The translations under genes were made by a program, and so were the position numbers. A model generated the notes under the pieces. The model searched no databases and was not told the origin of the DNA. It worked only from the letters and a program-made list of their open reading frames with translations. From positions 1-64,000 of IMG/VR virus record IMGVR_UViG_3300010885_044017: 64,000 bases of DNA. One strand, 5' to 3'. This document shows positions 1-64,000 of this stretch, piece after piece. Numbering within the stretch: the first letter of the stretch is position 1; each line of letters starts with the position of its first letter. Source of the stretch: a virus.

Positions 1-2
1 AC

Positions 3-3000
3 CGAGTATCATATAATTACTTTGACAAACTAGCCCAGCAACAAGGCTATAAGGATGTATTTGATGCATACGCTGAGTTTGAAGAACTACCTACAACAGG
101 TCCTACTATGAGCAAAGGTGTGGAGGAAAGCGGGCGTCATGATGCGAGAAGTCCAGAAGAAAAAGCAGAACGTAAAGCATATATCAAAGCCCATGGACAT
201 CCTCCACCATTGACCCCAGCCAGTGTGCTATTCAATTATACCCCTGAGGTTGGTAAACGAGCTAGAGACTTTTATCTCAGAAAAAAAGGAATTCCACAAC
301 ACGAGCTGGATAAAATGAAAGAAGATGGTGTGGCGGAAGCAATTGAAACCATTCAAGGTAGAGAGTACCCAGTTGACCCCGGATTATATTATGTATGGGC
401 CTGGGACGGTGCAGCAGTGATATACGGTGAATACAACACCCCCGAACAGGCTGAAATGCATCTACCCCATATAGAACAAAAAGCCATCAAGCGAGTGGGA
501 CCTTATGTAAAAGGTGCATTTAGAGTGAGTGATGGCAGGAACCTGTTGCGTCGCTACGGTGTTGCTGTGCGAGATGTAACGGAAACCTCAATAGAAAAAG
601 CCGAGCAATATCTATTGGATGTGACCAAAAAACAAGCCGAAAAGCTGGGTGGCGTACAACGCGACATGTATGGCAAGATAGAGAAAACCTTTGGACCAAA
701 AGGTCCGCAACGCAAAAAAGGTGTTGATCGTGCATTGAATCGTGTACATGGCAAAGATAATTTAGGTGAAGTCACTGGTGATTTGAAATTTGACACCATG
801 TTGAGTAAACTGGTATCCAGTGGAAAATTTCAAACCATAGCCAAACAGTGGGCTGACATAATTCGTCAATTCCCCCAATATCAAGAAAAAAGCCAATCAG
901 CTGACAAGATTGTTGGCATGTTTCCCGACATGTTCCCCAATGGATATCCCGGTGGACATTTCTATGGCAGTGATGGAGGTGCATACCAGGAGATGATGCA
1001 ACTGTGGAAACGCATAGGACCTAGAGCCTTTGCCGGTAATGACGAAGATGAGGATGGAAATCCAGCAGACGGAGAAGACAGTTGGCATTCGGTGTTGGAC
1101 TACAGCGAAAACTATACCGATTATTGGAATAGGTTGGCACCCATATACCAAATATTAAACACTGTGCCCGGCTCTAGAGCCTATGCACCAGTGCTTACAA
1201 TGGTTTGGCATGAACTGTTTGGCGGCGGCGTTGAACACGGCACTGATGACATCAACAAGAAGGATGTGGCCGAAGGGGATCTAATGCGATCTGCTTGGGA
1301 GAAAAATCACAAAGCTTCAACAAGTCAACCAACCGGGCACAAGCCAGGATGGGCATTAGATCCACAGACTAAATTAAAATTAAAACAACGACAGCAGGTT
1401 AAACAACGGTCGGGTGTGGAGGAAACTGCTCCGTTGTCTAGAGATGCACGTAGAGAATTAGTTGCTCCAACCGATCGTGACACGATTAGACGTGAACTTT
1501 GGAAATACGTTCGCTCTCTAGATCAAGAAGGCAGTAGTAATCGTGCTCATGCAATGGCGTATAGTTGCCCAACTTGGGGTCAGTTATACCGTCAGTTCCA
1601 TAACGATATATCACAATTACTCAGCCGGGCACCAACCGAACTGTTGGCTCAAGCATTACAAGAGATACAAAGTAAATTCCAAGTTGTGGCGGAAGGCTAT
1701 GTTGATCGTAATGGCCCAATAGAAAATACTCCGCAAGTGGTTTGGTGGAGGAAAACTCAAGGTGGCGATAACATCTACTGGAAAGTATTTCCCTCTCTGT
1801 CAACAGCCAGTCGAGCCAGAGAAAATCTTGCAAATAGTCTTTATAAGAAATACGGCAAGAATTTTACAATTGGAAATGCAAAGTTTGATCCTTTAGATCC
1901 AGCACAGTGCAGAGCCGCAGATGCTGACCGGTACATGACTAAAAAGCCGGGTGTGACAGAAGGCTCCACACACAGCACCACCAATGAAAGCTCTTGGAGC
2001 ACCAATCCTTTGAATCCCATGAGTCCCTTTAGTCCCATGAATCCCTATAGTCCTTTGAAACCCGAAAATCTCAATCACCTCTCCGGCATTGGCGTTGTGA
2101 TTGGATCCGGACTAGCAGTCTATGGCGTCGCATTGGCACAGGCGTTCAAGGATCTGTTTCAACATCCAGAAACAGCCACCATGGGTGAAATCAAAAAAGT
2201 GCAGTCGCAAATCCGTGAATTATACAAAAAAACAAAAATACTGAAAACCGATCAGGGTCGTGCCAAAGCACAACAGGATCTAACAGCCGCCTATGAAGTG
2301 CTGGAACAACTGAAGACCCGTGTACACAGTGGCCTGGCCGAAGCCGCTGGAAAACCATTGAGTGTAGAACAGTTGGCCACCATCAGTGATGAGGCCCTAG
2401 ACGCGGCTTATCATTATGGTCGTAGCACACCAGGTAACACATTTGGATGGCAGGCCAACTTGAAATCAGCTGCTTATGCTAAAAAGATGATTGACTCGGG
2501 TGAGACTGACATTGAAAAGATCAGTGATGCCATCCATAGAGGGTGGAATGTCACTGCACAGGCATTTATACAAAATCCAATGATATTTGATGATAGCAAA
2601 ACAATGGCTCCGGAAAAATTACAAGCCAAATTGGCACAGCGTCAACGACTGGTAACACAGAACTATGCTCAATTGCCAGAAGATGAAAAAGAAAAAGATC
2701 GTGTGGTTGCCCGTGCCATGTTACAGGCCATCACAGGCGAGCCGGGTGTGGCGGAAGGCAGAGGAACTTTATCTCCAGAAGTTCAAACAAAAGTAGAACA
2801 GATGGCCCAGCGTTTTGCTACCTTACTGCGTAACAATATTCTTCGCACTCGAAAAGAAAATGTTTCTCAATTGGGATATTCAAAAGAACAAGCCGATCAA
2901 GAAGCCAAGGAAGCAGTTCAACAAATTCGTTTTGTTGCTAAAAACTTATCAAAGAATTGGCAAGCATCGGACTGGATCATTGATGTGGCGGATACTGGTG

Positions 3001-3911
3001 CTAAAGGTATCTATAATATTCTTATGAATCAAAAAAGTTTGGACGAGTTTAACTGGGAATCAAAATATCCAGGAATTACTCAAGCACTGAATCAAGCATT
3101 TGCTCATGCGTGGCAAAGCGTAGATGGTCTGGACCAACAAGGTGTGGCGGAATCAGCAGTTCCAAGCTGGTTAGCCAAGGGCAAACAGGTACGGCACGAG
3201 GGTATTTCAAATCGACCCTGCACAGTGCAGGGCATTGAGGGCGGAAAGGTTGTCATCCGAGATTGGACCGGCAAACTTTTCAAAGTGTTGGCTGCTACAT
3301 TGAAGCCAGTGACTGGAGTTGCATCTGAGGATAGCAACATGCCAGTGGCAGTGGACAGCATCAGCCCCATACACGGTGTAACGGAATACAACGGCAATGT
3401 CAATGATACACAATTAAAAAATGTTGATGCTGACAATCATAGTCAAGGCGAGGGCGATTTTGTTAAAAATCAATTACACACCATGAAAAGAGTAATAACC
3501 CATTTAGACAATGCCATTGGTAGCAATGAAGATTTGCCAGACTGGGTTCAAAGCGAAATTGCTAAGGCAGTAGATAAGATTGTCGGTGTTATGGATTATT
3601 CTATCAGCAGCAAAGAACAAGATATCGAAAAGCATCATGGTGGTAGTGCTTTAATGAAGGAAGGCTCGCAATCATTCCGCAACGGCATGCAGGTCAAACT
3701 CACACCAGAGTACGCAGATCGCCCAGATGAGATATTCACAGTGAGTCACTGTGACCAAGAACGTGGTCGTTGCTGGATCGGTGACAAACAAGGTCGCGGA
3801 TGGTCAGCCACATTTGATCAGCTGATACCGGTAGAAGATGACGATGACGAACTTGACATCATGGAAAATTACCTACAACAACTTAAACGAGCAGGATACG
3901 AGATACTATGA
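3..3911 (+). CDS. Giant multi-segment virion-associated protein, 5' end outside window
   Basis: The frame is open to the first base of the window, so the gene starts upstream; the first in-window ATG is at 108. At least 1,300 residues are seen. No single catalytic family is recognisable. The striking feature is a short motif, G-V-x-E followed by G, S, A, T or Y, encoded at 117, 327, 1413, 1950, 2745, 3141 and 3375, with related D/V-V-A-E-G at 1263 and 1683. The motifs separate segments of about 50-310 residues that look unrelated: a Pro/Ser/Asn/Met-rich linker with repeated P-x-S-P (about 1995-2060) followed by a Gly-rich hydrophobic stretch, helical charged segments, and two small beta modules near the C-terminus (about 3160-3320 and 3665-3835). 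The stop overlaps the next ATG (ATGA). I infer an internal or ejected virion polyprotein; this is not proven. Confidence 0.8.
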   Translation, partial: RVSYNYFDKLAQQQGYKDVFDAYAEFEELPTTGPTMSKGVEESGRHDARSPEEKAERKAYIKAHGHPPPLTPASVLFNYTPEVGKRARDFYLRKKGIPQHELDKMKEDGVAEAIETIQGREYPVDPGLYYVWAWDGAAVIYGEYNTPEQAEMHLPHIEQKAIKRVGPYVKGAFRVSDGRNLLRRYGVAVRDVTETSIEKAEQYLLDVTKKQAEKLGGVQRDMYGKIEKTFGPKGPQRKKGVDRALNRVHGKDNLGEVTGDLKFDTMLSKLVSSGKFQTIAKQWADIIRQFPQYQEKSQSADKIVGMFPDMFPNGYPGGHFYGSDGGAYQEMMQLWKRIGPRAFAGNDEDEDGNPADGEDSWHSVLDYSENYTDYWNRLAPIYQILNTVPGSRAYAPVLTMVWHELFGGGVEHGTDDINKKDVAEGDLMRSAWEKNHKASTSQPTGHKPGWALDPQTKLKLKQRQQVKQRSGVEETAPLSRDARRELVAPTDRDTIRRELWKYVRSLDQEGSSNRAHAMAYSCPTWGQLYRQFHNDISQLLSRAPTELLAQALQEIQSKFQVVAEGYVDRNGPIENTPQVVWWRKTQGGDNIYWKVFPSLSTASRARENLANSLYKKYGKNFTIGNAKFDPLDPAQCRAADADRYMTKKPGVTEGSTHSTTNESSWSTNPLNPMSPFSPMNPYSPLKPENLNHLSGIGVVIGSGLAVYGVALAQAFKDLFQHPETATMGEIKKVQSQIRELYKKTKILKTDQGRAKAQQDLTAAYEVLEQLKTRVHSGLAEAAGKPLSVEQLATISDEALDAAYHYGRSTPGNTFGWQANLKSAAYAKKMIDSGETDIEKISDAIHRGWNVTAQAFIQNPMIFDDSKTMAPEKLQAKLAQRQRLVTQNYAQLPEDEKEKDRVVARAMLQAITGEPGVAEGRGTLSPEVQTKVEQMAQRFATLLRNNILRTRKENVSQLGYSKEQADQEAKEAVQQIRFVAKNLSKNWQASDWIIDVADTGAKGIYNILMNQKSLDEFNWESKYPGITQALNQAFAHAWQSVDGLDQQGVAESAVPSWLAKGKQVRHEGISNRPCTVQGIEGGKVVIRDWTGKLFKVLAATLKPVTGVASEDSNMPVAVDSISPIHGVTEYNGNVNDTQLKNVDADNHSQGEGDFVKNQLHTMKRVITHLDNAIGSNEDLPDWVQSEIAKAVDKIVGVMDYSISSKEQDIEKHHGGSALMKEGSQSFRNGMQVKLTPEYADRPDEIFTVSHCDQERGRCWIGDKQGRGWSATFDQLIPVEDDDDELDIMENYLQQLKRAGYEIL

Positions 3912-4345
3912 ACGATGAACTAACACAAGCAGCAAAGATAGCCTTTGCCAGTCACTATACTTTTTATTTGAAAAGTCACTACTTCCACTGGAACGTGGAA
4001 GGTATACACTTTCAAGAACTACATAGTTTATTTGAAACCATCTACACCGAAGTGTATGGTGCTGTGGATGAATTCGCTGAGAAAATACGAAGTTTGGGTG
4101 CTTATGCTCCGGGGTCAAACAGTAGATTCGCCATGCTGACCCGCATTGAAGATGAAAGTGCAGTGTGGGTGGCAGAGAAGATGGTGGCGGAACTATTGAA
4201 CGATGCAGATAAAATGTTTAAAATATTAAAGATTGTTTACGACCAAGCTGAAGCCGCAGGTGAACACGGCTTCAGCAATTTTCTTGCTGAAAGAATGGAT
4301 GCCTTTAGAAAACACGCATGGATGTTAAGGAGTACATTAAAATGA
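3908..4345 (+). CDS. dps: Dps/ferritin-like protein
   Basis: This 145-residue protein belongs to the Dps family of iron-oxidising, DNA-protecting mini-ferritins. The ferroxidase pattern is intact: His27 in HWNVEG, His39, Glu43, Asp54 and Glu58 have the same spacing (12, 4, 11, 4) as E. coli Dps His51, His63, Asp67, Asp78 and Glu82. The length is near the family norm of 150-170, with a short N-terminal tail. Start and stop overlap both neighbours by ATGA. Its place among proteins with capsid-targeting-like leaders suggests it may be packaged or protect DNA in the virion or early infection, but this protein itself has no obvious leader. Confidence 0.88.
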   Translation: MNDELTQAAKIAFASHYTFYLKSHYFHWNVEGIHFQELHSLFETIYTEVYGAVDEFAEKIRSLGAYAPGSNSRFAMLTRIEDESAVWVAEKMVAELLNDADKMFKILKIVYDQAEAAGEHGFSNFLAERMDAFRKHAWMLRSTLK

Positions 4346-5721
4346 GAATCAATGAAATACTAACAGAAAAGTGGAGTCAAAAATACAAAAACAGTATTAA
4401 TTGCAGTCATCCCAAAGGTTTTAGTCAACGGGCTCACTGTGCTGGTAAACGCAAGCATAATGAAAGTCATGAAGTGATGGAAATGACTTGCCCGGACTGC
4501 GGTCGGTGTGAAACACACGGCAACATCAATGAAATTGCCAAAGGTCAAAAAGACGCCAACGGTTTTACCCGTTGCTGGCCAAATCATCATGCCGAAGGAA
4601 CCAAGCGGGGCAAGAACGGTGGACAAGTTCGTAAATGTGTGCCCAATGAAAGTGTCACTGAAGAAGACCGACTCAACGAATTTTCTCCTAACAGAGACTC
4701 TGGCGAGGACTATATGCCACAATTGGTTCTTGTTTCGGCTGGGATACAAGCTGAGAACCATGGCAAACGCAGTTATAACTACCATTTTGATGTGATCGAT
4801 GAGGATGGCGAGCAAATGGGTGACTGCATGGTCAATTCAGCTCGAGGCATACTCGAAGGTGATATTTTTCTCAATGGAAAAGTGAAATACTTTGCTTACA
4901 AGATGACAGATAGATATCGGCCTTTTGTTCAACAGGCACATGATTTGATCAACGATCACGAAAATCAAGGGGTATCGGAAGACAACTTAAAGGAATTTGC
5001 ACCTCCCGAAGATCACAACTGGGACGACGGCGAGCTGGATGATGATCCAGTGGGTCGTGCAGCCTATCGTGCGGCCATGACCATCAAGGCTTGGCAAATG
5101 GATAGAGCTACTGCCATCAAGACCCTGGCTAGTTATCCGCAACTGATAGCTCAGCTGAAAACCTTGGAACCGGCCATCCTGACCGACAAAACAGAATTCC
5201 AAGAGCTGTTGGATTGGGCTGTGACCCAGTCCAGGATGTCGGATGCAAGCATGATGGATATTTCCAATGACATACGGAATACCGAAGGTCCTGAAGATGA
5301 TGATGAATTGGACGAAGAGTTTGATTTAGTTGAAAGCATCATTGAAGGATTGGCTGATCACAACAGTGTAGATGCCGAAGTGATATGGGAAGACCTAGAA
5401 TCATTAACAGATGACGAACTGTATGTGTTTGCAGTTACACAGCAAACCATCACAGAAGATTGGCAAAAGGTCAATAAACGGGATCACACTTCAGGTATGA
5501 GTCAAAAAGCTGTCAATGCCTATCGTAGAGAACATCCAGGTTCAAAATTAAAAACTGCTGTAACCACCAAGCCGTCAAAGCTAAAGCGTGGTAGTAAAGC
5601 GTCAAAGCGTAGAAAAAGCTACTGTTCAAGAAGCCGAGGACAAATGAAGATGCATAATATTTCGTGTGCCAAGACTCCGGACAAGGCCATTTGTAAAGCA
5701 CGTCGACGTTGGAACTGCTGA
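4342..5721 (+). CDS. Cys-rich modular protein with capsid-targeting-like leader
   Basis: I chose the ATG at 4342 because it has an AAGGAG box at 4327-4332 and overlaps the previous stop by ATGA. The 459-residue product starts MRINEILTE, which matches the hydrophobic-x-Glu leader of T4 internal proteins. Next come a Cys/His-rich part (N-S-I-N-C-S-H-P-K-G-F..., then C-P-D-C-G-R-C), a section rich in N-G-F-T-R-C-W-P, and two V-x-E sites (4651-4665 and 4969-4983). The C-terminus is strongly basic and Cys-containing (about 5500-5718) and resembles, from memory, small Cys/basic modules in marine T4-like phage proteins of unknown function. No enzyme motif is seen. Packaged virion protein is the inference. 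Confidence 0.8.
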   Translation: MRINEILTEKWSQKYKNSINCSHPKGFSQRAHCAGKRKHNESHEVMEMTCPDCGRCETHGNINEIAKGQKDANGFTRCWPNHHAEGTKRGKNGGQVRKCVPNESVTEEDRLNEFSPNRDSGEDYMPQLVLVSAGIQAENHGKRSYNYHFDVIDEDGEQMGDCMVNSARGILEGDIFLNGKVKYFAYKMTDRYRPFVQQAHDLINDHENQGVSEDNLKEFAPPEDHNWDDGELDDDPVGRAAYRAAMTIKAWQMDRATAIKTLASYPQLIAQLKTLEPAILTDKTEFQELLDWAVTQSRMSDASMMDISNDIRNTEGPEDDDELDEEFDLVESIIEGLADHNSVDAEVIWEDLESLTDDELYVFAVTQQTITEDWQKVNKRDHTSGMSQKAVNAYRREHPGSKLKTAVTTKPSKLKRGSKASKRRKSYCSRSRGQMKMHNISCAKTPDKAICKARRRWNC

Positions 5722-5801
5722 TGAACTATCCTTATCCTGTGTATCCTGAAAAGGAAAACCCCAACGATGATAGACCAACGAATCCCTACGCACCTGTATG
5801 A
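5721..5801 (+). CDS. 26-residue proline-rich mini-protein
   Basis: A 26-codon frame fits exactly between two genes: its ATG overlaps the upstream TGA (5719-5721) and its TGA overlaps the downstream ATG at 5798. The product is Pro, Tyr and Asn rich (M-N-Y-P-Y-P-V-Y-P-E...). Translational coupling on both sides, as for all genes around it, is the only support. It could alternatively be a spacer that keeps ribosomes moving into the next gene. Confidence 0.45.
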   Translation: MNYPYPVYPEKENPNDDRPTNPYAPV

Positions 5802-6601
5802 AAATCTTAGAAATCGTTGATCTAATAGAAGGCAAATACTCCGGACCCATGGAGCCTTTATCCGCCAAGGGCACAGCCAAGGATGGAGCAGTAGCAGCAT
5901 TAGAAACGGCCCTGATACGTGCCAAGAAAAACGGCACCGAGATGAACTATGAAAACATAGATGCCATGATGCAACGAATCTGCCGGAGTCACAACATAAC
6001 AGGTCAAAAACTACATGATGATTTTGTCAAAGCACACAATCTCATTCCGGACAATTGGATTAAGAAACAAAAGTTAAAAGAAAACACTGGATTAAACTAC
6101 AACGGTCAAAGTTACATGGACACGCCACGTATTCAAAGTTTGATACAGCAGGCACAGGAGATTGAAAGTCAACTGGCTCCTGTTGAGTCTGGCCACACAC
6201 GCTTGTGGCGCGGCAATAGGCCCGGCGAAGTGGGACAAAATCCAACTTTTACCAACAGTTTAGTGGGCATAGCATTACCGTTTTTACAACAGTACGGTGG
6301 ATCATTGACCTATATAGATGTGCCCACTCAAGATTTAGCACAGTACACCGATAGTGTGGCCTCGGCACCCAACAGTGAATTCACAGTGACTCCAGAATTG
6401 GCACAACAAGCACAAGTAGTAAAAGAAAACTTTGCCGATGGCAAGGTCCGAGGCAAGAGTCGTCCCGGACGTGTAAAACGTGCAGGTGCCAGTTGTAAGG
6501 GATCGGTGACCAGTCTAAAACAAAAAGCCAAAGCAGCATCGGGAGAACGTAAACGAATGTATCAATGGTGTGCCAACATGAAGTCAGGCCATAAAAAATG
6601 A
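5798..6601 (+). CDS. ADP-ribosyltransferase-like protein with leader and basic C-terminus
   Basis: This 267-residue protein starts MKILEIVDLIE-G, a leader ending in L-I-E like the T4 capsid-targeting sequence cut by gp21. Residues about 130-200 read like a mono-ADP-ribosyltransferase core of the R-S-E type: L-W-R-G-N (Arg), T-F-T-N-S-L-V-G-I-A (S-T-S-like strand and helix), and N-S-E-F-T-V-T-P-E-L-A near residue 190 (possible catalytic Glu). The last 55 residues are basic with W-C-A-N-M-K-S-G, a tail I recall from other phage virion proteins. T4 Alt, also packaged, is the obvious analogy. The ART assignment is inference from motif order, not alignment. Confidence 0.7.
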   Translation: MKILEIVDLIEGKYSGPMEPLSAKGTAKDGAVAALETALIRAKKNGTEMNYENIDAMMQRICRSHNITGQKLHDDFVKAHNLIPDNWIKKQKLKENTGLNYNGQSYMDTPRIQSLIQQAQEIESQLAPVESGHTRLWRGNRPGEVGQNPTFTNSLVGIALPFLQQYGGSLTYIDVPTQDLAQYTDSVASAPNSEFTVTPELAQQAQVVKENFADGKVRGKSRPGRVKRAGASCKGSVTSLKQKAKAASGERKRMYQWCANMKSGHKK

Positions 6602-6972
6602 AAATTGTTGAGATACTGGTTGAAGGTCAGGACACTGTGTCAGTGGTTCGGCAGTACTTGCCTTGGTTTGTTGATCAAGTAAAATTAAAATCTGTTCCCA
6701 AAATTCGATTGCTTCGTGAACCCACTGGCACTGCCTTTGGTGGATTTGACCTAGACACAGAACAAATAAACCTAGTTGTGGGCGATAGACACCCCGTTGA
6801 TGTGTTACGTACCCTGGCACATGAGCTGGTGCATGCACGTCAAAGAGAACAGGACGAACTAGATCCAGGTGATGGAGCCACAGGCAGTGCGGCCGAAAAT
6901 CAAGCCAATGCTGAAGCCGGTGTACTCATGCGTGACTTTGGCGAACAGCATCCGGAGTTTTTTGAATCGTGA
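6598..6972 (+). CDS. Putative zinc metallopeptidase (HExxH)
   Basis: This 124-residue protein starts MKIVEILVE-G, again a leader with a hydrophobic-x-Glu end. The rest is a small zincin: the helix T-L-A-H-E-L-V-H-A at residues about 72-80 carries the HExxH zinc and catalytic site, and E-N-Q-A-N-A-E-A about 20 residues later could give the third ligand. The ATG overlaps the previous stop. Neighbours suggest it is co-packaged or made with the other leader-bearing proteins. Its substrate is unknown. It is not the prohead protease, because gp21-type proteases are serine enzymes without HExxH. Confidence 0.75.
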   Translation: MKIVEILVEGQDTVSVVRQYLPWFVDQVKLKSVPKIRLLREPTGTAFGGFDLDTEQINLVVGDRHPVDVLRTLAHELVHARQREQDELDPGDGATGSAAENQANAEAGVLMRDFGEQHPEFFES

Positions 6973-8489
6973 GAGCTGATGAAATACAACCAAGTAAATT
7001 AGTTGTCTTTGACATAGACGACACCTTGGTGCACACGCAAACTCAAGTGCATGTGATTCGCAATGGTGCTGTAGTTAAAAGTTTAAACAGTCATGACTTT
7101 ACACTGTACCGACTCCAGCCTGGCGAGGAATTTGACTTTGCGGACTTTAGAAACGCACAAGAATTCTTTGAAAAATCGCGTCCAATTATTCCCATGATGA
7201 ATCAACTCAAGCACGATATTGCCACAGGCAACCGAGTTGTGATGGTGACGGCCAGAGCTGACTTTGATGATAAAGAATTATTTTTAGACACGTTCCGCAA
7301 GTACGGTGTTGACATGAGTCGTGTGCATGTGTACCGTGCCGGCAACATGCAGGGTGCTACCACAGAAGAAAAGAAAAAGAAGATCATACGTGATTTATTA
7401 GATCAAGGTAGTTACACCAAGGCCATCATGTATGATGATGCTGTGCCCAACTTGAACAGTTTTATGGAATTGAAGCAGGAATATCCCGACACAAGATTCT
7501 ATGCTTGGCATGTGGATCCAGAAGGCAGAGCCAGAGAATTTGCGAGAGAATCTGTTGCAGAGGCCAAAACTGTACACTACAACGGCATAGATATTTCAAT
7601 TGAAACACAAGATGATATTGAAGGTTATATAGCTGACCCGGATGATGAACCACTCATATATGTTATTGCTAGAAGCGACGGTCAAGAACTGGGACATGTG
7701 CTGTTTTCATTTGATGGCGAATATCTTACACCAGAAGATTTAGAAGTTGATGATCGCTGTCGTGGTCAAGGCATTGCTGCCACCATGTATGACTATATGA
7801 AAAATCAAGGATATAAAATACGCCGTAATCCTTCACAAACTGCGGCTGGTGCTGGGTTTTGGAACAAACATAAACCAAGTAAAAATATCTGGGAACAACA
7901 GAAAAAAGAATTAGTAAAAGAAGTCAACGATGCAGATGAACTTGAAGTGAGCGAAAGAATACAGGATTATTTCTTTTCAAAAGGCTACAAGTACGTGGGT
8001 GAAGGGCGGGATCAAATAGTTTTCAAAAGTCCAAGAAACACCATAGTCAAGGTGCTGGGTGTGGGTGATGGTGATAGAGAACAAGCTGTGCGTGACTATG
8101 TGGAGTTTTTTCAACGCAATCAACGCAACCCACATTATCCACGAATATACAATTCAGGAGATTTTCAGCTGGGCGAAGAAACTTATTTTGTGTACGAAAC
8201 AGAGTATTTGGAGTATGTGGCCAGTGAAGAAGCTACTCTAGAGTACATTGAGGATTTAATGACAGCCATGGCACGCGGTCAGCTGGGGGTAAATGCGTTC
8301 ATGATGAATAAACCAAGACCCTCCGGCATCAGCGAACAAGAATTGGATGGCCTAATATATGCCACCGAAGCGATCATTGAGGGTCTAGTTGGACCCAAAG
8401 GTTATAATTTGGATTTGGGTCAGATTGAAAATATTAGAAGACGTGCCAACGGACAGTTGGTCATAGTGGATCCCATCAGTATCTACTAG
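6969..8489 (+). CDS. Three-domain HAD phosphatase, GNAT acetyltransferase and kinase-like fusion
   Basis: A GTG start at 6969 overlaps the previous TGA; the product has 506 residues and starts MRADEI. Residues 10-190 are a HAD-superfamily phosphatase (D-I-D-D-T at 15-19, V-T-A-R motif II, D-D-A-V-P motif IV), similar to phage polynucleotide-kinase phosphatase halves. A V-A-E-A site (7551-7565) ends it. Residues about 200-315 are a GNAT acyltransferase (C-R-G-Q-G-I-A-A-T). After an E-V-S-E site comes a protein-kinase-like fold: G-E-G-R-D-Q-I-V-F-K with a following V-K, and near the end N-L-D-L-G-Q-I-E-N and V-I-V-D-P in place of the catalytic and metal loops. The fusion and linker sites fit cleavage into separate enzymes. 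Activities are unproven. Confidence 0.78.
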   Translation: MRADEIQPSKLVVFDIDDTLVHTQTQVHVIRNGAVVKSLNSHDFTLYRLQPGEEFDFADFRNAQEFFEKSRPIIPMMNQLKHDIATGNRVVMVTARADFDDKELFLDTFRKYGVDMSRVHVYRAGNMQGATTEEKKKKIIRDLLDQGSYTKAIMYDDAVPNLNSFMELKQEYPDTRFYAWHVDPEGRAREFARESVAEAKTVHYNGIDISIETQDDIEGYIADPDDEPLIYVIARSDGQELGHVLFSFDGEYLTPEDLEVDDRCRGQGIAATMYDYMKNQGYKIRRNPSQTAAGAGFWNKHKPSKNIWEQQKKELVKEVNDADELEVSERIQDYFFSKGYKYVGEGRDQIVFKSPRNTIVKVLGVGDGDREQAVRDYVEFFQRNQRNPHYPRIYNSGDFQLGEETYFVYETEYLEYVASEEATLEYIEDLMTAMARGQLGVNAFMMNKPRPSGISEQELDGLIYATEAIIEGLVGPKGYNLDLGQIENIRRRANGQLVIVDPISIY

Positions 8490-8504
8490 CGTAAAGAACA
8501 CCTA

Positions 8505-8585
8505 CCTTAGGACCCTTGTGGTTTTGGTGTGGCCGGCTGCTGGCCTGGGAGGAGTAGGAGTCGTGCCCAAAACTCCCTAAAACGA
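8505..8585 (+). ncRNA. Structured untranslated segment after the leader operon
   Basis: The 164-bp gap between the fusion gene and dsbA holds strong self-complementarity. GTTTTGG at 8521-8527 can pair with CCAAAAC at 8567-8573, enclosing a six-pair hairpin at 8531-8545 (GGCCGG with CTGGCC, one G-U). An alternative pairing, GGGAG 8547-8551 with CTCCC 8573-8577, excludes the end of the long stem. No U-run follows, so it is not a classic terminator. A processed 3' end, a small RNA or a switch-like leader for dsbA are all possible. Confidence 0.3.
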
Positions 8586-8653
8586 GCAAATATTCTTTGC
8601 TTTTTCAACTTTTATAATATACAATAACATATTAATCACAACAGGAGAATTTT

Positions 8654-8914
8654 ATGACATCAAGAATGTTTAGTGCCGAACAACGTGCAAAATTACAACA
8701 AGTGTTCAACGAAGGTATTGCTGTGCTTACCGAAATTGAAGCACTGAATGAAGGCTTGAGCGAAACAGTCAAGGCCATTGCCGAAGAATTAGAACTCAAA
8801 CCAGCACTGTTGAAAAAAGCCATCAAAATTGCTCAAAAATCAAAACTCACTGACACCAATGCCGATCACGAGGAATTGAATGAGATTTTAGAAACAGCAG
8901 GCCACACTCTTTAA
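8654..8914 (+). CDS. dsbA: DsbA-like double-stranded DNA-binding, late transcription protein
   Basis: This 86-residue, mainly helical protein has a strong Shine-Dalgarno box (AGGAGA) five bases before ATG. The part from L-N-E-G-L-S-E-T-V-K-A-I-A-E-E-L to the C-terminal L-N-E-I-L-E matches my memory of the T4-family DsbA dsDNA-binding protein, which binds late promoter regions. Length agrees with T4 DsbA (89 residues). It is followed at once by a membrane protein gene (TAATG overlap) and then the DNA polymerase. Assignment rests on pattern memory, so it is moderate. Confidence 0.62.
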   Translation: MTSRMFSAEQRAKLQQVFNEGIAVLTEIEALNEGLSETVKAIAEELELKPALLKKAIKIAQKSKLTDTNADHEELNEILETAGHTL

Positions 8915-9219
8915 TGGGTCATGTAGCCAATGTCATCGTCGAACTTTATCAGTGGGCTAAAAGAGACTATCAACAGTGGCCACTTAGGTTCTGTATTGAA
9001 ATTTTGGCTTGGGCTATCAGTGTGGGTTGTAGCATTACTATGGCCCTTACTGTACCTAATCCTCCTCTCCTCTTCATGTACCCTTTTTGGATTTCAGGAT
9101 GTTGCATGTACGCTTGGGCAAGCTGGACTCGTGGTAGCTTTGGTATGTTGGCTAATTACTGCCTCCTTGTTACTATTGATATTATAGGTCTTGTTCACAT
9201 GATAAGTAAAACAGTATAA
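8914..9219 (+). CDS. Small multi-pass membrane protein
   Basis: The ATG overlaps the dsbA stop (TAATG). The 101-residue product has a charged N-terminal helix and then three likely membrane segments: I-E-I-L-A-W-A-I-S-V-G-C, L-L-F-M-Y-P-F-W-I-S-G-C-C and L-L-V-T-I-D-I-I-G-L. The motif A-L-T-V-P-N-P-P-L between the first two recalls small proteins next to DNA metabolism genes in marine T4-like phages. Function is unknown. An overlapping hydrophobic frame (8930-9187) was judged a shadow. Confidence 0.7.
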   Translation: MGHVANVIVELYQWAKRDYQQWPLRFCIEILAWAISVGCSITMALTVPNPPLLFMYPFWISGCCMYAWASWTRGSFGMLANYCLLVTIDIIGLVHMISKTV

Positions 9220-9220
9220 T
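9191..9220 (+). promoter_or_regulatory. Candidate sigma-70 promoter of the polymerase gene
   Basis: TTGTTC at 9191-9196, an 18-bp spacer and a perfect TATAAT at 9215-9220 lie just upstream of the polymerase. The -35 is imperfect and the element overlaps the end of the membrane-protein gene. Confidence 0.42.
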
Positions 9221-9254
9221 ATAGAGTCGTTCACTTACGAACATGTAGAGCTGT

Positions 9255-11957
9255 GTGAGCTCAAAGTCACACTCAAGGAGAATTATCATCAGCTATATTG
9301 ACGCATTGTTTGATCGCAATAAAGATCGTATTCATGTGGTAGAACGAGTTGCAGGTGAGCGAGTTTATCGAGAATATCCAGCCAACTACACCCTGTATTA
9401 TGATGACCCCAAGGGCAAACATCGAACCATCTACGGTACACCTGTGAGCCGTTTTACCACACGTAACAATAAAGAATTCCAAAAAGAACTACGCATAAAC
9501 TCCAACAAGCAACTGTGGGAAAGCGATATCAATCCCATATTTCGTTGCCTAGAGGAAAACTATCTCGGCGTGGCTTCACCCAGATTACACACAGCCTTTT
9601 TTGATATTGAAGTGGACTTTGATCCCGAGCGTGGCTATTCCAAGCCGGATGATCCATTCAACGCCATCACTTCAATATCAGTGTACATGGACTGGATGGA
9701 CCGGATGGTTACTCTAGTGGTGCCACCCCGGAGTTACTCATGGCAATCGGCAGAAGAAATTTGCCGTAAATTTGACAACTGTTTCTTGTTTGAACGTGAA
9801 GCAGACATGTTGAACACATTCCTGGACATCATTGACGATGCCGACATCTTGAGCGGGTGGAATAGTGAGGGATATGATATTCCCTACACCACCATGCGTA
9901 TCAATCGTGTGTTGAGCAAAGACGACACACGACGCCTGTGCTTGTGGGGACAGTTTCCCAAACAGCGAACATTTGAACGCTTTGGTGCCGAACAATTGAC
10001 ATTTGATTTGATAGGTCGTGTGCATATGGACTATATGCAGTTGTATAGAAAATACACCTATGAAGAACGTCACAGTTACAGTTTAGATGCCATTGGCGAA
10101 TACGAAGAAGTGGGCAATAAAACTGCCTACGAAGGCACCTTGGATCAACTGTACAACAGAGAGTTTGAAAAGTTCATAGACTACAATCGTCAGGACGTGG
10201 CCTTGTTGGCCAAACTGGATAAGAAATTACGTTACTTGGATCTAGCCAATGAACTGGCACATGACAACACAGTGTTGTTGCCCACCACAATGGGTGCTGT
10301 GGCTGTTACTGAACAGGCCATCATCAACGAAGCACACAGTCGTGGCATGATTGCCCCCAACCGTAGAGGACGTGACGAAGAAGTCAACAGTCAAGCCGCA
10401 GGTGCTTATGTGGCCTATCCCAAACGCGGTGTACACGAATACATTGGTGCCATAGACATCAACAGTTTGTATCCCTCAGCCATTCGAGCACTCAACATGG
10501 GTCCAGAAACTGTTGTGGCTCAACTGCGTCCCATCATGACAGATAGATACATTGGGGATAAAATAGCCTCAGGCAGTAGTTTTGCTGATGCTTGGGAAAA
10601 CATGTTTGGTAGTGTGGAATACACTGCTGTGATGAATGCCGAACCCGGCACAGAAATCACCATTGACTGGGAGGACTCGGGCAAAAGTACTGTACACTCG
10701 GCCGCTGAAGTATGGCGAATGATCTTTGACAGCAGACAACCATGGACACTCAGTGCCAATGGTACAATATTTAGATACGACACCAAAGGAATTATTCCTG
10801 GATTACTGGAGAGATGGTATGCCGAACGAAAAGACTTACAAGCCAAAAAGGAAGCCGCAGAAACTCCGGAAGATGTTGCGTTCTGGGACAAACGACAGTT
10901 GGTCAAAAAAATCAACCTCAACAGCCTCTACGGTGCGATCCTCAACCCGGGTTGCAGGTTCTTCGACCACCGCATTGGTCAGAGCACGACACTCACTGGC
11001 CGCATCATTGCAAGGCACATGGATGCACATGTTAATGAAGCCATTACAGGCGAATACGACCATGTGGGCTCGTCGATTATATACGGCGACACCGACTCGG
11101 TATACTTCTCAGCGTGGCCCGCAGTCAAAGAGGAAGTTGCGGCGGGTAGAATGGAATGGTCGCGGGAAATCTGCGTACAACTGTACGACACCATTGCCCA
11201 AAGTGTAAATGAAAGTTTCCCAGCGTTCATGGAACGTGCTTGTCACTGCCCCAGAGACATGGGTGCTATTATTCTAGGTGGCAGAGAACTGGTAGCAAGT
11301 AAAGGATTGTTCATTAAAAAGAAACGCTATGCTGTGTTGATCTATGATAAAGAAGGCAAGCGACAGGATGTCATGGGTCGGCCGGGTAAGGTCAAGGCCA
11401 TGGGCTTGGATTTGAAACGCAGTGATACTCCCAAGATTGTGCAGGAGTTTCTCAGTGAAATTTTATTGGAAGTACTCACCGGCACCGGAGATGTTAGACA
11501 ACGTGTGGTGGATAGAGTTAGAGAATTCAAGATTGAATTTGCTGAACGTCCAGCCTGGGAAAAAGGTACGCCCAAACGTGTAAACAACTTAACCAAGTAC
11601 ACAGCCGAAGAAAAACGCTTGGGCAAGGCCAACATGCCAGGACATGTTAGAGCTGCAATGAATTGGAACAACTTAAAACGCATGATGAGTGACAACTATT
11701 CCATGAGTATTGTGGATGGTATGAAAACCATTGTGTGTAAATTAAAGGACAATCCTTTGGGCTATACGTCGGTGGGCTATCCCACAGATGAAAGTCACAT
11801 TCCCGACTGGTTTAAAAACTTGCCATTTGACAACGACCTCATGGAAGTGACCATTGTGGATCAAAAGGTGGAAAATTTGTTGGGTGTGCTGGAGTGGGGC
11901 ATTGCTGAAGCCACTGACATTAAAACTACATTTGACAGTTTGTTTACATTTGAATAA
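9255..11957 (+). CDS. 43: Family B replicative DNA polymerase (T4 gp43-like)
   Basis: This is the phage replicase with 3'-5' proofreading. Exonuclease motifs are F-F-D-I-E-V-D near residue 115, S-G-W-N-S-E-G-Y-D near 200 and Y-N-R-Q-D-V near 310. Polymerase motifs are A (D-I-N-S-L-Y-P, about 400), B (K-I-N-L-N-S-L-Y-G, about 553) and C (Y-G-D-T-D-S, about 608), followed by K-K-R-Y. All catalytic acids are present and the length of 900 equals T4 gp43. The start is odd: the longest frame begins with GTG at 9255 without a ribosome site, while a perfect AAGGAGA (9275-9281) is followed in frame only by ATT, ATC, ATC. A true start at ATC 9288 would match the spacing used by neighbouring genes. Confidence 0.97.
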   Translation: MSSKSHSRRIIISYIDALFDRNKDRIHVVERVAGERVYREYPANYTLYYDDPKGKHRTIYGTPVSRFTTRNNKEFQKELRINSNKQLWESDINPIFRCLEENYLGVASPRLHTAFFDIEVDFDPERGYSKPDDPFNAITSISVYMDWMDRMVTLVVPPRSYSWQSAEEICRKFDNCFLFEREADMLNTFLDIIDDADILSGWNSEGYDIPYTTMRINRVLSKDDTRRLCLWGQFPKQRTFERFGAEQLTFDLIGRVHMDYMQLYRKYTYEERHSYSLDAIGEYEEVGNKTAYEGTLDQLYNREFEKFIDYNRQDVALLAKLDKKLRYLDLANELAHDNTVLLPTTMGAVAVTEQAIINEAHSRGMIAPNRRGRDEEVNSQAAGAYVAYPKRGVHEYIGAIDINSLYPSAIRALNMGPETVVAQLRPIMTDRYIGDKIASGSSFADAWENMFGSVEYTAVMNAEPGTEITIDWEDSGKSTVHSAAEVWRMIFDSRQPWTLSANGTIFRYDTKGIIPGLLERWYAERKDLQAKKEAAETPEDVAFWDKRQLVKKINLNSLYGAILNPGCRFFDHRIGQSTTLTGRIIARHMDAHVNEAITGEYDHVGSSIIYGDTDSVYFSAWPAVKEEVAAGRMEWSREICVQLYDTIAQSVNESFPAFMERACHCPRDMGAIILGGRELVASKGLFIKKKRYAVLIYDKEGKRQDVMGRPGKVKAMGLDLKRSDTPKIVQEFLSEILLEVLTGTGDVRQRVVDRVREFKIEFAERPAWEKGTPKRVNNLTKYTAEEKRLGKANMPGHVRAAMNWNNLKRMMSDNYSMSIVDGMKTIVCKLKDNPLGYTSVGYPTDESHIPDWFKNLPFDNDLMEVTIVDQKVENLLGVLEWGIAEATDIKTTFDSLFTFE

Positions 11958-11959
11958 AG

Positions 11960-12895
11960 ATGAATTTATACAATCTTGTTGCACTACGACAATCGTTGCT
12001 TGAAGCAATGGCAGTTGACTCTGCCATTGAAGAATTGCAACAGTTGAAACGTAATTTTGAAAACATTGAGTCACAGGTCAGCGACATCAGTGACGAACAC
12101 AAACAATACATTCAAACCAACATCATTAAACTTATACACTCAATTGAAAATTTAGTGCAACAGGCAGATGAGTTAGGGCCCAGGATTGAAAAGATCAACA
12201 ATCAAATCAACGAAATAACTCATAGACTGTTTGCCAACAATTACGGCATAGAGCAACAGCCGGGAACCATAGAATCTATTAGAACCAATAGACGAATCGC
12301 AATATTGCCCGATACCGAACAAGACATAAAACAACGTATAATGTTGCATACCAGCTGGAGATATCCGGCCTTGGAAATTGGCTGTAGAGACGGTGAATGG
12401 ACACAGTACATGGTGGCAGCGGATCCCTTATACCTAGCAGATCCCAATCAGGATTTCCTTGACTCAACCAACAGTCAGTTTACTCCAGAGTACCAAACAA
12501 GATTGAGAAAATATCGCATAAGCAATCATGATTTATCTGCATTACCACAGCAACAAATGAGCTTTGTTTTCAGCTGGGGATATTTTAATTATGTCAGCTT
12601 GGACACTATGAAATCGTACCTGAGACAGATATTTGAGTTACTGAGACCGGGTGGTGTGTTTATGTTCAGTTACAATGATGGTGACACCACACATGGTGCC
12701 GGGCTAGCCGAATCGTTTGCACAGACATATATGCCCAAGAGCCTATTGATACCTTTGTGCGAAAGTCTAGGCTACTGCATACACAGTGATTTCAATCAAT
12801 ACAACATCACCTGGTTGGAAATTCAACGGCCAGGAACCTTACACACAGTCAAAGCACACCAAGTATTGGGCGAAATAAAATACCAAGAACGTTGA
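11960..12895 (+). CDS. SAM-dependent methyltransferase-like protein with N-terminal coiled coil
   Basis: Residues 1-95 are heptad-rich and probably coiled coil (L-Q-Q-L-K-R-N-F-E-N-I-E...). From about residue 135 a class I methyltransferase fold is visible: A-L-E-I-G-C-R-D-G-E-W for motif I, A-A-D-P-L-Y for the acidic strand, and later L-L-R-P-G-G-V-F-M-F-S-Y, the typical post-motif strand. The substrate could be DNA, protein or a small molecule; no N/D-P-P-Y/F motif typical of adenine or cytosine N-methyltransferases is present. It lies two bases after the polymerase stop. Confidence 0.72.
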   Translation: MNLYNLVALRQSLLEAMAVDSAIEELQQLKRNFENIESQVSDISDEHKQYIQTNIIKLIHSIENLVQQADELGPRIEKINNQINEITHRLFANNYGIEQQPGTIESIRTNRRIAILPDTEQDIKQRIMLHTSWRYPALEIGCRDGEWTQYMVAADPLYLADPNQDFLDSTNSQFTPEYQTRLRKYRISNHDLSALPQQQMSFVFSWGYFNYVSLDTMKSYLRQIFELLRPGGVFMFSYNDGDTTHGAGLAESFAQTYMPKSLLIPLCESLGYCIHSDFNQYNITWLEIQRPGTLHTVKAHQVLGEIKYQER

Positions 12896-12921
12896 CAGGT
12901 CTAAATACAATCACGTATAAT
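12892..12921 (+). promoter_or_regulatory. Sigma-70-type promoter for the clamp gene
   Basis: TTGACA (12892-12897), an 18-bp spacer and TATAAT (12916-12921) precede the clamp gene; an AGGAGA ribosome site follows. Both hexamers are consensus. Confidence 0.7.
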
Positions 12922-12941
12922 ACATACAACAGGAGAACTAT

Positions 12942-13673
12942 ATGCAAGATTTTTTAAAAGATATCGTATCGCACACACACGGACTGGGCATTATTGACCT
13001 AGTTAAAATTACCGGCACTGAAGACGACACAGTGATCAATGCAGTGGCCGAAGATAGATCAGTCATCGTAGAAGCACGATTCAAATCAGCACATCCAGAT
13101 TTCATTGGTGTGTTTGGTATGCCTAACTTGGGCAAACTCAATACTATTTTGGGTATTCCAGAATACAGAGAAAATGCACAACTCAGTATCAATCGTCAAG
13201 ACCGTAACGGTGAATCTATTCCCGCAGGAGTACATTTTCAAAATGCCGCCGGCGACTTTAAAAACGACTATCGTTTTATGGCTGCAGAAATCATCAATGA
13301 CAAACTCAAAGCAGTGAAATTCAAAGGTGTCAAATGGGGTGTGGACTTTGTTCCCACCAATGCAAATATTCAACGTTTGAAATTTCAAGCCAGTGCCAAC
13401 AGTGAAGAAACCACATTCATTGCCAAAACCGAAAACGGTGACTTGAAATTCTTCTTTGGTGATGCCAGCAGTCATGCAGGTAACTTTGTGTTTCAAGCAG
13501 GAGTTTCGGGTACTATCTCTAAAGCATGGAATTGGCCAGTTGCGGCTGTTATCAGTATTTTAAATCTAAGTGGAGACAAAACATTTAAAATCTCCGATGA
13601 AGGTGCTGCTATGATCACCGTAGACTCTGGACTTGCAGAATACTCTTACATTATCCCAGCACAGACCAAATGA
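12942..13673 (+). CDS. 45: Sliding clamp (T4 gp45-like)
   Basis: The 243-residue product matches the gp45 clamp in length (T4: 228) and order: an N-terminal helix with a long beta-rich body, a central L-S-I-N-R-Q-D-R-N-G loop, and the C-terminal strand pair F-K-I-S-D-E-G-A-A-M-I-T-V-D-S-G-L with Y-S-Y-I-I-P-A. Clamps tether the polymerase and, in T4-like phages, activate late transcription. A strong ribosome site (AGGAGA, 5-bp spacing) and its own consensus promoter fit high expression. The stop overlaps the following ATG. Confidence 0.82.
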   Translation: MQDFLKDIVSHTHGLGIIDLVKITGTEDDTVINAVAEDRSVIVEARFKSAHPDFIGVFGMPNLGKLNTILGIPEYRENAQLSINRQDRNGESIPAGVHFQNAAGDFKNDYRFMAAEIINDKLKAVKFKGVKWGVDFVPTNANIQRLKFQASANSEETTFIAKTENGDLKFFFGDASSHAGNFVFQAGVSGTISKAWNWPVAAVISILNLSGDKTFKISDEGAAMITVDSGLAEYSYIIPAQTK

Positions 13674-14302
13674 AGATTGATGCAGGATTTTTAACTCAGT
13701 GGAGTTCAAAAGGCCATGTGTATGGTCAATGCATGTCCAGCAACAACACGGATCTCATGTATGTCAACATTCCTAAAAATGCCAGCTCGTGGACCAAACC
13801 CAACTTGAAAGATTTTGGTTGGGAGTTCTACAACTATCACACAGATAGAATTCTTCAGATCAAAACAGCCATGGTGGTACTGCGTGATCCTGTTGAGCGT
13901 TGGATTTCGGGCATTGCCGAATACCTTGCACTGTATCATCCAGATTTTATCATGCATGATCTAGAAGCCATGGATTTAATTTTTGATAGAATTGCATTTG
14001 ACGACCACACCGAGCGTCAAGTAAACTTTGTACATGGACTTGACAGTGAACAATGTGTGTTTTTTCTATGTGACGAATACTATAGACAAGACTTCAGTGT
14101 GTTCTTGGATGAACAGGGTATGCCTAATAGGTATCATAGGTATGAACCACAACATGTCAGTGAAGCAGATCCCATACGTAAAAAGTTTAAAAATATATTT
14201 GAGAGAGAAATACAAAATCCTCGATATCTCAAAGCAGTCAAAGATTACTTTGCCGCAGACTACGAATTAATTAACTCAGTAAAGTTCTATGGAACAAGAT
14301 AA
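13670..14302 (+). CDS. Sulfotransferase-like protein
   Basis: The 210-residue product has the two PAPS-binding signatures of the Sulfotransfer_2-like families: Y-V-N-I-P-K-N-A-S-S-W near residue 31 (5'-phosphosulfate loop) and V-V-L-R-D-P-V-E-R-W-I-S-G near residue 70 (3'-phosphate loop). It would transfer sulfate to a hydroxyl or amine, probably of a glycan. The APS-kinase-like gene at 53805-54596 in the same genome could help supply PAPS. It overlaps the clamp gene by ATGA and the next gene by 14 bp. Confidence 0.78.
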   Translation: MKIDAGFLTQWSSKGHVYGQCMSSNNTDLMYVNIPKNASSWTKPNLKDFGWEFYNYHTDRILQIKTAMVVLRDPVERWISGIAEYLALYHPDFIMHDLEAMDLIFDRIAFDDHTERQVNFVHGLDSEQCVFFLCDEYYRQDFSVFLDEQGMPNRYHRYEPQHVSEADPIRKKFKNIFEREIQNPRYLKAVKDYFAADYELINSVKFYGTR

Positions 14303-15884
14303 CTTAACAGCAAAACAAAAAGATTATGCAGTATTTCTTCCAGCCATCTCGGGGTTTTATGCCACATTCATAGGCAAACAACGTGATACCTCAGCAACAC
14401 CTTATGTAGATCCTGCACGTTTTCCACAGGGCCTGACAGATATGGAACAGATGAACTGGCTTGATGCACAGAAAGCCCTGTTCCCTTATCGATGGAGTCT
14501 TTACTCGGGTGGTCATGCCAATCTTGATCTTAACAAGCAGGACTGGAGTGAGGACATGGTTCGTAATAGAGATCCCAACACCGTGATGCTGGGCGATTCA
14601 GGTGGTTTCCAAATTGCCAAAGGCCTATGGGAAGGTGACTGGCGGGCTAACAGTGGATGCCCCCGGGCTCAAGCTCGGCGTGAAGCTGTGCTTAAATGGC
14701 TGGATGGCATTGCCGATTATGGCATGACCTTGGATATTCCAACTTGGGTGATACACGATAAGAAAGCCAGTCTGGCATGTGGTATCAGCACTCTACAAGA
14801 AGCTGTGGATGCCACTAGATTCAACAATGACTTTTACATGAAGCATCGTCGAGGCATCAACAACGGTGGTATGCGAGTGTTGAACGTGTTGCAAGGTGCC
14901 AATCACGATGATGCTGAACAATGGTATCAAACAATGAAAGATTATTGCGATCCTGTCAAGTATCCCGACACACATTTTAATGGCTGGAGTATGGGTGGTC
15001 AGAACATGTGTGATGTAGAACTAGTATTAAAAAGACTTGTTGCATTACGATATGATAATTTGCTACAACCAGGCGTACATGATTGGATGCACTTCTTGGG
15101 CACTAGCAAATTAGAGTGGGCAGTGCTACTTACAGTTATACAACGTGCGGTGAGAAAACACATCAATCCTGCTTTTACCATTAGTTTTGATTGTGCCAGT
15201 CCTTTCTTGGCCACTGCCAACGGACAGGTGTACTTTGAAAACGTATTCCCACAGGACGGTAAATGGAGTTATAGAATGGCTCCTGTGTTGGATGATAAAA
15301 AATATGCCCAAGACACTCGTAAATGGAGTACAGGAGTATTGGCTGACTTGCCTGTCAAAGATCCTGGCACAGCAATTAAAAATTGGGATGAAAGCCCCAT
15401 CAGCAACATGCTGAAAATGAAAGATATTTGTGTGTATGCACCTGGTGATCTTAATAAGAATGGCAAAGAGCCAGCACGAACTAGTTGGGACAGCTTCAGT
15501 TATATGTTGCTGATGGGTCACAATGTTTGGATGCATTTGACAGCAGTGCAAGAAGCCAATAGACGATTCGATAGTGGTGAACATCCGGCAATGATGCAGT
15601 ACAGCGGAACCAAAGGACGCACCGGAGACCATGCCTACTTTGAAGACATTGTGGAAAGCATATTTGTTGCTCCAACGCAAGCAGACAGTTTAGAAATTAT
15701 TAAAAAATACAGCAAGTATTGGACCGACATCATCGGAACCAGAGGATTCAAAGGCGATAAAGTTGTAAATGCATACACCATGGCCGGTAAACTGGTGGAC
15801 ATCGAAGGCAATTTGGCTCGCGATAAACCTGTTAAAACTGAACAACCACGGCCCTTACTCAACCCAGACCTATTTGGAGAATAA
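14289..15884 (+). CDS. dpdA: DpdA-type DNA guanine transglycosylase
   Basis: This 531-residue protein is related to tRNA-guanine transglycosylases: M-L-G-D-S-G-G-F-Q near residue 100 (TGT D-S-G-G-F-Q) and I-S-F-D-C-A-S-P-F near residue 300 aligned with the nucleophile loop F-D-C-V-x-P-T-R. The C-x-C-x2-C zinc site of tRNA enzymes is not visible and the family is longer than bacterial TGT, both as in DpdA, which swaps guanine in DNA for a 7-deazaguanine. With folE, queD and queE at 25-30 kb this implies modified phage DNA that resists host restriction. Confidence 0.82.
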   Translation: MEQDNLTAKQKDYAVFLPAISGFYATFIGKQRDTSATPYVDPARFPQGLTDMEQMNWLDAQKALFPYRWSLYSGGHANLDLNKQDWSEDMVRNRDPNTVMLGDSGGFQIAKGLWEGDWRANSGCPRAQARREAVLKWLDGIADYGMTLDIPTWVIHDKKASLACGISTLQEAVDATRFNNDFYMKHRRGINNGGMRVLNVLQGANHDDAEQWYQTMKDYCDPVKYPDTHFNGWSMGGQNMCDVELVLKRLVALRYDNLLQPGVHDWMHFLGTSKLEWAVLLTVIQRAVRKHINPAFTISFDCASPFLATANGQVYFENVFPQDGKWSYRMAPVLDDKKYAQDTRKWSTGVLADLPVKDPGTAIKNWDESPISNMLKMKDICVYAPGDLNKNGKEPARTSWDSFSYMLLMGHNVWMHLTAVQEANRRFDSGEHPAMMQYSGTKGRTGDHAYFEDIVESIFVAPTQADSLEIIKKYSKYWTDIIGTRGFKGDKVVNAYTMAGKLVDIEGNLARDKPVKTEQPRPLLNPDLFGE

Positions 15885-15885
15885 C

Positions 15886-16407
15886 ATGGATAGACCTGGA
15901 CATGAAGATGTGAACTTTTTCGTTGGAACTGAAGTAGAACACACACCAGCATACAATAAAAAAACTTTATTTGTCATTGGTGTACACAGCGAATCGGCCA
16001 TCATCACTGCCGCTGATGCACAACCATACCCAATTGATCATATTTATTTTGGTGCCAATCACAGTTTCCCACTGTTGGCAGTGAATGATGCCGAGGCCTG
16101 GCAAGCATGGGAACTTATGATTACTCCATTTTTACGCCGTGGTATGTTGTGCACCTTGGATATAGATGTTGCCTGTGCCGAAGGGTTATTGGAAAGTGGA
16201 TTGACAGAGTTTCACAACTTTGTTCCCATGCTTTCGGTTAAATTGCCCTATATACAACAGCTGGGATATAATGCTACAATTAAACTAGACGATAGAGACT
16301 TTGCGGCCTCCAATCCTGGAGTCTGGTGTCATAGTTTACATGCGTTACAGGACCGTAAGTGTTTTACGGACTGGAGTCAATATACCAAAGATGAGGTAAT
16401 AAAATGA
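15886..16407 (+). CDS. Unknown protein linked to dpdA
   Basis: I start at ATG 15886, right after the dpdA stop, with GGAGA as ribosome site; the upstream extension of the frame lies inside dpdA. The 173-residue product is soluble, with V-G-T-E-V-E-H near residue 13, F-V-I-G-V-H-S and T-L-D-I-D-V-A-C, and no metal or nucleotide motif I can name. Close spacing on both sides (2 bp, then ATGA) suggests a partner in base modification, possibly DNA recognition or regulation; that is inference. Confidence 0.68.
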   Translation: MDRPGHEDVNFFVGTEVEHTPAYNKKTLFVIGVHSESAIITAADAQPYPIDHIYFGANHSFPLLAVNDAEAWQAWELMITPFLRRGMLCTLDIDVACAEGLLESGLTEFHNFVPMLSVKLPYIQQLGYNATIKLDDRDFAASNPGVWCHSLHALQDRKCFTDWSQYTKDEVIK

Positions 16408-16847
16408 ATCAAGAATTGAGAGAAACAGTGGATAGAATCATGACACAGGCCCAAAGACAGATTTGGGTCACGTTCCAACGTGAAGGCATACATCGCTATC
16501 CAGCTGCAGCTACAGATCCCAACTTGTGTACTCCCGGTGAGTATGATGTGAGTTTCCTAGCCAATAGTCACAGACACATATTCCATTTTCAAGTCTGGAT
16601 TGGTGTAGAGCATAATGATAGAGACATTGAATTTATACAATTCAAACGTTGGCTGGAAAGTCTTTACAGCAAGGATGTGTTACAGTTGGACTTTAAAAGT
16701 GTGGAAATGCTCGCCGACGATCTCTATCTTCAAGTAGCAGAACGATATCCTGGTCGTTATGTATCAATTGAGGTATCCGAGGACGGTGAAAACGGATGCC
16801 ATATCAATTACAACGTAGTCCGTCCAAGTCTTTCAATCGTAATTTAA
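16404..16847 (+). CDS. Tunnelling-fold (QueD/QueF superfamily)-like protein
   Basis: The order of motifs in this 147-residue protein follows the T-fold of QueD: S-F-L-A-N-S-H-R-H-I-F-H-F-Q-V (cf. the His-rich zinc strand), D-R-D-I-E-F-I-Q-F-K-R-W-L (cf. V-D-F-x-x-L-K), K-S-V-E-M-L-A-D-D-L (cf. P-T-A-E-N-L-A), and Y-V-S-I-E-V-S-E-D-G-E-N-G (cf. the C-terminal E strand). The second zinc His is not clearly conserved. Next to dpdA it may act on the deazaguanine precursor or the inserted base. I cannot confirm the fold without structure prediction. Confidence 0.6.
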   Translation: MNQELRETVDRIMTQAQRQIWVTFQREGIHRYPAAATDPNLCTPGEYDVSFLANSHRHIFHFQVWIGVEHNDRDIEFIQFKRWLESLYSKDVLQLDFKSVEMLADDLYLQVAERYPGRYVSIEVSEDGENGCHINYNVVRPSLSIVI

Positions 16848-16858
16848 AGGAGTAGTAT

Positions 16859-17128
16859 ATGGGCCAGCCCACTTGGTTAAACAAATATCTTCGCTTAAGA
16901 CCCGAAGTCCGCGACCTGTTTGATGATCTTGAAGAGTATCTCACGTTCTGTAAAAAACAAGGTTATGTGTATGATGAAAATCATCTCTACAATGAAAAAA
17001 CTCCCTGGGGCGAAATGCAACGTGTGAAAGCCGGCAAACATCCTAAAGATAATTGGAGCCCGTATCCCAAAGAAAAACGTGATTTCAAACCACGTGATGC
17101 AAATTGGCGTCCAAGAACATGGCGCTAA
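16859..17128 (+). CDS. Small conserved-looking protein
   Basis: An 89-residue basic protein with a good ribosome site (AAAGGAG). The pattern R-P-E-V-R-D-L-F-D-D-L-E-E-Y-L-x-F-C recalls small proteins of T4-like marine phages, function unknown. The C-terminus is rich in Lys, Arg and Trp and might contact nucleic acid. Confidence 0.65.
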   Translation: MGQPTWLNKYLRLRPEVRDLFDDLEEYLTFCKKQGYVYDENHLYNEKTPWGEMQRVKAGKHPKDNWSPYPKEKRDFKPRDANWRPRTWR

Positions 17129-17457
17129 CACCCGAAACTCCTGCCACCGGAGTCTTGATCAAAAACACCTGGGGCGACGCCAAAATGTACAAGGTCATAT
17201 GTGAGTGTGGCCAAAGTGATCATGATCATGATGTTTGGGTCGAATCCGATGAAACAGGTGTCACTGTTACTACCTATACCACAGGTAAAACCAACTGGTG
17301 GAGTAGAACTCGATGGTATCACATCTGGACACTGCTGACTCGAGGTTACATCCGATACGAATCTAGTCTCATAATGAATAGACAACAGGCTGTCAACTAT
17401 GCTACAATACTACAACAAGCAGTGAAAGATGTTGAAGAATTTAGGAAAGCACGATGA
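17119..17457 (+). CDS. Unknown small protein
   Basis: The start ATG 17119 lies inside the end of the previous gene; the longer TTG-started frame is less likely. The 112-residue product has a beta-rich centre with C-E-C-G-Q-S-D-H-D-H-D-V-W, a possible metal-binding cluster, then a Trp-rich part and a C-terminal helix. Stop and next start overlap (ATGA). No family is recognised. Confidence 0.66.
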   Translation: MALTPETPATGVLIKNTWGDAKMYKVICECGQSDHDHDVWVESDETGVTVTTYTTGKTNWWSRTRWYHIWTLLTRGYIRYESSLIMNRQQAVNYATILQQAVKDVEEFRKAR

Positions 17458-18632
17458 GAAAACTTTGGTACATGGGCCTAGAGCCCTATAAAGCAAGATA
17501 CACACTACAGTTACAAGACTGGAACGAACGTGTATTTCGGCGTCGTGGTATTGATTATGAAATTGTCGCTGGTGAAACATTAAGCAATGATCAAGCCATT
17601 GTAACCGGACAGGTGTTGGATGCACACGGACGTACTTACTTTGGTATGAGTCAATTAATGATGCTTGTGGCAAAAATGAAAGCAGGAGAAATCACAAATG
17701 AAGATGTTATATACTTTGAAGACATGTTTCAACCAGGCATCGAGAGCCTACCTTACATTATTAATCAAGTTGAGCCTAACATGCGTCCTAGGATCGCTGT
17801 TCGTTGTCTTGCACAAAGCATTGACCCGGACGATTTCGTTCATGTCTGGGGTATGTCAAAGTGGATGGCACTTTATGAGAAAATGGTGGATAGTTTTGCG
17901 GATATTGTATTAGCTTCAAACGAAGAAATGGCAATGCACATGAAAATAGCTGGCTGGGAAGCCCCGATCTACAACATCTCCGGCTTGGCGTTTGGTCGAG
18001 ATGAAGTCCGTGCAAGAGTGCCTGGAGAATTAACACCGTTTGATCAAAGAGCCATGCGAGTGGCTTTTGCGGCCAGAACAGATCAAGAAAAACAGCCGCA
18101 CTTTTATTTAGATTTAATTCAAGCATGGCACGATAACTTTCATTTGCCTCGAGTAGAGTTTGCTATCTTCAGTGGCTCTCAACTGCGTGGCAATGATCAA
18201 GGTGCCATTGATCGTATCCGTGCGTTTGAAGCAAAGGGCATGATCAAAGTGTACGATAACCTTGAGAAGAATGAATACTATGCGTTATTAAACGACACTA
18301 GGGTATTGTTTAACTGTGCTTTACAAGATTGGGTGTCTAACACTGTGAGTGAAGCAGATACCTTGGGTGCCAATGTGTTATATCCAGCATATAGAAGTTT
18401 CCCTGAGACTTTTGCCAACGACGCAAGCCGCTTGTATGTTCCTTGGAGTTTGGAAGATGCTATGAGCAAGTTACAATCTTTGTTGAACAAACCAAGCCAA
18501 CACATGGGCCGTATCAGTGCCTGGACCGATGGTACTGTTGATCGTATTGTTGATATATTACAAGGATCTGGAGAACAGTGGCTACGCATGAGTACAGATT
18601 ACAGAAAACACACACATGAGTCTAAATACTAA
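17454..18632 (+). CDS. GT-B fold glycosyltransferase-like protein
   Basis: The 392-residue length and layout fit a GT-B (GT4-like) glycosyltransferase: an N-terminal domain with V-I-Y-F-E-D-M-F-Q-P-G, then M-R-V-A-F-A-A-R-T-D-Q-E-K-Q near residue 205, the usual start of the donor domain with its basic loop, and L-L-N-D-T-R-V-L-F-N-C...S-E-A-D-T-L-G-A near residue 290, the donor-binding acidic motif. Target may be the modified DNA base, a virion protein or a glycan. It sits between dpdA and galE. Confidence 0.72.
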   Translation: MRKLWYMGLEPYKARYTLQLQDWNERVFRRRGIDYEIVAGETLSNDQAIVTGQVLDAHGRTYFGMSQLMMLVAKMKAGEITNEDVIYFEDMFQPGIESLPYIINQVEPNMRPRIAVRCLAQSIDPDDFVHVWGMSKWMALYEKMVDSFADIVLASNEEMAMHMKIAGWEAPIYNISGLAFGRDEVRARVPGELTPFDQRAMRVAFAARTDQEKQPHFYLDLIQAWHDNFHLPRVEFAIFSGSQLRGNDQGAIDRIRAFEAKGMIKVYDNLEKNEYYALLNDTRVLFNCALQDWVSNTVSEADTLGANVLYPAYRSFPETFANDASRLYVPWSLEDAMSKLQSLLNKPSQHMGRISAWTDGTVDRIVDILQGSGEQWLRMSTDYRKHTHESKY

Positions 18633-18819
18633 ACGAGAAATTTGGATAACTTTGGCTCGAGAGCAGTACCCCATGTTGACCGAAACTGAACTTGATGCCT
18701 TGAGTATGCGAGCTGCCAGTCAATGGTTCCTGGGTGAGGAAAATGAATTAACTAAATTATTTGATCAATATGTAATGTTAAAAACTATTGTATTCCCGAC
18801 CCCATTGACCCAAACATAA
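18616..18819 (+). CDS. Small unknown helical protein
   Basis: A 67-residue product whose ATG overlaps the end of the glycosyltransferase gene. It is mostly helical (T-L-A-R-E-Q-Y-P-M-L-T-E-T-E-L-D-A-L) with no known motif. Overlap and good coding pattern support it. Confidence 0.55.
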   Translation: MSLNTKREIWITLAREQYPMLTETELDALSMRAASQWFLGEENELTKLFDQYVMLKTIVFPTPLTQT

Positions 18820-18832
18820 AAGGATTTTATAT

Positions 18833-19063
18833 ATGACCATTGACTTATTAACTGGTGTAGTTGGGATGGTAGGCTTTTTAGCCGGCTATGCCTATTGTGC
18901 CAGCCAACAAAAACCTCCCATCACTGATGAAAAGCTACAACGGGATTTAGCGTACCATCGTAATTTGACAGACAGTTTAATACAGGATGTCATTGACCTA
19001 CGCAAAAAAAACAATATCTTGCTAGAAAAAAATTGGCAACTAACACAAACAAAACCCAAATGA
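18833..19063 (+). CDS. Small membrane-anchored coiled-coil protein
   Basis: A 76-residue protein with an AAAAGGA ribosome site. Residues 4-22 form one hydrophobic segment (L-L-T-G-V-V-G-M-V-G-F-L-A-G-Y-A), followed by a charged heptad-like helix to the end. This layout resembles phage spanin or lysis-accessory proteins, but the lysis gene is far away (35.6 kb), so the role is open. Confidence 0.6.
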   Translation: MTIDLLTGVVGMVGFLAGYAYCASQQKPPITDEKLQRDLAYHRNLTDSLIQDVIDLRKKNNILLEKNWQLTQTKPK

Positions 19064-20034
19064 GAAAAATCATAGTAACTGGAGGCTGTGGTTACATTGG
19101 TAGCCACGTGGCACGAGCATTCAAACAGAATGGTGATCATGTGGTTATCATTGATCGAGAGCAAAGAGATCATACCTTACAAGGTATAGATGGCTATTTG
19201 ATTGCAGATTTCGCCAGTGATAGCAGTCTAGCCACCATGCACAGCCTGGCACCAGATGTTGTTGTACACTGTGCCGGAACCAGCTTGGTTGGGCCCAGCA
19301 TGGACAATCCTGGTGAATACTACGACAACAACATTGCCAAGACCATACGCATGCTGAATGCGGTGAAAGACTTTGATACTAAACCTGTAGTAATGTTCAG
19401 TAGCAGTGCCAGTGTGTACGGAGAACCCGATAGATTGCCTTGCAGAGAATACGACACTATCCAACCCATCAGTCCCTACGGTGCCACCAAGGCCATGACT
19501 GAACGCATGTTGGCCGACTACTGGGGCGCCTATGCTGTACCCAGTGTGTGCTTTAGGTACTTTAATGCTGCTGGTGCAGAACCTTTCAGTGCAGATCTAG
19601 GTCAAGAACCTGGTGCCACACACTTGATAGCTCGTGCTTTAGAAGCCAGCATAGCTCAACAACCTGTTACTATCAACGGTGGTGATTACCCCACAGAGGA
19701 CGGTACCTGTGTAAGAGACTACATACATGTATGGGATATAGCCAGAGCACATGTCATGGCCGCTGATTATAAACTCAATGACTATCCACAACCTGGTGCT
19801 GAAGTGTTTAACCTAGGCACCAACACAGGCACCAGCAATCAAGCCATTGTGGATTATGTATTAGAAAAATACGGGATAACTTCGGTTAATTATGGTCCAG
19901 CTAGATTTGGAGATCCTGCGGAACTTGTGGCCGATGCTGGTTTAATAAAAGAAAAGATGGCGTGGGTGCCTGAACACAGTGACATTGCCACCATCATTGA
20001 TAGTGCCCATCGGTGGTACACCAGGAATGTTTAA
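19060..20034 (+). CDS. galE: UDP-glucose 4-epimerase-like protein
   Basis: Start at ATG 19060 (ATGA overlap). The 324-residue product is an extended SDR: G-G-C-G-Y-I-G-S-H NAD loop at the N-terminus, S-S-S-A-S-V-Y-G, the Y-G-A-T-K catalytic pair near residue 145, and R-Y-F-N-A-A-G-A-E-P typical of GalE. It interconverts UDP-glucose and UDP-galactose or their N-acetyl forms. Position between glycosyltransferase genes suggests it supplies the donor sugar. Confidence 0.88.
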   Translation: MRKIIVTGGCGYIGSHVARAFKQNGDHVVIIDREQRDHTLQGIDGYLIADFASDSSLATMHSLAPDVVVHCAGTSLVGPSMDNPGEYYDNNIAKTIRMLNAVKDFDTKPVVMFSSSASVYGEPDRLPCREYDTIQPISPYGATKAMTERMLADYWGAYAVPSVCFRYFNAAGAEPFSADLGQEPGATHLIARALEASIAQQPVTINGGDYPTEDGTCVRDYIHVWDIARAHVMAADYKLNDYPQPGAEVFNLGTNTGTSNQAIVDYVLEKYGITSVNYGPARFGDPAELVADAGLIKEKMAWVPEHSDIATIIDSAHRWYTRNV

Positions 20035-20989
20035 TCAACCAGGAGTTTTTTATTTTAATCAGCCAGATACGATTTTTAACAAGACTACTTGGTGCTTGGA
20101 TCAAGAAAAAATAACACTATTAAAAACACACAATTTGGTTGTTGCCGACTTTGGCAGTGAGCATTACGGAGACCGTGACTTTTTGTACAACTTGCATAAT
20201 GACTTGGAATCCCATGGTCTTAATTTTTTATTGTTGAGTCACAATCCACAGGATCATTTAATAAAACCACGATTGTTATTTTATCCGCACTGGTATCACT
20301 GGTGCCGGAAAAACTTATATAATTGCCCCGACTTACTTGAAATAGAAAAGAAATACAAAGTGTCTTGCCTAAATGGCGTACCACGACCGCATAGAATTTA
20401 TAATTGGATGACTCTTCAAGAAAAACCCTATGTTGCTGATCTTTTGTTTAGTATGCATCGTCAATCCGATCAGTTCTCAATGAGAACTGATAATTATGAG
20501 TTAAGCAACAATATGCTAGAAAAATGGAATTCAATTCAATCCAGGCTAGGAGATGCAAGGGTGTCGTTAATGGTAAAGACCAGTACCGATTTATCCCATT
20601 CTGCCTATGCTGATAGTTATATCAACTTGGTAACAGAAACTACAGTTATACCTAAGGTATTTGTCACTGAAAAAACTTGGAAACCTGTGGCCACGGGACA
20701 ACTATTTCTAATAATAGGCAATCCCGGCACAGTTGACTATCTCAGAACTCAGGGAGTAGATGTTTTTGACGACATAATCGATCATAAGTACTATGACAAC
20801 GAACTCGACTGGCAAACAAGAATCACAAAAGTCCATGAACTTGTTGAAGATTTAATCCAGCAAGATTTATATAAAATTAATCAAAACACTGTGGCAAGAC
20901 GAGCACTTAATAGAGCTAAATTTTTTGCCGGTGAGTTTGATACTCAATATCAACCTAAAATACAAGAATGTATCAATACGCTGAAGTAG
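20027..20989 (+). CDS. Divergent GT10 (fucosyltransferase)-like protein, copy 1
   Basis: I start at ATG 20027, overlapping the galE stop. The 320-residue product has the C-terminal motif V-T-E-K-T-W-K-P-V-A, then F-L-I-I-G-N-P-G and L-R-T-Q-G-V-D-V-F-D-D, which resembles the E-K-x-x-x-x-x-L donor-binding region of alpha-1,3-fucosyltransferases (GT10). Three relatives lie in this window (27529, 52509, 60691). The substrate is unknown. It is immediately followed by a radical SAM gene. Confidence 0.65.
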   Translation: MFNQPGVFYFNQPDTIFNKTTWCLDQEKITLLKTHNLVVADFGSEHYGDRDFLYNLHNDLESHGLNFLLLSHNPQDHLIKPRLLFYPHWYHWCRKNLYNCPDLLEIEKKYKVSCLNGVPRPHRIYNWMTLQEKPYVADLLFSMHRQSDQFSMRTDNYELSNNMLEKWNSIQSRLGDARVSLMVKTSTDLSHSAYADSYINLVTETTVIPKVFVTEKTWKPVATGQLFLIIGNPGTVDYLRTQGVDVFDDIIDHKYYDNELDWQTRITKVHELVEDLIQQDLYKINQNTVARRALNRAKFFAGEFDTQYQPKIQECINTLK

Positions 20990-21996
20990 CACACTGGATG
21001 ACAAACTCCGACAGTATGAAAATACTACCGGCTCAAGTAGACATTGACCTGACCAATGTGTGTAACCAAGACTGTTACTATTGCAACAGTGCCGAGTTTA
21101 GACAACAACAGCCAGTGCAAAAGAAATATACAGAATACATAGACTTGTTAGATCAACTAGCTGGGTGGAGAGCCCACTCGCCTCGCAGTTACGGAACAAC
21201 ACACACCATAACCTATCCCGGCGGCGGCGAACCCACTGTATTGGTCAATTATGAACAAGTGATAGAACATACCATAGACTTGGGATTTTTAACCAGCATC
21301 ACCACTAACGGAAGTAACTTGGATCAATTGCTAGACACAGTCAGAGTAGAAAAGTTACGCAAAATAGCCTGGATTGGCATTGACATAGATGCTGGCACAG
21401 AAGATTTATACGAACAGATACGACGCAGTTTAACTGCCAAAAGTTTGTTTACTAAAGTGTGCAACAACGCTCGTGGATTAATTGAGGCCGGAGTTAATGT
21501 AGACTTCAAGTGCTTGATCAATCCGCTCAATGACAATGACGAAGCAATAAACGACTTGTTTAGGCTGGTTAAAGAACTCAAGGGTCGCATGTTATATTTC
21601 CGTCCTGTAATTGTTGATAATCAAGCGTATCCTATTACCAAAGAGACTATTGCTCGTTTAGACAAGTATAGCCAACAGTACCAGTTACCATACTGGGCCA
21701 ACCAAAACAAAACACTTCCACGCAACTATAAGAAATGTCATCAAATGTTCCACTTTCCTGTGTTCTGTGCCAACGGTAAAATCTATTTGTGCTGTGAAGG
21801 CAAGGGTAATCCTCAGTTTGAGTTAACTAACTGGGACAAAAACGACTTCCGTGACAGTTGGTTAAACAAACGTCATTATGACATATATAATAAAACTCGG
21901 GTTGAATTTTGCCAACCTTGTAGACCCAATATAAGTAATATTAAGATACAAAATATTCTAAATAATCCCAAAGATATCGAGGCCTTATATCTATGA
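20968..21996 (+). CDS. Radical SAM protein with C-terminal SPASM-like cysteines
   Basis: The 342-residue protein has the canonical C-N-Q-D-C-Y-Y-C [4Fe-4S]/SAM motif near residue 32, P-G-G-G-E-P for SAM binding, and a Cys-rich C-terminus (K-C-H-Q-M-F, I-Y-L-C-C-E-G, F-C-Q-P-C) that can bind an auxiliary cluster. Such enzymes modify peptides or sugars by radical chemistry. It overlaps the GT10-like gene by 22 bp and the acyltransferase gene by ATGA, suggesting one pathway. Confidence 0.85.
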   Translation: MYQYAEVAHWMTNSDSMKILPAQVDIDLTNVCNQDCYYCNSAEFRQQQPVQKKYTEYIDLLDQLAGWRAHSPRSYGTTHTITYPGGGEPTVLVNYEQVIEHTIDLGFLTSITTNGSNLDQLLDTVRVEKLRKIAWIGIDIDAGTEDLYEQIRRSLTAKSLFTKVCNNARGLIEAGVNVDFKCLINPLNDNDEAINDLFRLVKELKGRMLYFRPVIVDNQAYPITKETIARLDKYSQQYQLPYWANQNKTLPRNYKKCHQMFHFPVFCANGKIYLCCEGKGNPQFELTNWDKNDFRDSWLNKRHYDIYNKTRVEFCQPCRPNISNIKIQNILNNPKDIEALYL

Positions 21997-22559
21997 ACAA
22001 TGAAAACATATTTTTTGATACGTCTCGTTTAAAATATAGAGGCAATAATGTAATCATTGGCAAAACGGTTCGTATTAGATTTCCGGAACTGGTAGAATTG
22101 CACGACAATGTTATTATTGACGATTTTACTTTTATTTCCACTGGGTTGATTATGAATTCCAATACTAAAATAGAAGCGGGTTGTGTTCTTATGGGTGGCA
22201 AAAATTATAAAATTACTATGGGAGAACACTCCGCTGTAGCTCCAAACTCTACTTTATTGTGCAGTAGCAACGATTTTTATAAATCAATAGTAATTGTAAA
22301 CGAACAAACTGATTATCATTTTTTTGTAACTGGAGATATTAATATTGGCTCGCATGTCATTGTAGGTGCAAATTCAGTTATATTACCAAACGTAGCTGTA
22401 GACACCGGAGCAAGAATTGGTGCTAATAGCCTAGTTAATAAAAATTTAAATGGATGGATTGTATATGCTGGATCTCCTGTTAAAGAAATAGGGTCGGTTA
22501 ATAAAGATTTAATTTTATCAAATGCAAAAAAATATCATGATCATATTTCCTGTTATTGA
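21993..22559 (+). CDS. Left-handed beta-helix (hexapeptide) acyltransferase
   Basis: The 188-residue protein shows repeated hexapeptide turns (N-N-V-I-I-G, I-E-A-G-C-V-L-M-G-G, I-N-I-G-S-H-V-I-V-G-A-N-S-V-I-L-P-N-V) and ends in Y-A-G-S-P-V-K-E-I, as in maltose/galactoside acetyltransferases. A loop between turns contains His residues (T-D-Y-H-F-F) that may be catalytic. It probably O- or N-acetylates a sugar. This stretch is AT-richer than its neighbours. Confidence 0.82.
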   Translation: MNNENIFFDTSRLKYRGNNVIIGKTVRIRFPELVELHDNVIIDDFTFISTGLIMNSNTKIEAGCVLMGGKNYKITMGEHSAVAPNSTLLCSSNDFYKSIVIVNEQTDYHFFVTGDINIGSHVIVGANSVILPNVAVDTGARIGANSLVNKNLNGWIVYAGSPVKEIGSVNKDLILSNAKKYHDHISCY

Positions 22560-22896
22560 ACTAATTGATAGACTGGCCATTGCCGAAGTAAAATTTGCAC
22601 GTACCTCGGGTGCAAACAGGGAAGAACTTGAGTGGTATCTTGATCAATCGTCACATTTTGATCTTGCACCTGTTACTGGTTTATACAACAATTTAGTACA
22701 GATACATAACGAGATCTGGGAATTAGAAAGCCTACTAAAGACCGGTCGCGAGCAGGAGTTGGGATTGGAAGAAATCGGGCGCCGCGCCATAAAGATACGA
22801 GATTGGAATAACAAACGCATCGCCATTAAAAATACTCTTGCTGAAAAATTGGGATGCAGTGTGAGGGAAATTAAACAGGATCATTTGTCGGAATGA
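22522..22896 (+). CDS. DUF6165-like small helical protein
   Basis: Either ATG 22522 or 22537 could start this protein of up to 124 residues. The order V-I-E-L-I-D-R-L-A-I-A-E-V-K, then I-H-N-E-I-W-E-L-E near residue 65 and W-N-N-K-R-I-A-I-K-N near residue 98 matches my memory of DUF6165 proteins, which sit in polysaccharide clusters. No catalytic residues are evident; it may be an accessory subunit. Confidence 0.6.
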   Translation: MQKNIMIIFPVIELIDRLAIAEVKFARTSGANREELEWYLDQSSHFDLAPVTGLYNNLVQIHNEIWELESLLKTGREQELGLEEIGRRAIKIRDWNNKRIAIKNTLAEKLGCSVREIKQDHLSE

Positions 22897-23414
22897 AGCA
22901 TAAGCAAGGCCATATCGATATATTATGGGATGACAGTTTTAAAGATCTTCCATACCAATATTTGCCTATTAAAAACACGTGGGACGAAAAACGCTGGCAA
23001 CAACAGGGCTATGTTAATGTGACGTTAAATGGTGCATTATATAGTATGCCAAATCCTATGCCCGATTATGTACATACAATTATTGAATTATTTACCAATA
23101 GTTTCCAATGGAAAGACATCGGTGTTGGGTTTTTTTGCATGAATACATTAAATATGTTTCCAACACACCAAGACCACTATCATTCTTATCAACAAAATTT
23201 TAACATAAAAGATCCCACAACTATCTGGCGTTGTATTGTATTTTTAGAGGATTGGAAGTCCGGTCATTACATGGAAGTTGATGGAAACCCTATTATGTCG
23301 TGGAACAGAGGAGATTACGTGATGTGGAATTACGATGTACCACATTTTGCCGGAAACTTTGGGGTAGAGTCAAGATACACTATGCAGATTACAGGAACAC
23401 ATTTACATGATTAA
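22893..23414 (+). CDS. 2-oxoglutarate/Fe(II) oxygenase-like protein
   Basis: The 173-residue protein carries F-P-T-H-Q-D-H-Y-H near residue 90 (H-x-D metal pair), a distal His in V-P-H-F-A-G-N near residue 151 and a downstream Arg (E-S-R-Y-T-M-Q), the layout of aspartyl-hydroxylase or cupin-type oxygenases. R-C-I-V-F-L-E-D-W forms a core strand. It likely hydroxylates a small molecule or sugar-linked substrate. ATGA overlaps both neighbours or nearly so. Confidence 0.68.
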   Translation: MKHKQGHIDILWDDSFKDLPYQYLPIKNTWDEKRWQQQGYVNVTLNGALYSMPNPMPDYVHTIIELFTNSFQWKDIGVGFFCMNTLNMFPTHQDHYHSYQQNFNIKDPTTIWRCIVFLEDWKSGHYMEVDGNPIMSWNRGDYVMWNYDVPHFAGNFGVESRYTMQITGTHLHD

Positions 23415-24024
23415 ATTAAGTGATTATAAAAATCCATTTAATGTTATTCAAGACTTTGAGTTGGCGGTAGCCAACTATACTGGTGCACCTTATTGCGTAA
23501 CCACAGATTGCTGTACTCATGCTATAGAAATAGCATTTCGTATAAATTTTAATAATGACATGGTTATGTTTCCAGCATACACTTATCTGAGTGTGCCAAT
23601 GACCATGAAGAAGTTAAACATTCCGTACATGTTAACCAATGACCGCTGGCATGGGTCATATGAGTTTAAAGGGTCTAATATTTGGGACTATGCTCGTAAA
23701 TTTGAATCTAATATGTACAAATCGGGCACTATACAATGTGTAAGTTTTGGCATGAGTAAACCATTGGAAATTGGCCTTGGTGGTTGCCTGTTGACCGATG
23801 ATCCAGAAGTATATCGTCGTGCCAGTCGTATGCGTTATGATGGCAGGGATATTTTTAACTATACTCCGTGGATTTCACAATGTGAATTTGAAGTCGGATA
23901 TCATTATTACCTACGTCCAGAAGAGTGTGTAGCGGGATTAAACTTGCTCAATGAAAAGAAATTCACTCCTCAACTTGACAAGCATTTTGACTATCCCGAT
24001 TGTAGATTAATTAATATCAAATGA
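23407..24024 (+). CDS. Short DegT/DnrJ/EryC1-type aminotransferase-like protein
   Basis: The first half resembles sugar aminotransferases: V-T-T-D-C-C-T-H-A-I-E, M-F-P-A-Y-T-Y-L-S-V-P, and S-F-G-M-S-K-P-L-E-I-G-L-G-G with the PLP-binding Lys near residue 121, followed by L-T-D-D-P-E-V-Y-R-R. At 205 residues it lacks the C-terminal domain of the usual 360-390 residue enzyme; compare 48330-49436. It may be a decayed copy, a minimal enzyme or a PLP-dependent dehydratase half. The reading frame is intact. Confidence 0.66.
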   Translation: MIKLSDYKNPFNVIQDFELAVANYTGAPYCVTTDCCTHAIEIAFRINFNNDMVMFPAYTYLSVPMTMKKLNIPYMLTNDRWHGSYEFKGSNIWDYARKFESNMYKSGTIQCVSFGMSKPLEIGLGGCLLTDDPEVYRRASRMRYDGRDIFNYTPWISQCEFEVGYHYYLRPEECVAGLNLLNEKKFTPQLDKHFDYPDCRLINIK

Positions 24025-24107
24025 TTCTTGACCATTACGAATATACACTACTACACGACAACAGACAATCTTTATGTTTTGTTAGCAACACAAAATATAC
24101 AAGTTAA
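24021..24107 (+). CDS. Possible 28-residue mini-protein
   Basis: A 28-codon frame starts with ATG overlapping the previous TGA, the coupling style of this genome, and ends at 24107 before the convergent gene. Product starts M-I-L-D-H-Y-E-Y. No ribosome site or homology supports it beyond coupling. Confidence 0.25.
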   Translation: MILDHYEYTLLHDNRQSLCFVSNTKYTS

Positions 24108-24137
24108 CCAAAACACCAGTTTATAACTTAAAATACT

Positions 24138-25220
24138 TTAGTAAAGAGTATTTAACAAACTGCGGGATACTTTACCTGCAGGAGTCAAGGGTATAGCAGA
24201 AACAGATTCCAATACTGTGGCTCGACAGTATGGTGCTAGATCAATTAAGAATTGTTGAATTTCTTTACTGTCAACAGATCCAACATAAACACATTTAACC
24301 GAATCTGAGCCAAACACTGCCACCGCCGACACTCCGGCGATATTCTCAAGTATTTTTTGTTCCAGACTCAACGGATTTAATTTAACACCTTTGACATTGA
24401 TTTGATCACGGCTGCGACCAAGTATTCGATAGTATCCTTTTTCATCTTGCTCGGCCAAGTCACCGGTGTCAAACCATACCTCTCTATCCAAAGTGGGACC
24501 ACGCAACAACAGGTGCCCATCATCAATTTGAGCTTCAACTCCTGACGGTAAACCCACGGTGCCCATTCTTTGCTCACCGTGTAAGGGATTGGTAAAACAA
24601 TGACTCATTGCCTCGGTCATACCAAATGCTTCCAATACCGGGACGTCGAAACATTCTCGTAGTGCAGTGTACAACCGATCAGGCAATGGAGCACTGGCTG
24701 TGCGTATAAACCTTAGATTGTTATCAAATTTTAACTGAGTGGCGGTTTGTAATACATCAGGTATGGCAGTGACAAAGGTAGGACTGTAGCTGGGCCAGGC
24801 ACGTAGGTTTTTAACTGAAAGATAGTGTGTTTCACATCCAGCCAACTGTGTGGCCCAATAAAATCCTTGCCCGTGTGCATGCCAAAGACTCATGACACTG
24901 ACATACCTATCCTGTTCGGTTAGATCATATGCTTGTACAATGGTTTCGGCCATATGGTTTAATTGTCGTTGACTAAAACTGCAAAACTTACTGTCGCCGG
25001 TGGTGCCCGAAGTATACCATAACACTCGTTCATTGGGGTAGTCGGCACCGTCACGATGTTGCTCACCATCGGCTGTGATCAGCAGGCTCCAATCTGAATT
25101 ATCTAGTAGATACTGCTGTCGTGACACGGGAGCATCAGGATTGACAATCATAATACTGTAATCATCAAGTTGATTGATATAGTCCTGCGGATTGGCAACA
25201 CAAAGAACGGCACGTTTCAT
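24138..25220 (-). CDS. AMP-forming acyl-CoA synthetase-like (ANL superfamily) enzyme
   Basis: This is the only minus-strand gene in the first 49 kb. ANL motifs are complete: W-Y-T-S-G-T-T-G-D-S-K (A3 P-loop), E-A-F-G-M-T-E (A5), W-F-D-T-G-D-L (A7), R-S-R-D-Q-I-N-V-K-G (A8) and P-L-T-P-A-G-K-V-S-R with the A10 Lys near the C-terminus. The enzyme adenylates a carboxylate. The start could be ATG 25220 (360 residues, chosen) or GTG 25283 (381). It is shorter than the usual 500+ residues because the N-terminal part before A3 is reduced. No carrier protein gene is visible nearby. Confidence 0.85.
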   Translation of the reverse strand: MKRAVLCVANPQDYINQLDDYSIMIVNPDAPVSRQQYLLDNSDWSLLITADGEQHRDGADYPNERVLWYTSGTTGDSKFCSFSQRQLNHMAETIVQAYDLTEQDRYVSVMSLWHAHGQGFYWATQLAGCETHYLSVKNLRAWPSYSPTFVTAIPDVLQTATQLKFDNNLRFIRTASAPLPDRLYTALRECFDVPVLEAFGMTEAMSHCFTNPLHGEQRMGTVGLPSGVEAQIDDGHLLLRGPTLDREVWFDTGDLAEQDEKGYYRILGRSRDQINVKGVKLNPLSLEQKILENIAGVSAVAVFGSDSVKCVYVGSVDSKEIQQFLIDLAPYCRATVLESVSAIPLTPAGKVSRSLLNTLY

Positions 25221-25276
25221 TTTGAATATAATCACATTGTTTTGGTATTTATTATATAATATATGTTCATAATTAT

Positions 25277-25305
25277 TTGACACTTGAATCTAAATACTAT
25301 ACAAT
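25277..25305 (+). promoter_or_regulatory. Sigma-70-type promoter of folE
   Basis: TTGACA at 25277-25282, a 17-bp spacer and TACAAT at 25300-25305 lie 24 bp before the TTG start of folE. It sits in the divergent gap and would also be near the promoter of the inverted ANL gene. Confidence 0.65.
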
Positions 25306-25328
25306 AACACAATACACGGGAGAACTAA

Positions 25329-26078
25329 TTGACAAATAAAAAAGAAACAGGCCTAGCCGCAATGGCAGGTGACGGTGGTTATCAACTATGCCCAGTATCA
25401 GACGTGATTCGTGCCACAATGAAACGAAATGGTAAAAGATTTTGGGCTGGAGACAATATTAGCGAATATGTCAATAATGATGCCGTCAAACGACAATTGA
25501 TCAACGAAGCCGCTGAGGCATTCGAAACTGTTTTAGATCGCTTGCTGATTGATAGAGAAACGGATCCAAACAGCAAGGGCACTGCCAAGCGATTGGCTAA
25601 AATGTATTTTAACGAAACGATGGCGGGTAGATATGATGCAGCACCAGATGCAACAGCTTTTCCAAATGATAGCGAGGATAGATATGAAGGTATGTTGGTT
25701 ATTAGAAGTGAGTTGCGTAGTATGTGTAGTCATCATCATCAGCCTGTTAGTGGTGTGGCTTACATTGGTATTATCGCCGCTAACAAACTTATTGGTCTTA
25801 GCAAGTACACTAGGATTGCTCAGTGGTGTGCTAGGCGTGGTACTTTACAAGAAGAGCTCTGCAACGACATCGCAAAAGAAATAATGAGAGCAACAGATTC
25901 GGAACATATTGGAGTTTACATACAGGCGGAACATGGATGTTGCACCAATAGAGGCATCATGGCACATAGTAGTTTGACACAGACCACAGTACTCAAAGGT
26001 GCGTTCAACACAGACCCAGGAACTAAAAAAGAGTTCATGGACAATATCAAACTACAACAGGACTTTGCTCCAAGATGA
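25329..26078 (+). CDS. folE: GTP cyclohydrolase I
   Basis: The gene starts with TTG at 25329, supported by GGGAGA eight bases upstream. The 249-residue product has the FolE core: C-S-H-H-H-Q-P (zinc Cys and His), G-L-S-K-Y-T-R-I-A-Q-W-C-A-R-R, and E-H-G-C-C-T-N-R-G-I with the second zinc Cys. It converts GTP to dihydroneopterin triphosphate, the first step to 7-deazaguanines and folate. Given dpdA, queD and queE, the deazaguanine route is the likely purpose. Confidence 0.95.
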   Translation: MTNKKETGLAAMAGDGGYQLCPVSDVIRATMKRNGKRFWAGDNISEYVNNDAVKRQLINEAAEAFETVLDRLLIDRETDPNSKGTAKRLAKMYFNETMAGRYDAAPDATAFPNDSEDRYEGMLVIRSELRSMCSHHHQPVSGVAYIGIIAANKLIGLSKYTRIAQWCARRGTLQEELCNDIAKEIMRATDSEHIGVYIQAEHGCCTNRGIMAHSSLTQTTVLKGAFNTDPGTKKEFMDNIKLQQDFAPR

Positions 26079-26626
26079 AAAAAATCTATTACACCGATGC
26101 AGATGTTCGTGGTTGGGTGCATGAAATTATACGTGACCTGCACGAGGGCTCATGGCGCCCCGATTACATTGTGGGACTCACACGTGGTGGATTGACTCCG
26201 GCATTGATGTTGAGTCATTATTTGGGCGTACCAATGCGGAGTCTGGATGTGAGTTTGCGTGACGGAGATGAGCGTACAAGTAATCTCAGCATGGCCGAAG
26301 ATGCATTCGGTTGGGTGGATGGCGGATATCAAGGCCTGGGCACCAACAGTGCATTTGACTACACCATACATGCTAAACGTATATTAATAGTAGACGACAT
26401 CAATGATTCCGGTGCCACACTGGCTTGGATTCGGGAGGATTGGCAAAGCAGTTGTTTGCCCAATCACGATCGTTGGCTGAACGTCTGGCATCACAATGTA
26501 CGCACTGCTGTGCTGGTGAACAACACTGCGAGTGAGTTTTTGGTGGACTATTCGGGGACGGACATCAACAAACTGGAAGACCCGGTGTGGATTTGTTTTC
26601 CTTGGGAAACTTGGTGGCAACAATAA
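26075..26626 (+). CDS. Phosphoribosyltransferase
   Basis: The 183-residue protein has the type I PRTase PRPP loop I-L-I-V-D-D-I-N-D-S-G-A-T near residue 105 and the P-P loop V-G-L-T-R-G-G-L-T near residue 28. It resembles xanthine/hypoxanthine-type PRTases. ATGA overlap with folE suggests a role in purine or deazapurine salvage feeding the same pathway; true base specificity cannot be read. Confidence 0.85.
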   Translation: MKKIYYTDADVRGWVHEIIRDLHEGSWRPDYIVGLTRGGLTPALMLSHYLGVPMRSLDVSLRDGDERTSNLSMAEDAFGWVDGGYQGLGTNSAFDYTIHAKRILIVDDINDSGATLAWIREDWQSSCLPNHDRWLNVWHHNVRTAVLVNNTASEFLVDYSGTDINKLEDPVWICFPWETWWQQ

Positions 26627-26685
26627 ATACTGTTTCAAGCGGCCTTTCTGGCTTTCATTCCCGCTATACAAATTCTGCAAGTCTA

Positions 26686-26694
26686 TGCTATAAT
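26686..26694 (+). promoter_or_regulatory. Extended -10 promoter of queD
   Basis: TGCTATAAT (TGn plus perfect -10 at 26689-26694) lies just upstream of queD and its ATAGGAGA ribosome site; no good -35 is seen. Confidence 0.5.
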
Positions 26695-26712
26695 CTAACA
26701 TAGGAGAATACA

Positions 26713-27339
26713 ATGGCAAATAAAACTTTCACATCAGCACTGAGCGACTATTTTGATGCTCGAATCAACCATTACCATAGCACCAAGGCAAATAGTGACG
26801 AGACATCTGAATACATTGAACAGTTACGCAATACAGTTCAATCAACCGAGCAAGCACTCAATGACATTGCCGAAACAGGGCAAAGGTCTGGGGCAAAATA
26901 TTACTCAACCAAGCACTACGGACACAACATAGGACTCAGTGCTGTGTTTCGTCAACCCAACGCAGATCACAGTCATTGTCATTTGCTACATGGTTACAGT
27001 CTAGCATTTACATTTACATTTGGTTGCGATGAATTAGATGATAAAAACTGGGCAGTGGACTTTGGCGGACTCAAACCGCTCAAGGCATGGTTAGAAGATA
27101 ACTTTGATCATAAATTGGCGTTGGATCTCGCTGATCCATATCTTGCCAAATTCCAAGAACTGGAAGAGTTGGGATTAGCCGAAATTAGAATATTCAATGG
27201 TGTGGGTGCAGAGAAATTTGCCGAACATGCATTTTATTTTGCCGATCAATTGATTAGAGAAAAAACCAATGGTCGTTGTTACTGTGTAAGAGCGGAATGT
27301 GCTGAACATGGAGCCAACAGTGCCATCTACGAAGGTTAG
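26713..27339 (+). CDS. queD: 6-carboxy-tetrahydropterin synthase-like (QueD) protein
   Basis: The 208-residue protein has an extra N-terminal helical region of about 70 residues followed by a T-fold: Y-G-H-N-I-G-L-S-A, C-H-L-L-H-G-Y-S-L near residue 95 (cf. C...H-G-H), W-A-V-D-F-G-G-L-K, F-D-H-K-L, and the C-terminal E-C-A-E-H. The second zinc His is Tyr (HGY for HGH), which I recall from phage versions. QueD makes CPH4 from dihydroneopterin triphosphate. It sits between folE and queE, with a ribosome site AGGAGA. Confidence 0.86.
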   Translation: MANKTFTSALSDYFDARINHYHSTKANSDETSEYIEQLRNTVQSTEQALNDIAETGQRSGAKYYSTKHYGHNIGLSAVFRQPNADHSHCHLLHGYSLAFTFTFGCDELDDKNWAVDFGGLKPLKAWLEDNFDHKLALDLADPYLAKFQELEELGLAEIRIFNGVGAEKFAEHAFYFADQLIREKTNGRCYCVRAECAEHGANSAIYEG

Positions 27340-27502
27340 GCATCTTTGGAGAATTTGGGCCAAGGCACTGGGTGAAAAAACTGGTGCTACTGATCAAGAA
27401 GCCGACGGCGTCGCCGGTGTTCGCACAGTAATTGTGTTGATATACATAATAACAAATTTTGTTATAATCGCAGGTGTAGTAAGACATTGGAACCAATGTT
27501 GA
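27299..27502 (+). CDS. Small single-pass membrane protein after queD
   Basis: The frame overlaps the queD end; ATG 27299 or 27308 may start it. The conserved-looking part begins V-R-H-L-W-R-I-W-A-K-A-L-G-E-K-T-G-A, followed by a charged loop (D-Q-E-A-D) and a membrane helix (V-I-V-L-I-Y-I-I-T-N-F-V-I-I-A). I recall such proteins near queD in marine T4-like phages. Function unknown. Confidence 0.55.
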   Translation: MLNMEPTVPSTKVRHLWRIWAKALGEKTGATDQEADGVAGVRTVIVLIYIITNFVIIAGVVRHWNQC

Positions 27503-27528
27503 ATCCACAGCACAAGCAATAAAAATCA

Positions 27529-28479
27529 ATGGCATATAATAAACCGTTTAATTTATCTCGGCGTGGGAAAGTCAATTGCTATATCATTGAACAAATACTA
27601 CCGCAACTGTCACAGGATCATGTTTTCATTGATACCAGTGGTATCACTGCAACAGATACAGAACTTGATAAACTAGATTGTAAAAAAATTGCAGTGTGTT
27701 ATTCCAGTATTGATTGGGAGAGCACAGGATGTATTCCTCTTAGAACTGCAGCACATGAAATAATTTGCAATCGATCTAGAGCACAAATACACATTGGTAA
27801 CAGTTATGGGCAGTATTATTTTAGTTATTGGGTGGAGTTTATACGACAAAATCCTGAGTATTTCTTTGATCAACGTTATACTCAAGCACCCAATATAAAA
27901 AAATTATATCTATGTTTAAATAGAAAACTGCATCCGTTTAGAATTGAATTTTTAGAACAACTTGCCAGTGTGAAAGATCATGGAATTGTGAGTCAAAGTA
28001 CTCAAGGATTCATTGATCCGCACTATGATGTAAAGCAGTTTGATCCTCACGAACCAGAAAACATTGGAAAAATAGCCAACGACATTTTTAGCCTAGGCGA
28101 TCCCACAATATGGAATCAAATTTTTATCAATGTGGTCACAGAATCCTGCAAACATTCCAATGTTTTTCTCAGTGAGAAATCATGGAAACCCATTATTGGC
28201 CTACGTCCATTTTTAATATTAGGTGACGATAATTTATACAATCAATTGCATCAATCGGGATTTGATACCTTTGATGATGTATTTGGTACTTGGTGGAGTC
28301 TCCCGCATTGGCGTGACCGGGCACATGCCATTGCGGAGATATTAAAAAACTTTGATAAACGCCCGTCAGATCTAAATATGTTATATCAAAAACTATTGCC
28401 GAGATTGATCAATAATAGAACGAGATTTGAAGAATACATGATAGAAAATCACAATAAAATACAGAATTTGGGAATTTGA
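27529..28479 (+). CDS. Divergent GT10-like protein, copy 2
   Basis: The 316-residue protein shares with the 20027, 52509 and 60691 products the block L-S-E-K-S-W-K-P-I-I, F-L-I-L-G-D-D-N and G-F-D-T-F-D-D, and an upstream Y-L-C-L-N-R-K (cf. the conserved N-R segment). It probably binds a nucleotide sugar. The N-terminal half is not alike between copies, as expected if acceptors differ. It is followed one base later by an SGNH-type gene. Confidence 0.62.
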   Translation: MAYNKPFNLSRRGKVNCYIIEQILPQLSQDHVFIDTSGITATDTELDKLDCKKIAVCYSSIDWESTGCIPLRTAAHEIICNRSRAQIHIGNSYGQYYFSYWVEFIRQNPEYFFDQRYTQAPNIKKLYLCLNRKLHPFRIEFLEQLASVKDHGIVSQSTQGFIDPHYDVKQFDPHEPENIGKIANDIFSLGDPTIWNQIFINVVTESCKHSNVFLSEKSWKPIIGLRPFLILGDDNLYNQLHQSGFDTFDDVFGTWWSLPHWRDRAHAIAEILKNFDKRPSDLNMLYQKLLPRLINNRTRFEEYMIENHNKIQNLGI

Positions 28480-28480
28480 T

Positions 28481-29203
28481 ATGAACACAAGATTAGTAGT
28501 GTCGGGGTGTAGTTTTACTGATTACTGTTGGAGTACTTGGGCCGACTATCTCGGTGCAGAATTTAATGAGTTTCGCAACGTAGGCATCGCTGGTGGAGAC
28601 AATGCCACCATTGCACGATCGGTGGTTGATCAAGCCCGATCCGGTGATACAGTGGTGATCATGTGGTCTGGATTTGATCGTTGGTCCAGGTATCGAGATA
28701 CACCAAAATCAAGTCCGTCCAATAAACATGATCCACACTGGCATCACCTGGGCAGTATACGAGGAGACAAAACATTTTTAGTCAATTTTTATCACTGTGT
28801 GGAACGTTTTCAAACCACAATGGATTACATGTATTTGGTTGACTGTGACAGTTATAGAAAAAAATATACTGTGTATCATTTTTCAGCTTTTCCGTTTTTT
28901 ACAGGCGAAACAGAAAAAGAGGTAGATGCCAAATTGTTGGACATATATAAAAAATATAATATTGCCAACAATCATGTCGAGGGAATTTCCTTGCTGGATT
29001 ATCAAGAACAAAACAATCAATACATGTTGACTCGACATCAATATCACCCAGATGGCACAGATAATCACCCAACACCATTGACTCATTGGGAATATTGTAA
29101 TAAAATAATAGCACCCAAGTTGGGATTGTCTATAAACACCACACTGGATCAAGTGATGCAGGAACAAACTAATTTAGTTTTAAATGGAATTGCAAGAAAA
29201 TGA
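28481..29203 (+). CDS. SGNH hydrolase-like protein, copy 1
   Basis: Blocks of the SGNH/GDSL fold are present: V-S-G-C-S-F-T-D near residue 8 (Ser), G-I-A-G-G-D-N, I-M-W-S-G-F-D-R-W, and near the C-terminus D-N-H-P-T-P-L-T-H-W with Asp/His. SGNH proteins are esterases or acetyl-group transferases. Here the I-x-W-S-x-x-x-R block is shared with four other copies in the window. ATGA overlap with the next gene. Confidence 0.68.
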   Translation: MNTRLVVSGCSFTDYCWSTWADYLGAEFNEFRNVGIAGGDNATIARSVVDQARSGDTVVIMWSGFDRWSRYRDTPKSSPSNKHDPHWHHLGSIRGDKTFLVNFYHCVERFQTTMDYMYLVDCDSYRKKYTVYHFSAFPFFTGETEKEVDAKLLDIYKKYNIANNHVEGISLLDYQEQNNQYMLTRHQYHPDGTDNHPTPLTHWEYCNKIIAPKLGLSINTTLDQVMQEQTNLVLNGIARK

Positions 29204-29481
29204 CTAGCAAGATAACAGAAATATTAGATATACTACAAGAAGAGTGTGCCGAGGTGATACAAAGCATCAGCAAGTGTAGACGTTTTGGTATGGACAATGT
29301 GTACCTCAAAGAATCAGGCACACAACGTGAAAACTTAGTGAAAGAAATTGGCGATGTAGTGGCCATGATTGAGCTGTTAAAACAACACGGTGTGGTAACA
29401 GAATCAGAAATAACCGTAGCAAAACAAAACAAATTTAACAAATTACGAAAGTGGAGTACAATATTCGATGAGCAAGATTAA
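29200..29481 (+). CDS. MazG-like nucleotide pyrophosphohydrolase
   Basis: The 93-residue all-helical protein carries L-Q-E-E-C-A-E-V-I-Q and K-E-I-G-D-V-V-A-M-I, the E-x2-E ... E-x2-D metal site of the MazG/all-alpha NTP pyrophosphatase superfamily. Such phage enzymes hydrolyse (d)NTPs and may tune nucleotide pools, for example removing dGTP analogues. It lies between SGNH and queE genes with short overlaps. Confidence 0.75.
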   Translation: MTSKITEILDILQEECAEVIQSISKCRRFGMDNVYLKESGTQRENLVKEIGDVVAMIELLKQHGVVTESEITVAKQNKFNKLRKWSTIFDEQD

Positions 29482-30319
29482 AATAGCAGAACTGTTTTAT
29501 TCAATCCAGGGAGAAGGAAGATACATGGGAGTACCCAGTGTGTTCCTTCGAACATTTGGGTGTAACTTCACTTGTAGCGGATTTGGCATGCCACGTGGCG
29601 AGTCAAGTACCGAAGCCGATGACTTGGCCGCAATACATGAGTTGTATCCTTACCCACGATATGAGGCATTACCATTGGTGTCAACTGGTTGTGACAGTTA
29701 TGCGTCGTGGCATCCGGACTTTAAACAGCTCAGTCCCATGTTGACTACGGATGCCATTGTGGCTCGTATCATGGAGATCTTACCACATGGTGAGTGGAGA
29801 GACGAACATCTTGTGATCACTGGAGGGGAACCTTTGTTGGGATGGCAACGTGCCTACCCAGATTTACTAGATCATCCCAGTTTGAAGGCTTTGAAAGAAA
29901 TAACCTTTGAAACAAATGGCACTCAAAAACTAACAGAAGAATTTAAAAGTTATTTAGAAGATTGGGTTTATGAAAACTCAAAAGAAGTTACGTTTAGTGT
30001 TAGTGCTAAACTTCCAGCGTCAGGTGAAAAGTGGGAAGAAGCTATTCTTCCAGATGTTGTATGCGAATATGAAAATTATGGAACAGCGTATTTGAAATTT
30101 GTTGTGGCCACACAACAAGATGTTGCTGATGCAGAATGTGCCGTGGGTGCATATCGTAGTGCAGGCTTTACAGGTCCTGTGTACTTGATGCCAGTGGGTG
30201 GTGTGGAAAGTGTGTACTCACTGAATGCACGTAATGTAGCAGGGGCGGCTATGAAGCGTGGTTGGAGATACAGTGACAGACTTCAAGTGCCGCTTTTCAA
30301 GAACGAGTGGGGTACGTAA
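29468..30319 (+). CDS. queE: 7-carboxy-7-deazaguanine synthase (QueE)
   Basis: The 283-residue protein has the QueE N-terminus S-I-Q-G-E-G-R-Y-M-G-V-P-S-V-F, then Cys32-x3-Cys36 and, after a 38-residue insertion, Cys75 in T-G-C-D-S-Y. The canonical CxxxCxxC is thus split; similar long loops are known for some QueE variants. T-G-G-E-P-L-L and F-E-T-N-G-T are the SAM-binding motifs. QueE converts CPH4 to 7-carboxy-7-deazaguanine, which is the end product of the genes visible here because queC is absent. Confidence 0.92.
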   Translation: MSKIKIAELFYSIQGEGRYMGVPSVFLRTFGCNFTCSGFGMPRGESSTEADDLAAIHELYPYPRYEALPLVSTGCDSYASWHPDFKQLSPMLTTDAIVARIMEILPHGEWRDEHLVITGGEPLLGWQRAYPDLLDHPSLKALKEITFETNGTQKLTEEFKSYLEDWVYENSKEVTFSVSAKLPASGEKWEEAILPDVVCEYENYGTAYLKFVVATQQDVADAECAVGAYRSAGFTGPVYLMPVGGVESVYSLNARNVAGAAMKRGWRYSDRLQVPLFKNEWGT

Positions 30320-30597
30320 TGCCCATGCCAGGAATACTAGGACCCGGCAGGAGATCAATGACTGAAGACTGGGTAGCTGAATGGTACCGCGAACACATTG
30401 AATGGCGGTTGCTGTTTTTATGGTGGCCTCAGCGTTGTGACATAAGTGGACGGCTGATGTGGTTGGAAACAGCATACCGCGGTGCTTATAATAATCACAG
30501 TGATTCAACTTCTGCTGTTGCGATTCCGAGACCACCAGTACACGTTGTTAGATATCACAGCACAGTAGAACACTTAATATGGTTATTGAAAGGATAA
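30319..30597 (+). CDS. Small unknown protein downstream of queE
   Basis: ATG at 30319 overlaps the queE stop (TAATG). The 92-residue product has M-P-M-P-G-I-L-G-P-G-R-R and several Trp residues (H-I-E-W-R-L-L-F-L-W-W), and may attach to a membrane or bind a partner. No family is recognised. Confidence 0.62.
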   Translation: MPMPGILGPGRRSMTEDWVAEWYREHIEWRLLFLWWPQRCDISGRLMWLETAYRGAYNNHSDSTSAVAIPRPPVHVVRYHSTVEHLIWLLKG

Positions 30598-30600
30598 TAA

Positions 30601-31074
30601 ATGGGAATATTTGATCGATTTAAAAAAGCAAATCCAGAGACCGCACCCGAGCCGGCATCTCCACCAGCACCCAAGCCCAAGCGACAAAAAGCCGCAACAA
30701 AAAAAACTGCAGATGCTGATGATGCATTGGACACGTGGGCACGATTGGGTGACATGTCGCCCAAAGACACAGCTACACTCAAAGGTGAGCCTTGGGTCAG
30801 TGTGGTCAAAGTGGACTTGGATCCAGACAACATTGGCAACGGTGCATTTGAACTGGATTGGAATGAAAAATTCATTGTCAACTTGGTGCGTCAAGGTTAT
30901 CAAAGCAAGCCGGGCGAAGATGAAAGTGCTATTGTGGATCGTTGGTTTCAGGATGTGTGTCGCAATGTGGTGCAGGAAAACTACGAACAGTGGGAAGCCA
31001 ATCAACCTTATGAAGCTAGACCAAGAGTGCTGGATCGTCGAGATCTAGGCGACGGCAAAACCGAGATCAGTTAA
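30601..31074 (+). CDS. Unknown acidic protein with basic Ala/Pro-rich N-terminus
   Basis: The 157-residue protein has a low-complexity Pro/Ala/Lys N-terminus (residues 9-38) and then a compact domain, with D-T-W-A-R-L-G-D-M-S-P-K-D, W-V-S-V-V-K-V-D-L-D-P and a C-terminal D-R-R-D-L-G-D-G. I recall it only as a hypothetical in T4-like marine phages. The next gene begins right at its stop. Confidence 0.65.
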   Translation: MGIFDRFKKANPETAPEPASPPAPKPKRQKAATKKTADADDALDTWARLGDMSPKDTATLKGEPWVSVVKVDLDPDNIGNGAFELDWNEKFIVNLVRQGYQSKPGEDESAIVDRWFQDVCRNVVQENYEQWEANQPYEARPRVLDRRDLGDGKTEIS

Positions 31075-31773
31075 TTGATTCTTTACGTCAACGGCGACAG
31101 TCATAGTGCTGGAGCGGAAGCAGTGAACGGTTATTGTTTTGCCAATGACGACCCACTATACTGGGCCTTGGCTCGTAGGCCTCATCCTGACAATGAACGG
31201 GCAAGTTACGGTTGTCACATAGCCAATCAGTTGGGTGCCGTGTTGCACTGTGATGCCGAAAGTGCTGCCAGCAACAGTAGAATAATAAGAACCACTGGGC
31301 AATATCTAAAAAATAATCCCAGACCCGATTTAGTCATCATTGGCTGGAGCACATGGGAACGTGAAGAGTGGTTTTATGATGATGTATGGTGGCAAATAAA
31401 TGCTGGCGGGGCGGGTGAAGATTGGCCCCAGCAGATAAAAGAACAGTATCGGAAATGGGTGACAGAATTCCAATGGCAACCCACCATGAATCGTTCGCAT
31501 CAGTACATTTACAATTTTCATCAAGAGTTGGAAAGATTGGGCATAAATCATTTTTTCTTCACTAGTTATGAACCCTGGACCGGTGTTGAGCAGTTTGATT
31601 GGAATGGTCGCTACCTGGAACCTTACAATCCCGACTTCACGTATTACAACTGGTGTAAAAACCATGGGTTTGCTACAGTGGCTCCTGACAGTTACCATTT
31701 TGGTGCAGCAGCACACCAAGCCTGGGCGGAATTCTTATACAAGCAAATGGTGTTGAAATTTTTAACGAGATAA
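31075..31773 (+). CDS. SGNH hydrolase-like protein, copy 2
   Basis: The TTG start directly follows the previous TAA. The 232-residue product has N-G-D-S-H-S-A-G-A (Ser block), S-A-A-S-N-S-R-I, V-I-I-G-W-S-T-W-E-R-E-E-W and, near the end, D-S-Y-H-F-G-A-A-A-H (Asp/His block). The shared W-S-x-x-x-R-x-E block groups it with the other copies. It is followed one base later by copy 3, so the pair may be a tandem duplication that has diverged. Confidence 0.68.
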   Translation: MILYVNGDSHSAGAEAVNGYCFANDDPLYWALARRPHPDNERASYGCHIANQLGAVLHCDAESAASNSRIIRTTGQYLKNNPRPDLVIIGWSTWEREEWFYDDVWWQINAGGAGEDWPQQIKEQYRKWVTEFQWQPTMNRSHQYIYNFHQELERLGINHFFFTSYEPWTGVEQFDWNGRYLEPYNPDFTYYNWCKNHGFATVAPDSYHFGAAAHQAWAEFLYKQMVLKFLTR

Positions 31774-31774
31774 T

Positions 31775-32473
31775 ATGAATCATTGGCTAACACAACAGAT
31801 ACCGTGGAATTCAAATGTAAAAAATGTCACACAGAATTGGTATGGTAGTGACACTGAAACAGCGTTGTCACAAAACGCTGATCGGGAAAAGTGGAGCGGA
31901 GTTGAGATAGCGTATCAATTCAATGCACAGGGATTTAGAACATATGATTTAGAGGAGATGTACAACAAAAAAGTAGACATCGCCCTGGGGTGCAGTTTCA
32001 CTCAAGGAGTGGGCATGCCAGAGGACAGTACATGGCCCTCACTGATCGAAAAGAACCGTCCGTACCCTATGTTAAACTTGGGTTACAGCGGCGGCAGTAC
32101 CGACACAGTGGCAAGAATATTAACCAATGTATGTGGACTATATCAGATACAAACTATTTACATACTTTGGCCAGACATGGCCAGATTTGAACTGTACGGT
32201 AACGAAATACAGAACATTATGCCAATGAATCCAAAAATAGAATATGTATGGAATATGGAAGACTCTGTTGCTGTTCAAAGATTTTACCAAAATCAATCAA
32301 GAGTTGCATTGTTGAGCAAAATTTATAAATTCAAAGTAAAGGAATTCAGTATTGCCGAATTCAACCGCAGATATAGCCAACAGAACCTGTTGTGCGATGT
32401 TGCTCGAGACGGATTGCACTATGGATTCAAATCCAACGAGGAAATAGCAGAAATCTTGTTGACTGCTAAATAG
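31775..32473 (+). CDS. SGNH hydrolase-like protein, copy 3
   Basis: The 232-residue product has an N-terminal part of about 60 residues, then A-L-G-C-S-F-T-Q-G-V-G (Ser block), L-G-Y-S-G-G-S-T-D-T-V, I-L-W-P-D-M-A-R-F-E and R-D-G-L-H-Y-G (Asp/His block). The N-terminal extension places the Ser block later than in copy 2. Likely an esterase or acyltransferase on a sugar. Confidence 0.65.
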   Translation: MNHWLTQQIPWNSNVKNVTQNWYGSDTETALSQNADREKWSGVEIAYQFNAQGFRTYDLEEMYNKKVDIALGCSFTQGVGMPEDSTWPSLIEKNRPYPMLNLGYSGGSTDTVARILTNVCGLYQIQTIYILWPDMARFELYGNEIQNIMPMNPKIEYVWNMEDSVAVQRFYQNQSRVALLSKIYKFKVKEFSIAEFNRRYSQQNLLCDVARDGLHYGFKSNEEIAEILLTAK

Positions 32474-32493
32474 TTATATGCTATTATTACTGT

Positions 32494-33486
32494 ATGACAA
32501 AATATCTAATAGTTGACACTGCAAACACATTCTTTCGTGCAAGACACTCGGCCCATAGACAAACAGATACATGGGATAAATTGGGCTTTGCCATACATGT
32601 TACCTTGGGCAGTGTAAACAAGGCTTTTCGAGATCAACGGGCCGATCATGTGGTGTTCTGCTTGGAAGGTAGAAGTTGGCGTAAGGACTTTTACGAGCCA
32701 TACAAAAAGAATCGTGCGGTGGCCCGTGCGGCCTTGACCGAGGCTGAGGCAGAAGAAGATCGATTATTTTGGGAAAGTTTTGATGAACTTAAAACTTTTT
32801 TAACAGAAAAGACCAATTGCACAGTGCTACAACACGCTGAGTTAGAAGCAGATGATTTAATTGCCGGATGGATACAGACACATCCTGAAGACGAGCATGT
32901 CATAGTCAGCAGTGACACAGACTTTTATCAACTACTAAGTGAAAACGTAAAACAATACAACGGGATAGCAGATGAGCTCCACACTATTACGGGCATTTTT
33001 GACAAAAAAGGTGCCCCAGTCAAAGATAAAAAGACTAAGGAAAACCGATCCATCCCTGATCCAAGTTGGATCTTATTTGAAAAAGCTATGCGAGGCGACC
33101 CCACAGACAACGTATTCAGTGCGTACCCTGGAGTCAGGACGACTGGCAGTAAGAATAAAGTTGGACTTAAAGAAGCCTACGAAGACCGGGATAAAAAAGG
33201 CTTTGCGTGGAATAATTTAATGCTGAGTCGCTGGACTGACCACAACGGTGTAGAACACAGAGTGCTGGACGATTATCAACGCAATGTTACACTGGTGGAT
33301 TTATCTGCACAGCCCGACGATGTCAAAGCAAAAATAACAGAAACCGTTGTTGCCGGATCAGTGCCCAAGGCAGTGAGTCAGATTGGCACACTGTTTTTAA
33401 AGTTTTGTGGAAAATATGATTTAAAGCGTATCAGCGATCAAGCCGCCAGTTACGTGGAATTTTTGTCAAGAAGTTATCCCAAATGA
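32494..33486 (+). CDS. rnh: RNase H / FEN-type 5'-3' nuclease (T4 Rnh-like)
   Basis: The 330-residue protein has the metal-binding acids of the FEN1/T4 RNase H family: L-I-V-D-T-A-N-T near residue 6, E-L-E-A-D-D-L-I-A-G-W near 118, S-S-D-T-D-F-Y-Q-L near 138, and G-D-P-T-D-N-V near 205 in the helix-hairpin region. It removes RNA primers from lagging-strand fragments. Length is close to T4 RNase H (305). ATGA overlap with the next small gene. Confidence 0.88.
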   Translation: MTKYLIVDTANTFFRARHSAHRQTDTWDKLGFAIHVTLGSVNKAFRDQRADHVVFCLEGRSWRKDFYEPYKKNRAVARAALTEAEAEEDRLFWESFDELKTFLTEKTNCTVLQHAELEADDLIAGWIQTHPEDEHVIVSSDTDFYQLLSENVKQYNGIADELHTITGIFDKKGAPVKDKKTKENRSIPDPSWILFEKAMRGDPTDNVFSAYPGVRTTGSKNKVGLKEAYEDRDKKGFAWNNLMLSRWTDHNGVEHRVLDDYQRNVTLVDLSAQPDDVKAKITETVVAGSVPKAVSQIGTLFLKFCGKYDLKRISDQAASYVEFLSRSYPK

Positions 33487-33776
33487 TTAGAAAAGTTTGG
33501 TCGGCAATGATGAAGTGGGGCTGGGATTACAACCGCGGCCGCGGCTACGAGAGCGAAGATATATACAATACAAAAGCGGGCAGAAATCATGCTCACGTTG
33601 AAGTTGAAGGTTTGTCATTTAAGGTTATGCCAGCACAGGGCGGAACTGTTGTGCAGATTCACACTTACAATCGTAAAACAGATCAAGATAACTTGGTCAC
33701 ACATGTTATTCCCGAGGGCGAAGACATCACCACTGCCATTGGACACATTGTCAGCATGGAGTTGTTGAAGTCATGA
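33483..33776 (+). CDS. Small unknown protein
   Basis: A 97-residue product overlapping the RNase H stop by ATGA. Residues 30-90 look beta-rich (V-E-V-E-G-L-S-F-K-V, V-V-Q-I-H-T-Y-N-R-K). No family is recognised. Confidence 0.6.
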   Translation: MIRKVWSAMMKWGWDYNRGRGYESEDIYNTKAGRNHAHVEVEGLSFKVMPAQGGTVVQIHTYNRKTDQDNLVTHVIPEGEDITTAIGHIVSMELLKS

Positions 33777-33819
33777 CTGGGCAAAAAAATAATCACCATG
33801 AGCTGTTTGAAAGAATAAC

Positions 33820-34188
33820 GTGAATACTACCCTTGCACTGGTTCTAGTATTGTTCGTCAAGCATTTTGTTGTGGACTTTTTACTACAGAGGCCTTATCAA
33901 TATCTAAACAAAGGTGTCTATGGGCACCCGGGTGGTGTACTACATGCTGGCCTACATGGCACAGCTACAATGCTATGCCTAGCATTGTTTGGATATGATG
34001 AAATGACTGCTTCTCTTATGGGTTTATTAGATGCAGTGGCACACTATCACATTGACTGGGCCAAGGTCAACATCAATCGGCACTACGGTTGGACTGCTAC
34101 TACCCATGAAGAATTTTGGTGGTTGTTGGGTCTAGACCAATTGTTACACACAGCGACTTACATACTAATAATAGGATCACTAACATGA
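33820..34188 (+). CDS. DUF3307-like membrane protein
   Basis: GTG start at 33820 without a clear ribosome site. The 122-residue protein has F-V-K-H-F-V-V-D-F-L-L-Q, H-P-G-G-V-L-H-A-G-L-H-G and D-A-V-A-H-Y-H-I-D-W, with three or four membrane segments; the His pattern and the K-H-x-x-x-D-F motif resemble the DUF3307 family. Function unknown, possibly an envelope protein. Confidence 0.72.
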   Translation: MNTTLALVLVLFVKHFVVDFLLQRPYQYLNKGVYGHPGGVLHAGLHGTATMLCLALFGYDEMTASLMGLLDAVAHYHIDWAKVNINRHYGWTATTHEEFWWLLGLDQLLHTATYILIIGSLT

Positions 34189-34661
34189 CAGAAACCATAG
34201 CAAAACAAATAGTAAAAAATAAATTTTGGATCGTAGAAGCATCGGGAGAAAAGATTGCCACCATACAGGCCATTGACGAAGGAGGAGTTGCCTATGTTCG
34301 CAATGACCAGCGTGAAGTATTCCCGTCGATCAAACTGTTGAGCAAGAAATACAACATTGAATTTGTTAAACCGGAAAAACCACGTGCTGTAGAAGGTAAA
34401 GCCTACGAAATTTATGGTTATCCCACTCCACACCGTCCTTACAATGTGTTGTTTGATGTACAACGGCAGTTGCCAATTTTCACCAAAACTGCCAAAAGCA
34501 AAAGTTTTTTCTGTGCTGGCTACTACATTGTAAAGTTTGATTCACATTGGGCACGTGGCTATTGTCCCAAGGCCATTACCTTAAATCGCTATGAATATCA
34601 AGGGCCATTTCACACACAGGAAACAGCCAACCAACACCTAAGGACAGCAAATGGATCATAA
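34185..34661 (+). CDS. Conserved-looking phage protein of unknown function
   Basis: Start ATG 34185 (ATGA overlap) rather than the upstream 34116 that lies within the previous gene. The 158-residue protein has F-W-I-V-E-A-S-G-E-K-I-A-T-I-Q-A, K-L-L-S-K-K-Y-N-I-E-F and C-P-K-A-I-T-L-N-R-Y-E-Y-Q-G, a set I recall as a hypothetical core protein of T4-like marine phages. Confidence 0.72.
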   Translation: MTETIAKQIVKNKFWIVEASGEKIATIQAIDEGGVAYVRNDQREVFPSIKLLSKKYNIEFVKPEKPRAVEGKAYEIYGYPTPHRPYNVLFDVQRQLPIFTKTAKSKSFFCAGYYIVKFDSHWARGYCPKAITLNRYEYQGPFHTQETANQHLRTANGS

Positions 34662-34866
34662 ACTAAGCATACATGTACGAAACTTCAATGACAGAATTCG
34701 TGTAATGAATCAAACGCAAAGTGCCACCGTGGTCATGACTGCTCAGGATGCACGTAACCTGCATGCGGACATATTTGCACTGCTGTCACACATCGCTGAA
34801 CTCAGTGAGCAACCCGATGTAACCACCGGTGCTGTGGAAATTACCATGGACGGCGGCGGATTTTAA
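34651..34866 (+). CDS. Small conserved-looking protein
   Basis: A 71-residue protein overlapping the previous gene. The part T-V-V-M-T-A-Q-D-A-R-N-L-H and the C-terminal T-M-D-G-G-G-F recall a small hypothetical often paired with the preceding protein in T4-like marine phages. Confidence 0.68.
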   Translation: MDHKLSIHVRNFNDRIRVMNQTQSATVVMTAQDARNLHADIFALLSHIAELSEQPDVTTGAVEITMDGGGF

Positions 34867-34926
34867 TATAATATACGCACTTATAGGAGATAAATAACTG
34901 TATCAAAAGTATGGGAGATATCGATA

Positions 34927-35217
34927 ATGAGTAGGCCAAAACCAACAGTTCTGCTGGAACATGTAAACAAGTCAAACTACAAAAGTGACCAAATTTTGGC
35001 CAGCGAAGGAATCTGGGCGATATTTTACAACAACCAGCCTATCAATTTAAAAACATTCAACGTGCTGATAAATTACCCTGGACCAAAATACAAGAAGGTT
35101 TCATTCTCTAATTCAGGTCATGCCATCAACTTGGCCAAAAAACTCAACATTCTTTTTAAAACCACTGCCTTTACTGTTGTGCTATTAAAGCAAGGTGACA
35201 CAGTCTACCGACCTTAA
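34927..35217 (+). CDS. Small unknown protein
   Basis: A 96-residue protein with a GGGAGA ribosome site. It has V-N-K-S-N-Y-K-S-D-Q-I-L-A and a C-terminal T-V-V-L-L-K-Q-G-D. Alpha/beta, basic, possibly nucleic-acid-related. The 60-bp gap before it holds TATAAT at 34867-34872 without a -35. Confidence 0.62.
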   Translation: MSRPKPTVLLEHVNKSNYKSDQILASEGIWAIFYNNQPINLKTFNVLINYPGPKYKKVSFSNSGHAINLAKKLNILFKTTAFTVVLLKQGDTVYRP

Positions 35218-35569
35218 TTCACAAGCCACATGGACTCAATTTTTAATTGATCACGTGGAGCCCGGTTCTGCCTGGCCCGGTGTTGAACATCAATGGTGGA
35301 AGAACCCACTAAACCCACACAGTCTTAGATTAACCACTGTGGGCTATCGTTGGATTAAACGGCACACTGATATTGCGTTTCACCCTGTTGCTGTGGCATC
35401 CGATATTCATTATCGGCAACTGTTGCAGTTGGAAAGAATCTTTCAGGCACCCTATTACCTTACCACAACCAAACAACTGTATGTCCACAGTGAAACAGAT
35501 GCTGTGATGCTACAGTTACACGGTGGCGATCTTGCTACATATCTAAACAATCTCCAATCAAATCTGTAG
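35195..35569 (+). CDS. Small unknown protein
   Basis: GTG start inside the previous gene gives a 124-residue product rich in Trp and His (H-Q-W-W-K-N-P-L-N-P-H-S-L, V-G-Y-R-W-I-K-R-H). No family is recognised. Confidence 0.6.
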   Translation: MTQSTDLNSQATWTQFLIDHVEPGSAWPGVEHQWWKNPLNPHSLRLTTVGYRWIKRHTDIAFHPVAVASDIHYRQLLQLERIFQAPYYLTTTKQLYVHSETDAVMLQLHGGDLATYLNNLQSNL

Positions 35570-35646
35570 CCGTTGTGTAAAAACAACACACGATAATCCA
35601 ATACATCGTACAATGACTACTTGTCTAACCACTTGTAGAGGTCTTT

Positions 35647-36198
35647 GTGAATCGTTCCATACTGTTTTTATCTGGCATTGCTGTGTTGTTGTTGATCAAA
35701 CTGTCATTTACCATTGGTGATATATCAACCCAAACCCAACAAATTGAACAACGCCTGAATAGATTGGAAGGTATTGTTGACACGGGTCATCGTGTCGACT
35801 ACACTGCTCGAGACGTGGATTGCTTGGCTCGAAACATCTATTACGAAGCCGGTAACCAAGAAGATGTAGGTAGATATGCTGTGGGTCATGTCACTGTGAA
35901 TCGTGTACGTTCGGGATACTGGGGTACAACTGTGTGTGGTGTGGTGCATGCACCCAGCCAATTTTCATGGACACTATTAAAACGATTGCCACAGCCCGAC
36001 CCAGGTATATACCATCGTTGTGAAGAGATTGCCCAAGCAGTGTTGGCGGGCGAAGGTGTCGCTGGCTTGGAACGCAGTTTATTTTATCATGCCGATTATA
36101 TTCGAAATCCTGCCTGGGCCGATGTTACTCAACGTGCAAAGAAAATTGGTGTACATATTTTCTACAATCGGGCAAAAGGCAGTACACTAGAAATTTAG
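35647..36198 (+). CDS. SleB-type cell-wall hydrolase, probable SAR endolysin
   Basis: GTG start with GAGG six bases upstream. Residues 3-22 form a hydrophobic, signal-anchor-like segment with few charges, so export and membrane tethering as a SAR endolysin is plausible. From residue 55 the Hydrolase_2/SleB core is visible: L-A-R-N-I-Y-Y-E-A-G-N-Q near 62 (catalytic Glu), A-V-G-H-V-T-V-N-R-V, Q-F-S-W-T-L near 100, and F-Y-H-A-D. The enzyme cleaves peptidoglycan glycan strands for lysis. No holin is obvious next to it. Confidence 0.85.
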   Translation: MNRSILFLSGIAVLLLIKLSFTIGDISTQTQQIEQRLNRLEGIVDTGHRVDYTARDVDCLARNIYYEAGNQEDVGRYAVGHVTVNRVRSGYWGTTVCGVVHAPSQFSWTLLKRLPQPDPGIYHRCEEIAQAVLAGEGVAGLERSLFYHADYIRNPAWADVTQRAKKIGVHIFYNRAKGSTLEI

Positions 36199-36201
36199 AG
36201 G

Positions 36202-36230
36202 TTGACAGTAGATTTGAAGTTGTGTATAGT
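36202..36230 (+). promoter_or_regulatory. Sigma-70-type promoter of the ParB/ABC-GNAT cassette
   Basis: TTGACA at 36202-36207, 17-bp spacer, TATAGT at 36225-36230. It begins right after the endolysin stop and opens a four-gene operon closed by a terminator at 39497. Confidence 0.7.
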
Positions 36231-36243
36231 TGTAAATAGTTAA

Positions 36244-36282
36244 AGTAAATCGTTTACTAAACTAATCCCGCATTGTGTCGGG
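36244..36282 (+). promoter_or_regulatory. Two hairpins in the cassette leader
   Basis: AGTAAA-TCG-TTTACT (36244-36258) is a perfect 6-bp inverted repeat and could be an operator. CCCG (36267-36270) and CGGG (36279-36282) can form a second hairpin 30 bp before the ATG. Both lie in the transcribed leader. Confidence 0.35.
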
Positions 36283-36309
36283 TAACGAAGCTTAATAAAG
36301 GAGAAATAA

Positions 36310-37368
36310 ATGGCCGCAAAACGCCTAGTCCGTAAATTTACGGAGGTAGTAGCAGAAGTAGAATCACAGCTCAAAGCACATTACGAAGTTTCCGAAAAAG
36401 ACCTTGAGGCTTGGCGAGCTCGTGCAAAAGCATTAGTACATACATTTCCACACAGCACCATGATTGACATTGAAGATCTTTGGATCGACTATGAGGTCCA
36501 ACGTGACGTACTACACAAACACGTGATCAATATCATGAAAAAATGGGATCCTAGAATATGCAGTCCTGGGTCGGCTTGTTGTATTAAAGGCGGTACTATC
36601 TATTTGTATGATGCTCAGCACCGGGCACTGGCCGCGGCAATCCTTGACTACACAAAAATTCCCTGTGCTGTAGTGGAAACAGACGATCCAAACTTTGCCT
36701 CGTATGCTTTCGAAATGCTAAACGACACAGGTGTAAAACGTCTCAACCCAGGCGACTTACATCGTAACGCATTGGTACGCTACAAAAACGGTAGTCGTGA
36801 TATCAAAAATGTTCGTGCTCGTACCATGCAGGATCAATTTGATCAACTGGGAATAGACCTTCAAGACAAGAATTCACGCAACAGCGATACCTTGCGTGGA
36901 GACAACGATCACTTCTTTAGTCATTTTAAATATGCACAAAAAGGTATTGAATTAGATGAATCCGGAACAATTTTGAATCGTGTACTGGACGCTATCAAAA
37001 CAGTATTTCTAATGCAGGAAGAAATTGACCAGGGTTGTTATATCGGGCTAGTAGAACTGCAAAGATTGATTGGTACCAACCCTACTCAATTTGATCTTCC
37101 GGACAATTGGATGCTTCAGGTATTGTCCACAGCCAAACGATCATTTAAAAGTTCATCATTGGTGCACAAAAAGGCCAAAACACAATGGGAACACAGTCAT
37201 CCAGGTGCCGGTTGGAATGCTCCGTTGGCGATGAGTAATTTTTTACGTGAACTGCATTTACGCAACGGCGGAACGCTAAATTTACCATTTCACGGTAATG
37301 CAAGTAAAACTGGTATAGAGGATGGCAATATTGCTCCAGGTCTATTTCCACAGGAGGTAGCACAATGA
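36310..37368 (+). CDS. ParB/Srx-like protein with D-A-Q-H-R motif
   Basis: The 352-residue protein carries I-Y-L-Y-D-A-Q-H-R-A-L-A-A near residue 98, a variant of the D-G-Q-H-R motif of ParB-like N-terminal domains, followed by L-N-P-G-D-L-H-R-N. The N-terminal 50 residues are helical and charged. Family members act as CTPase switches, DNA nucleases or modification regulators. It is the first gene of the cassette and overlaps the next by ATGA. Strong ribosome site AAAGGAGA. Confidence 0.75.
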   Translation: MAAKRLVRKFTEVVAEVESQLKAHYEVSEKDLEAWRARAKALVHTFPHSTMIDIEDLWIDYEVQRDVLHKHVINIMKKWDPRICSPGSACCIKGGTIYLYDAQHRALAAAILDYTKIPCAVVETDDPNFASYAFEMLNDTGVKRLNPGDLHRNALVRYKNGSRDIKNVRARTMQDQFDQLGIDLQDKNSRNSDTLRGDNDHFFSHFKYAQKGIELDESGTILNRVLDAIKTVFLMQEEIDQGCYIGLVELQRLIGTNPTQFDLPDNWMLQVLSTAKRSFKSSSLVHKKAKTQWEHSHPGAGWNAPLAMSNFLRELHLRNGGTLNLPFHGNASKTGIEDGNIAPGLFPQEVAQ

Positions 37369-37865
37369 GCCATTTTTTATATGCACACAAAGATTTAACC
37401 GGCCAAGCAGATGTATGGAAAGTAGGAAAGGCGTTGACTCCTTGGTCGGCTGTTCGATTGAGACAAAGAAATTGTTGGAACACTGTTGGACTTGATTATT
37501 TGTTTTTTGGCCGAGCCAGCCACATTGAAAAATTAGAATCAAGAGTTAAAAAGAATTTTGATTATTGTTCAGGAACAAGTCTAGTTGGCGACTGTCGTAC
37601 AGAATTATTTCAAGTTAAGGAAAAAATGCTTTTTGACTACATAAGAAATCAGATTAAACAAGATGAATTACATATCAAAGAAATAGTTCTTGAAAAACCG
37701 TACATAGCAACTTCTTTTGGATCATGCCCGTTTAAGGTGCCTAGCGAAGACCATGCTCGAGCATGGTGCAATAAAATTGTAAAAAATAATTGGGGTGACG
37801 AGCCAGAACAAATTCTGATCAGACGCCTGTTCGGAGAAGATTTATGGGGATTGGCCAATGCTTAA
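37365..37865 (+). CDS. GIY-YIG (T5orf172)-like nuclease
   Basis: The first third reads like a GIY-YIG variant: F-L-Y-A-H-K-D, V-W-K-V-G-K-A-L-T-P-W-S-A-V-R-L-R-Q-R-N with the conserved Arg, and H-I-E-K-L-E-S-R-V-K-K-N-F carrying a possible metal Glu. The 166-residue length fits T5orf172-type proteins. It overlaps both neighbours. If it cuts DNA, targets might be foreign or unmodified DNA; this is inference. Confidence 0.55.
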   Translation: MSHFLYAHKDLTGQADVWKVGKALTPWSAVRLRQRNCWNTVGLDYLFFGRASHIEKLESRVKKNFDYCSGTSLVGDCRTELFQVKEKMLFDYIRNQIKQDELHIKEIVLEKPYIATSFGSCPFKVPSEDHARAWCNKIVKNNWGDEPEQILIRRLFGEDLWGLANA

Positions 37866-38415
37866 GGAGTCATTAGAAAAGTTCATAGTACCCAATTATG
37901 GCAAAACCAAACGTACCCCTGAAACTTATCAAACAGTGGCCCGTCGTTGTACTAGAAATCTTGGCCGCTTGCTTGATGAATACCATGCTGTGAAAAACGA
38001 TCAACAAGAATTACGAGAAATTCGCAATGAAATTGATGACAATTTACGCAGATATCATGGATATTGCATCGAACAACGAGATGGTATGCAAGCACACTAT
38101 CATGAAATTGGAGCCGACAAAAAATGCGATTTTGAGCATTTGATTCCGGAGAAAATCATTCGTGATTTATTATTATCCAAGACCATCACAATCAAGCAAG
38201 CACTTAATTCGCCCACGGTTAAATTGAGTCGTGCTAAACACAAGGAACTAAAGGAAACCGGGTGGGCCAGTCGTACTCCAAATATTTGGTTGCCATTTGT
38301 ACGGTATTCAAATGTTTTTTCGGCCACCTACCAGACGCACGACGGAACGGCTATTGATCCATTGGCTTGGACCCTGGAAGACCATTACAATTATTTTAAA
38401 CATTTGATTATATAA
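37858..38415 (+). CDS. HNH-like protein
   Basis: The 185-residue protein has a helical N-terminal half and, from residue 90, C-D-F-E-H-L-I-P-E-K-I-I-R-D-L-L-L and A-L-N-S-P-T-V-K-L-S-R-A-K-H, where E-H-x-I-P and later N and H residues could form an HNH-type site. This is a weak assignment; a DNA-binding accessory role is an alternative. It overlaps the GIY-YIG-like gene by 8 bp. Confidence 0.6.
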   Translation: MLKESLEKFIVPNYGKTKRTPETYQTVARRCTRNLGRLLDEYHAVKNDQQELREIRNEIDDNLRRYHGYCIEQRDGMQAHYHEIGADKKCDFEHLIPEKIIRDLLLSKTITIKQALNSPTVKLSRAKHKELKETGWASRTPNIWLPFVRYSNVFSATYQTHDGTAIDPLAWTLEDHYNYFKHLII

Positions 38416-38416
38416 T

Positions 38417-39469
38417 ATGAGCTACTTAGAAACCATTAAAACAAAATACGATATCAAAGATTATCAAGAATCTGCGGTCGCTATCCCTGATCTGCCACAA
38501 GAAGGTATTGTGCTGATTGTAGGCACATCGGGTTCGGGTAAGAGCACAATCCTACGCAACATTGGAGAACTCAAACAACCTTACATTGACGACGAAGCGT
38601 GGGTTATAAGTAATTTCTCTACAGCCGAGCGTGGAGAAGAATTATTATTGGCCTGCGGATTAAGATCAATACCAGCATGGTTCCGCCCTGTGTCAACACT
38701 GAGCAATGGCGAGCGCCACAGATTTGAAATGGCCCAGTGCTTGGACCAAGGCATCAACAAAATAGATGAGTTTACGTCAGTAGTGGACAGGGATACTGCT
38801 AAAAGTCTTGCATTGAGTATGCGTAAGTTTTATGACCGGCAAACAGAAAAGTCTGCACTTTACATTGCGTCATGCCACAGAGACATAGTAGAATGGCTTG
38901 ATCCCGACTACGTTTATGACACAGATCTCTGTGTCTTAGAAAATCGGAGGTCACTTCTTCCAATGGGAACAAGACCCAAGATTACGCTTACCATCCAAAG
39001 CACAAGTCGAGACTATTGGCAATATTTTGGTAAGTATCACTATCTAGACACTGCTATCTCAAAGAGTGCTCACTACTATGTACTGTTGTTGGGCAACAAG
39101 CCCATTGGGTTTCATGCCGCGATACATTCAACCAATAGAGATATACATAGTTACTGGCGTGGTCACAGGACAGTGATCTTGCCCGAGTTCCAAGGCATGG
39201 GCATAGGCACAGCCTTCTCGGACGCCATTGCTGAAATCTATGTCAGTCGTGGATTACGATACTTTTCTAAAACTGCACACCCATCATTTGGTGAACACAG
39301 AGAAAAGTCACCATTATGGCGAGCCACTTCAATGAACAAGAAAAGCAGGACAGGTAGTTATCTCAATTCCGATGGCTCTGCACGTAAGATGCCGGGATAT
39401 GGTGGTACCACCACTGTTAGAGATGCTTATCGTATTTGTTACAGTCACGAATATATCGGCAAAAAATAA
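38417..39469 (+). CDS. ABC ATPase fused to GNAT acyltransferase
   Basis: Residues 1-185 are an ABC ATPase: G-T-S-G-S-G-K-S-T (Walker A, about 37), L-S-N-G-E-R-H-R-F (signature), K-I-D-E-F-T-S-V (Walker B). Residues 195-350 are a GNAT domain with V-I-L-P-E-F-Q-G-M-G-I-G-T-A for acyl-CoA binding and K-Y-H-Y-L-D upstream. It has no membrane segments, so it is a soluble machine. Phage Mom, which acylates adenine, is also GNAT-like, so a DNA-modifying role is possible. It is the last gene before the terminator. Confidence 0.85.
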   Translation: MSYLETIKTKYDIKDYQESAVAIPDLPQEGIVLIVGTSGSGKSTILRNIGELKQPYIDDEAWVISNFSTAERGEELLLACGLRSIPAWFRPVSTLSNGERHRFEMAQCLDQGINKIDEFTSVVDRDTAKSLALSMRKFYDRQTEKSALYIASCHRDIVEWLDPDYVYDTDLCVLENRRSLLPMGTRPKITLTIQSTSRDYWQYFGKYHYLDTAISKSAHYYVLLLGNKPIGFHAAIHSTNRDIHSYWRGHRTVILPEFQGMGIGTAFSDAIAEIYVSRGLRYFSKTAHPSFGEHREKSPLWRATSMNKKSRTGSYLNSDGSARKMPGYGGTTTVRDAYRICYSHEYIGKK

Positions 39470-39496
39470 CTAAAAATTAGTACTAAAATTAATAAT

Positions 39497-39525
39497 AAAA
39501 GCTCCTTCGTGGGGCTTTTCTTTTG
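39497..39525 (+). terminator. Rho-independent terminator
   Basis: AAAAGCTCC (39497-39505), loop TTCGT, GGGGCTTTT (39511-39519) form a nine-pair stem with one G-U, followed by a T-rich tail. It closes the ParB/ABC-GNAT operon. Confidence 0.82.
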
Positions 39526-39526
39526 G

Positions 39527-39555
39527 TTGACCCAGAATTCGCAATACCGTATAAT
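39527..39555 (+). promoter_or_regulatory. Repeated consensus promoter, copy 1
   Basis: TTGACC (39527-39532), 17-bp spacer starting CAGAATTC, TATAAT (39550-39555). It shares TTTGGTTGACCCAGAATTC with copy 3. Confidence 0.85.
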
Positions 39556-39564
39556 AACTGTATT

Positions 39565-39708
39565 ATGAAAATTAAACAAAAACCCCAAAAAACCCGTGCT
39601 CATAGAGTGTTGTTTATGAACAACAGCCCTTTTCGTAGCCGTACAGTGGAGTTGAAAACACGTTTCAAACGTCAAGAAAAGCATCAAAATCGTGAGCTTT
39701 TTGGTTGA
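39565..39708 (+). CDS. 47-residue basic protein
   Basis: ATG at 39565 lies only nine bases after the -10 box, so the mRNA would be nearly leaderless. The product starts M-K-I-K-Q-K-P-Q-K-T-R-A-H-R-V-L-F and is rich in Lys/Arg; S-P-F-R and the R-F-K-R-Q-E-K-H-Q-N-R end suggest nucleic-acid binding. Its TGA stop is embedded in the -35 of the next promoter. Similar small proteins exist in T4-like marine phages, to my memory. Confidence 0.6.
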   Translation: MKIKQKPQKTRAHRVLFMNNSPFRSRTVELKTRFKRQEKHQNRELFG

Positions 39709-39733
39709 CCCATAATTCAGGGTTTGTTATAAT
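39705..39733 (+). promoter_or_regulatory. Repeated consensus promoter, copy 2
   Basis: TTGACC (39705-39710), 17-bp spacer, TATAAT (39728-39733), then ATTAGTATAG as in other copies. The -35 overlaps the stop codon of the preceding gene. Confidence 0.85.
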
Positions 39734-39763
39734 ATTAGTATAGTAAACAAAAAGGAGTGTTAA

Positions 39764-40231
39764 ATGAGTACAGTAACTTTTGCAGGATTTAGCCGTTTAA
39801 ACGGTAGTTTAAAATTCCGTACTGCCAACGACATTGGTCGTGCTCAGCAGTTGGCCAAATTAGGCGATACTGACATTTGTATGACAATTTTGCCTACTGC
39901 AATGACTAAAAATGATGCCGCTCGGTATGTACTTGCTAACTTAGTAGATCGTTATTCAAATTTTAATACAGTGGAAGCGGCGGCTTTGTTGGAAGGTTTG
40001 ATCAAAGATGAAAGCACTGTTGCTAAGACTAAAACAGTTAAAAAGCCCCGGGCAGTTGCCGTAGGTAAAAACACTGTTAAAGTTGCACAGGCCGGCGATT
40101 TTGTTTATAAAACAATCCCAGGCACTGACCGCCGGGTCAAGTATGAAAAAGACACAATCAGCCCAAAAGAAGCAGGCAAATTACGTGCTGAATTTATGAA
40201 GCAGTTGAAGGCAGTGTACGAGGCTAACTAA
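39764..40231 (+). CDS. Unknown protein, strongly expressed context
   Basis: The 155-residue basic protein has AAAGGAG as ribosome site and a consensus promoter. The N-terminal part (S-T-V-T-F-A-G-F-S-R-L-N-G-S-L-K-F-R-T-A) and the C-terminal Lys-rich tail frame a helical centre. I do not recognise a family. Early host-takeover role is possible given the promoter. Confidence 0.65.
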   Translation: MSTVTFAGFSRLNGSLKFRTANDIGRAQQLAKLGDTDICMTILPTAMTKNDAARYVLANLVDRYSNFNTVEAAALLEGLIKDESTVAKTKTVKKPRAVAVGKNTVKVAQAGDFVYKTIPGTDRRVKYEKDTISPKEAGKLRAEFMKQLKAVYEAN

Positions 40232-40232
40232 C

Positions 40233-40511
40233 ATGTACACTTATCGCCCAGAAAATACACAAGTGCCAACAACAAATCTTGTAACTCAAAGTTTTGTTGC
40301 TGGGTTTGTGGAATTGTATGAGGTGGCCAGCACCAATCCTGACCTGCGTATGATACCGATCAAACATTACAACGCAGTGAAATCGGGATTGACTCAGTTG
40401 GGCTATCGGGTTAGAATTCGTTATCGTGGACCGCATGCTCAGCAACAAGACACCCACAAAGCAGATGCCCGTGCGTTTACAGTTTATTTTAAAAATCAGC
40501 CGTTTGGTTGA
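40233..40511 (+). CDS. Small unknown protein
   Basis: A 92-residue product two bases after the previous stop. It ends F-K-N-Q-P-F-G with its TGA inside the -35 of promoter copy 3, as in the 47-residue gene. No family is recognised. Confidence 0.6.
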   Translation: MYTYRPENTQVPTTNLVTQSFVAGFVELYEVASTNPDLRMIPIKHYNAVKSGLTQLGYRVRIRYRGPHAQQQDTHKADARAFTVYFKNQPFG

Positions 40512-40536
40512 CCCAGAATTCCAGATTTGTTATAAT
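40508..40536 (+). promoter_or_regulatory. Repeated consensus promoter, copy 3
   Basis: TTGACC (40508-40513), 17-bp spacer with CAGAATTC, TATAAT (40531-40536). Near identical to copies 1 and 2 around the -35. Confidence 0.85.
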
Positions 40537-40567
40537 ATATGTATAGTTAAATTTTAAGGAGCAGTCG

Positions 40568-40900
40568 ATGAATACATTAGCCCAATACTCAGTAGAAGAA
40601 TTACAAGGTTATTTCAGCGATTTCCACAAGGATTTTTACGGTTCTCGTCCACGTTCGGCTACCCCGGAACAATGGCGTAGTCGTGAGTGGTTGGAGTCCA
40701 GCATTAATAGTATCCATGATTGTATGGATCGCATGAAGGCAACCTTTGCTGGTCGCGAAGAACTTCGTGCCGCGGGTTGGGTGATTGAAGAGTCAGATGA
40801 AGAGTCAGCCATGCATGCCAAATGGTTGGCCGATGAACGCAGTCGCGAACAGGCAGAACTGTCGGCCAGATTGGATGCCGAATTTTACTCAGTAGCATAA
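40568..40900 (+). CDS. Small acidic helical protein
   Basis: A 110-residue protein with AAGGAG as ribosome site. Helices such as S-V-E-E-L-Q-G-Y-F-S-D-F-H and A-W-L-A-D-E-R-S-like segments dominate. It has no known motif. Its own promoter suggests early expression. Confidence 0.62.
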   Translation: MNTLAQYSVEELQGYFSDFHKDFYGSRPRSATPEQWRSREWLESSINSIHDCMDRMKATFAGREELRAAGWVIEESDEESAMHAKWLADERSREQAELSARLDAEFYSVA

Positions 40901-40906
40901 AAGCCA

Positions 40907-40935
40907 CAGACCAGGAATTAGTATTCGTATATAAT
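40907..40935 (+). promoter_or_regulatory. Degenerate copy 4 of the repeated promoter
   Basis: CAGACC (40907-40912) with AGGAATT after it echoes TTGACCCAGAATT; 17 bp later TATAAT (40930-40935). It precedes the MoxR gene. Confidence 0.5.
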
Positions 40936-40966
40936 AGTAGTAACAATTAACAAAAGGAAAGTAATT

Positions 40967-42067
40967 ATGTCAGTGACTGAAAATAGAACCGTTAGCCCCA
41001 ACGATGCTCGCAGTAGAATTTTACGCTGTTTCAAAAAACAACGTCCAGTATTTTTATGGGGCCCTCCAGGTATTGGTAAAAGCGAAATCATCGCCGAAAT
41101 AACAGAAGAATTGGGCGGACACATGATTGACTTGCGACTGAGTCAGATGGAACCCACAGATATTCGTGGTATCCCATTCTTCAACAAGAACAAAGAAGTT
41201 ATGGATTGGGCTCCTCCAATTGACTTGCCTAGCGAAGAATTGGCCAGCCAGTACCCCATCGTGGTGTTGTTCTTGGACGAAATGAACTCAGCGGCGCCCA
41301 GTGTACAGGCCGCAGGTTATCAACTTATTTTGAATCGTCGCAGTGGCAAGTATGTCCTGCCTAAAAACGTAGTCATGGTGGCGGCGGGTAACAGAGAAAG
41401 CGACAAAGGTGTCACCTATCGTATGCCTACTCCGCTTGCCAATCGTTTCGTACACTTGGAAATGCGTAAGGACTTTGATTCATGGTTCGCTTGGAGTGTG
41501 AAGAATTATGTACACCAAGATGTAGTGGGTTACTTGACCTTTGCCAAACAGGACCTGTTTGACTTTGATCCAAAAAGCTCAAGCCGTGCATTTGCTACAC
41601 CAAGATCGTGGACATTTGTAAGTCAGTTCTTGGATGATGAAGATGCCACTGATGCTGAACTCACTGACTTGATTGCTGGTACTGTGGGCGAAGGACTTGC
41701 TCTCAAGTTCATGGCACATCGCAAGGTGTCAAGTTCCATGCCCAAGCCAGACGATATTTTAAGTGGCAAGACCACTGAATTAAAGACCAAAGAAATTTCG
41801 GCCATGTATTCATTGACCATTAGTTTATGCTATGAATTGCAGGAAAGATTTAAGAAGTCTGGCGCTACCAACTTGGCAGAATGGCATGCCCAAGCGGATC
41901 GTTTCTTGAAGTTTATGATGGATAATTTTACCACTGAAGTTGTTGTTATGGGTGCTAGAGTTGCGTTAACCACATACAACTTACCAATGGTACCGGGCAA
42001 GATGCCTAACTTCAACGAATTCCACAAGAGATTTGGTAAGTACATCATTGCCGCAAGCGGTAAGTAA
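40967..42067 (+). CDS. MoxR-type AAA+ ATPase
   Basis: The 366-residue protein has Walker A (F-L-W-G-P-P-G-I-G-K-S, about residue 30), Walker B (V-V-L-F-L-D-E-M-N-S-A, about 100) and V-M-V-A-A-G-N-R-E sensor 1, as in MoxR/dynein-type AAA+ proteins. MoxR ATPases work with VWA proteins to remodel partner complexes; the next gene encodes one. I recall this pair from T4-like marine phages. Ribosome site AAAGGAAAG. Confidence 0.88.
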   Translation: MSVTENRTVSPNDARSRILRCFKKQRPVFLWGPPGIGKSEIIAEITEELGGHMIDLRLSQMEPTDIRGIPFFNKNKEVMDWAPPIDLPSEELASQYPIVVLFLDEMNSAAPSVQAAGYQLILNRRSGKYVLPKNVVMVAAGNRESDKGVTYRMPTPLANRFVHLEMRKDFDSWFAWSVKNYVHQDVVGYLTFAKQDLFDFDPKSSSRAFATPRSWTFVSQFLDDEDATDAELTDLIAGTVGEGLALKFMAHRKVSSSMPKPDDILSGKTTELKTKEISAMYSLTISLCYELQERFKKSGATNLAEWHAQADRFLKFMMDNFTTEVVVMGARVALTTYNLPMVPGKMPNFNEFHKRFGKYIIAASGK

Positions 42068-42164
42068 GATCAGCCGGTCTCTGAGCCGGAGGCAGGTAGA
42101 ATTGGCCGTAAGTCCTCCAATTTATTTGCAGTGTAAATACAACACATTGAGAATTGAAAAGTAG

Positions 42165-42170
42165 TATAAT
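42165..42170 (+). promoter_or_regulatory. Possible -10 element before the VWA gene
   Basis: TATAAT followed by ACTAGTATAG, the same downstream string as the repeated promoters, but no clear -35 at the right distance. Confidence 0.35.
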
Positions 42171-42195
42171 ACTAGTATAGAATAAGGAATTGCAT

Positions 42196-43434
42196 ATGAC
42201 AACACTACAAGCCGTAAAACCCGTGACAGTGACTGATCCAAGAATTGACGAGGCCGCACGTGAAAAATTCATCACTGCACGTATTGGTTTACTACTCAAG
42301 GCTCCGTTCTTTGGTAATCTAGCCACACGTATGCAGTTGGTCAATGCCGATGCTTGGTGTGCCACTGCCGCAACCGACGGTAGAAGATTGTACTACAACA
42401 GCGAATTTGTCAATAAAATGCCACTAAAGCAGGTGGAATTTTTAGTTGGGCATGAAGTGTTGCACGTGGTATACGATCACATGGGACGTAGAGACAGCAG
42501 AGATCCTAAACTGTGGAACATTGCCGATGACTACTGTGTCAATGCTGATTTAGAAGAACAGCGTATTGGCGAGCGTATTCCAATTGGTTTATACAATACC
42601 AAATATCGTGGCATGAGTGCCGAAGAAGTGTACGATGACTTGTACAAAAACGCCACCAAACTTGACATTGAATCTTTGTTGAAACAGATGTTGGACGAGC
42701 ACTTGGATGGTGATGATGGTGAGGGCGAGGACGGCGAGGGCGAAGGCAAAGGTCGTCCCAAACTGTCTGCCAGTGAACGTCAAGCCATACGTGACGAAAT
42801 CAAAGATGCTGTGTTGCAAGCGGCACAGGCCGCAGGTGCTGGCAACATACCCGGCGGTGTCAAAAGACTTATTAAAGATTTAACTGAACCGAGAATTTCT
42901 TGGCAGGAATTGATTCAACAACAGATCCAAAGCACCATCAAACAAGACTATACCTTTGGTAGAATGAATCGCAAGGGCTGGGGCATGGATGCTATACTGC
43001 CAGGTATGAAGCCAGGCGAACAGATTGATGTTGTGATTGGCATTGACACTTCGGGCAGTATTGGCGCCGCAGAGTTGAAAATATTCTTTAGCGAGATCAA
43101 AGGCATCATGGAAGCCTACAGTGAATACAAAATCACTGTGCTGGGTTGGGACACTGAGATTGGTGGTGTAGGTGAATTCACCAGTGATAACTTGGAAGAT
43201 ATTACCAGTTTTGACCCCAAAGGTGGTGGTGGTACAGATCCACACTGTGTTTGGAACTACTTGATTGAGCAGGGCATTGAACCCAAGAAGTTGATCATGT
43301 TTACTGACTACTGCTTCTTTGGCTGGAATCCCAGCGAAGTAGAAAACTACTGTGATACGGTATGGATTATCAAAGGTAATCCTTCAGCAGAACCTGAGTT
43401 TGGAGTGGGAGTACACTATGAGGACGTTGAATAA
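42196..43434 (+). CDS. Putative metallopeptidase with C-terminal VWA domain
   Basis: Start ATG 42196 with TAAGGA. Residues 1-150 contain F-L-V-G-H-E-V-L-H-V-V-Y-D-H near 80 (HExxH plus third His) as in DUF2201-type putative metallopeptidases. An acidic Gly/Glu/Asp linker follows (about 42705-42750). From residue 280 a VWA domain has the MIDAS D-T-S-G-S and later G-G-G-G-T-D and F-T-D-Y. It is the partner of the MoxR ATPase. Substrate unknown. Confidence 0.86.
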   Translation: MTTLQAVKPVTVTDPRIDEAAREKFITARIGLLLKAPFFGNLATRMQLVNADAWCATAATDGRRLYYNSEFVNKMPLKQVEFLVGHEVLHVVYDHMGRRDSRDPKLWNIADDYCVNADLEEQRIGERIPIGLYNTKYRGMSAEEVYDDLYKNATKLDIESLLKQMLDEHLDGDDGEGEDGEGEGKGRPKLSASERQAIRDEIKDAVLQAAQAAGAGNIPGGVKRLIKDLTEPRISWQELIQQQIQSTIKQDYTFGRMNRKGWGMDAILPGMKPGEQIDVVIGIDTSGSIGAAELKIFFSEIKGIMEAYSEYKITVLGWDTEIGGVGEFTSDNLEDITSFDPKGGGGTDPHCVWNYLIEQGIEPKKLIMFTDYCFFGWNPSEVENYCDTVWIIKGNPSAEPEFGVGVHYEDVE

Positions 43435-43667
43435 TGACCATCACTGTACAACAAACTCCATGGGTCGAACTGCGTCCCGGTGATGTCAGTTTCCAACTGC
43501 AGGGTGATGTTGCAGTGACCGGCCGTGCCGCAATTGAAATCGCTAAAAACTGCCCCCCGTATTATGCAGATGTCATAGCCTTGGCCGTTGAACAACGGTG
43601 GATACGGCCAGTGGCCTCTGTTCCGCGAACCGATCCAACACTGATATGGGAGACTTTAAAACAATGA
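43434..43667 (+). CDS. Small protein with C-P-P motif, member 1
   Basis: A 77-residue product, TAATG overlap with the VWA gene. The A-K-N-C-P-P-Y-Y motif near residue 39 recurs as A-N-C-P-P and A-H-C-P-P in two genes nearby, in a similar helix context (I-E-I-A-K-N-C-P-P). Function unknown. Confidence 0.6.
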   Translation: MTITVQQTPWVELRPGDVSFQLQGDVAVTGRAAIEIAKNCPPYYADVIALAVEQRWIRPVASVPRTDPTLIWETLKQ

Positions 43668-43855
43668 AAATCGAATCATCAAACGTGATGTCACCAATTA
43701 ACGAAATTGATACTGGATCCAGCACAATTAAACGAATGGAGCTGTTGCAAATAGCTTTGGCCATAGAAGCACTTGCCAACTGCCCTCCCAGCACCATTGT
43801 ACAGATTTCGCAAGCGGCAATAGATAGACTGGCCCAAGACGTAGGTAGACTATGA
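43664..43855 (+). CDS. Small protein with C-P-P motif, member 2
   Basis: Start ATG 43664 (ATGA overlap, GGGAG at 43648). The 63-residue product has L-A-I-E-A-L-A-N-C-P-P-S, close to member 1. Longer upstream extension is inside the previous gene. Confidence 0.6.
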   Translation: MKIESSNVMSPINEIDTGSSTIKRMELLQIALAIEALANCPPSTIVQISQAAIDRLAQDVGRL

Positions 43856-43875
43856 TTGCAGAAAGAAAATCTTAA

Positions 43876-44289
43876 ATGGGAATGTTTGATCTTTTAAATT
43901 TTGAAGGACGCGAGTATCAAACCAAAGACACTCCGGCTCAGGCATTGGACAATTATAAAATTGAAAACCATCAGCTGTGGTACGAGGAATATGATGCAGA
44001 GTGGGAAGATGGTGAAGGTATATTTGGTGGCGGATTGACAAAGTCCAATGAACGCTGGGTACTGTGCGACGAATTCGATGGCTTGATAAGATTTTATCGT
44101 GAAGATGAACCTCGTGGTGGCTACAAGGCAGATGCTTGGATTGAATACCAAGCCTTGTTCATGAATGGCTGTATGATTAAATTGACTCAGACCCGGGGAG
44201 TTGAACCCTTGACTGCTTGGTACAAAAGCGGAGTTGAAGCACTGGCATTACCCCCACATGAATCAAACACAACACAAGGAACAGCATGA
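43876..44289 (+). CDS. Unknown acidic protein
   Basis: A 137-residue protein starting M-G-M-F-D-L-L-N-F-E-G-R-E-Y-Q-T-K-D, a start I recall from small phage hypotheticals. It is acidic with several Trp residues and a W-E-D-G-E-G-I-F-G-G-G loop. ATGA overlap with the next gene. Confidence 0.62.
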   Translation: MGMFDLLNFEGREYQTKDTPAQALDNYKIENHQLWYEEYDAEWEDGEGIFGGGLTKSNERWVLCDEFDGLIRFYREDEPRGGYKADAWIEYQALFMNGCMIKLTQTRGVEPLTAWYKSGVEALALPPHESNTTQGTA

Positions 44290-44639
44290 GCGATAACACA
44301 GCAGTTGATAAACAAGATTTGCCTGTAGATAGAAAACCCATTCATCACAATGCACCCGAGGACATGGATCAGGCCATTGCCCGCATCATGGAATTGGAAA
44401 TGCGACTGGAGGATTTGGTTAGAGCCACAGAAATCGCCGAAGCATCGTCACAGTGGCACATCATTGGTGGATTTAGACTGGATGCAGATTCAGCGTTGGT
44501 GAATAAAATCACTGTGGAGTATCCGCAATCAGATGAACCAAATATCACTGTGATCACTGGTAAAGTCAGTGATGCCACACAGGAACGACTGAACCAATCC
44601 ATCACTGAACAGGCAAAAAAGGCCGCGGGAAATGCTTAA
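44286..44639 (+). CDS. Coiled-coil small protein
   Basis: A 117-residue protein with heptads near residues 30-55 (I-A-R-I-M-E-L-E-M-R-L-E-D-L-V) and a beta-rich C-terminal part (I-T-V-I-T-G-K-V-S-D). Overlaps neighbours by 4 and 8 bp. No family is recognised. Confidence 0.6.
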   Translation: MSDNTAVDKQDLPVDRKPIHHNAPEDMDQAIARIMELEMRLEDLVRATEIAEASSQWHIIGGFRLDADSALVNKITVEYPQSDEPNITVITGKVSDATQERLNQSITEQAKKAAGNA

Positions 44640-44937
44640 ACTGGGCGATGCCAATCCCTTGGCAGTGTTTGGGCTACGACAGTTGGCTCACTGTCCGCCA
44701 CACTTCACACCAGTGGATTTTGAGTGCTTGGTGGATGACAAAGACATCACAGACTGGATTTGGGCAAATCTTGACGGTAGATTTTACTTCGGCGATGCAT
44801 CATGGGCGAATCAGCAATCCATCGATATATCATTGAGTACAGGTTTTTTAAAACGAGCAGCCTTTGAAACAGCCGGCGAAGCCAGTTACTTTGCACTGGT
44901 ATTATCTACGTTTAATACAGACAATCACCCTTTCTAA
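44632..44937 (+). CDS. Small protein with C-P-P motif, member 3
   Basis: A 101-residue product with L-R-Q-L-A-H-C-P-P-H-F near residue 16, the third occurrence of the motif; the C-terminal part is different and Trp rich (D-W-I-W-A-N-L-D-G-R-F-Y-F). Function unknown. Confidence 0.58.
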   Translation: MLKLGDANPLAVFGLRQLAHCPPHFTPVDFECLVDDKDITDWIWANLDGRFYFGDASWANQQSIDISLSTGFLKRAAFETAGEASYFALVLSTFNTDNHPF

Positions 44938-45004
44938 TAAAAATTTTTTCGTGGCCGGCATCACTGGTTAAATAACTGTAGTTAATTATTTAAACGGAGA
45001 TAAC

Positions 45005-45247
45005 ATGTCAGAAGAATTACAACAACCACAAGCCCCAGTAGACGCACCTGCACCGCAGTTGACCTTGAGCGATCTTACACTGGCTTTACAAACTATTCAA
45101 GTAACAGCACAACGTGGTGCTATTCGTGCAGACGAAATGGCTTTAGTTGGCGGTTTACATGATCGTTTAGCTGCATTTTTACAAGCCCAAGGTGTTGCAA
45201 CTGCTCCTAATACAGAAGCAGATACAACACCACCACAAGGAGAATAA
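45005..45247 (+). CDS. Small Ala/Pro-rich protein
   Basis: An 80-residue product with CGGAGA upstream. The middle (L-T-L-S-D-L-T-L-A-L-Q-T-I-Q-V-T-A-Q-R-G) is helical between flexible Pro/Gln-rich ends. I recall similar small proteins ahead of the following gene in T4-like marine phages. Confidence 0.62.
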   Translation: MSEELQQPQAPVDAPAPQLTLSDLTLALQTIQVTAQRGAIRADEMALVGGLHDRLAAFLQAQGVATAPNTEADTTPPQGE

Positions 45248-45249
45248 AC

Positions 45250-45930
45250 ATGGCACAAGGCGTACTCAAGCACATTGGCAAGCACAATGGCAAAAGAATT
45301 GTATTAGCATATCGTCAGATTCCCGGCGATGATCACATGTGCCTGGTAATTTACAGCGACACATTACCACAGATGATTCACGATGATGTAATGAAGGTGT
45401 TGGAAAGCCCAGTGGGACAAAACAGTCCAGAACTGGCCGATGCACTGTTTCGTCATGTGTTGGCCGATGGACGCAACTGTCTAGAAGCACTGCATGTTCA
45501 AGGTCTGTTAAAGAAGGTGAATACCAATCAAGTCATCATTACCCCCAATGCCAAAAGCACAGTTCGTTTGGACGAATTAAACAAAATCCTAAACGAAATG
45601 AGCCAGGGCGAAGAGGCCATCAAAAAATTAGCTGATTTAGATGCCAATGCCGGAATGACCGGACGTCGTGAACCAAGAGAAGTGGGTGTAAGTCCAGCAA
45701 GTCGCAGTCAGCCCGCTGTAGTCAGCACTGCCACTGTCAGTGATGTGTTGACCGACGAGCAGTTGGCCAGTCAGCGTATTGCACAGTCTGCCAAAATGCG
45801 ATTAGATGCACAGACTTTATTAAAAGAAGCAGAGAGATTAGAACTCGAAGCTGCCGAATTCACTACTCCTGCAAAAAATGTCAAACCAACCAAAGCCAAA
45901 AAAGCCCCCGCGAAAAAACAAACGGCTTAA
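45250..45930 (+). CDS. Conserved-looking phage protein of unknown function
   Basis: The 226-residue protein starts M-A-Q-G-V-L-K-H-I-G-K-H-N-G-K-R-I-V-L and contains H-M-C-L-V-I-Y-S-D-T-L-P, L-F-R-H-V-L-A-D-G-R-N. The C-terminus is Lys/Ala rich and disordered. To my memory it is a hypothetical core gene of T4-like marine phages. Position two bases after the previous gene. Confidence 0.68.
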   Translation: MAQGVLKHIGKHNGKRIVLAYRQIPGDDHMCLVIYSDTLPQMIHDDVMKVLESPVGQNSPELADALFRHVLADGRNCLEALHVQGLLKKVNTNQVIITPNAKSTVRLDELNKILNEMSQGEEAIKKLADLDANAGMTGRREPREVGVSPASRSQPAVVSTATVSDVLTDEQLASQRIAQSAKMRLDAQTLLKEAERLELEAAEFTTPAKNVKPTKAKKAPAKKQTA

Positions 45931-46228
45931 GTTAACTATTACCGAACGTGACAAATGGCGACAGATACTGGCAGAAGTCGAAAAGGCTCAAGCTCCAGTA
46001 TCTGTACTCCGTGCAATCACTGTTAATCTAATAGATGGCACCCAAGTAGATATTGATATCCAAGAACTACTGGCCGAGGGTGTAGCACCAGAAGATTTAG
46101 AACAACGTATCAATGATCGATTAGAATCCCTAGACGACATTATAAAAAATGTCGACTTTTTTATCAGTGTTGACCATGTTGCTCGAGCAGTACAACCCAT
46201 CACAGACAACTTACTTAAAAATTTATAA
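45878..46228 (+). CDS. Small helical protein
   Basis: A 116-residue protein overlapping the previous gene by 53 bp; basic Pro/Lys N-terminus, then helices (T-E-R-D-K-W-R-Q-I-L-A-E-V-E) and an acidic C-terminal part. No family is recognised. Confidence 0.6.
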   Translation: MSNQPKPKKPPRKNKRLKLTITERDKWRQILAEVEKAQAPVSVLRAITVNLIDGTQVDIDIQELLAEGVAPEDLEQRINDRLESLDDIIKNVDFFISVDHVARAVQPITDNLLKNL

Positions 46229-46231
46229 TCA

Positions 46232-46744
46232 ATGACTATCAACGCACTATTTGCCGTGGACCACTACGGCGGTATGGGTGTCAATGGCACCAGACCATGG
46301 CCCAGCACCACACACAATCTTGACTCGTTCGCCCGACTGACCCAAAACCATGTAGTGGTCATGGGACGACGCACCTGGGATGATCCAGCCATGCCCAAAC
46401 CCCTATTGGGACGTATTGTCTATGTGGCCACTCACAGTCATGTGGCTACAGCAGGAACAGTGTCAGGGGACATTGTGGAATCTGTACTTGCACTGGAACA
46501 GGAAAACCCCAATCGTATAATATGGGTCATAGGTGGACCAGGATTAATCGAATCATGCATTAACATTCTGGATGCAGTTTACTTGACACATGTCAAGGGT
46601 TCGTTTAAAATAGATACTAGGATGGAACTTAAAACGTTCCTGACAGGATTTGTTCCTGTCAAAGCAGAAGTAGCAGCCGACTTTCGATCAACCTTGGTAA
46701 AATACACACCAATTTTTAAACGACAACATAAACATGCAAGTTAA
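46232..46744 (+). CDS. Dihydrofolate reductase-like protein, catalytic Asp replaced
   Basis: The 170-residue protein has DHFR landmarks: A-L-F-A-V-D at the N-terminus, V-V-V-M-G-R-R-T-W (NADPH site), L-L-G-R, and W-V-I-G-G-P-G-L near residue 98. Aligning from the M-G-R motif, the position of E. coli Asp27 is Asn29 (H-N-L-D-S-F). This residue is needed for efficient protonation, so activity may be low or altered. It overlaps thyX by 11 bp. Confidence 0.85.
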   Translation: MTINALFAVDHYGGMGVNGTRPWPSTTHNLDSFARLTQNHVVVMGRRTWDDPAMPKPLLGRIVYVATHSHVATAGTVSGDIVESVLALEQENPNRIIWVIGGPGLIESCINILDAVYLTHVKGSFKIDTRMELKTFLTGFVPVKAEVAADFRSTLVKYTPIFKRQHKHAS

Positions 46745-47411
46745 ACTAATAAGTTATTCCGCACCCAGTCAAGACATGCTGGCATCACAAGTGGACAACG
46801 TGCAGGAACTGGTAGCGTTCTGTGCCAGAGTTAGTAATCCCAACAATCAAATCAATACAGAAACCAGTGAACGATTGATTAGATACTTAGTCAAACATCA
46901 ACACTGGAGCCCGTTGGAAATGGTGTCGGCCTGTTTGGAAATTACCACAACCAGAGACATTGCTAGGCAGATGTTGCGTCACAGAAGTTTTAGTTTCCAA
47001 GAGTTCAGTCAACGCTATGCAGATCCCACACAGGATTTAAGTTTTGTTACAAGACCAGCACGTTTACAAGATACTAAAAATCGTCAGAACAGCATTGAGT
47101 TGGACGACACTGTTTCTAATCAAATTCTTCGAGAAACTTGGCAGGAACGACAACAGGCAGTGATTGACCTGGCTCGAGACACTTATGCATGGGCTGTACG
47201 CAACGGCATTGCCAAGGAACAGGCCCGTGCTGTGTTGCCCGAAGGCAACACTGTGAGCAGACTCTACATGAATGGCACACTGAGAAGTTGGATACACTAC
47301 ATAGAACTTCGCAGTGCCAACGGCACACAACTGGAGCATCAAGAGATTGCTCAAACCTGTGCTGGTGTGATTGCAGAAATATTTCCCATGGCCGGTGAAT
47401 TTGTACAATGA
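46734..47411 (+). CDS. thyX: Flavin-dependent thymidylate synthase
   Basis: The ThyX motif R-H-R-S-F-S-F-Q-E-F-S-Q-R-Y (RHRx7-8S, near residue 80) is complete, with H-W-S-P-L-E upstream and R-S-W-I-H-Y near the C-terminus. The 225-residue length is normal. It methylates dUMP with methylene-THF, FAD and NADPH, giving dTMP. ThyX regenerates THF directly, so it does not need the DHFR beside it. Confidence 0.95.
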   Translation: MQVKLISYSAPSQDMLASQVDNVQELVAFCARVSNPNNQINTETSERLIRYLVKHQHWSPLEMVSACLEITTTRDIARQMLRHRSFSFQEFSQRYADPTQDLSFVTRPARLQDTKNRQNSIELDDTVSNQILRETWQERQQAVIDLARDTYAWAVRNGIAKEQARAVLPEGNTVSRLYMNGTLRSWIHYIELRSANGTQLEHQEIAQTCAGVIAEIFPMAGEFVQ

Positions 47412-48364
47412 AATTTCTAGTAACCGGCGGTGCTGGATTTATTGGACACAACGTAGTACGACTATTAGAACATCAAGGTCATGAAGTTTGTGTGCTGGAC
47501 AACTTTACCAACTATGGTATTATACCTGACGCAGAATTAACTCCCCTACATCAACAACGTCTTGACCGTATCTCAACACAGAGCATACACAATGTAGACA
47601 TTAGAAACTACAATTACGTCGTAAATGCGTTTGAAGAATGTCGTCCGGATGTGGTTATACACTGTGCAGCATATCCCCGAGCCAAAGCAGTGGATTTAAA
47701 TCCTGCAGAAGGCAGTCAAGTGTTGACACAAGGATTGATAAATCTACTTCGTGCCAGCGAGCAGGTACAGTTACGCAGATTTGTTTACATCAGTAGCAGC
47801 ATGGTGTACGGTGACTTTGCTCCCTTGGCCTATGAAGACATGCAGTGCAGGCCACGTGGCATCTACGGAATATTAAAACTCACTGGTGAAACTCTTACTA
47901 GAGATCTTTGTAGAACAGCCGGCATTGACCATGTTGTGGTTCGGCCCAGTGCTGTGTATGGCCCACATGATGTTGTTGATAGAGTTGTGAGTAGATTTTT
48001 ACTCTCGGCCATACGCAATGAAGAATTGACTGTGTGTGGCGCCAGAGAACTGTTGGATTTTACCTATGTGGATGATGTAGTGGATGGTATTGTTCGTGCC
48101 GCTGTCAATTTCAACAGCAGTGGTAGAACATATAATATTACCCGAGGTGAGGCAAGAAGTTTGGTGGAAGCTGCCGAATTGGCAGTGAAGATAGCCGGTG
48201 GTGGCAGAATAAAAATTGTCGATGCCAATCCTAGATTTCCATCAAGAGGAACATTAAGTAACATACGTGCCGGCGAAGACTTTGGTTATCGTGGCACCAC
48301 AGACATTGAGTCAGGATTTAGAAAATATCATGAGTGGATCACGGATACCCTTCTTCGGCGTTGA
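47408..48364 (+). CDS. NAD-dependent sugar-nucleotide epimerase/dehydratase
   Basis: The 318-residue extended SDR has G-G-A-G-F-I-G-H-N, V-D-I-R, S-S-S-M-V-Y-G and Y-G-I-L-K (catalytic Tyr/Lys near 155). It acts on an NDP-sugar. The overlapping downstream aminotransferase suggests an amino-sugar route. ATGA overlap with thyX. Confidence 0.87.
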   Translation: MKFLVTGGAGFIGHNVVRLLEHQGHEVCVLDNFTNYGIIPDAELTPLHQQRLDRISTQSIHNVDIRNYNYVVNAFEECRPDVVIHCAAYPRAKAVDLNPAEGSQVLTQGLINLLRASEQVQLRRFVYISSSMVYGDFAPLAYEDMQCRPRGIYGILKLTGETLTRDLCRTAGIDHVVVRPSAVYGPHDVVDRVVSRFLLSAIRNEELTVCGARELLDFTYVDDVVDGIVRAAVNFNSSGRTYNITRGEARSLVEAAELAVKIAGGGRIKIVDANPRFPSRGTLSNIRAGEDFGYRGTTDIESGFRKYHEWITDTLLRR

Positions 48365-49436
48365 TCGTCAATTCTTGACTCTGCGTGAAGAGATACTTGA
48401 TGCTGTGGATCAAGTGTACAGATCCGGGCAGGTGTTAGATGGTGACTCGACTCGACGGTTCGAAACAGCCATAGCCCGTCGATGTGATCGAGAATATGCA
48501 GTGGCAGTGAACAGTGCCACACAGGGATTGATTTTTGCACAACAAGTGATATTGGCACAGGAATCTCGTGTGTTAATTCCCACCTTGAGTTTTGCAGCCA
48601 CCATCAACTCGGTACTGTATGCCGGCAATACTCCGGTGTTTTGCGACACCGATGATGCAGCACTGATAGATTTAGAAAGCATGGACATGGCCCTAACCGG
48701 AGCTGGGGTTAACTGTATCATGTATGCCAACCTGTTTGGACATGTTGTAGACTATGATAGATTTAGACTGCAAACAGAGTTTTTCAACAGCAACATACGT
48801 GTGATAGAAGATGCTGCACAGAGTTTTGGTGCTAGATACAAGGACCAACCCTCGGGCAGTCTTGGTGACATCGGTGTGTTGAGTTTTGACCCTACCAAGA
48901 ATCTAAATAACTATGGTTCAGGTGGCATGGTGCTCACGGACGATGTTGATGTTTATCATCAGTTACTAAATTTACGTGACAATGGCAAATACCTGGATCA
49001 TTGCTTCATTGGCACCAACAGCAAAATGAGCGAAAGCGATTCAGCTCAAATGTTGGTCAAACTCAAATACTTTGATGCTTGGCAAACACGTAGACAGGCT
49101 ATCGCCGAATACTATACACAAGAACTTGCGGAATGGGTGGATGTGGTATTACCCGGTGAACACGTAACTTCGGCCTGGAGTAAATTTGTAATACGCTTGA
49201 GCGAACGTCATGGCCTGCGTGATTACTTACAGAGTTGTGGAATCGACTCACGTTTCCACTATGACACACCCTTGTTTGAATTGCCTGTGGGTTACAACTA
49301 TATTGACTATGCTAGAGAATTGTTTAGAGAATCTACAGCGTTTTCGAGAGAAGCAATCAGCTTACCGATTTATCCTGAACTGCGTGACACGGAAGTTGAA
49401 AGTGTGGTCAATGCGGTTAAGAATTATCTGCGTTAA
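48330..49436 (+). CDS. DegT/DnrJ/EryC1 sugar aminotransferase
   Basis: Start ATG 48330 (35-bp overlap with the epimerase); an upstream ATG at 48267 adds 21 residues with no homology. The 368-residue product has V-A-V-N-S-A-T-Q-G-L, I-P-T-L-S-F-A-A-T, E-D-A-A-Q-S-F-G, and S-F-D-P-T-K-N-L with the PLP Lys near residue 188. It aminates a keto-sugar made by the epimerase/dehydratase. Full length, unlike 23407-24024. Confidence 0.9.
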   Translation: MSGSRIPFFGVDRQFLTLREEILDAVDQVYRSGQVLDGDSTRRFETAIARRCDREYAVAVNSATQGLIFAQQVILAQESRVLIPTLSFAATINSVLYAGNTPVFCDTDDAALIDLESMDMALTGAGVNCIMYANLFGHVVDYDRFRLQTEFFNSNIRVIEDAAQSFGARYKDQPSGSLGDIGVLSFDPTKNLNNYGSGGMVLTDDVDVYHQLLNLRDNGKYLDHCFIGTNSKMSESDSAQMLVKLKYFDAWQTRRQAIAEYYTQELAEWVDVVLPGEHVTSAWSKFVIRLSERHGLRDYLQSCGIDSRFHYDTPLFELPVGYNYIDYARELFRESTAFSREAISLPIYPELRDTEVESVVNAVKNYLR

Positions 49437-49761
49437 TTTGTCCTTCGTGACTACCTGTTAAGGCACGATCAACATAGTCCCCATCCACTGTTTGTTCCAC
49501 ATCAACCTCCACACCCAACTGCCGAGCCAGTGATAAAATTTTACCACGAACAGCACGGTCTTTATATATAGCACTTAAACTATATTGACCTTCACTGTAA
49601 TCGGTCCAGTCTTGATATAAAGGTATTACTCCGGGGATTTTTTGTAATTCTCTATACAGTTTTCGTTGCACAGCGGGATCTGTAGCGTCAGGATGCTCTG
49701 CATTGGCACAGACAAATTCTATTTCTTTATATTGAGGTACGGAGATTTCGTGTATACGCAT
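49417..49761 (-). CDS. Small protein with MRIHEI leader
   Basis: The 114-residue product starts MRIHEI, like the leaders of the 4342 and 6969 products at the left end. It is an acidic alpha/beta domain. Its end overlaps the aminotransferase gene by 20 bp (convergent). A virion-packaged role is inferred from the leader. Confidence 0.58.
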   Translation of the reverse strand: MRIHEISVPQYKEIEFVCANAEHPDATDPAVQRKLYRELQKIPGVIPLYQDWTDYSEGQYSLSAIYKDRAVRGKILSLARQLGVEVDVEQTVDGDYVDRALTGSHEGQINADNS

Positions 49762-49773
49762 CTGGTATTTGCG

Positions 49774-50472
49774 TTAATAATAGCCGCCACCACCGGCTAT
49801 ATTTTTTAATCCTTTTACAGTATCTCCATATACACCGGATGCTACACCAGCCACACTGCGAGCACCAGCCGCTATTCCGCGGGCACCAGCCTTGCCAATA
49901 TCGCCCACCGTATCCGCGGCCCAGTGAGCAGCACTTTTAACTAGTTCAGTACCAGCGGCAAATTCCAGTGCCTTGCCTATACCCCAGGCTAATCCACCAG
50001 CTACAACACCTGCACCAACAGCTTCATGTGCTTTTTTACCCAATACCAATTCATCTACTGTTTTAAGAAGACCGATTACAATAGCACCAGTGAGTGTTCC
50101 TACGGCTGCACCTGCAAGCACCGCCAGAGTAGCTAAAATTGCGGCCTGTGTCACAGGATGCTTTTTTGCCCACAATTGATACCTTCCTAGATAATGTAAA
50201 ACAGTTTTTTTCTCTTCAGGATCTTTGATTGATCCCATTATTTTTTGTTCTAGTTGTGCGACATCTTGATCAAATGTTTGTACAGCACCGGCTGGAACAG
50301 CGAGTATTTTTTGTATAGTGGAATTGGTAGCTTGCTTAACCTCTGCGGCAGCTTGCGGATTAATGCCTTCTAACAATACGTTAGGGTTGAGTATATTTTC
50401 AAAAATACGCCCAATTTGAGCGGGAGTTAAATCTGCTACTCTGTTAGATGTTATAAATTCACTGGATCTCAT
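49774..50472 (-). CDS. Gly/Ala-rich membrane-active protein with MRSSEF leader
   Basis: I take ATG 50472 (232 residues) rather than TTG 50490. The leader M-R-S-S-E-F resembles the capsid-targeting-like starts, and N-V-L-L-E-G near residue 32 is a possible L-x-E site. Two hydrophobic Ala/Gly-rich stretches (A-A-I-L-A-T-L-A-V-L-A-G-A-A and V-G-A-G-V-V-A-G-G-L-A) and a Gly-rich tail ending G-G-G-Y-Y suggest a protein that enters membranes, such as an ejected pilot protein. Inference. Confidence 0.6.
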   Translation of the reverse strand: MRSSEFITSNRVADLTPAQIGRIFENILNPNVLLEGINPQAAAEVKQATNSTIQKILAVPAGAVQTFDQDVAQLEQKIMGSIKDPEEKKTVLHYLGRYQLWAKKHPVTQAAILATLAVLAGAAVGTLTGAIVIGLLKTVDELVLGKKAHEAVGAGVVAGGLAWGIGKALEFAAGTELVKSAAHWAADTVGDIGKAGARGIAAGARSVAGVASGVYGDTVKGLKNIAGGGGYY

Positions 50473-50476
50473 ATTA

Positions 50477-52510
50477 TTATTTATTGTCAAAACGTTGTTT
50501 CAGCCAGGCCCAATCAAAACTCAACTTCAGCAGTTCATAATCTCCCGCAACTTGATCGTAGTACTCTACAGCGTCCCGGGCACCGGCCAAACAGTATTCG
50601 GCAAAATTGCCTTCAGCCACTGTCAGCCAAGTATTTAGTCTATGTTCTGTTTCCACGGTGGGTTCTACTGCCATGAAGTGTTTGAGTTTGACCACTTCAC
50701 GGAATGCAGTCCTCCATGTCATCCAAGCATCTTGATTGAAGTGTGCTACACCAGAAAGTACAGGAACACTTTCATGAGGTTGACTCAAGGTAAAATCAAT
50801 GCCGGGTGTGTTATTTTCCAGCACCAATCTCTTGTTATAAGCGATTATACCCATATGACCATACTCCAAGCCATTTACAGGATTACGGCTGTTGAAGATA
50901 TAGTGTTTGGGTTCTTGGAAATAGTCCGGCATCCAGGTCCAATCAAAATCGGCAACTACTTCCAATTTAGCAAACACAGCAAAGAACCAAGGGGTCGAAC
51001 ATCGACGTGCGGCTTCTTGATAAGCGGCTGTTCTACCATTGACGCCACGCACCCATTGTACCCGATTTTCATATGTATAACTGTCCAATTGGCCTGTGCC
51101 GTTTACCAAATGATCGTGCCAGCGTTGTTCGTCGGGTTCTCCGTTACTAATGTATACAATATCTAATCTAGGGTCGCAAAACCTATAAACCGAGTCCTTG
51201 ATGTAGGGATAATCGTAGATTTGCGACTTCAAATCCACCTTGACGTCGCGGGGTACGAACACAGTACTACCGGCTTCGCTACACCGCGAAACCACACGGT
51301 CTTTAGGACTCCACAAGCACTCAGTACTTTCAATTTGAGTTTGTAAATATCGCACATCTCTTCGATTTGTAAATAACACATACGGTGTTTCGAACTGGTA
51401 TTTCTTTATTTCTGTAACTAAATCGTCTGATTCATAATAATGAACAGGAATCGAAAAACGATTCACTGGGTGATCTTCAACATAGTTAATTACGTTGAAC
51501 CAATCCAACAGTTCTAGTTCAATCATTTGTCGTTTAAATGATTCTACATGTATGCGAAATGTATCACCACGTTTCTGAACACCTGTGGGGAAACAATGAA
51601 TCATTTCTCTTTGTTCTTCCGGAGGGTGCCATGTGAAATCAAAATCAGTGTAATCACAAACACTGCTGATGATCCAAACAAATTCTGTAGTGGCCATGAA
51701 CATGATTCTACGGAACACTGTGAGATGATTGTCTACGTATCTTGTTCGTTTAATGTCAGGATGTTTGGTGCGTAGGTATTCAAATTGATGCTGTGCCATA
51801 GTTCCATTTAAAAAATCCATGTAAAATATCTGTACAGCATTGGCGCGAATACGTTGATCAGTGACATATTTTATTCCGGCCGATCCTCGATACACAGGAC
51901 CGCCATCTCGCTGATGCTGGGTAGGAAATTGGTAACTGTAGTTGGGTTCTCTAGGGTCTGGATGCCACGAGAAATCAAACTCTGCGGTATCAATTCCTGG
52001 AGGTATGCTCCACGATTCCTGCACAGGCACTGCTCGAGCAGTTTGATCTGCAACTAATTTTATCCCAGCAGTGCCCGGGTATACAGGGCCGCCGGCTGAT
52101 TGGTGTTGTGTGGGAAAATAGTAACTGTAATCCGGTTCCAGTGGATCAGGATGCCAGGAGAAATCAAACTCTGCGGTGTCTATATTGTTGGGTATCTTCC
52201 ATTGATCCCGGTCGGGCTGTCTAACAACCTGTTGTTCAGTTCTAAAATGCCACTCTCTGTTGTGTACAGTATTTCGATCGGCCAGATACACGCCACCGTT
52301 TCTTTGCCATTGACTGGGCCAAACATGTACGTGCTGACTTTCCCAAGGAACTGGTTGATAATCAAAATCAAATCCTGTGTAGTCATTGCCACCATAAATA
52401 TACCAGTAGCGGCCTGTTCGTGACAAAGCGGCCGCATGATCCAAATTGTCAGCGGGCCGTTCAAAAGCAAATAAATTGGGTTTAGGTCCCCAATAAAAAA
52501 CATCAAACAT
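50477..52510 (-). CDS. Large glycosyltransferase-like protein with internal repeats
   Basis: The 677-residue protein has five copies of a repeated unit of about 70-120 residues. Its signature is D-F-D-x-x-W-x-P followed by x-F-P-T-x-x-Q-x-x-G-G-P-V-Y; two adjacent copies (residues about 113-185 and 183-255) are almost identical. The last part has Q-E-A-A-R-R-C-S-T-P-W-F-F-A-V-F-A-K-L, reminiscent of GT-A glycosyltransferase cores that end in an acidic motif. I infer a glycosyltransferase-like enzyme or sugar-binding structural protein. Its ATG shares two bases with the ATG of the divergent gene. Confidence 0.72.
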   Translation of the reverse strand: MFDVFYWGPKPNLFAFERPADNLDHAAALSRTGRYWYIYGGNDYTGFDFDYQPVPWESQHVHVWPSQWQRNGGVYLADRNTVHNREWHFRTEQQVVRQPDRDQWKIPNNIDTAEFDFSWHPDPLEPDYSYYFPTQHQSAGGPVYPGTAGIKLVADQTARAVPVQESWSIPPGIDTAEFDFSWHPDPREPNYSYQFPTQHQRDGGPVYRGSAGIKYVTDQRIRANAVQIFYMDFLNGTMAQHQFEYLRTKHPDIKRTRYVDNHLTVFRRIMFMATTEFVWIISSVCDYTDFDFTWHPPEEQREMIHCFPTGVQKRGDTFRIHVESFKRQMIELELLDWFNVINYVEDHPVNRFSIPVHYYESDDLVTEIKKYQFETPYVLFTNRRDVRYLQTQIESTECLWSPKDRVVSRCSEAGSTVFVPRDVKVDLKSQIYDYPYIKDSVYRFCDPRLDIVYISNGEPDEQRWHDHLVNGTGQLDSYTYENRVQWVRGVNGRTAAYQEAARRCSTPWFFAVFAKLEVVADFDWTWMPDYFQEPKHYIFNSRNPVNGLEYGHMGIIAYNKRLVLENNTPGIDFTLSQPHESVPVLSGVAHFNQDAWMTWRTAFREVVKLKHFMAVEPTVETEHRLNTWLTVAEGNFAEYCLAGARDAVEYYDQVAGDYELLKLSFDWAWLKQRFDNK

Positions 52511-53669
52511 GTATAATATCCACAGTCATTACGAAAATATCTTTTCGTATTTAAACACTATTGTAACAGATCCCAGGCTCATTTACCTAATGCCCTACGG
52601 TTCAACTCAACCAGAAAATTTTGAATTCTTAATGACTGATATGGGCCATTGGCCAGGAAAACGCGGACCTCTATTTGTATTTTATGATCAAGAGCCCGTA
52701 CTGGGAGAATTTAATTATCCCGTATTTGATCAAGTGTGCAAAAACTTCTTAGATGGTGATCAGTTTATATTAGTTACAACCGAAAAAAATTCCAACTCGG
52801 TAGATCTAATACAAGAACGATACAGTTGCCCGGTTGTTTATTATTTCCATCACGCTTTTTCTGCAAACGATTGGTTTCGCGGATACCGTTACAATCCTTT
52901 ATTAATTGCACCAGGTGAAAGGCAACTAACTAAAAAATATATCACCTTTAATCGACTAACCAGTGGACCACGAGTTTACCGTAGTCTCTTAATCAGTGAA
53001 TTGCTTCAACGTGACATACTCGATGATGGATACGTTAGTTACAATGATGTCTGTCCTGAAGGTGGTACTTATCAAGAAAATTTATTATCCTCGGCTTTGG
53101 TGCCAAGAGTTGTTGCTGAGCAAGCTGTTGCTAGTATCAACCAAATTCAACTACCGTTACGCATAGATTATCAGGACCATGAATCGATTCCCAATCATAG
53201 TTTTGTGCTGAGTGCTGTAGAACAGACACAGGAAAGTTTTGTTTACGTGGTTACAGAAACTTGTTACTGGGAACACAAATGTCATTTAACTGAAAAAATA
53301 TTCAAACCCATTGTGAGTCGTATGCCATTTGTATTAGTGGGACCAGCACACAACTTGGAATACCTACGCAGTTATGGCTTTAGAACATTCGGACGTTGGT
53401 TCAACGAAAGTTACGATGCCATAGAAGATCCCATCTTACGCATGACTGCTGTGGCAGAGGTGATTGAGGAAATTTGCAGTTACGGTATGCAGGATCTTGA
53501 ATTCATGTTGAGAGAAATGACACCCATATTAAATCACAACTACAATCTGTTTTACAGTAATGATTTTTTAGATCATTGCTGGCAGGAGTTGCAAACTAAT
53601 CTTGCCGTTGCTGTCCCCAAGAGATCCTGTTCCACACTCGCTCGTGCATCCAAAATAAAAATATCTTAG
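52509..53669 (+). CDS. Divergent GT10-like protein, copy 3
   Basis: The 386-residue protein has L-T-E-K-I-F-K-P-I-V, F-V-L-V-G-P-A-H and L-R-S-Y-G-F-R-T-F-G in the C-terminal third, plus F-V-F-Y-D-Q-E-P and F-N-R-L-T earlier. It is the longest of the four. The start overlaps the start of the divergent 677-residue gene (CATG at 52508-52511). Its last 74 bp overlap the convergent DUF2061 gene. Confidence 0.66.
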   Translation: MYNIHSHYENIFSYLNTIVTDPRLIYLMPYGSTQPENFEFLMTDMGHWPGKRGPLFVFYDQEPVLGEFNYPVFDQVCKNFLDGDQFILVTTEKNSNSVDLIQERYSCPVVYYFHHAFSANDWFRGYRYNPLLIAPGERQLTKKYITFNRLTSGPRVYRSLLISELLQRDILDDGYVSYNDVCPEGGTYQENLLSSALVPRVVAEQAVASINQIQLPLRIDYQDHESIPNHSFVLSAVEQTQESFVYVVTETCYWEHKCHLTEKIFKPIVSRMPFVLVGPAHNLEYLRSYGFRTFGRWFNESYDAIEDPILRMTAVAEVIEEICSYGMQDLEFMLREMTPILNHNYNLFYSNDFLDHCWQELQTNLAVAVPKRSCSTLARASKIKIS

Positions 53670-53808
53670 TGATTATTTCAGTGAGTGCTATACCTGATGC
53701 CAACAGCACTTCACCGGTGATCAGCCAACTTATTAGGAATGTATCTACAGTTCCAGTCACTCGCCAACTGACAGCTTTGGCTAGACTTCTAACAGCGGTG
53801 TCATTCAT
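53596..53808 (-). CDS. DUF2061-like membrane protein
   Basis: The 70-residue protein has A-K-A-V-S-W-R-V-T-G-T-V-D-T-F, two membrane helices (F-L-I-S-W-L-I-T-G and G-I-A-L-T-E-I-I-T-K) and H-E-R-V-W-N-R-I. This is the DUF2061 signature. In bacteria DUF2061 genes occur near sulfate-assimilation kinases; here the next gene is APS-kinase-like, overlapping by ATGA. Confidence 0.8.
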   Translation of the reverse strand: MNDTAVRSLAKAVSWRVTGTVDTFLISWLITGEVLLASGIALTEIITKIFLFWMHERVWNRISWGQQRQD

Positions 53809-54596
53809 TTCAATCCCAACTCTTTTCTTATTTTGGTAGCACTGATATCTGTAATACTAGCATCAAATGTTTCTTCGCCTGCTGTATAACCTACGCCACG
53901 ACCCCAGCCAATGTGTACAATGTTAGGTACCAGTCTAATGTTAAACTGTCCTTGATACACGGGCTCTAGATCTCGTCGAATGAAACGCACAACATCAAAG
54001 AAACCGAACGGATTGCTATCTTGCCATCCTTGTACATCACGCACTTGAATATCAACTTGCCCTGTGCGTGCCAGTAATCTTTCAAACAATGCTCTGTGTC
54101 CCGCATGCCAAGGTTGCCATCTGCCCATCATCTGTACAGTTTCTTTTTTAGAATCCCACTGTGGGCGACGACGATTGTCTAGGATATGGTCAGCAACAAA
54201 GTCTGCCCATTTCTCTGCCGCTTGTTCTGTAATGCGGAAATCGTATACTTCGGGCTCAATAAAAGCAGCATTGGTGTCGGCGTAACGTCCCGCACTGATA
54301 GTGTCCATCCATATGATCCAATCGGCTTTGTAGTTGTTGCGTTGTTCTACCAATGGAGCAACAAAGTCGCAGATGACATAGTCAGTGGCGGCGGCATCGG
54401 CACGTTCTCTCATGCGAATACTTTGTCTAATTCTACCGGCTTCACTAAAGTCCCAGTCATTTGTGTCACGTCGCACATCGTCGGCATTGAACCATGCCAC
54501 TGTACGCCCGGCTTGCCATAATTGTTCTCTCAGTGTTTCTGCCAGTGTAGTTTTTCCTGAGCCCGGAAGGCCCATTATTAATATTCTTTGTGTCAT
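53805..54596 (-). CDS. APS-kinase-like/nucleotidyltransferase fusion
   Basis: Residues 1-150 form a P-loop kinase like adenylylsulfate kinase: G-L-P-G-S-G-K-T-T at 9-17 and F-N-A-D-D-V-R near 37. Residues 155-263 are a cytidylyl/adenylyltransferase fold with M-G-R-W-Q-P-W-H-A-G-H (H-x-G-H) and I-S-A-T-K-I-R (second substrate motif). The N-domain may make PAPS or phosphorylate a sugar; the C-domain joins a nucleotide to a phosphorylated compound. Not CysN-type. Natural donors are unknown. Confidence 0.85.
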   Translation of the reverse strand: MTQRILIMGLPGSGKTTLAETLREQLWQAGRTVAWFNADDVRRDTNDWDFSEAGRIRQSIRMRERADAAATDYVICDFVAPLVEQRNNYKADWIIWMDTISAGRYADTNAAFIEPEVYDFRITEQAAEKWADFVADHILDNRRRPQWDSKKETVQMMGRWQPWHAGHRALFERLLARTGQVDIQVRDVQGWQDSNPFGFFDVVRFIRRDLEPVYQGQFNIRLVPNIVHIGWGRGVGYTAGEETFDASITDISATKIRKELGLK

Positions 54597-54605
54597 GTGT
54601 TTCCT

Positions 54606-55298
54606 TTAAAGTAAATGACTGTATTCGGGGAATAGATGATCTCTCAGCAGTCTATGTGATTGGCTAGTGGGATGAAAACTTGCAAATTTATCCGGCTGAG
54701 TCAACATAAATTTTCTTTTCCTAAATGCCATCCCCGAAATACGTTCGTATTCGGTTATTAAATCTGATCTGTGTATTTCTAATTCTTTTTTTAATCGCGT
54801 AAACTCGTCGGCTTGATGTGCAAATATAGATGCAGGATATGATTCGTCTATTAATTTCCCCCAACTGGGAACCAACATGTTTAAATTTTTAAAGTGCCCG
54901 ATATCAACTGAATCCAAGTCACACGACGCTCCAATTAAATTTATAACAATGTTATATTTTCCAGCCACGGTATTTGCATACGATAACTGATCGATTACTA
55001 TTTTTTCAACGGAAGCAACGAGACTTGCTTGCCCTTGGTATATTTGTTCTATCGGCATACAGGCTAAAGGATTATGTACTAACCAATAAACAGCATCACT
55101 GTTGTTTTGTATTTTATACCTAGTTAAAAAATTATCCAATCGATGTATTTGATCAAAATTTGACAAGGCTCCCTTGCACAAATTTACAACACAATCATGC
55201 AATGCAACGTACTGAGTTATACTGGGCCCAACCAGCCGATTATGTTCACCAAACTCACCAATGGACCAGCTGGCTCCTGTAAAAATTTTCACGAACAT
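54606..55298 (-). CDS. Divergent SGNH-like protein, copy 6
   Basis: The 230-residue protein has T-G-A-S-W-S-I-G-E-F-G at residue 7 (Ser block with Trp in place of Phe), Y-W-L-V-H-N-P-L and near the end S-F-H-P-T-S-Q-S-H (Asp replaced). The Gly block is degenerate, so it may be inactive or a binding variant. It overlaps the carbamoyltransferase gene by 10 bp. Confidence 0.55.
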   Translation of the reverse strand: MFVKIFTGASWSIGEFGEHNRLVGPSITQYVALHDCVVNLCKGALSNFDQIHRLDNFLTRYKIQNNSDAVYWLVHNPLACMPIEQIYQGQASLVASVEKIVIDQLSYANTVAGKYNIVINLIGASCDLDSVDIGHFKNLNMLVPSWGKLIDESYPASIFAHQADEFTRLKKELEIHRSDLITEYERISGMAFRKRKFMLTQPDKFASFHPTSQSHRLLRDHLFPEYSHLL

Positions 55299-56764
55299 AC
55301 CTTTATGTTATATAATCGTTCAAATCGATCTGCATCTGCTCTATTGTTTACCATGGGTTCGCCACGTATGTTTAAACTGGTGTTTAACAACATGGGACAG
55401 CCAGTGCGTTGATGCCATGCTTCCAATACCTGTCTTATTCCCGATCCATCTCGGGGCACAGTCTGTATACGGCTAGTGCCGTCAACGTGAACAACAGCAG
55501 GATATAAGTCAGGATGCCGGCAACCACCGACAATTTGCATATACCTACTGTCACTCCAGCCACGGGGGATATCAAAATAATCATGTACATGTTCCTCCAA
55601 AATTGCTGGAGCGAACGGTCTAAATTGCTGTCTTCGTTTGATTTCATTTACTCGATCCTTTACATTATGCCCTCTTGGGTCTGCCAACAAACTTCTATTG
55701 CCTAGTGCCCTGGGCCCGAATTCCGCTCGACCACTAGCCACACCAACGATGCTGTTGTTGTATAAATGATCAACAACGGCATCAACGGGATAAGCACCAG
55801 GAATATCACTGCCCAAGTAAGCATCACGCCAGTGTAGTCTTTTCCCAAATCGTAAAGCAGCCGCACCCAGGCTGCTACCAGCATCACCAGGACAAGGCAT
55901 AATCCAAATGTTATCAAAATAATCTCCTAAACGTCTATTTGCCAAACAATTGAGTGCTACGCCACCAGTATACACTAGATTTCCGCTCCAGTCAAACTGT
56001 TTGGCACGTTGCATCACGGAGTAAATCAATTCCTCGCACAACGCCTGTGCTGATGCGGCTATATCCACACCATTGTAATAGTCTGCATAACTTGAAGGTA
56101 ATCCGGTGTGTAGGTTTTGTTGGAATGTTATCAAAGACTGATTGCTTACCAAATCCGTTTTCATTTTTGATACTACCACAGGCTTACCATATGCACTCAT
56201 GCCCATCAGCACGTACTCATCTTCCATGGGCCGTAAGCCCACTTCGGCTGTGGCCGCTGTGTAAAACAATCCTATACTGTGCGGATATTGTTGACTCCAA
56301 AGTTTTTTATATCGTGCTTGACCATTGACATATTCCGCCGCCCATATGGTGATGGTGTCCCACTCACCTACTGCATCAATCACCACCACCGTGGCTCGAT
56401 TAAATATACTGGTTTGAAATCCACCGGCTGCATGACTTAAATGATGACTGTGTGTACTGATGGGAACATCTTTAAAAAGTCCGCATAGTTGTTGTTTTAC
56501 AATTTGGCCAGCAGTTAGTTTGTTCCACTCAATGCCCTGCCCTGAGTACAACTGTCGTAGTTGTTTTAGCCACGGACGTTCATAGTATGCAATATGATCG
56601 ATGTTCCATTGCCCCAACTCAGCTATCAAGTCACGATGTATGTCAGCATCGTTCTTTATTTTACTATAACGTTCACTGTGAGCAGCAAATAAGATTTCAC
56701 CTGCAGGATCTACCACTGCCACCGAGGCATCGTGGAAGCCGGCACTAACTCCTAGAATTGACAT
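55289..56764 (-). CDS. NodU/CmcH/TobZ-type carbamoyltransferase
   Basis: The 491-residue protein has the carbamoyltransferase architecture: G-V-S-A-G-F-H-D-A-S-V at the N-terminus (ASKHA-like, as in Kae1), the H-S-H-H-L-S-H-A-A metal motif near residue 108, G-G-V-A-L-N-C-L-A-N, and the C-terminal domain with G-R-A-E-F-G-P-R-A-L-G and F-R-P-F-A-P-A-I. These enzymes transfer a carbamoyl group from carbamoyl phosphate to a hydroxyl of a sugar or natural product. Family length is normally 550-600, so it is compact. In a phage the acceptor may be a DNA base or a glycan. Confidence 0.9.
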   Translation of the reverse strand: MSILGVSAGFHDASVAVVDPAGEILFAAHSERYSKIKNDADIHRDLIAELGQWNIDHIAYYERPWLKQLRQLYSGQGIEWNKLTAGQIVKQQLCGLFKDVPISTHSHHLSHAAGGFQTSIFNRATVVVIDAVGEWDTITIWAAEYVNGQARYKKLWSQQYPHSIGLFYTAATAEVGLRPMEDEYVLMGMSAYGKPVVVSKMKTDLVSNQSLITFQQNLHTGLPSSYADYYNGVDIAASAQALCEELIYSVMQRAKQFDWSGNLVYTGGVALNCLANRRLGDYFDNIWIMPCPGDAGSSLGAAALRFGKRLHWRDAYLGSDIPGAYPVDAVVDHLYNNSIVGVASGRAEFGPRALGNRSLLADPRGHNVKDRVNEIKRRQQFRPFAPAILEEHVHDYFDIPRGWSDSRYMQIVGGCRHPDLYPAVVHVDGTSRIQTVPRDGSGIRQVLEAWHQRTGCPMLLNTSLNIRGEPMVNNRADADRFERLYNIKVCS

Positions 56765-57413
56765 GATGATATATTTTTTCTGCCACTTGTTGGTGACCTT
56801 CTTCTAAAAAATGCCCACCGGCACCACGCGGACAACTTTGAGTCCATTCTGCCATGCCCTCTCGAGGCCATCCTAAATAATGTTCTGCATCTACTAATTG
56901 TGTTAGATGTGCAAATTGCGAATAGTAAGTGTTGTGATAATATTCGTTGCTGACTGTGTTCAACATAACATAACGTTGATTGTGACTTTTTAAAAAATTC
57001 TGCAACATGATGACATTTAGCAAATATTGTTGGTACAAATATTGTGGATCATGATATTTGCTTATGTAGTCTATTAGTTCCAGTCGCCAGGACTGACCTT
57101 CGCGGGTAAACATGTTGCCTGAATATCCAGGCCATATGTCGTAAACGCCAGTGGCATCTGCAAATTCTATTCTTCCGGGGCTACTCCAACCAATGATGAT
57201 CAAATCAGCTCGATCAATTGCCACAGGACTGTTACGACCCACATGATCAACAACAGTTCTAACCATTCGTGTGTTGCCTGATCCTGGCCTAGCTTGATTA
57301 TCAACTTGTGCACCAAATTGTTGTGCCAGTAAAGCAGGGTAAGCTGTGGCAAGATCGGTTAGTTCGTCACCGTAGGTAAAACTGTCACCCACTGCTAATA
57401 TACGGTTAATCAT
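56745..57413 (-). CDS. SGNH hydrolase-like protein, copy 4
   Basis: The 222-residue protein has A-V-G-D-S-F-T-Y-G-D (GDSF block), A-R-P-G-S-G-N-T-R (Gly/Asn block), I-I-G-W-S-S-P-G-R-I-E-F, and near the end G-G-H-F-L-E-E-G-H (His block; the usual Asp is three residues before and may be absent). It is the most complete copy with 57486. Overlaps both neighbours. Confidence 0.74.
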   Translation of the reverse strand: MINRILAVGDSFTYGDELTDLATAYPALLAQQFGAQVDNQARPGSGNTRMVRTVVDHVGRNSPVAIDRADLIIIGWSSPGRIEFADATGVYDIWPGYSGNMFTREGQSWRLELIDYISKYHDPQYLYQQYLLNVIMLQNFLKSHNQRYVMLNTVSNEYYHNTYYSQFAHLTQLVDAEHYLGWPREGMAEWTQSCPRGAGGHFLEEGHQQVAEKIYHHVNSRS

Positions 57414-57511
57414 TTGTAAATAAACGGATCTCTTCGACGCAACTCTTTTAACTTCTTACGATAACGTCGTTCTAGTACAATTCTGTTATATAGATTTCGT
57501 AACCAGTTCAT
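57410..57511 (-). CDS. 33-residue basic mini-protein
   Basis: The ATG at 57511 has a perfect AGGAGA box seven bases upstream, inside the end of the preceding gene, and the TGA overlaps the next ATG. The product is Arg/Lys rich (M-N-W-L-R-N-L-Y-N-R-I..., ending R-D-P-F-I-Y-K) and probably a helix. Ribosome site and overlap make it a solid gene below usual length cut-offs. Similar short proteins occur in marine T4-like phages, to my memory. Confidence 0.72.
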   Translation of the reverse strand: MNWLRNLYNRIVLERRYRKKLKELRRRDPFIYK

Positions 57512-58304
57512 TGAATTTCTCCTGTATTAAGTTGGCGGCTGCTTGATGGGCCGGTTCTAATGGATGTGTGGTGCCTATAGGGTATTTATTCTCTACTGCC
57601 CACTGGTAAAAACCTCTTGGAGTTGTTGTTTGATCTGCTCCTGTTCCGCAAGGAAACGAGTACCAACGACTCCAATCAATTTGATTATAAATTGACTGCA
57701 TTGTGACATCTGCACTGTGTCTAAGATAAGCATCACTATTTTCTAAATAAATGTCAGCTGGTGCAAACAAGTACGGTATTTTATTTATTTCTAAATATTG
57801 TTGTAAGAACAGTATTTCTTTTAAACTGGTATAGGTTTCATAATACTCGTTGTTGCCCACATGCTTGTAAAATGTTTTGGCAAAATCTGTCAGCCCAGAA
57901 TTATCCAGCATTAATTTATTGTTTACATGAGCATCAAATACTGCGGAATCAAAAGTAACAAACTCTTTTTTTAAACTGGCTGGATCGTCCACTATATCCC
58001 ATAAATTGATACTGTGCCAAGGCGAGGATCTGCGTTGAGTGTTGTAGTTGAATCTGAATTCATACCTGTGTGTGAATGTCCATTGAACTATTACAAACAA
58101 GTCTTGATGTTTACGTGCTTCGCAAGCAGTCATTAATTGGCGTGCAATGGCGTTGTTGGCATTTCCGCTTTCAGCAACACATGTATATTCAGCGTTGATA
58201 TTTTTTGATAGCAGTGCAGGCCAAGTTGATTCACTGGGTTTTCCTGCACAGTCTTTTAATTCTGCACCATATACAAAACTGTCACCCCCGGCTACTATAA
58301 TCAT
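57486..58304 (-). CDS. SGNH hydrolase-like protein, copy 5
   Basis: The 272-residue protein has A-G-G-D-S-F-V-Y-G-A (Ser block), A-E-S-G-N-A-N-N (Gly/Asn block), V-Q-W-T-F-T-H-R-Y-E-F and P-I-G-T-T-H-P-L-E-P-A-H (His block). Between the second and last blocks there is an insertion. It overlaps the following unknown gene by 23 bp. Confidence 0.72.
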   Translation of the reverse strand: MIIVAGGDSFVYGAELKDCAGKPSESTWPALLSKNINAEYTCVAESGNANNAIARQLMTACEARKHQDLFVIVQWTFTHRYEFRFNYNTQRRSSPWHSINLWDIVDDPASLKKEFVTFDSAVFDAHVNNKLMLDNSGLTDFAKTFYKHVGNNEYYETYTSLKEILFLQQYLEINKIPYLFAPADIYLENSDAYLRHSADVTMQSIYNQIDWSRWYSFPCGTGADQTTTPRGFYQWAVENKYPIGTTHPLEPAHQAAANLIQEKFNELVTKSI

Positions 58305-59382
58305 ACCCAGGCCTCATCATGTTGATTTGCTGTTGTTGGTAAGTGGCATCACTCCAGCAATAGTCAAATGTCTGTGCTACACCGTCTACTTCTATCTTGT
58401 AAATGTCCAAGTGTGAGGACAATATATTCCAAATTGTTCGATAATCCATAGTACCAAAACTACCCAGTAAGTCAACCTGTCCCAAGGGCAGGTATCCTAG
58501 ACTAAGTTTAGCATCTCTGGAATCTCTTCCATTTTCAATTAACCAAGCCTCAAAATGACTTTGCTCTTTGTCATGCCACGGGTGCCCACTGTTACGCACA
58601 ACATCATTTCCCCACTCTACGTCAAACTCGCCCGAGTAATATTTCAATTCTGTAACTGCTTCGCATGTTGCGGCTGTCAATCGTGGAGCCGATTCATCAC
58701 GGAACACTTCAAACAGGGTCTTGCCTATCTGTGTCCAGTGCATGTAAACACCACCCTGTACTCGATCATATCCGTTGGCAACAAACCCCGATCTATGTGC
58801 ATCTTTTAAATCGTACCTGTCAGCATTTAAGAATGTAGTGATCTGACTGGGACGTACCCAGTAAGGGTCAGTTGTTAACTTACGCTGACTCAGTATCAAA
58901 CCTTCCATTTCGTGACAAAGATTATTTAACTGACGTATGGCATACTTGACGTCATAATTTGCGTTTCGGTAATAGGTGCTTAGGTCATCCACTGTGCCTT
59001 GCAATTGTTCAAAGTGATTGTGTAGACGATTCATTACTGCATGGTTGATACCATTTTCAGCATAGTCACGTCCACGCACTGAGTCGGGAGAGAATGTTTC
59101 CGCAATTTGATAATCAAAGAAAAAATCATTAATTGTCGTTACATGTTGATTTAATTCCCCACACAAATAATCCAAGTTTCTGGCGGTTCGGGGGAAGCCC
59201 ATGAAGCAAAAGTTCTTCTCCAGCAGTTTTCCACTCTGTAGTAATAATTTTAAAGCTGAAATCCAATCCTGTGCCAGTTCTGAGTCGTTGGCAACAATAG
59301 TGTAGTCCATCTGTTCTTGATGATTCAGGGGATTGCGTAGTACTATTCGAACTTTATTCATTGTCATATTGAATTCCACCAT
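58282..59382 (-). CDS. Unknown protein in the decoration cluster
   Basis: The 366-residue product is soluble and mixed alpha/beta; starts at ATG 59382 or, more likely, at an ATG some 15-21 bp downstream (M-N-K-V-R-I-V-L-R-N-P). It has W-I-S-A-L-K-L-L-L-Q, H-N-H-F-E-Q-L-Q and H-P-W-H-D-K-E-Q, but no recognised domain. Overlaps on both sides place it in one operon with the SGNH and radical SAM genes. It might bind the common substrate. Confidence 0.7.
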   Translation of the reverse strand: MVEFNMTMNKVRIVLRNPLNHQEQMDYTIVANDSELAQDWISALKLLLQSGKLLEKNFCFMGFPRTARNLDYLCGELNQHVTTINDFFFDYQIAETFSPDSVRGRDYAENGINHAVMNRLHNHFEQLQGTVDDLSTYYRNANYDVKYAIRQLNNLCHEMEGLILSQRKLTTDPYWVRPSQITTFLNADRYDLKDAHRSGFVANGYDRVQGGVYMHWTQIGKTLFEVFRDESAPRLTAATCEAVTELKYYSGEFDVEWGNDVVRNSGHPWHDKEQSHFEAWLIENGRDSRDAKLSLGYLPLGQVDLLGSFGTMDYRTIWNILSSHLDIYKIEVDGVAQTFDYCWSDATYQQQQINMMRPGYDYSSRG

Positions 59383-60659
59383 GTCAATACCGCAGGTCGT
59401 TCTGCCAGTATATCCTTCATAGTATACACGTCTCGTCGGATAGATTCAAGTGTTTCTATGCGGCGTTTGCCCTTTTTGAGTCCTGCTGAATAGGTATCTG
59501 GCCACTGTTCCTCGAAGGTGGGTCTAGTTTTCAGCTGGACAAGTATATCCTGTAGGGCACCGGGCTTTAACTCGGCAATGATTTCGTCCACCCAAGGATG
59601 TAATAACTCTCGAGGTAAGGCCAACGGGCTCATGACAATGTCTGGTGTGAAACTAAAAACCACTTTGGCTAATACATCTACTCCGAGTTCTTTTGCGAGC
59701 GATTGTATCTTTTGTACTTCAAAGAGTCCTGGTGTAGTAAGAGTGAAGTCCAAACGGATTTGGCGGCTATGACGTTGGATCTCAATTCCTTGGCGGATGT
59801 TTGCAAGCCATTGAGTAAAATCAAGACCTGATCTAATATACTCTCCAATTCGTCCCGTGCCATCGATGCTTGCACAGATTTGCCAGTCACGTAGCCCAGC
59901 CAGTATGTCCCGATAGAGATTAACACCACGATGATCAACCCTACTGAGATTTGTATTGTATCTAGCGTAAACATTTTTTCCGTCTCCCAATTCTATTATT
60001 CTTTTCATGTACCGCCAATGCTGTTCATACATCAGGGGTTCGCCACCTACCCAATATACTTCTTCTATTCTATGCTGTTCCACTGCCTCACTGAATTCTG
60101 CTTCAATTTGTGTGTCTTGAAACTGAGAGATCTGTTGTTTAACTTCGGGCCGCATCCAATTGTTTTTTGGATTTGTGTAGTCAATCATGTTGTGTTGGCG
60201 TTGTTCTGTTTCCCAACTACTGCTCAACATGTCACCGCACATACGGCATTTGAAGTTACAAAGATTGCTAAATCTATAATCCCACGATACTGGTTTTACA
60301 GTGGTGTATCCCCCAGCATCTGTGTTTGCCATTGCATACTCATACTTATTGCCAAACATGTTGTTGAAATAACTGCGGTAAACATCTGTGTTGAGCAGTT
60401 GATCATTGCACACAGTACACTCGGGTAGGGTTTCGCCTGCCATCATTCTACGTCTCACACTACGCATGTGTTCACTGTTCCAGTGTTGGTCTAAAGTAAT
60501 GGGTCGATATTCGCCTGTGCCAGCAGCTGTGTCTATGTATTGCTCAAAATTTTGTGCTGGTTCTCTTGATGCACAGCACATTCTTCTTTCTGTTTGTGGG
60601 CTTAGATAAGTGTGTGTCCAAGGAGCCATACATAAAGTGGTGGGTTTATGCATTGACAA
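59364..60659 (-). CDS. Twitch-type radical SAM protein, copy 1
   Basis: The 431-residue protein has an N-terminal Cys-rich part with C-M-A-P-W-T-H, R-R-M-C-C-A-S-R and P-E-C-T-V-C (a SPASM/twitch-like cluster), then the radical SAM motif C-N-F-K-C-R-M-C near residue 133, and G-G-E-P-L-M. The auxiliary cluster comes before the radical SAM core, the reverse of common SPASM order. Copies 2 and 3 share the order. Substrate unknown; sugar or peptide radical chemistry is likely. Confidence 0.86.
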   Translation of the reverse strand: MSMHKPTTLCMAPWTHTYLSPQTERRMCCASREPAQNFEQYIDTAAGTGEYRPITLDQHWNSEHMRSVRRRMMAGETLPECTVCNDQLLNTDVYRSYFNNMFGNKYEYAMANTDAGGYTTVKPVSWDYRFSNLCNFKCRMCGDMLSSSWETEQRQHNMIDYTNPKNNWMRPEVKQQISQFQDTQIEAEFSEAVEQHRIEEVYWVGGEPLMYEQHWRYMKRIIELGDGKNVYARYNTNLSRVDHRGVNLYRDILAGLRDWQICASIDGTGRIGEYIRSGLDFTQWLANIRQGIEIQRHSRQIRLDFTLTTPGLFEVQKIQSLAKELGVDVLAKVVFSFTPDIVMSPLALPRELLHPWVDEIIAELKPGALQDILVQLKTRPTFEEQWPDTYSAGLKKGKRRIETLESIRRDVYTMKDILAERPAVLTWWNSI

Positions 60660-60690
60660 ATTCCAGTATGTGTTCTATTTTTTCTTCATT

Positions 60691-61710
60691 TTATCGATTA
60701 GCATGATCAACAAATCCATCGAAAAAATAATGATAATTATAATCTGCCATTTCTTGTGCTGTTGATGATGTTAAAAAACTAGCGAAATCAAACGTATCCA
60801 TTAAATTAATTACACCTGCGAAACGATCAAGATCGGATAAATCATCAAACTGTATGTTGAATTCATCTGTATAGTCCAGGAACCCCAACGATTTTATTCT
60901 AGCGTAACTGTGTTTTTGTCCTACTATAATAAACGGAGTTCTACTGACCAGTGATTTAATTGTTTTTTCAGTTAGGTATGCAGTAGGGGCATTATGCCTA
61001 GATAAAAATATAGACTCTGTGGTCCAAATCAGTTGAGATTCTGTATAAATCCTGTTGTCAACCGACCACTGATGCCCCTCAACTACAGTTGGATTGTTGT
61101 GTAAATATGTCAATAAATTTAATTGAGCATCGGTTGGCGTTAATCCAGGATAGTACATATCTAGAGTTTGACTCAATTTTTCTAAACTATATTCGTGCTC
61201 GGGCTCGTTACAAAATGTATACTGTAGATCCTTTGAAAAACGTTCTAATAGATTTATCAAGATATAACTTTTATGAAATGTTGTACGTCTAGATAATATT
61301 CCGTGTGTGTAGATTCTTTGTTTAATATTTTTTGATTCTGTTGGTTTAAAAAATCTAATTATTGTTTGTAAATGTTCTAAATAAAATACTTTTATTGTGT
61401 TGAATTTATTCGGCTCCCAATACTGCGAAGTTAATAAAATTACCATCTTGTTATTGAAGTACTTGTCTTGATCTATTAGATTTAAAAACTCTTCATTGAC
61501 AAATTCCCCAAAAGCACAGATTATATATACATCATATCCCTTTGAGGGATATTTCATTTTCCAATGGATTATGTCTGTCAGGTGAATTTTTTTCCTTGTC
61601 TTTATTCTTTTTAAAAAAAATAACAAATCACCAAATTCTTTGTCGCACGGGTAATTATAATAGGCTAAATCCCCGGAATAATATGACATGTCCCAAAGCT
61701 GAAGATGCAT
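60691..61710 (-). CDS. Divergent GT10-like protein, copy 4
   Basis: The 339-residue protein has L-T-E-K-T-I-K-S-L-V, F-I-I-V-G-Q-K-H and I-K-S-L-G-F-L-D-Y in the last third. It lies between two radical SAM genes, with TAATG overlap to the upstream one. AT-richer than its neighbours, it may have been acquired separately. Confidence 0.62.
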   Translation of the reverse strand: MHLQLWDMSYYSGDLAYYNYPCDKEFGDLLFFLKRIKTRKKIHLTDIIHWKMKYPSKGYDVYIICAFGEFVNEEFLNLIDQDKYFNNKMVILLTSQYWEPNKFNTIKVFYLEHLQTIIRFFKPTESKNIKQRIYTHGILSRRTTFHKSYILINLLERFSKDLQYTFCNEPEHEYSLEKLSQTLDMYYPGLTPTDAQLNLLTYLHNNPTVVEGHQWSVDNRIYTESQLIWTTESIFLSRHNAPTAYLTEKTIKSLVSRTPFIIVGQKHSYARIKSLGFLDYTDEFNIQFDDLSDLDRFAGVINLMDTFDFASFLTSSTAQEMADYNYHYFFDGFVDHANR

Positions 61711-62927
61711 TATTTATATCCCATTGCCTTGGCTATTTCTAGGTGTGTATCCGCGAAACACTGCTTGCGATAAGCATCGGTCTGTTGCATCTGTCTTAAA
61801 AACTCTTGACCATCACTGCCCGAGCCAAGTTCTATAAATCGAATTACACTGTCAATTTCTTGTTGGTATTTACTGCTGGTCCAAAATACGGTTTTGAGTT
61901 TGTTCAACACTAATTCTTGTGCAGCTGGTGTCATGTTCTGTATGCTCATATGGTCAGGACTGTGCAACATGTTAAAGTACACACTACCAAACTTTTTTGT
62001 GTCGGCCCAGGCAAGTAGCTCATCTAAGTAGTAGACATTCTGTATATTAATAGTGAAACATAACTGTGTAGTAATAGAACCGTGGCGAAATGTTCTAAAA
62101 CCATGTATTTTGTCAACTATTGTATTTGCTTGATCCCATTTTGCACCGTAGCGTTCATATTCAAATCTATCCCCAACATTGTCAACGCTAAACGCAATAT
62201 CCACACGGCCGAACTCGTCCCATAAATTAAAATGTTCTTGTGAGGGTTCTTGTGTGGCATTGGTGTTGTAATGAATGTCAATATGCTTGCTGTGTCCACG
62301 CAACACTGCATACTTTAAAAGATCAAAATGTTCTTCAATCAGCCAGGGTTCACCGCCGGTGAATTCTATATACCGTATATTGGGCAACAATGACCTCATG
62401 TTGTCCCAGAATGTAGCAGTCTTGCGTGGCCATGCACCCTGTCGTAACCAGGTATAGGCTATGTGTGATTTTTTGTCTACGCCTGCGGGCAAGTAGGCCA
62501 TTTCCTCTTCAGCCCACTTGCTGCTACTCCACGAGCCACATATACGACATTTGAGATTGCAAATGTTTCCCAGTTTCAAATCCACAAACCACAGTTGATC
62601 CGGGTCATCGTTTGCCCAGTCCACTTTTGGGTATAATTCCTTTAGTCTTATCTGTGTGTGTATTCTTTTGCTGGCTCGGCCAGCGGCTTCTTCGTCCCAA
62701 CAACGTGTACAGGTGGCAGGCTTTGCACCTGCACGAAATTGCCTACGTAACTCCTGCATATACTCACTGTGATACGCAGTTTCAAGATCGGTGTTGTTTA
62801 AATCGTACTTGACTCCTTGCTCATCTGGGATCTCATCATGAGCCAAACAGCAAGGCCGTACAGTGCCCATGGGACTGGCCTCCACACTGATCCATGGTAG
62901 CATACAAATTGTGTCAGGAAGGGTCAT
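61710..62927 (-). CDS. Twitch-type radical SAM protein, copy 2
   Basis: The 405-residue protein begins with D-T-I-C-M-L-P-W-I-S, V-R-P-C-C-L-A and A-T-C-T-R-C-W (N-terminal cluster), then C-N-L-K-C-R-I-C near residue 122 and T-G-G-E-P-W-L. It is a diverged paralogue of copies 1 and 3, sharing S-S-x-W after the cysteine motif. It overlaps copy 3 by 14 bp and the GT10-like gene by TAATG. Confidence 0.86.
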   Translation of the reverse strand: MTLPDTICMLPWISVEASPMGTVRPCCLAHDEIPDEQGVKYDLNNTDLETAYHSEYMQELRRQFRAGAKPATCTRCWDEEAAGRASKRIHTQIRLKELYPKVDWANDDPDQLWFVDLKLGNICNLKCRICGSWSSSKWAEEEMAYLPAGVDKKSHIAYTWLRQGAWPRKTATFWDNMRSLLPNIRYIEFTGGEPWLIEEHFDLLKYAVLRGHSKHIDIHYNTNATQEPSQEHFNLWDEFGRVDIAFSVDNVGDRFEYERYGAKWDQANTIVDKIHGFRTFRHGSITTQLCFTINIQNVYYLDELLAWADTKKFGSVYFNMLHSPDHMSIQNMTPAAQELVLNKLKTVFWTSSKYQQEIDSVIRFIELGSGSDGQEFLRQMQQTDAYRKQCFADTHLEIAKAMGYK

Positions 62928-64000
62928 ATTGTTGTATCGCCTTTAATTCTGGAAACACTGCAAAGAAATCTTCACTGCGTACTTGATCTATTAGATTATT
63001 AGTTTTAAAGAAACTAGGTAATTCATGTGTGCTGTCTTGTGCCATCATAAAGTTGACTACACCTTCGTACCCCGAAGTGGCACGGGATAATGTATCCAAG
63101 GGACGTAACCATTCTAAATGTGTTTGAATTTTATCTTGTGCTTGCAATTTTAACGGTTCAGGCAGTACATCTACACGATAGCGATGTGGATGTTGTAGTA
63201 TGTTTATGTTCCAATCCATTGGGCGTAACAGTCCCAGATCCACCCATTCTCTATGAAAGTCTGTGATGTGCAACACGTTCATCATGCTGACTGTACTCGA
63301 TACATAGAAATCCACGTTGGGACAAATCTTCAACATACGCTCACGGTTCTCTACAGTTTCTTTCCAGTTTTGCCCTTTGCGTATGTACTCTCCACGCTGA
63401 TAACTACCATCAAGGCTGGCACCTATGCTGACACAGTCAAACAGTTTCCACATCTCAAGTACATCACGACCTTTGAATTTGAGTTCACTGAAGTTTGTGT
63501 TATAAATTAGTCGTACATGAAACATTTCACGTCGAACCAGCTCGTCTAACACTTTCCAATGTTCTTCCATGATCAGGGGTTCGCCGCCGGCCCAGTAGAT
63601 TTGTTCCAAGTGAGGAATGTGCTCTTGCATCTGTTGCCACATGTCACCTTTGTCTCGTCCGGCATACATTATCTGTGGATGCTTCGGATCCCATCCTGCG
63701 GCCTTTTCGTCTTTGTGCCAATTGCTAGAGAAGATACCACCACAAGTTCTGCAGGCAAAATTGCAAAGGTTACTGAAGCGAATGTCGTAGTAGCGTAATT
63801 TAAAATCATCGTACTGACCATCGGGCCGTGTGTTGTCCACTAGGCCAATATGATGTCCAAAGTTTTTGTTAGCACTTTCTCTCATACTAAACAAGCGACT
63901 TTTCTCTTGTTCGTAACATTTAGTACATTCTTTTGATGGAACGTTGTTCAGCATGTTGACTCGCATTTGTTTCAGCGGTGCATCATTCCATATTTCACGC
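62914..64000 (-). CDS. Twitch-type radical SAM protein, copy 3, 5' end outside window
   Basis: The frame is open through the last base, and the upstream codons read ...R-E-I-W-N-D-A-P-L-K-Q-M-R-V-N, which match the W-N-S-E-H-M-R part of copy 1, so the gene begins beyond the window; ATG 63966 is internal. E-C-T-K-C ends the N-terminal cluster. The radical SAM motif C-N-F-A-C-R-T-C and G-G-E-P-L-I follow. Same architecture as copies 1 and 2. Confidence 0.85.
   Translation of the reverse strand, partial: REIWNDAPLKQMRVNMLNNVPSKECTKCYEQEKSRLFSMRESANKNFGHHIGLVDNTRPDGQYDDFKLRYYDIRFSNLCNFACRTCGGIFSSNWHKDEKAAGWDPKHPQIMYAGRDKGDMWQQMQEHIPHLEQIYWAGGEPLIMEEHWKVLDELVRREMFHVRLIYNTNFSELKFKGRDVLEMWKLFDCVSIGASLDGSYQRGEYIRKGQNWKETVENRERMLKICPNVDFYVSSTVSMMNVLHITDFHREWVDLGLLRPMDWNINILQHPHRYRVDVLPEPLKLQAQDKIQTHLEWLRPLDTLSRATSGYEGVVNFMMAQDSTHELPSFFKTNNLIDQVRSEDFFAVFPELKAIQQYDPS

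Follow-up and report, generated by a model that had tools for sequence, protein, structure and literature searches.

Leader-bearing modular proteins with aliphatic-x-E junctions as candidate capsid-packaged polyproteins of a T4-like phage

The 64,000-nucleotide stretch of viral DNA analysed here (the window) opens with a cluster of genes whose products carry short N-terminal leaders and repeated V-x-E sites, raising the question whether these proteins are packaged into the phage head and cut there into separate products. The presence of the leaders and the repeated sites is confirmed, and based on our findings we consider it likely that the cluster encodes gp21-processed, capsid-packaged modular polyproteins, i.e. 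a variant of the T4 internal proteins that is delivered to the host. All features lie on the + strand, coordinates refer to the window unless a contig is named, and a slash marks a candidate cut.

An earlier note on this DNA had described a 1,267+ residue protein with many sites at the start of the window. The large multi-site protein stands, but the figure reflects truncation: 3..3911 encodes the C-terminal 1,302 residues of a modular polyprotein that is intact, with 1,399 residues, in a matching, overlapping contig (L007:2650-6849). The first 97 residues lie upstream of the window, and the N-terminus, MNIYDLFDSNKKPSKPTVSE/, is visible in L007, where the protein begins MNIYDLF..PTVSE/. Candidate cut sites are GVEE/SGR (117..128), GVAE/AIE (327..338), DVTE/TSI (573..584), DVAE/GDL (1263..1274), GVEE/TAP (1413..1424), VVAE/GYV (1683..1694), GVTE/GST (1950..1961), GLAE/AAG (2331..2342), GVAE/GRG (2745..2756), GVAE/SAV (3141..3152) and GVTE/YNG (3375..3386). 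A related phage (L008) has the same modules in a changed order, with [GV]xE junctions, and the breakpoints coincide with the sites: homology starts at the site at 327 and breaks at those at 1413, 1683, 1950, 2745 and 3375, and L008 has DVEE/TAP and ALAE/STG at the places equivalent to 573 and 2331, respectively. The 1,302-residue protein has no Pfam family, no significant match in PHROGs and no relative among named phages (tblastn); Pfam and PHROGs recognise no catalytic domain fused within the long protein itself, and related polyproteins give GNAT or NTase-like matches. Several unrelated domains per polypeptide combined with a mosaic order, which are features of polyvalent proteins, are seen in this system as well.

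The genes downstream carry the three leaders that had been noted before. The 467-residue modular protein of 4318..5721 (true start probably 4342) has the capsid-targeting-like N-terminal leader MRINEILTE/KWSQKY (4342..4368), followed by the candidate sites SVTE/EDR (4651..4662) and GVSE/DNL (4969..4980) and by the junction TITE/DWQKVN (5446..5457), which precedes a basic, Cys-containing DUF6321 module at the C-terminus (5458..5718). Its KWSQKYK..INCSHPKGF module is found elsewhere both after other leaders and after an internal GVAE/. The 267-residue product of 5798..6601 combines the leader MKILEIVDLIE/GKYSG (5798..5830), a helical module, an ART-like region (6083..6415) and a basic C-terminal module (6428..6598, ..MYQWCANMKSGHKK); its candidate sites KLKE/NTG (6071..6082) and VVKE/NFADGK (6416..6427) are located in one low-confidence linker of the structural model (residues 89-99) and at the end of another (residues 184-209). 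In L015/L016 the GKYSG module follows internal INE/ and LDE/, and the NFADGK module occurs elsewhere after leaders such as MRANEFIIE/. The basic module is widespread among viral contigs, and as its single match among 84,980 bacterial and archaeal genomes lies in a Pelagibacter MAG contig, its distribution is virus-like. The third leader, MKIVEILVE/GQD (6598..6624), belongs to a 124-residue zincin-like protein (6598..6972).

Two assignments of the earlier note hold at the level of motifs. The ART-like region shows the pattern RLWRG..TNS..NSEF and 60% identity to a region of the L067 polyprotein, but has no sequence match in Pfam or the PDB, and the model has low pLDDT over it, too weak for a fold search; the motif suggests that the 5798 product might be an ART. 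Likewise, the zincin-like protein contains HELVH, but its family scores are weak. Scans of viral contigs for the ART-like and zincin proteins each returned only one further locus.

The 506-residue HAD-GNAT-kinase fusion encoded by 6969..8489 had been proposed to be packaged as well. The fusion itself is borne out, but a cuttable leader is absent, its N-terminus VRADEIQPSKLVVFDIDD containing no aliphatic-x-E ahead of the HAD domain. The candidate sites SVAE/AKT (7551..7562) and LVKE/VND (7911..7922) fall into a low-confidence linker between HAD and GNAT (residues 195-199) and into the linker ahead of the kinase (283-322). In Foldseek the best matches of the kinase region are APH(2'')-Ia and protein kinases (probability 1.00, E ~5e-5) with low TM-scores (0.2-0.4), and the modelled C-terminus appears to adopt a protein-kinase/APH fold. 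As the leader is missing, the case for packaging of this protein draws on its operon position and on the packaged kinases of other phages.

The 12 sites listed at the outset are all in frame (in order GVEE, GVAE, DVAE, GVEE, VVAE, GVTE, GVAE, GVAE, GVTE, SVTE, GVSE and SVAE), but that list was incomplete, as DVTE (573), GLAE (2331), TITE (5446), KLKE (6071), VVKE (6416) and LVKE (7911) had been missed, and V-x-E was too narrow a description, P3 being aliphatic (V/I/L/M). When the upstream genes read from L007 are included, the cluster contains 14 GVxE in 3,947 residues as compared to 5 in the 45,153 residues of the rest of the record (32-fold, p 4e-12); [GSDV]VxE is enriched 9-fold (p 6e-13) and VxE 2.9-fold (p 2e-7), and V.D, V.Q and E.V show no significant enrichment. 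Per-protein shuffles reveal an excess of [GSDV]VxE in the 1,399- and 652-residue proteins (p 0.0005) and, more weakly, in the 4318 product (p 0.009). The VxE counts of the 5798, 6598 and 6969 proteins, taken singly, do not exceed those of shuffles, so that the evidence for their sites is junction homology. In a motif-free breakpoint scan of 400 aXb patterns VxE ranks first (2.9-fold, z 21.7), MxE second, IxE third and LxE sixth, with V.D, V.Q and V.K flat; when the breakpoint proteins are split into family and 'other', the enrichment is also present in 'other', which includes single-site family members and is no clean control. A chance motif is ruled out by the breakpoint scan, the density in the cluster and the shuffles.

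The sites share not only residues but also the DNA word GGTGTGGCGGAA and their codon spelling: Ala at P2 is encoded by GCG in 12 of 16 cases (8% genome-wide) and Gly by GGT in 19 of 20. The GVAE copies are thus not independent, and recombination may explain part of the GVAE repetition. This codon bias, together with the word GGTGTGGCGGAAGGC, which is found in at least 120 viral contig stretches and at which modules are shuffled, would also fit junctions that are DNA recombination scars only, with an uncut 'polyvalent' multidomain protein at work in the virion or the cell. We regard this as quite improbable, since 281 of 293 occurrences of GGTGTGGCGGAAGGC are translated as GVAE, since other junctions keep aliphatic P3 and Glu at P1 with no constraint on the codons, and since the identical site closes N-terminal leaders that resemble T4 capsid-targeting sequences. 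A pure DNA repeat or mobile-element border was rejected, the word being nearly always GVAE and the other junctions having the same residues with different codons.

Conservation of residues rather than codons is seen at DUF6321 junctions, where P3 is V18 L12 I10 F2 T1 (V/L/I/F in 42 of 43 distinct contexts) and both P2 and the codons are free. Moreover, one and the same module start can occur in two settings, e.g. MKILEIVDLIE/GKYSG as leader and ..NLDE/GKYSG internally in another phage, or MRASEFVTE/DWQK as leader and ..TITE/DWQK internally in another phage. Among 3,707 pairs of module starts common to post-leader and deep internal positions, an aligned [VIL]xE is found in 1,050, as compared to [VIL]xD in 125, [VIL]xK in 66 and [VIL]xQ in 41. 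In L067 a single ORF harbours an NTP-transferase-like domain, a zincin and kinase-like and ART-like regions with aliphatic-x-E in between, whereas in the window zincin and ART-like region reside in separate leader genes. These alignments support the view that the internal sites are equivalent to leader cut sites. Leaders and sites, sought in other phages as the earlier note had proposed, recur there and interchange at aligned module starts, and the sites do separate distinct modules, as judged by homology breakpoints and module re-ordering between phages.

The leaders typically follow the consensus M-[KR]-x-x-E-[FIL]-[VIL]-x-E/ and span 9-20 residues. The pattern M[KR]xxE[FILV][VILFM]xE is present in 171 distinct N-termini, versus 4-10 when position 9 is any one of eight other residues. 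The T4 record contains MKTYQEFIAE (IPII, IPIII), MELITELFDE (Alt) and MAKINELLRE (gp24); in IPIII residues 4 and 7 serve targeting and residues 8 and 10 processing, and gp21 cleaves at L/I-x-E (PMC9026906). Being short, N-terminal and terminated by aliphatic-x-E, the window leaders, like MKINEILLE/ elsewhere in the record, match this capsid-targeting type. A search of the genome for a gp21-like protease was successful: an S77 protease gene (G000:121851-122495) is located among genes for a portal, a gp22-like scaffold and a gp23-like capsid protein, matches PF03420 in a profile search of the record (E 1.9e-29, G000:121908-122360) and has HP and GVSSRG regions that can be aligned with T4 gp21; the capsid protein of the record has LME/ near the FLTE/ of T4. 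PF03420 has 8 matches in 46 related records, only where a T4-type portal is also present. The remaining large related records have no T4 portal or capsid gene except truncated ones at record ends, so the missing PF03420 says little there, and co-occurrence of S77 protease and polyproteins across records is consistent, not proven. The sequences show the leaders, the protease, the junction identity and the shuffling.

Another protease could in principle separate the modules. Zincin-like HEXXH domains are found in the cluster, L067 and L016, and autoproteolysis by such embedded domains was proposed for polyvalent proteins by Iyer et al. 2017 (PMC5512222). However, the zincin of the window is a separate gene, no HEXXH domain is recognised in the 1,399-residue protein, and the junction site, being the same as that at which leaders would be cut, fits the specificity of S77 proteases, not that of a zincin, rendering this route highly improbable.

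Virion proteomes of relatives bear on packaging. In cyanophage S-CREM2, mass spectrometry of virions detected the DUF6321-module protein ORF137, and the virion proteome includes a kinase, a cytidylyltransferase, a SAM hydrolase, ORF13 and ORF136 (PMC10665884); these five bear leaders, and three of them are enzymes. A first, too strict leader pattern had no match in S-CREM2. With the tail [FILV][VILFM]xE at residues 9-11, picked after that result, the leader occurs in 5 of 28 non-structural ORFs reported in the virion and in 3 of 124 undetected ORFs, a p value of 0.006 that is exploratory because the tail was chosen post hoc. Furthermore, the virion NMNAT of S-SCSM1 has the leader MKSFLQFLKE/ and the kinase of S-CRM01 the leader MISFDQFLSE/. 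The published text covered here describes no internal cut in any relative.

These data also matter for the idea that the proteins are indeed packaged and lose their leaders, but that internal cuts merely destroy them, as in a scaffold-like core (gp22/gp67), so that no separate effectors reach the host; in its first steps this overlaps with our preferred explanation. T4 gp22 and gp67 and the SPN3US propeptides are indeed multiply cut and mostly exit the head (PMC9026906, PMC10052503), and many modules are small and uncharacterised. Yet the sites are at module boundaries and, in the models of the 5798 and 6969 products, appear beside or in interdomain linkers and not through folded domains; the same modules exist both as single leader-bearing genes and as polyprotein parts; and enzymes and a DUF6321 protein persist in relatives' mature virions. 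We therefore consider destruction unlikely.

We propose that the cluster codes for internal proteins of a T4-like phage head, whose N-terminal leader would act as capsid-targeting sequence and take them into the core of the prohead. The gp21-type S77 protease encoded by the phage itself would then cleave after aliphatic-x-E, removing the leader, and would also cut the long proteins at every module junction, so that a single ORF would give rise to several small proteins within the capsid. The released set, i.e. basic DNA-binding-like modules, a zincin, possibly an ART and many unknowns, would enter the host along with the DNA. Module order is shuffled between phages at the junctions, which the short common word GGTGTGGCGGAA would aid. 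We infer the internal cuts and a host-directed activity of the products; from the earlier proposal of packaged, cut and delivered effectors, the T4-type leaders, the gp21-type protease and the sites at module boundaries are retained, and many modules resemble small basic or unknown domains more than recognised effectors.

In T4, IPI-III and Alt carry short leaders of the same pattern ending in aliphatic-x-E/, a gp21-type protease is used, and basic proteins and an ART (Alt; here an ART by motif only) are cargo, but T4 cargo sheds terminal propeptides (PMC9026906), whereas in the present proteins unrelated modules are linked by numerous internal sites of that type, with V preferred at P3. Polyvalent proteins similarly combine unrelated domains (zincin, ART, NTase, GNAT) in mosaic order in one chain and are predicted to be packaged and injected; in contrast, their processing was assigned to embedded metallopeptidases (PMC5512222), whereas the junctions described here bear the motif of the capsid protease and trade places with capsid-targeting leaders, and module content is largely different. 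The phiKZ/SPN3US ejection proteins share an S77-family protease cutting after x-x-E and are internal head proteins ejected with the DNA (PMC5694885, PMC10052503), but their P3 is A/S instead of V/I/L and long propeptides, not module linkers, are removed. P1 DarB/Dar resembles our case as a large protein whose N-terminal sequence targets the capsid for host delivery, but the available text describes Dar proteins as lacking a common leader consensus and reports no repeated junction motif (PMC9024508). The cyanophage virion kinases, NMNAT and SAM hydrolase are enzymes in virions that bear the IPIII-type leaders found here; unlike the present proteins they are mostly single-enzyme proteins, and the leader is not noted in the available part of the source (PMC10665884).

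With somewhat less assurance, we consider it probable that this is a widespread, previously undescribed polyprotein system of T4-like phages, in which the head protease would be the processor, leaders and linkers would be interchangeable cassettes, and GGTGTGGCGGAA would serve phages as a kind of cloning site for exchanging cargo modules, each phage ending up with an injected set of its own. If true, a phage head protease would be a polyprotein processor in a directly testable case. By the simple rule of a leader plus aliphatic-x-E junctions, injection and mature ends could be predicted for hundreds of phage proteins now labelled 'hypothetical'. The system would also account for kinases, NMNAT, SAM hydrolase and a Cas9-like nuclease in cyanophage virions, and would offer a natural modular means of putting proteins into phage heads. 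No terminal repeat linking the two ends of the record was found; two further leaders, MRITEITTE (149320) and MKINEILLE (149802 ORF), are located near its other end.

The earlier note had proposed that multi-domain proteins with repeated V-x-E sites are packaged in the capsid and cut into separate effectors, a core idea that is well supported by our analysis and broader than first stated. In translation of the window, which covers bases 1-64,000 of the 151,913-base source record, all twelve V-x-E sites and all three leaders that it named lie in frame, and two additional leader genes are located near the opposite end of the record (149,320 and 149,802). A second contig matching the cluster region, L007, reaches further upstream; read from it, the intact long protein has 1,399 aa with the N-terminus MNIYDLFDSNKKPSKPTVSE. 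Ahead of it come a protein of 230 aa and an open frame of 652 aa that contains six further [GSV]VxE sites. Within the leader-gene cluster a leaderless Dps/ferritin-like gene (3908-4345; PF00210, E 1.4e-20) sits between the long polyprotein gene and the gene starting at 4318.

GVxE is 32 times as dense in the cluster as in the rest of the record (14/3,947 aa vs 5/45,153 aa, p 4e-12), and the control patterns V.D, V.Q and E.V show no significant enrichment in this comparison. The excess comes from the two long proteins, and the expected enrichment over shuffled proteins held for these two, but not for most shorter proteins; as the latter mostly do not exceed their own shuffles, their case rests on junction homology. 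Contig L008 from another phage (154,554 bases) encodes a protein of 932 aa related to the long one, and in the alignment homology starts and ends at candidate sites (slash, candidate cut), i.e. GSGVEE/GSGGP vs GSGVEE/AIETI, GVEE/TAP vs DVEE/TAP, VVAE/G vs GVAE/G, and GVTE/YNG vs GVAE/GQQ. In a motif-free scan of all 400 aXb patterns at local-alignment ends in 1,886 proteins, VxE ranked first (376 observed vs 129 expected), MxE second, IxE third and LxE sixth, with V.D, V.Q and V.K flat. In silico cutting of 114 proteins gave modules whose most frequent family occurs next to nine distinct left neighbours.

At DNA level, too, the sites have a word in common, GGTGTGGCGGAA: the window has 12 copies at up to 2 mismatches vs 3.9 expected, 10 of them within the long gene, and the site Ala codon is GCG in 12/16 cases, a codon making up 8% of Ala codons genome-wide. 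Given the common word and the biased spelling, the site copies are not of independent origin. Of 293 occurrences of the word, 281 are in the GVAE reading frame. In 43 distinct contexts upstream of the DUF6321 module, which begins at DWQK, the residue at P1 is E and that at P3 V (18), L (12), I (10), F (2) or T (1), while P2 is free and codons are highly variable. As P3 and P1 are kept while P2 and codons vary, the residue pattern appears to be a protease-subsite fingerprint, not a DNA element. At least 120 viral contig stretches (L173-L251) contain exact copies of the 15-base word GGTGTGGCGGAAGGC, at times 2 or 3 per contig and frequently with a spacing of 150 to roughly 1,500 bases.

Judged from sequence, leader end and internal junction are one and the same kind of site. 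The GKYSG module follows a leader in the window (MKILEIVDLIE/GKYSG) and an internal site in contig L016 (NLDE/GKYSG), DWQK follows the leaders MRASEFVTE/ and, as DWNK, MKIAELIAE/, and also internal TITE/, GVAE/ and PVME/, and NFADGK follows the leader MRANEFIIE/ as well as VVKE/. The leader consensus M[KR]xxE[FIL][VIL]xE/ is found in 171 distinct N-termini; with any one of eight alternatives in place of the final E (position 9), the number is 4-10. Among 3,707 alignments of post-leader with deep-internal module starts, which include many related pairs so that counts are descriptive, the aligned motif is [VIL]xE in 1,050, [VIL]xD in 125, [VIL]xK in 66 and [VIL]xQ in 41. Contig L067 has a single 1,087-aa frame in which an NTP-transferase-like domain is fused to a zincin and to kinase-like and ART-like regions, all separated by aliphatic-x-E. 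The basic NFADGK module has a single bacterial/archaeal genome match, a Candidatus Pelagibacter MAG contig (CAJQJC010000070.1), possibly a phage contig binned with its host.

In structure models of modest quality (mean pLDDT 62 and 72), candidate sites of the 5798 product, putatively ART-like by motif only, and of the 6969 product are predicted to adjoin or fall inside low-confidence linkers (residues 89-99 and 184-209, and 195-199 and 283-322, respectively). A fold search with the 6969 C-terminus returned APH(2'') and protein kinases at prob 1.00 and an E of about 5e-5, with low TM-scores.

The gp21-like protease sought in the full record is present as a Peptidase_S77 protein (E 1.9e-29), which can be aligned to T4 gp21 over its HP and GVSSRG regions and whose gene is flanked by portal and gp22-/gp23-like genes; S77 occurs in 8/8 related records with a complete T4-type portal. 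The capsid protein, whose closest named relatives are those of Vibrio phage 2.275.O, Sinorhizobium phage Phosso and the PA5oct group, carries LME/T near the position of T4 FLTE/A. In T4, gp21 removes short N-terminal propeptides of internal proteins and Alt after L/I-x-E, with IPIII residues 4 and 7 serving targeting and 8 and 10 processing (PMC9026906), and giant-phage prohead proteases cleave after A/S-x-E (PMC5694885, PMC10052503, PMC9026906). Polyvalent proteins are multi-domain and believed to be packaged; embedded zincins have been proposed to process them, and the authors drew the analogy to RNA-virus polyproteins (PMC5512222). Within the open-access papers searched, we found no account of gp21-type cleavage at module junctions or of these leaders in metagenomic phages.

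ORF137 of Synechococcus phage S-CREM2 (108049-109521) has a C-terminal DUF6321 module, as in the window, and four unique peptides identified it when purified virions were analysed by mass spectrometry; the virion list also includes a kinase, a cytidylyltransferase, a SAM hydrolase, ORF13 and ORF136, although its authors caution that co-purification is possible (PMC10665884). These five carry IPIII-like leaders (VKRFDAFLTE/, MKNFSSFLTE/, MKDFDSFLEE/, MKDLHSFLTE/ and MQTFSMFFSE/, respectively), which occur in 5/28 virion non-structural ORFs vs 3/124 undetected ORFs (p 0.006, exploratory). The NMNAT of S-SCSM1, an annotated virion protein, starts with MKSFLQFLKE/ and the S-CRM01 kinase with MISFDQFLSE/. 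Leader-bearing proteins are very probably packaged; the internal sites are likely to be cleaved, and a host-directed role of at least some modules is more likely than not.

Cyanophage enzymes with a 10-residue T4 IPIII-like leader are found in S-CREM2 (OR473000), S-CRM01 (HQ615693), S-SCSM1 (MK867354) and P-SSM2 (AY939844), the leaders across the four being MKNFSSFLTE, MISFDQFLSE, MKSFLQFLKE and MKSFSQFLTE; they are kinase, cytidylyltransferase/NMNAT and SAM hydrolase, several reported from virions. The S-CREM2 Cas9-like protein has LRFASFMAE in its first 25 residues. Elsewhere in the record, the portal gene reads as two overlapping open frames outside the window (118742-119653 and 119578-120465), perhaps owing to a frameshift in the assembled record, and 82000-93438 on the minus strand is one open frame of 3,812 aa. 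Window positions 12942-25283 hold a run of sugar/surface-biosynthesis-like genes, read by eye from translations as UDP-sugar epimerase-like, radical-SAM-like, hexapeptide acyltransferase-like, a DegT-like aminotransferase fragment and glycosyltransferase-like.
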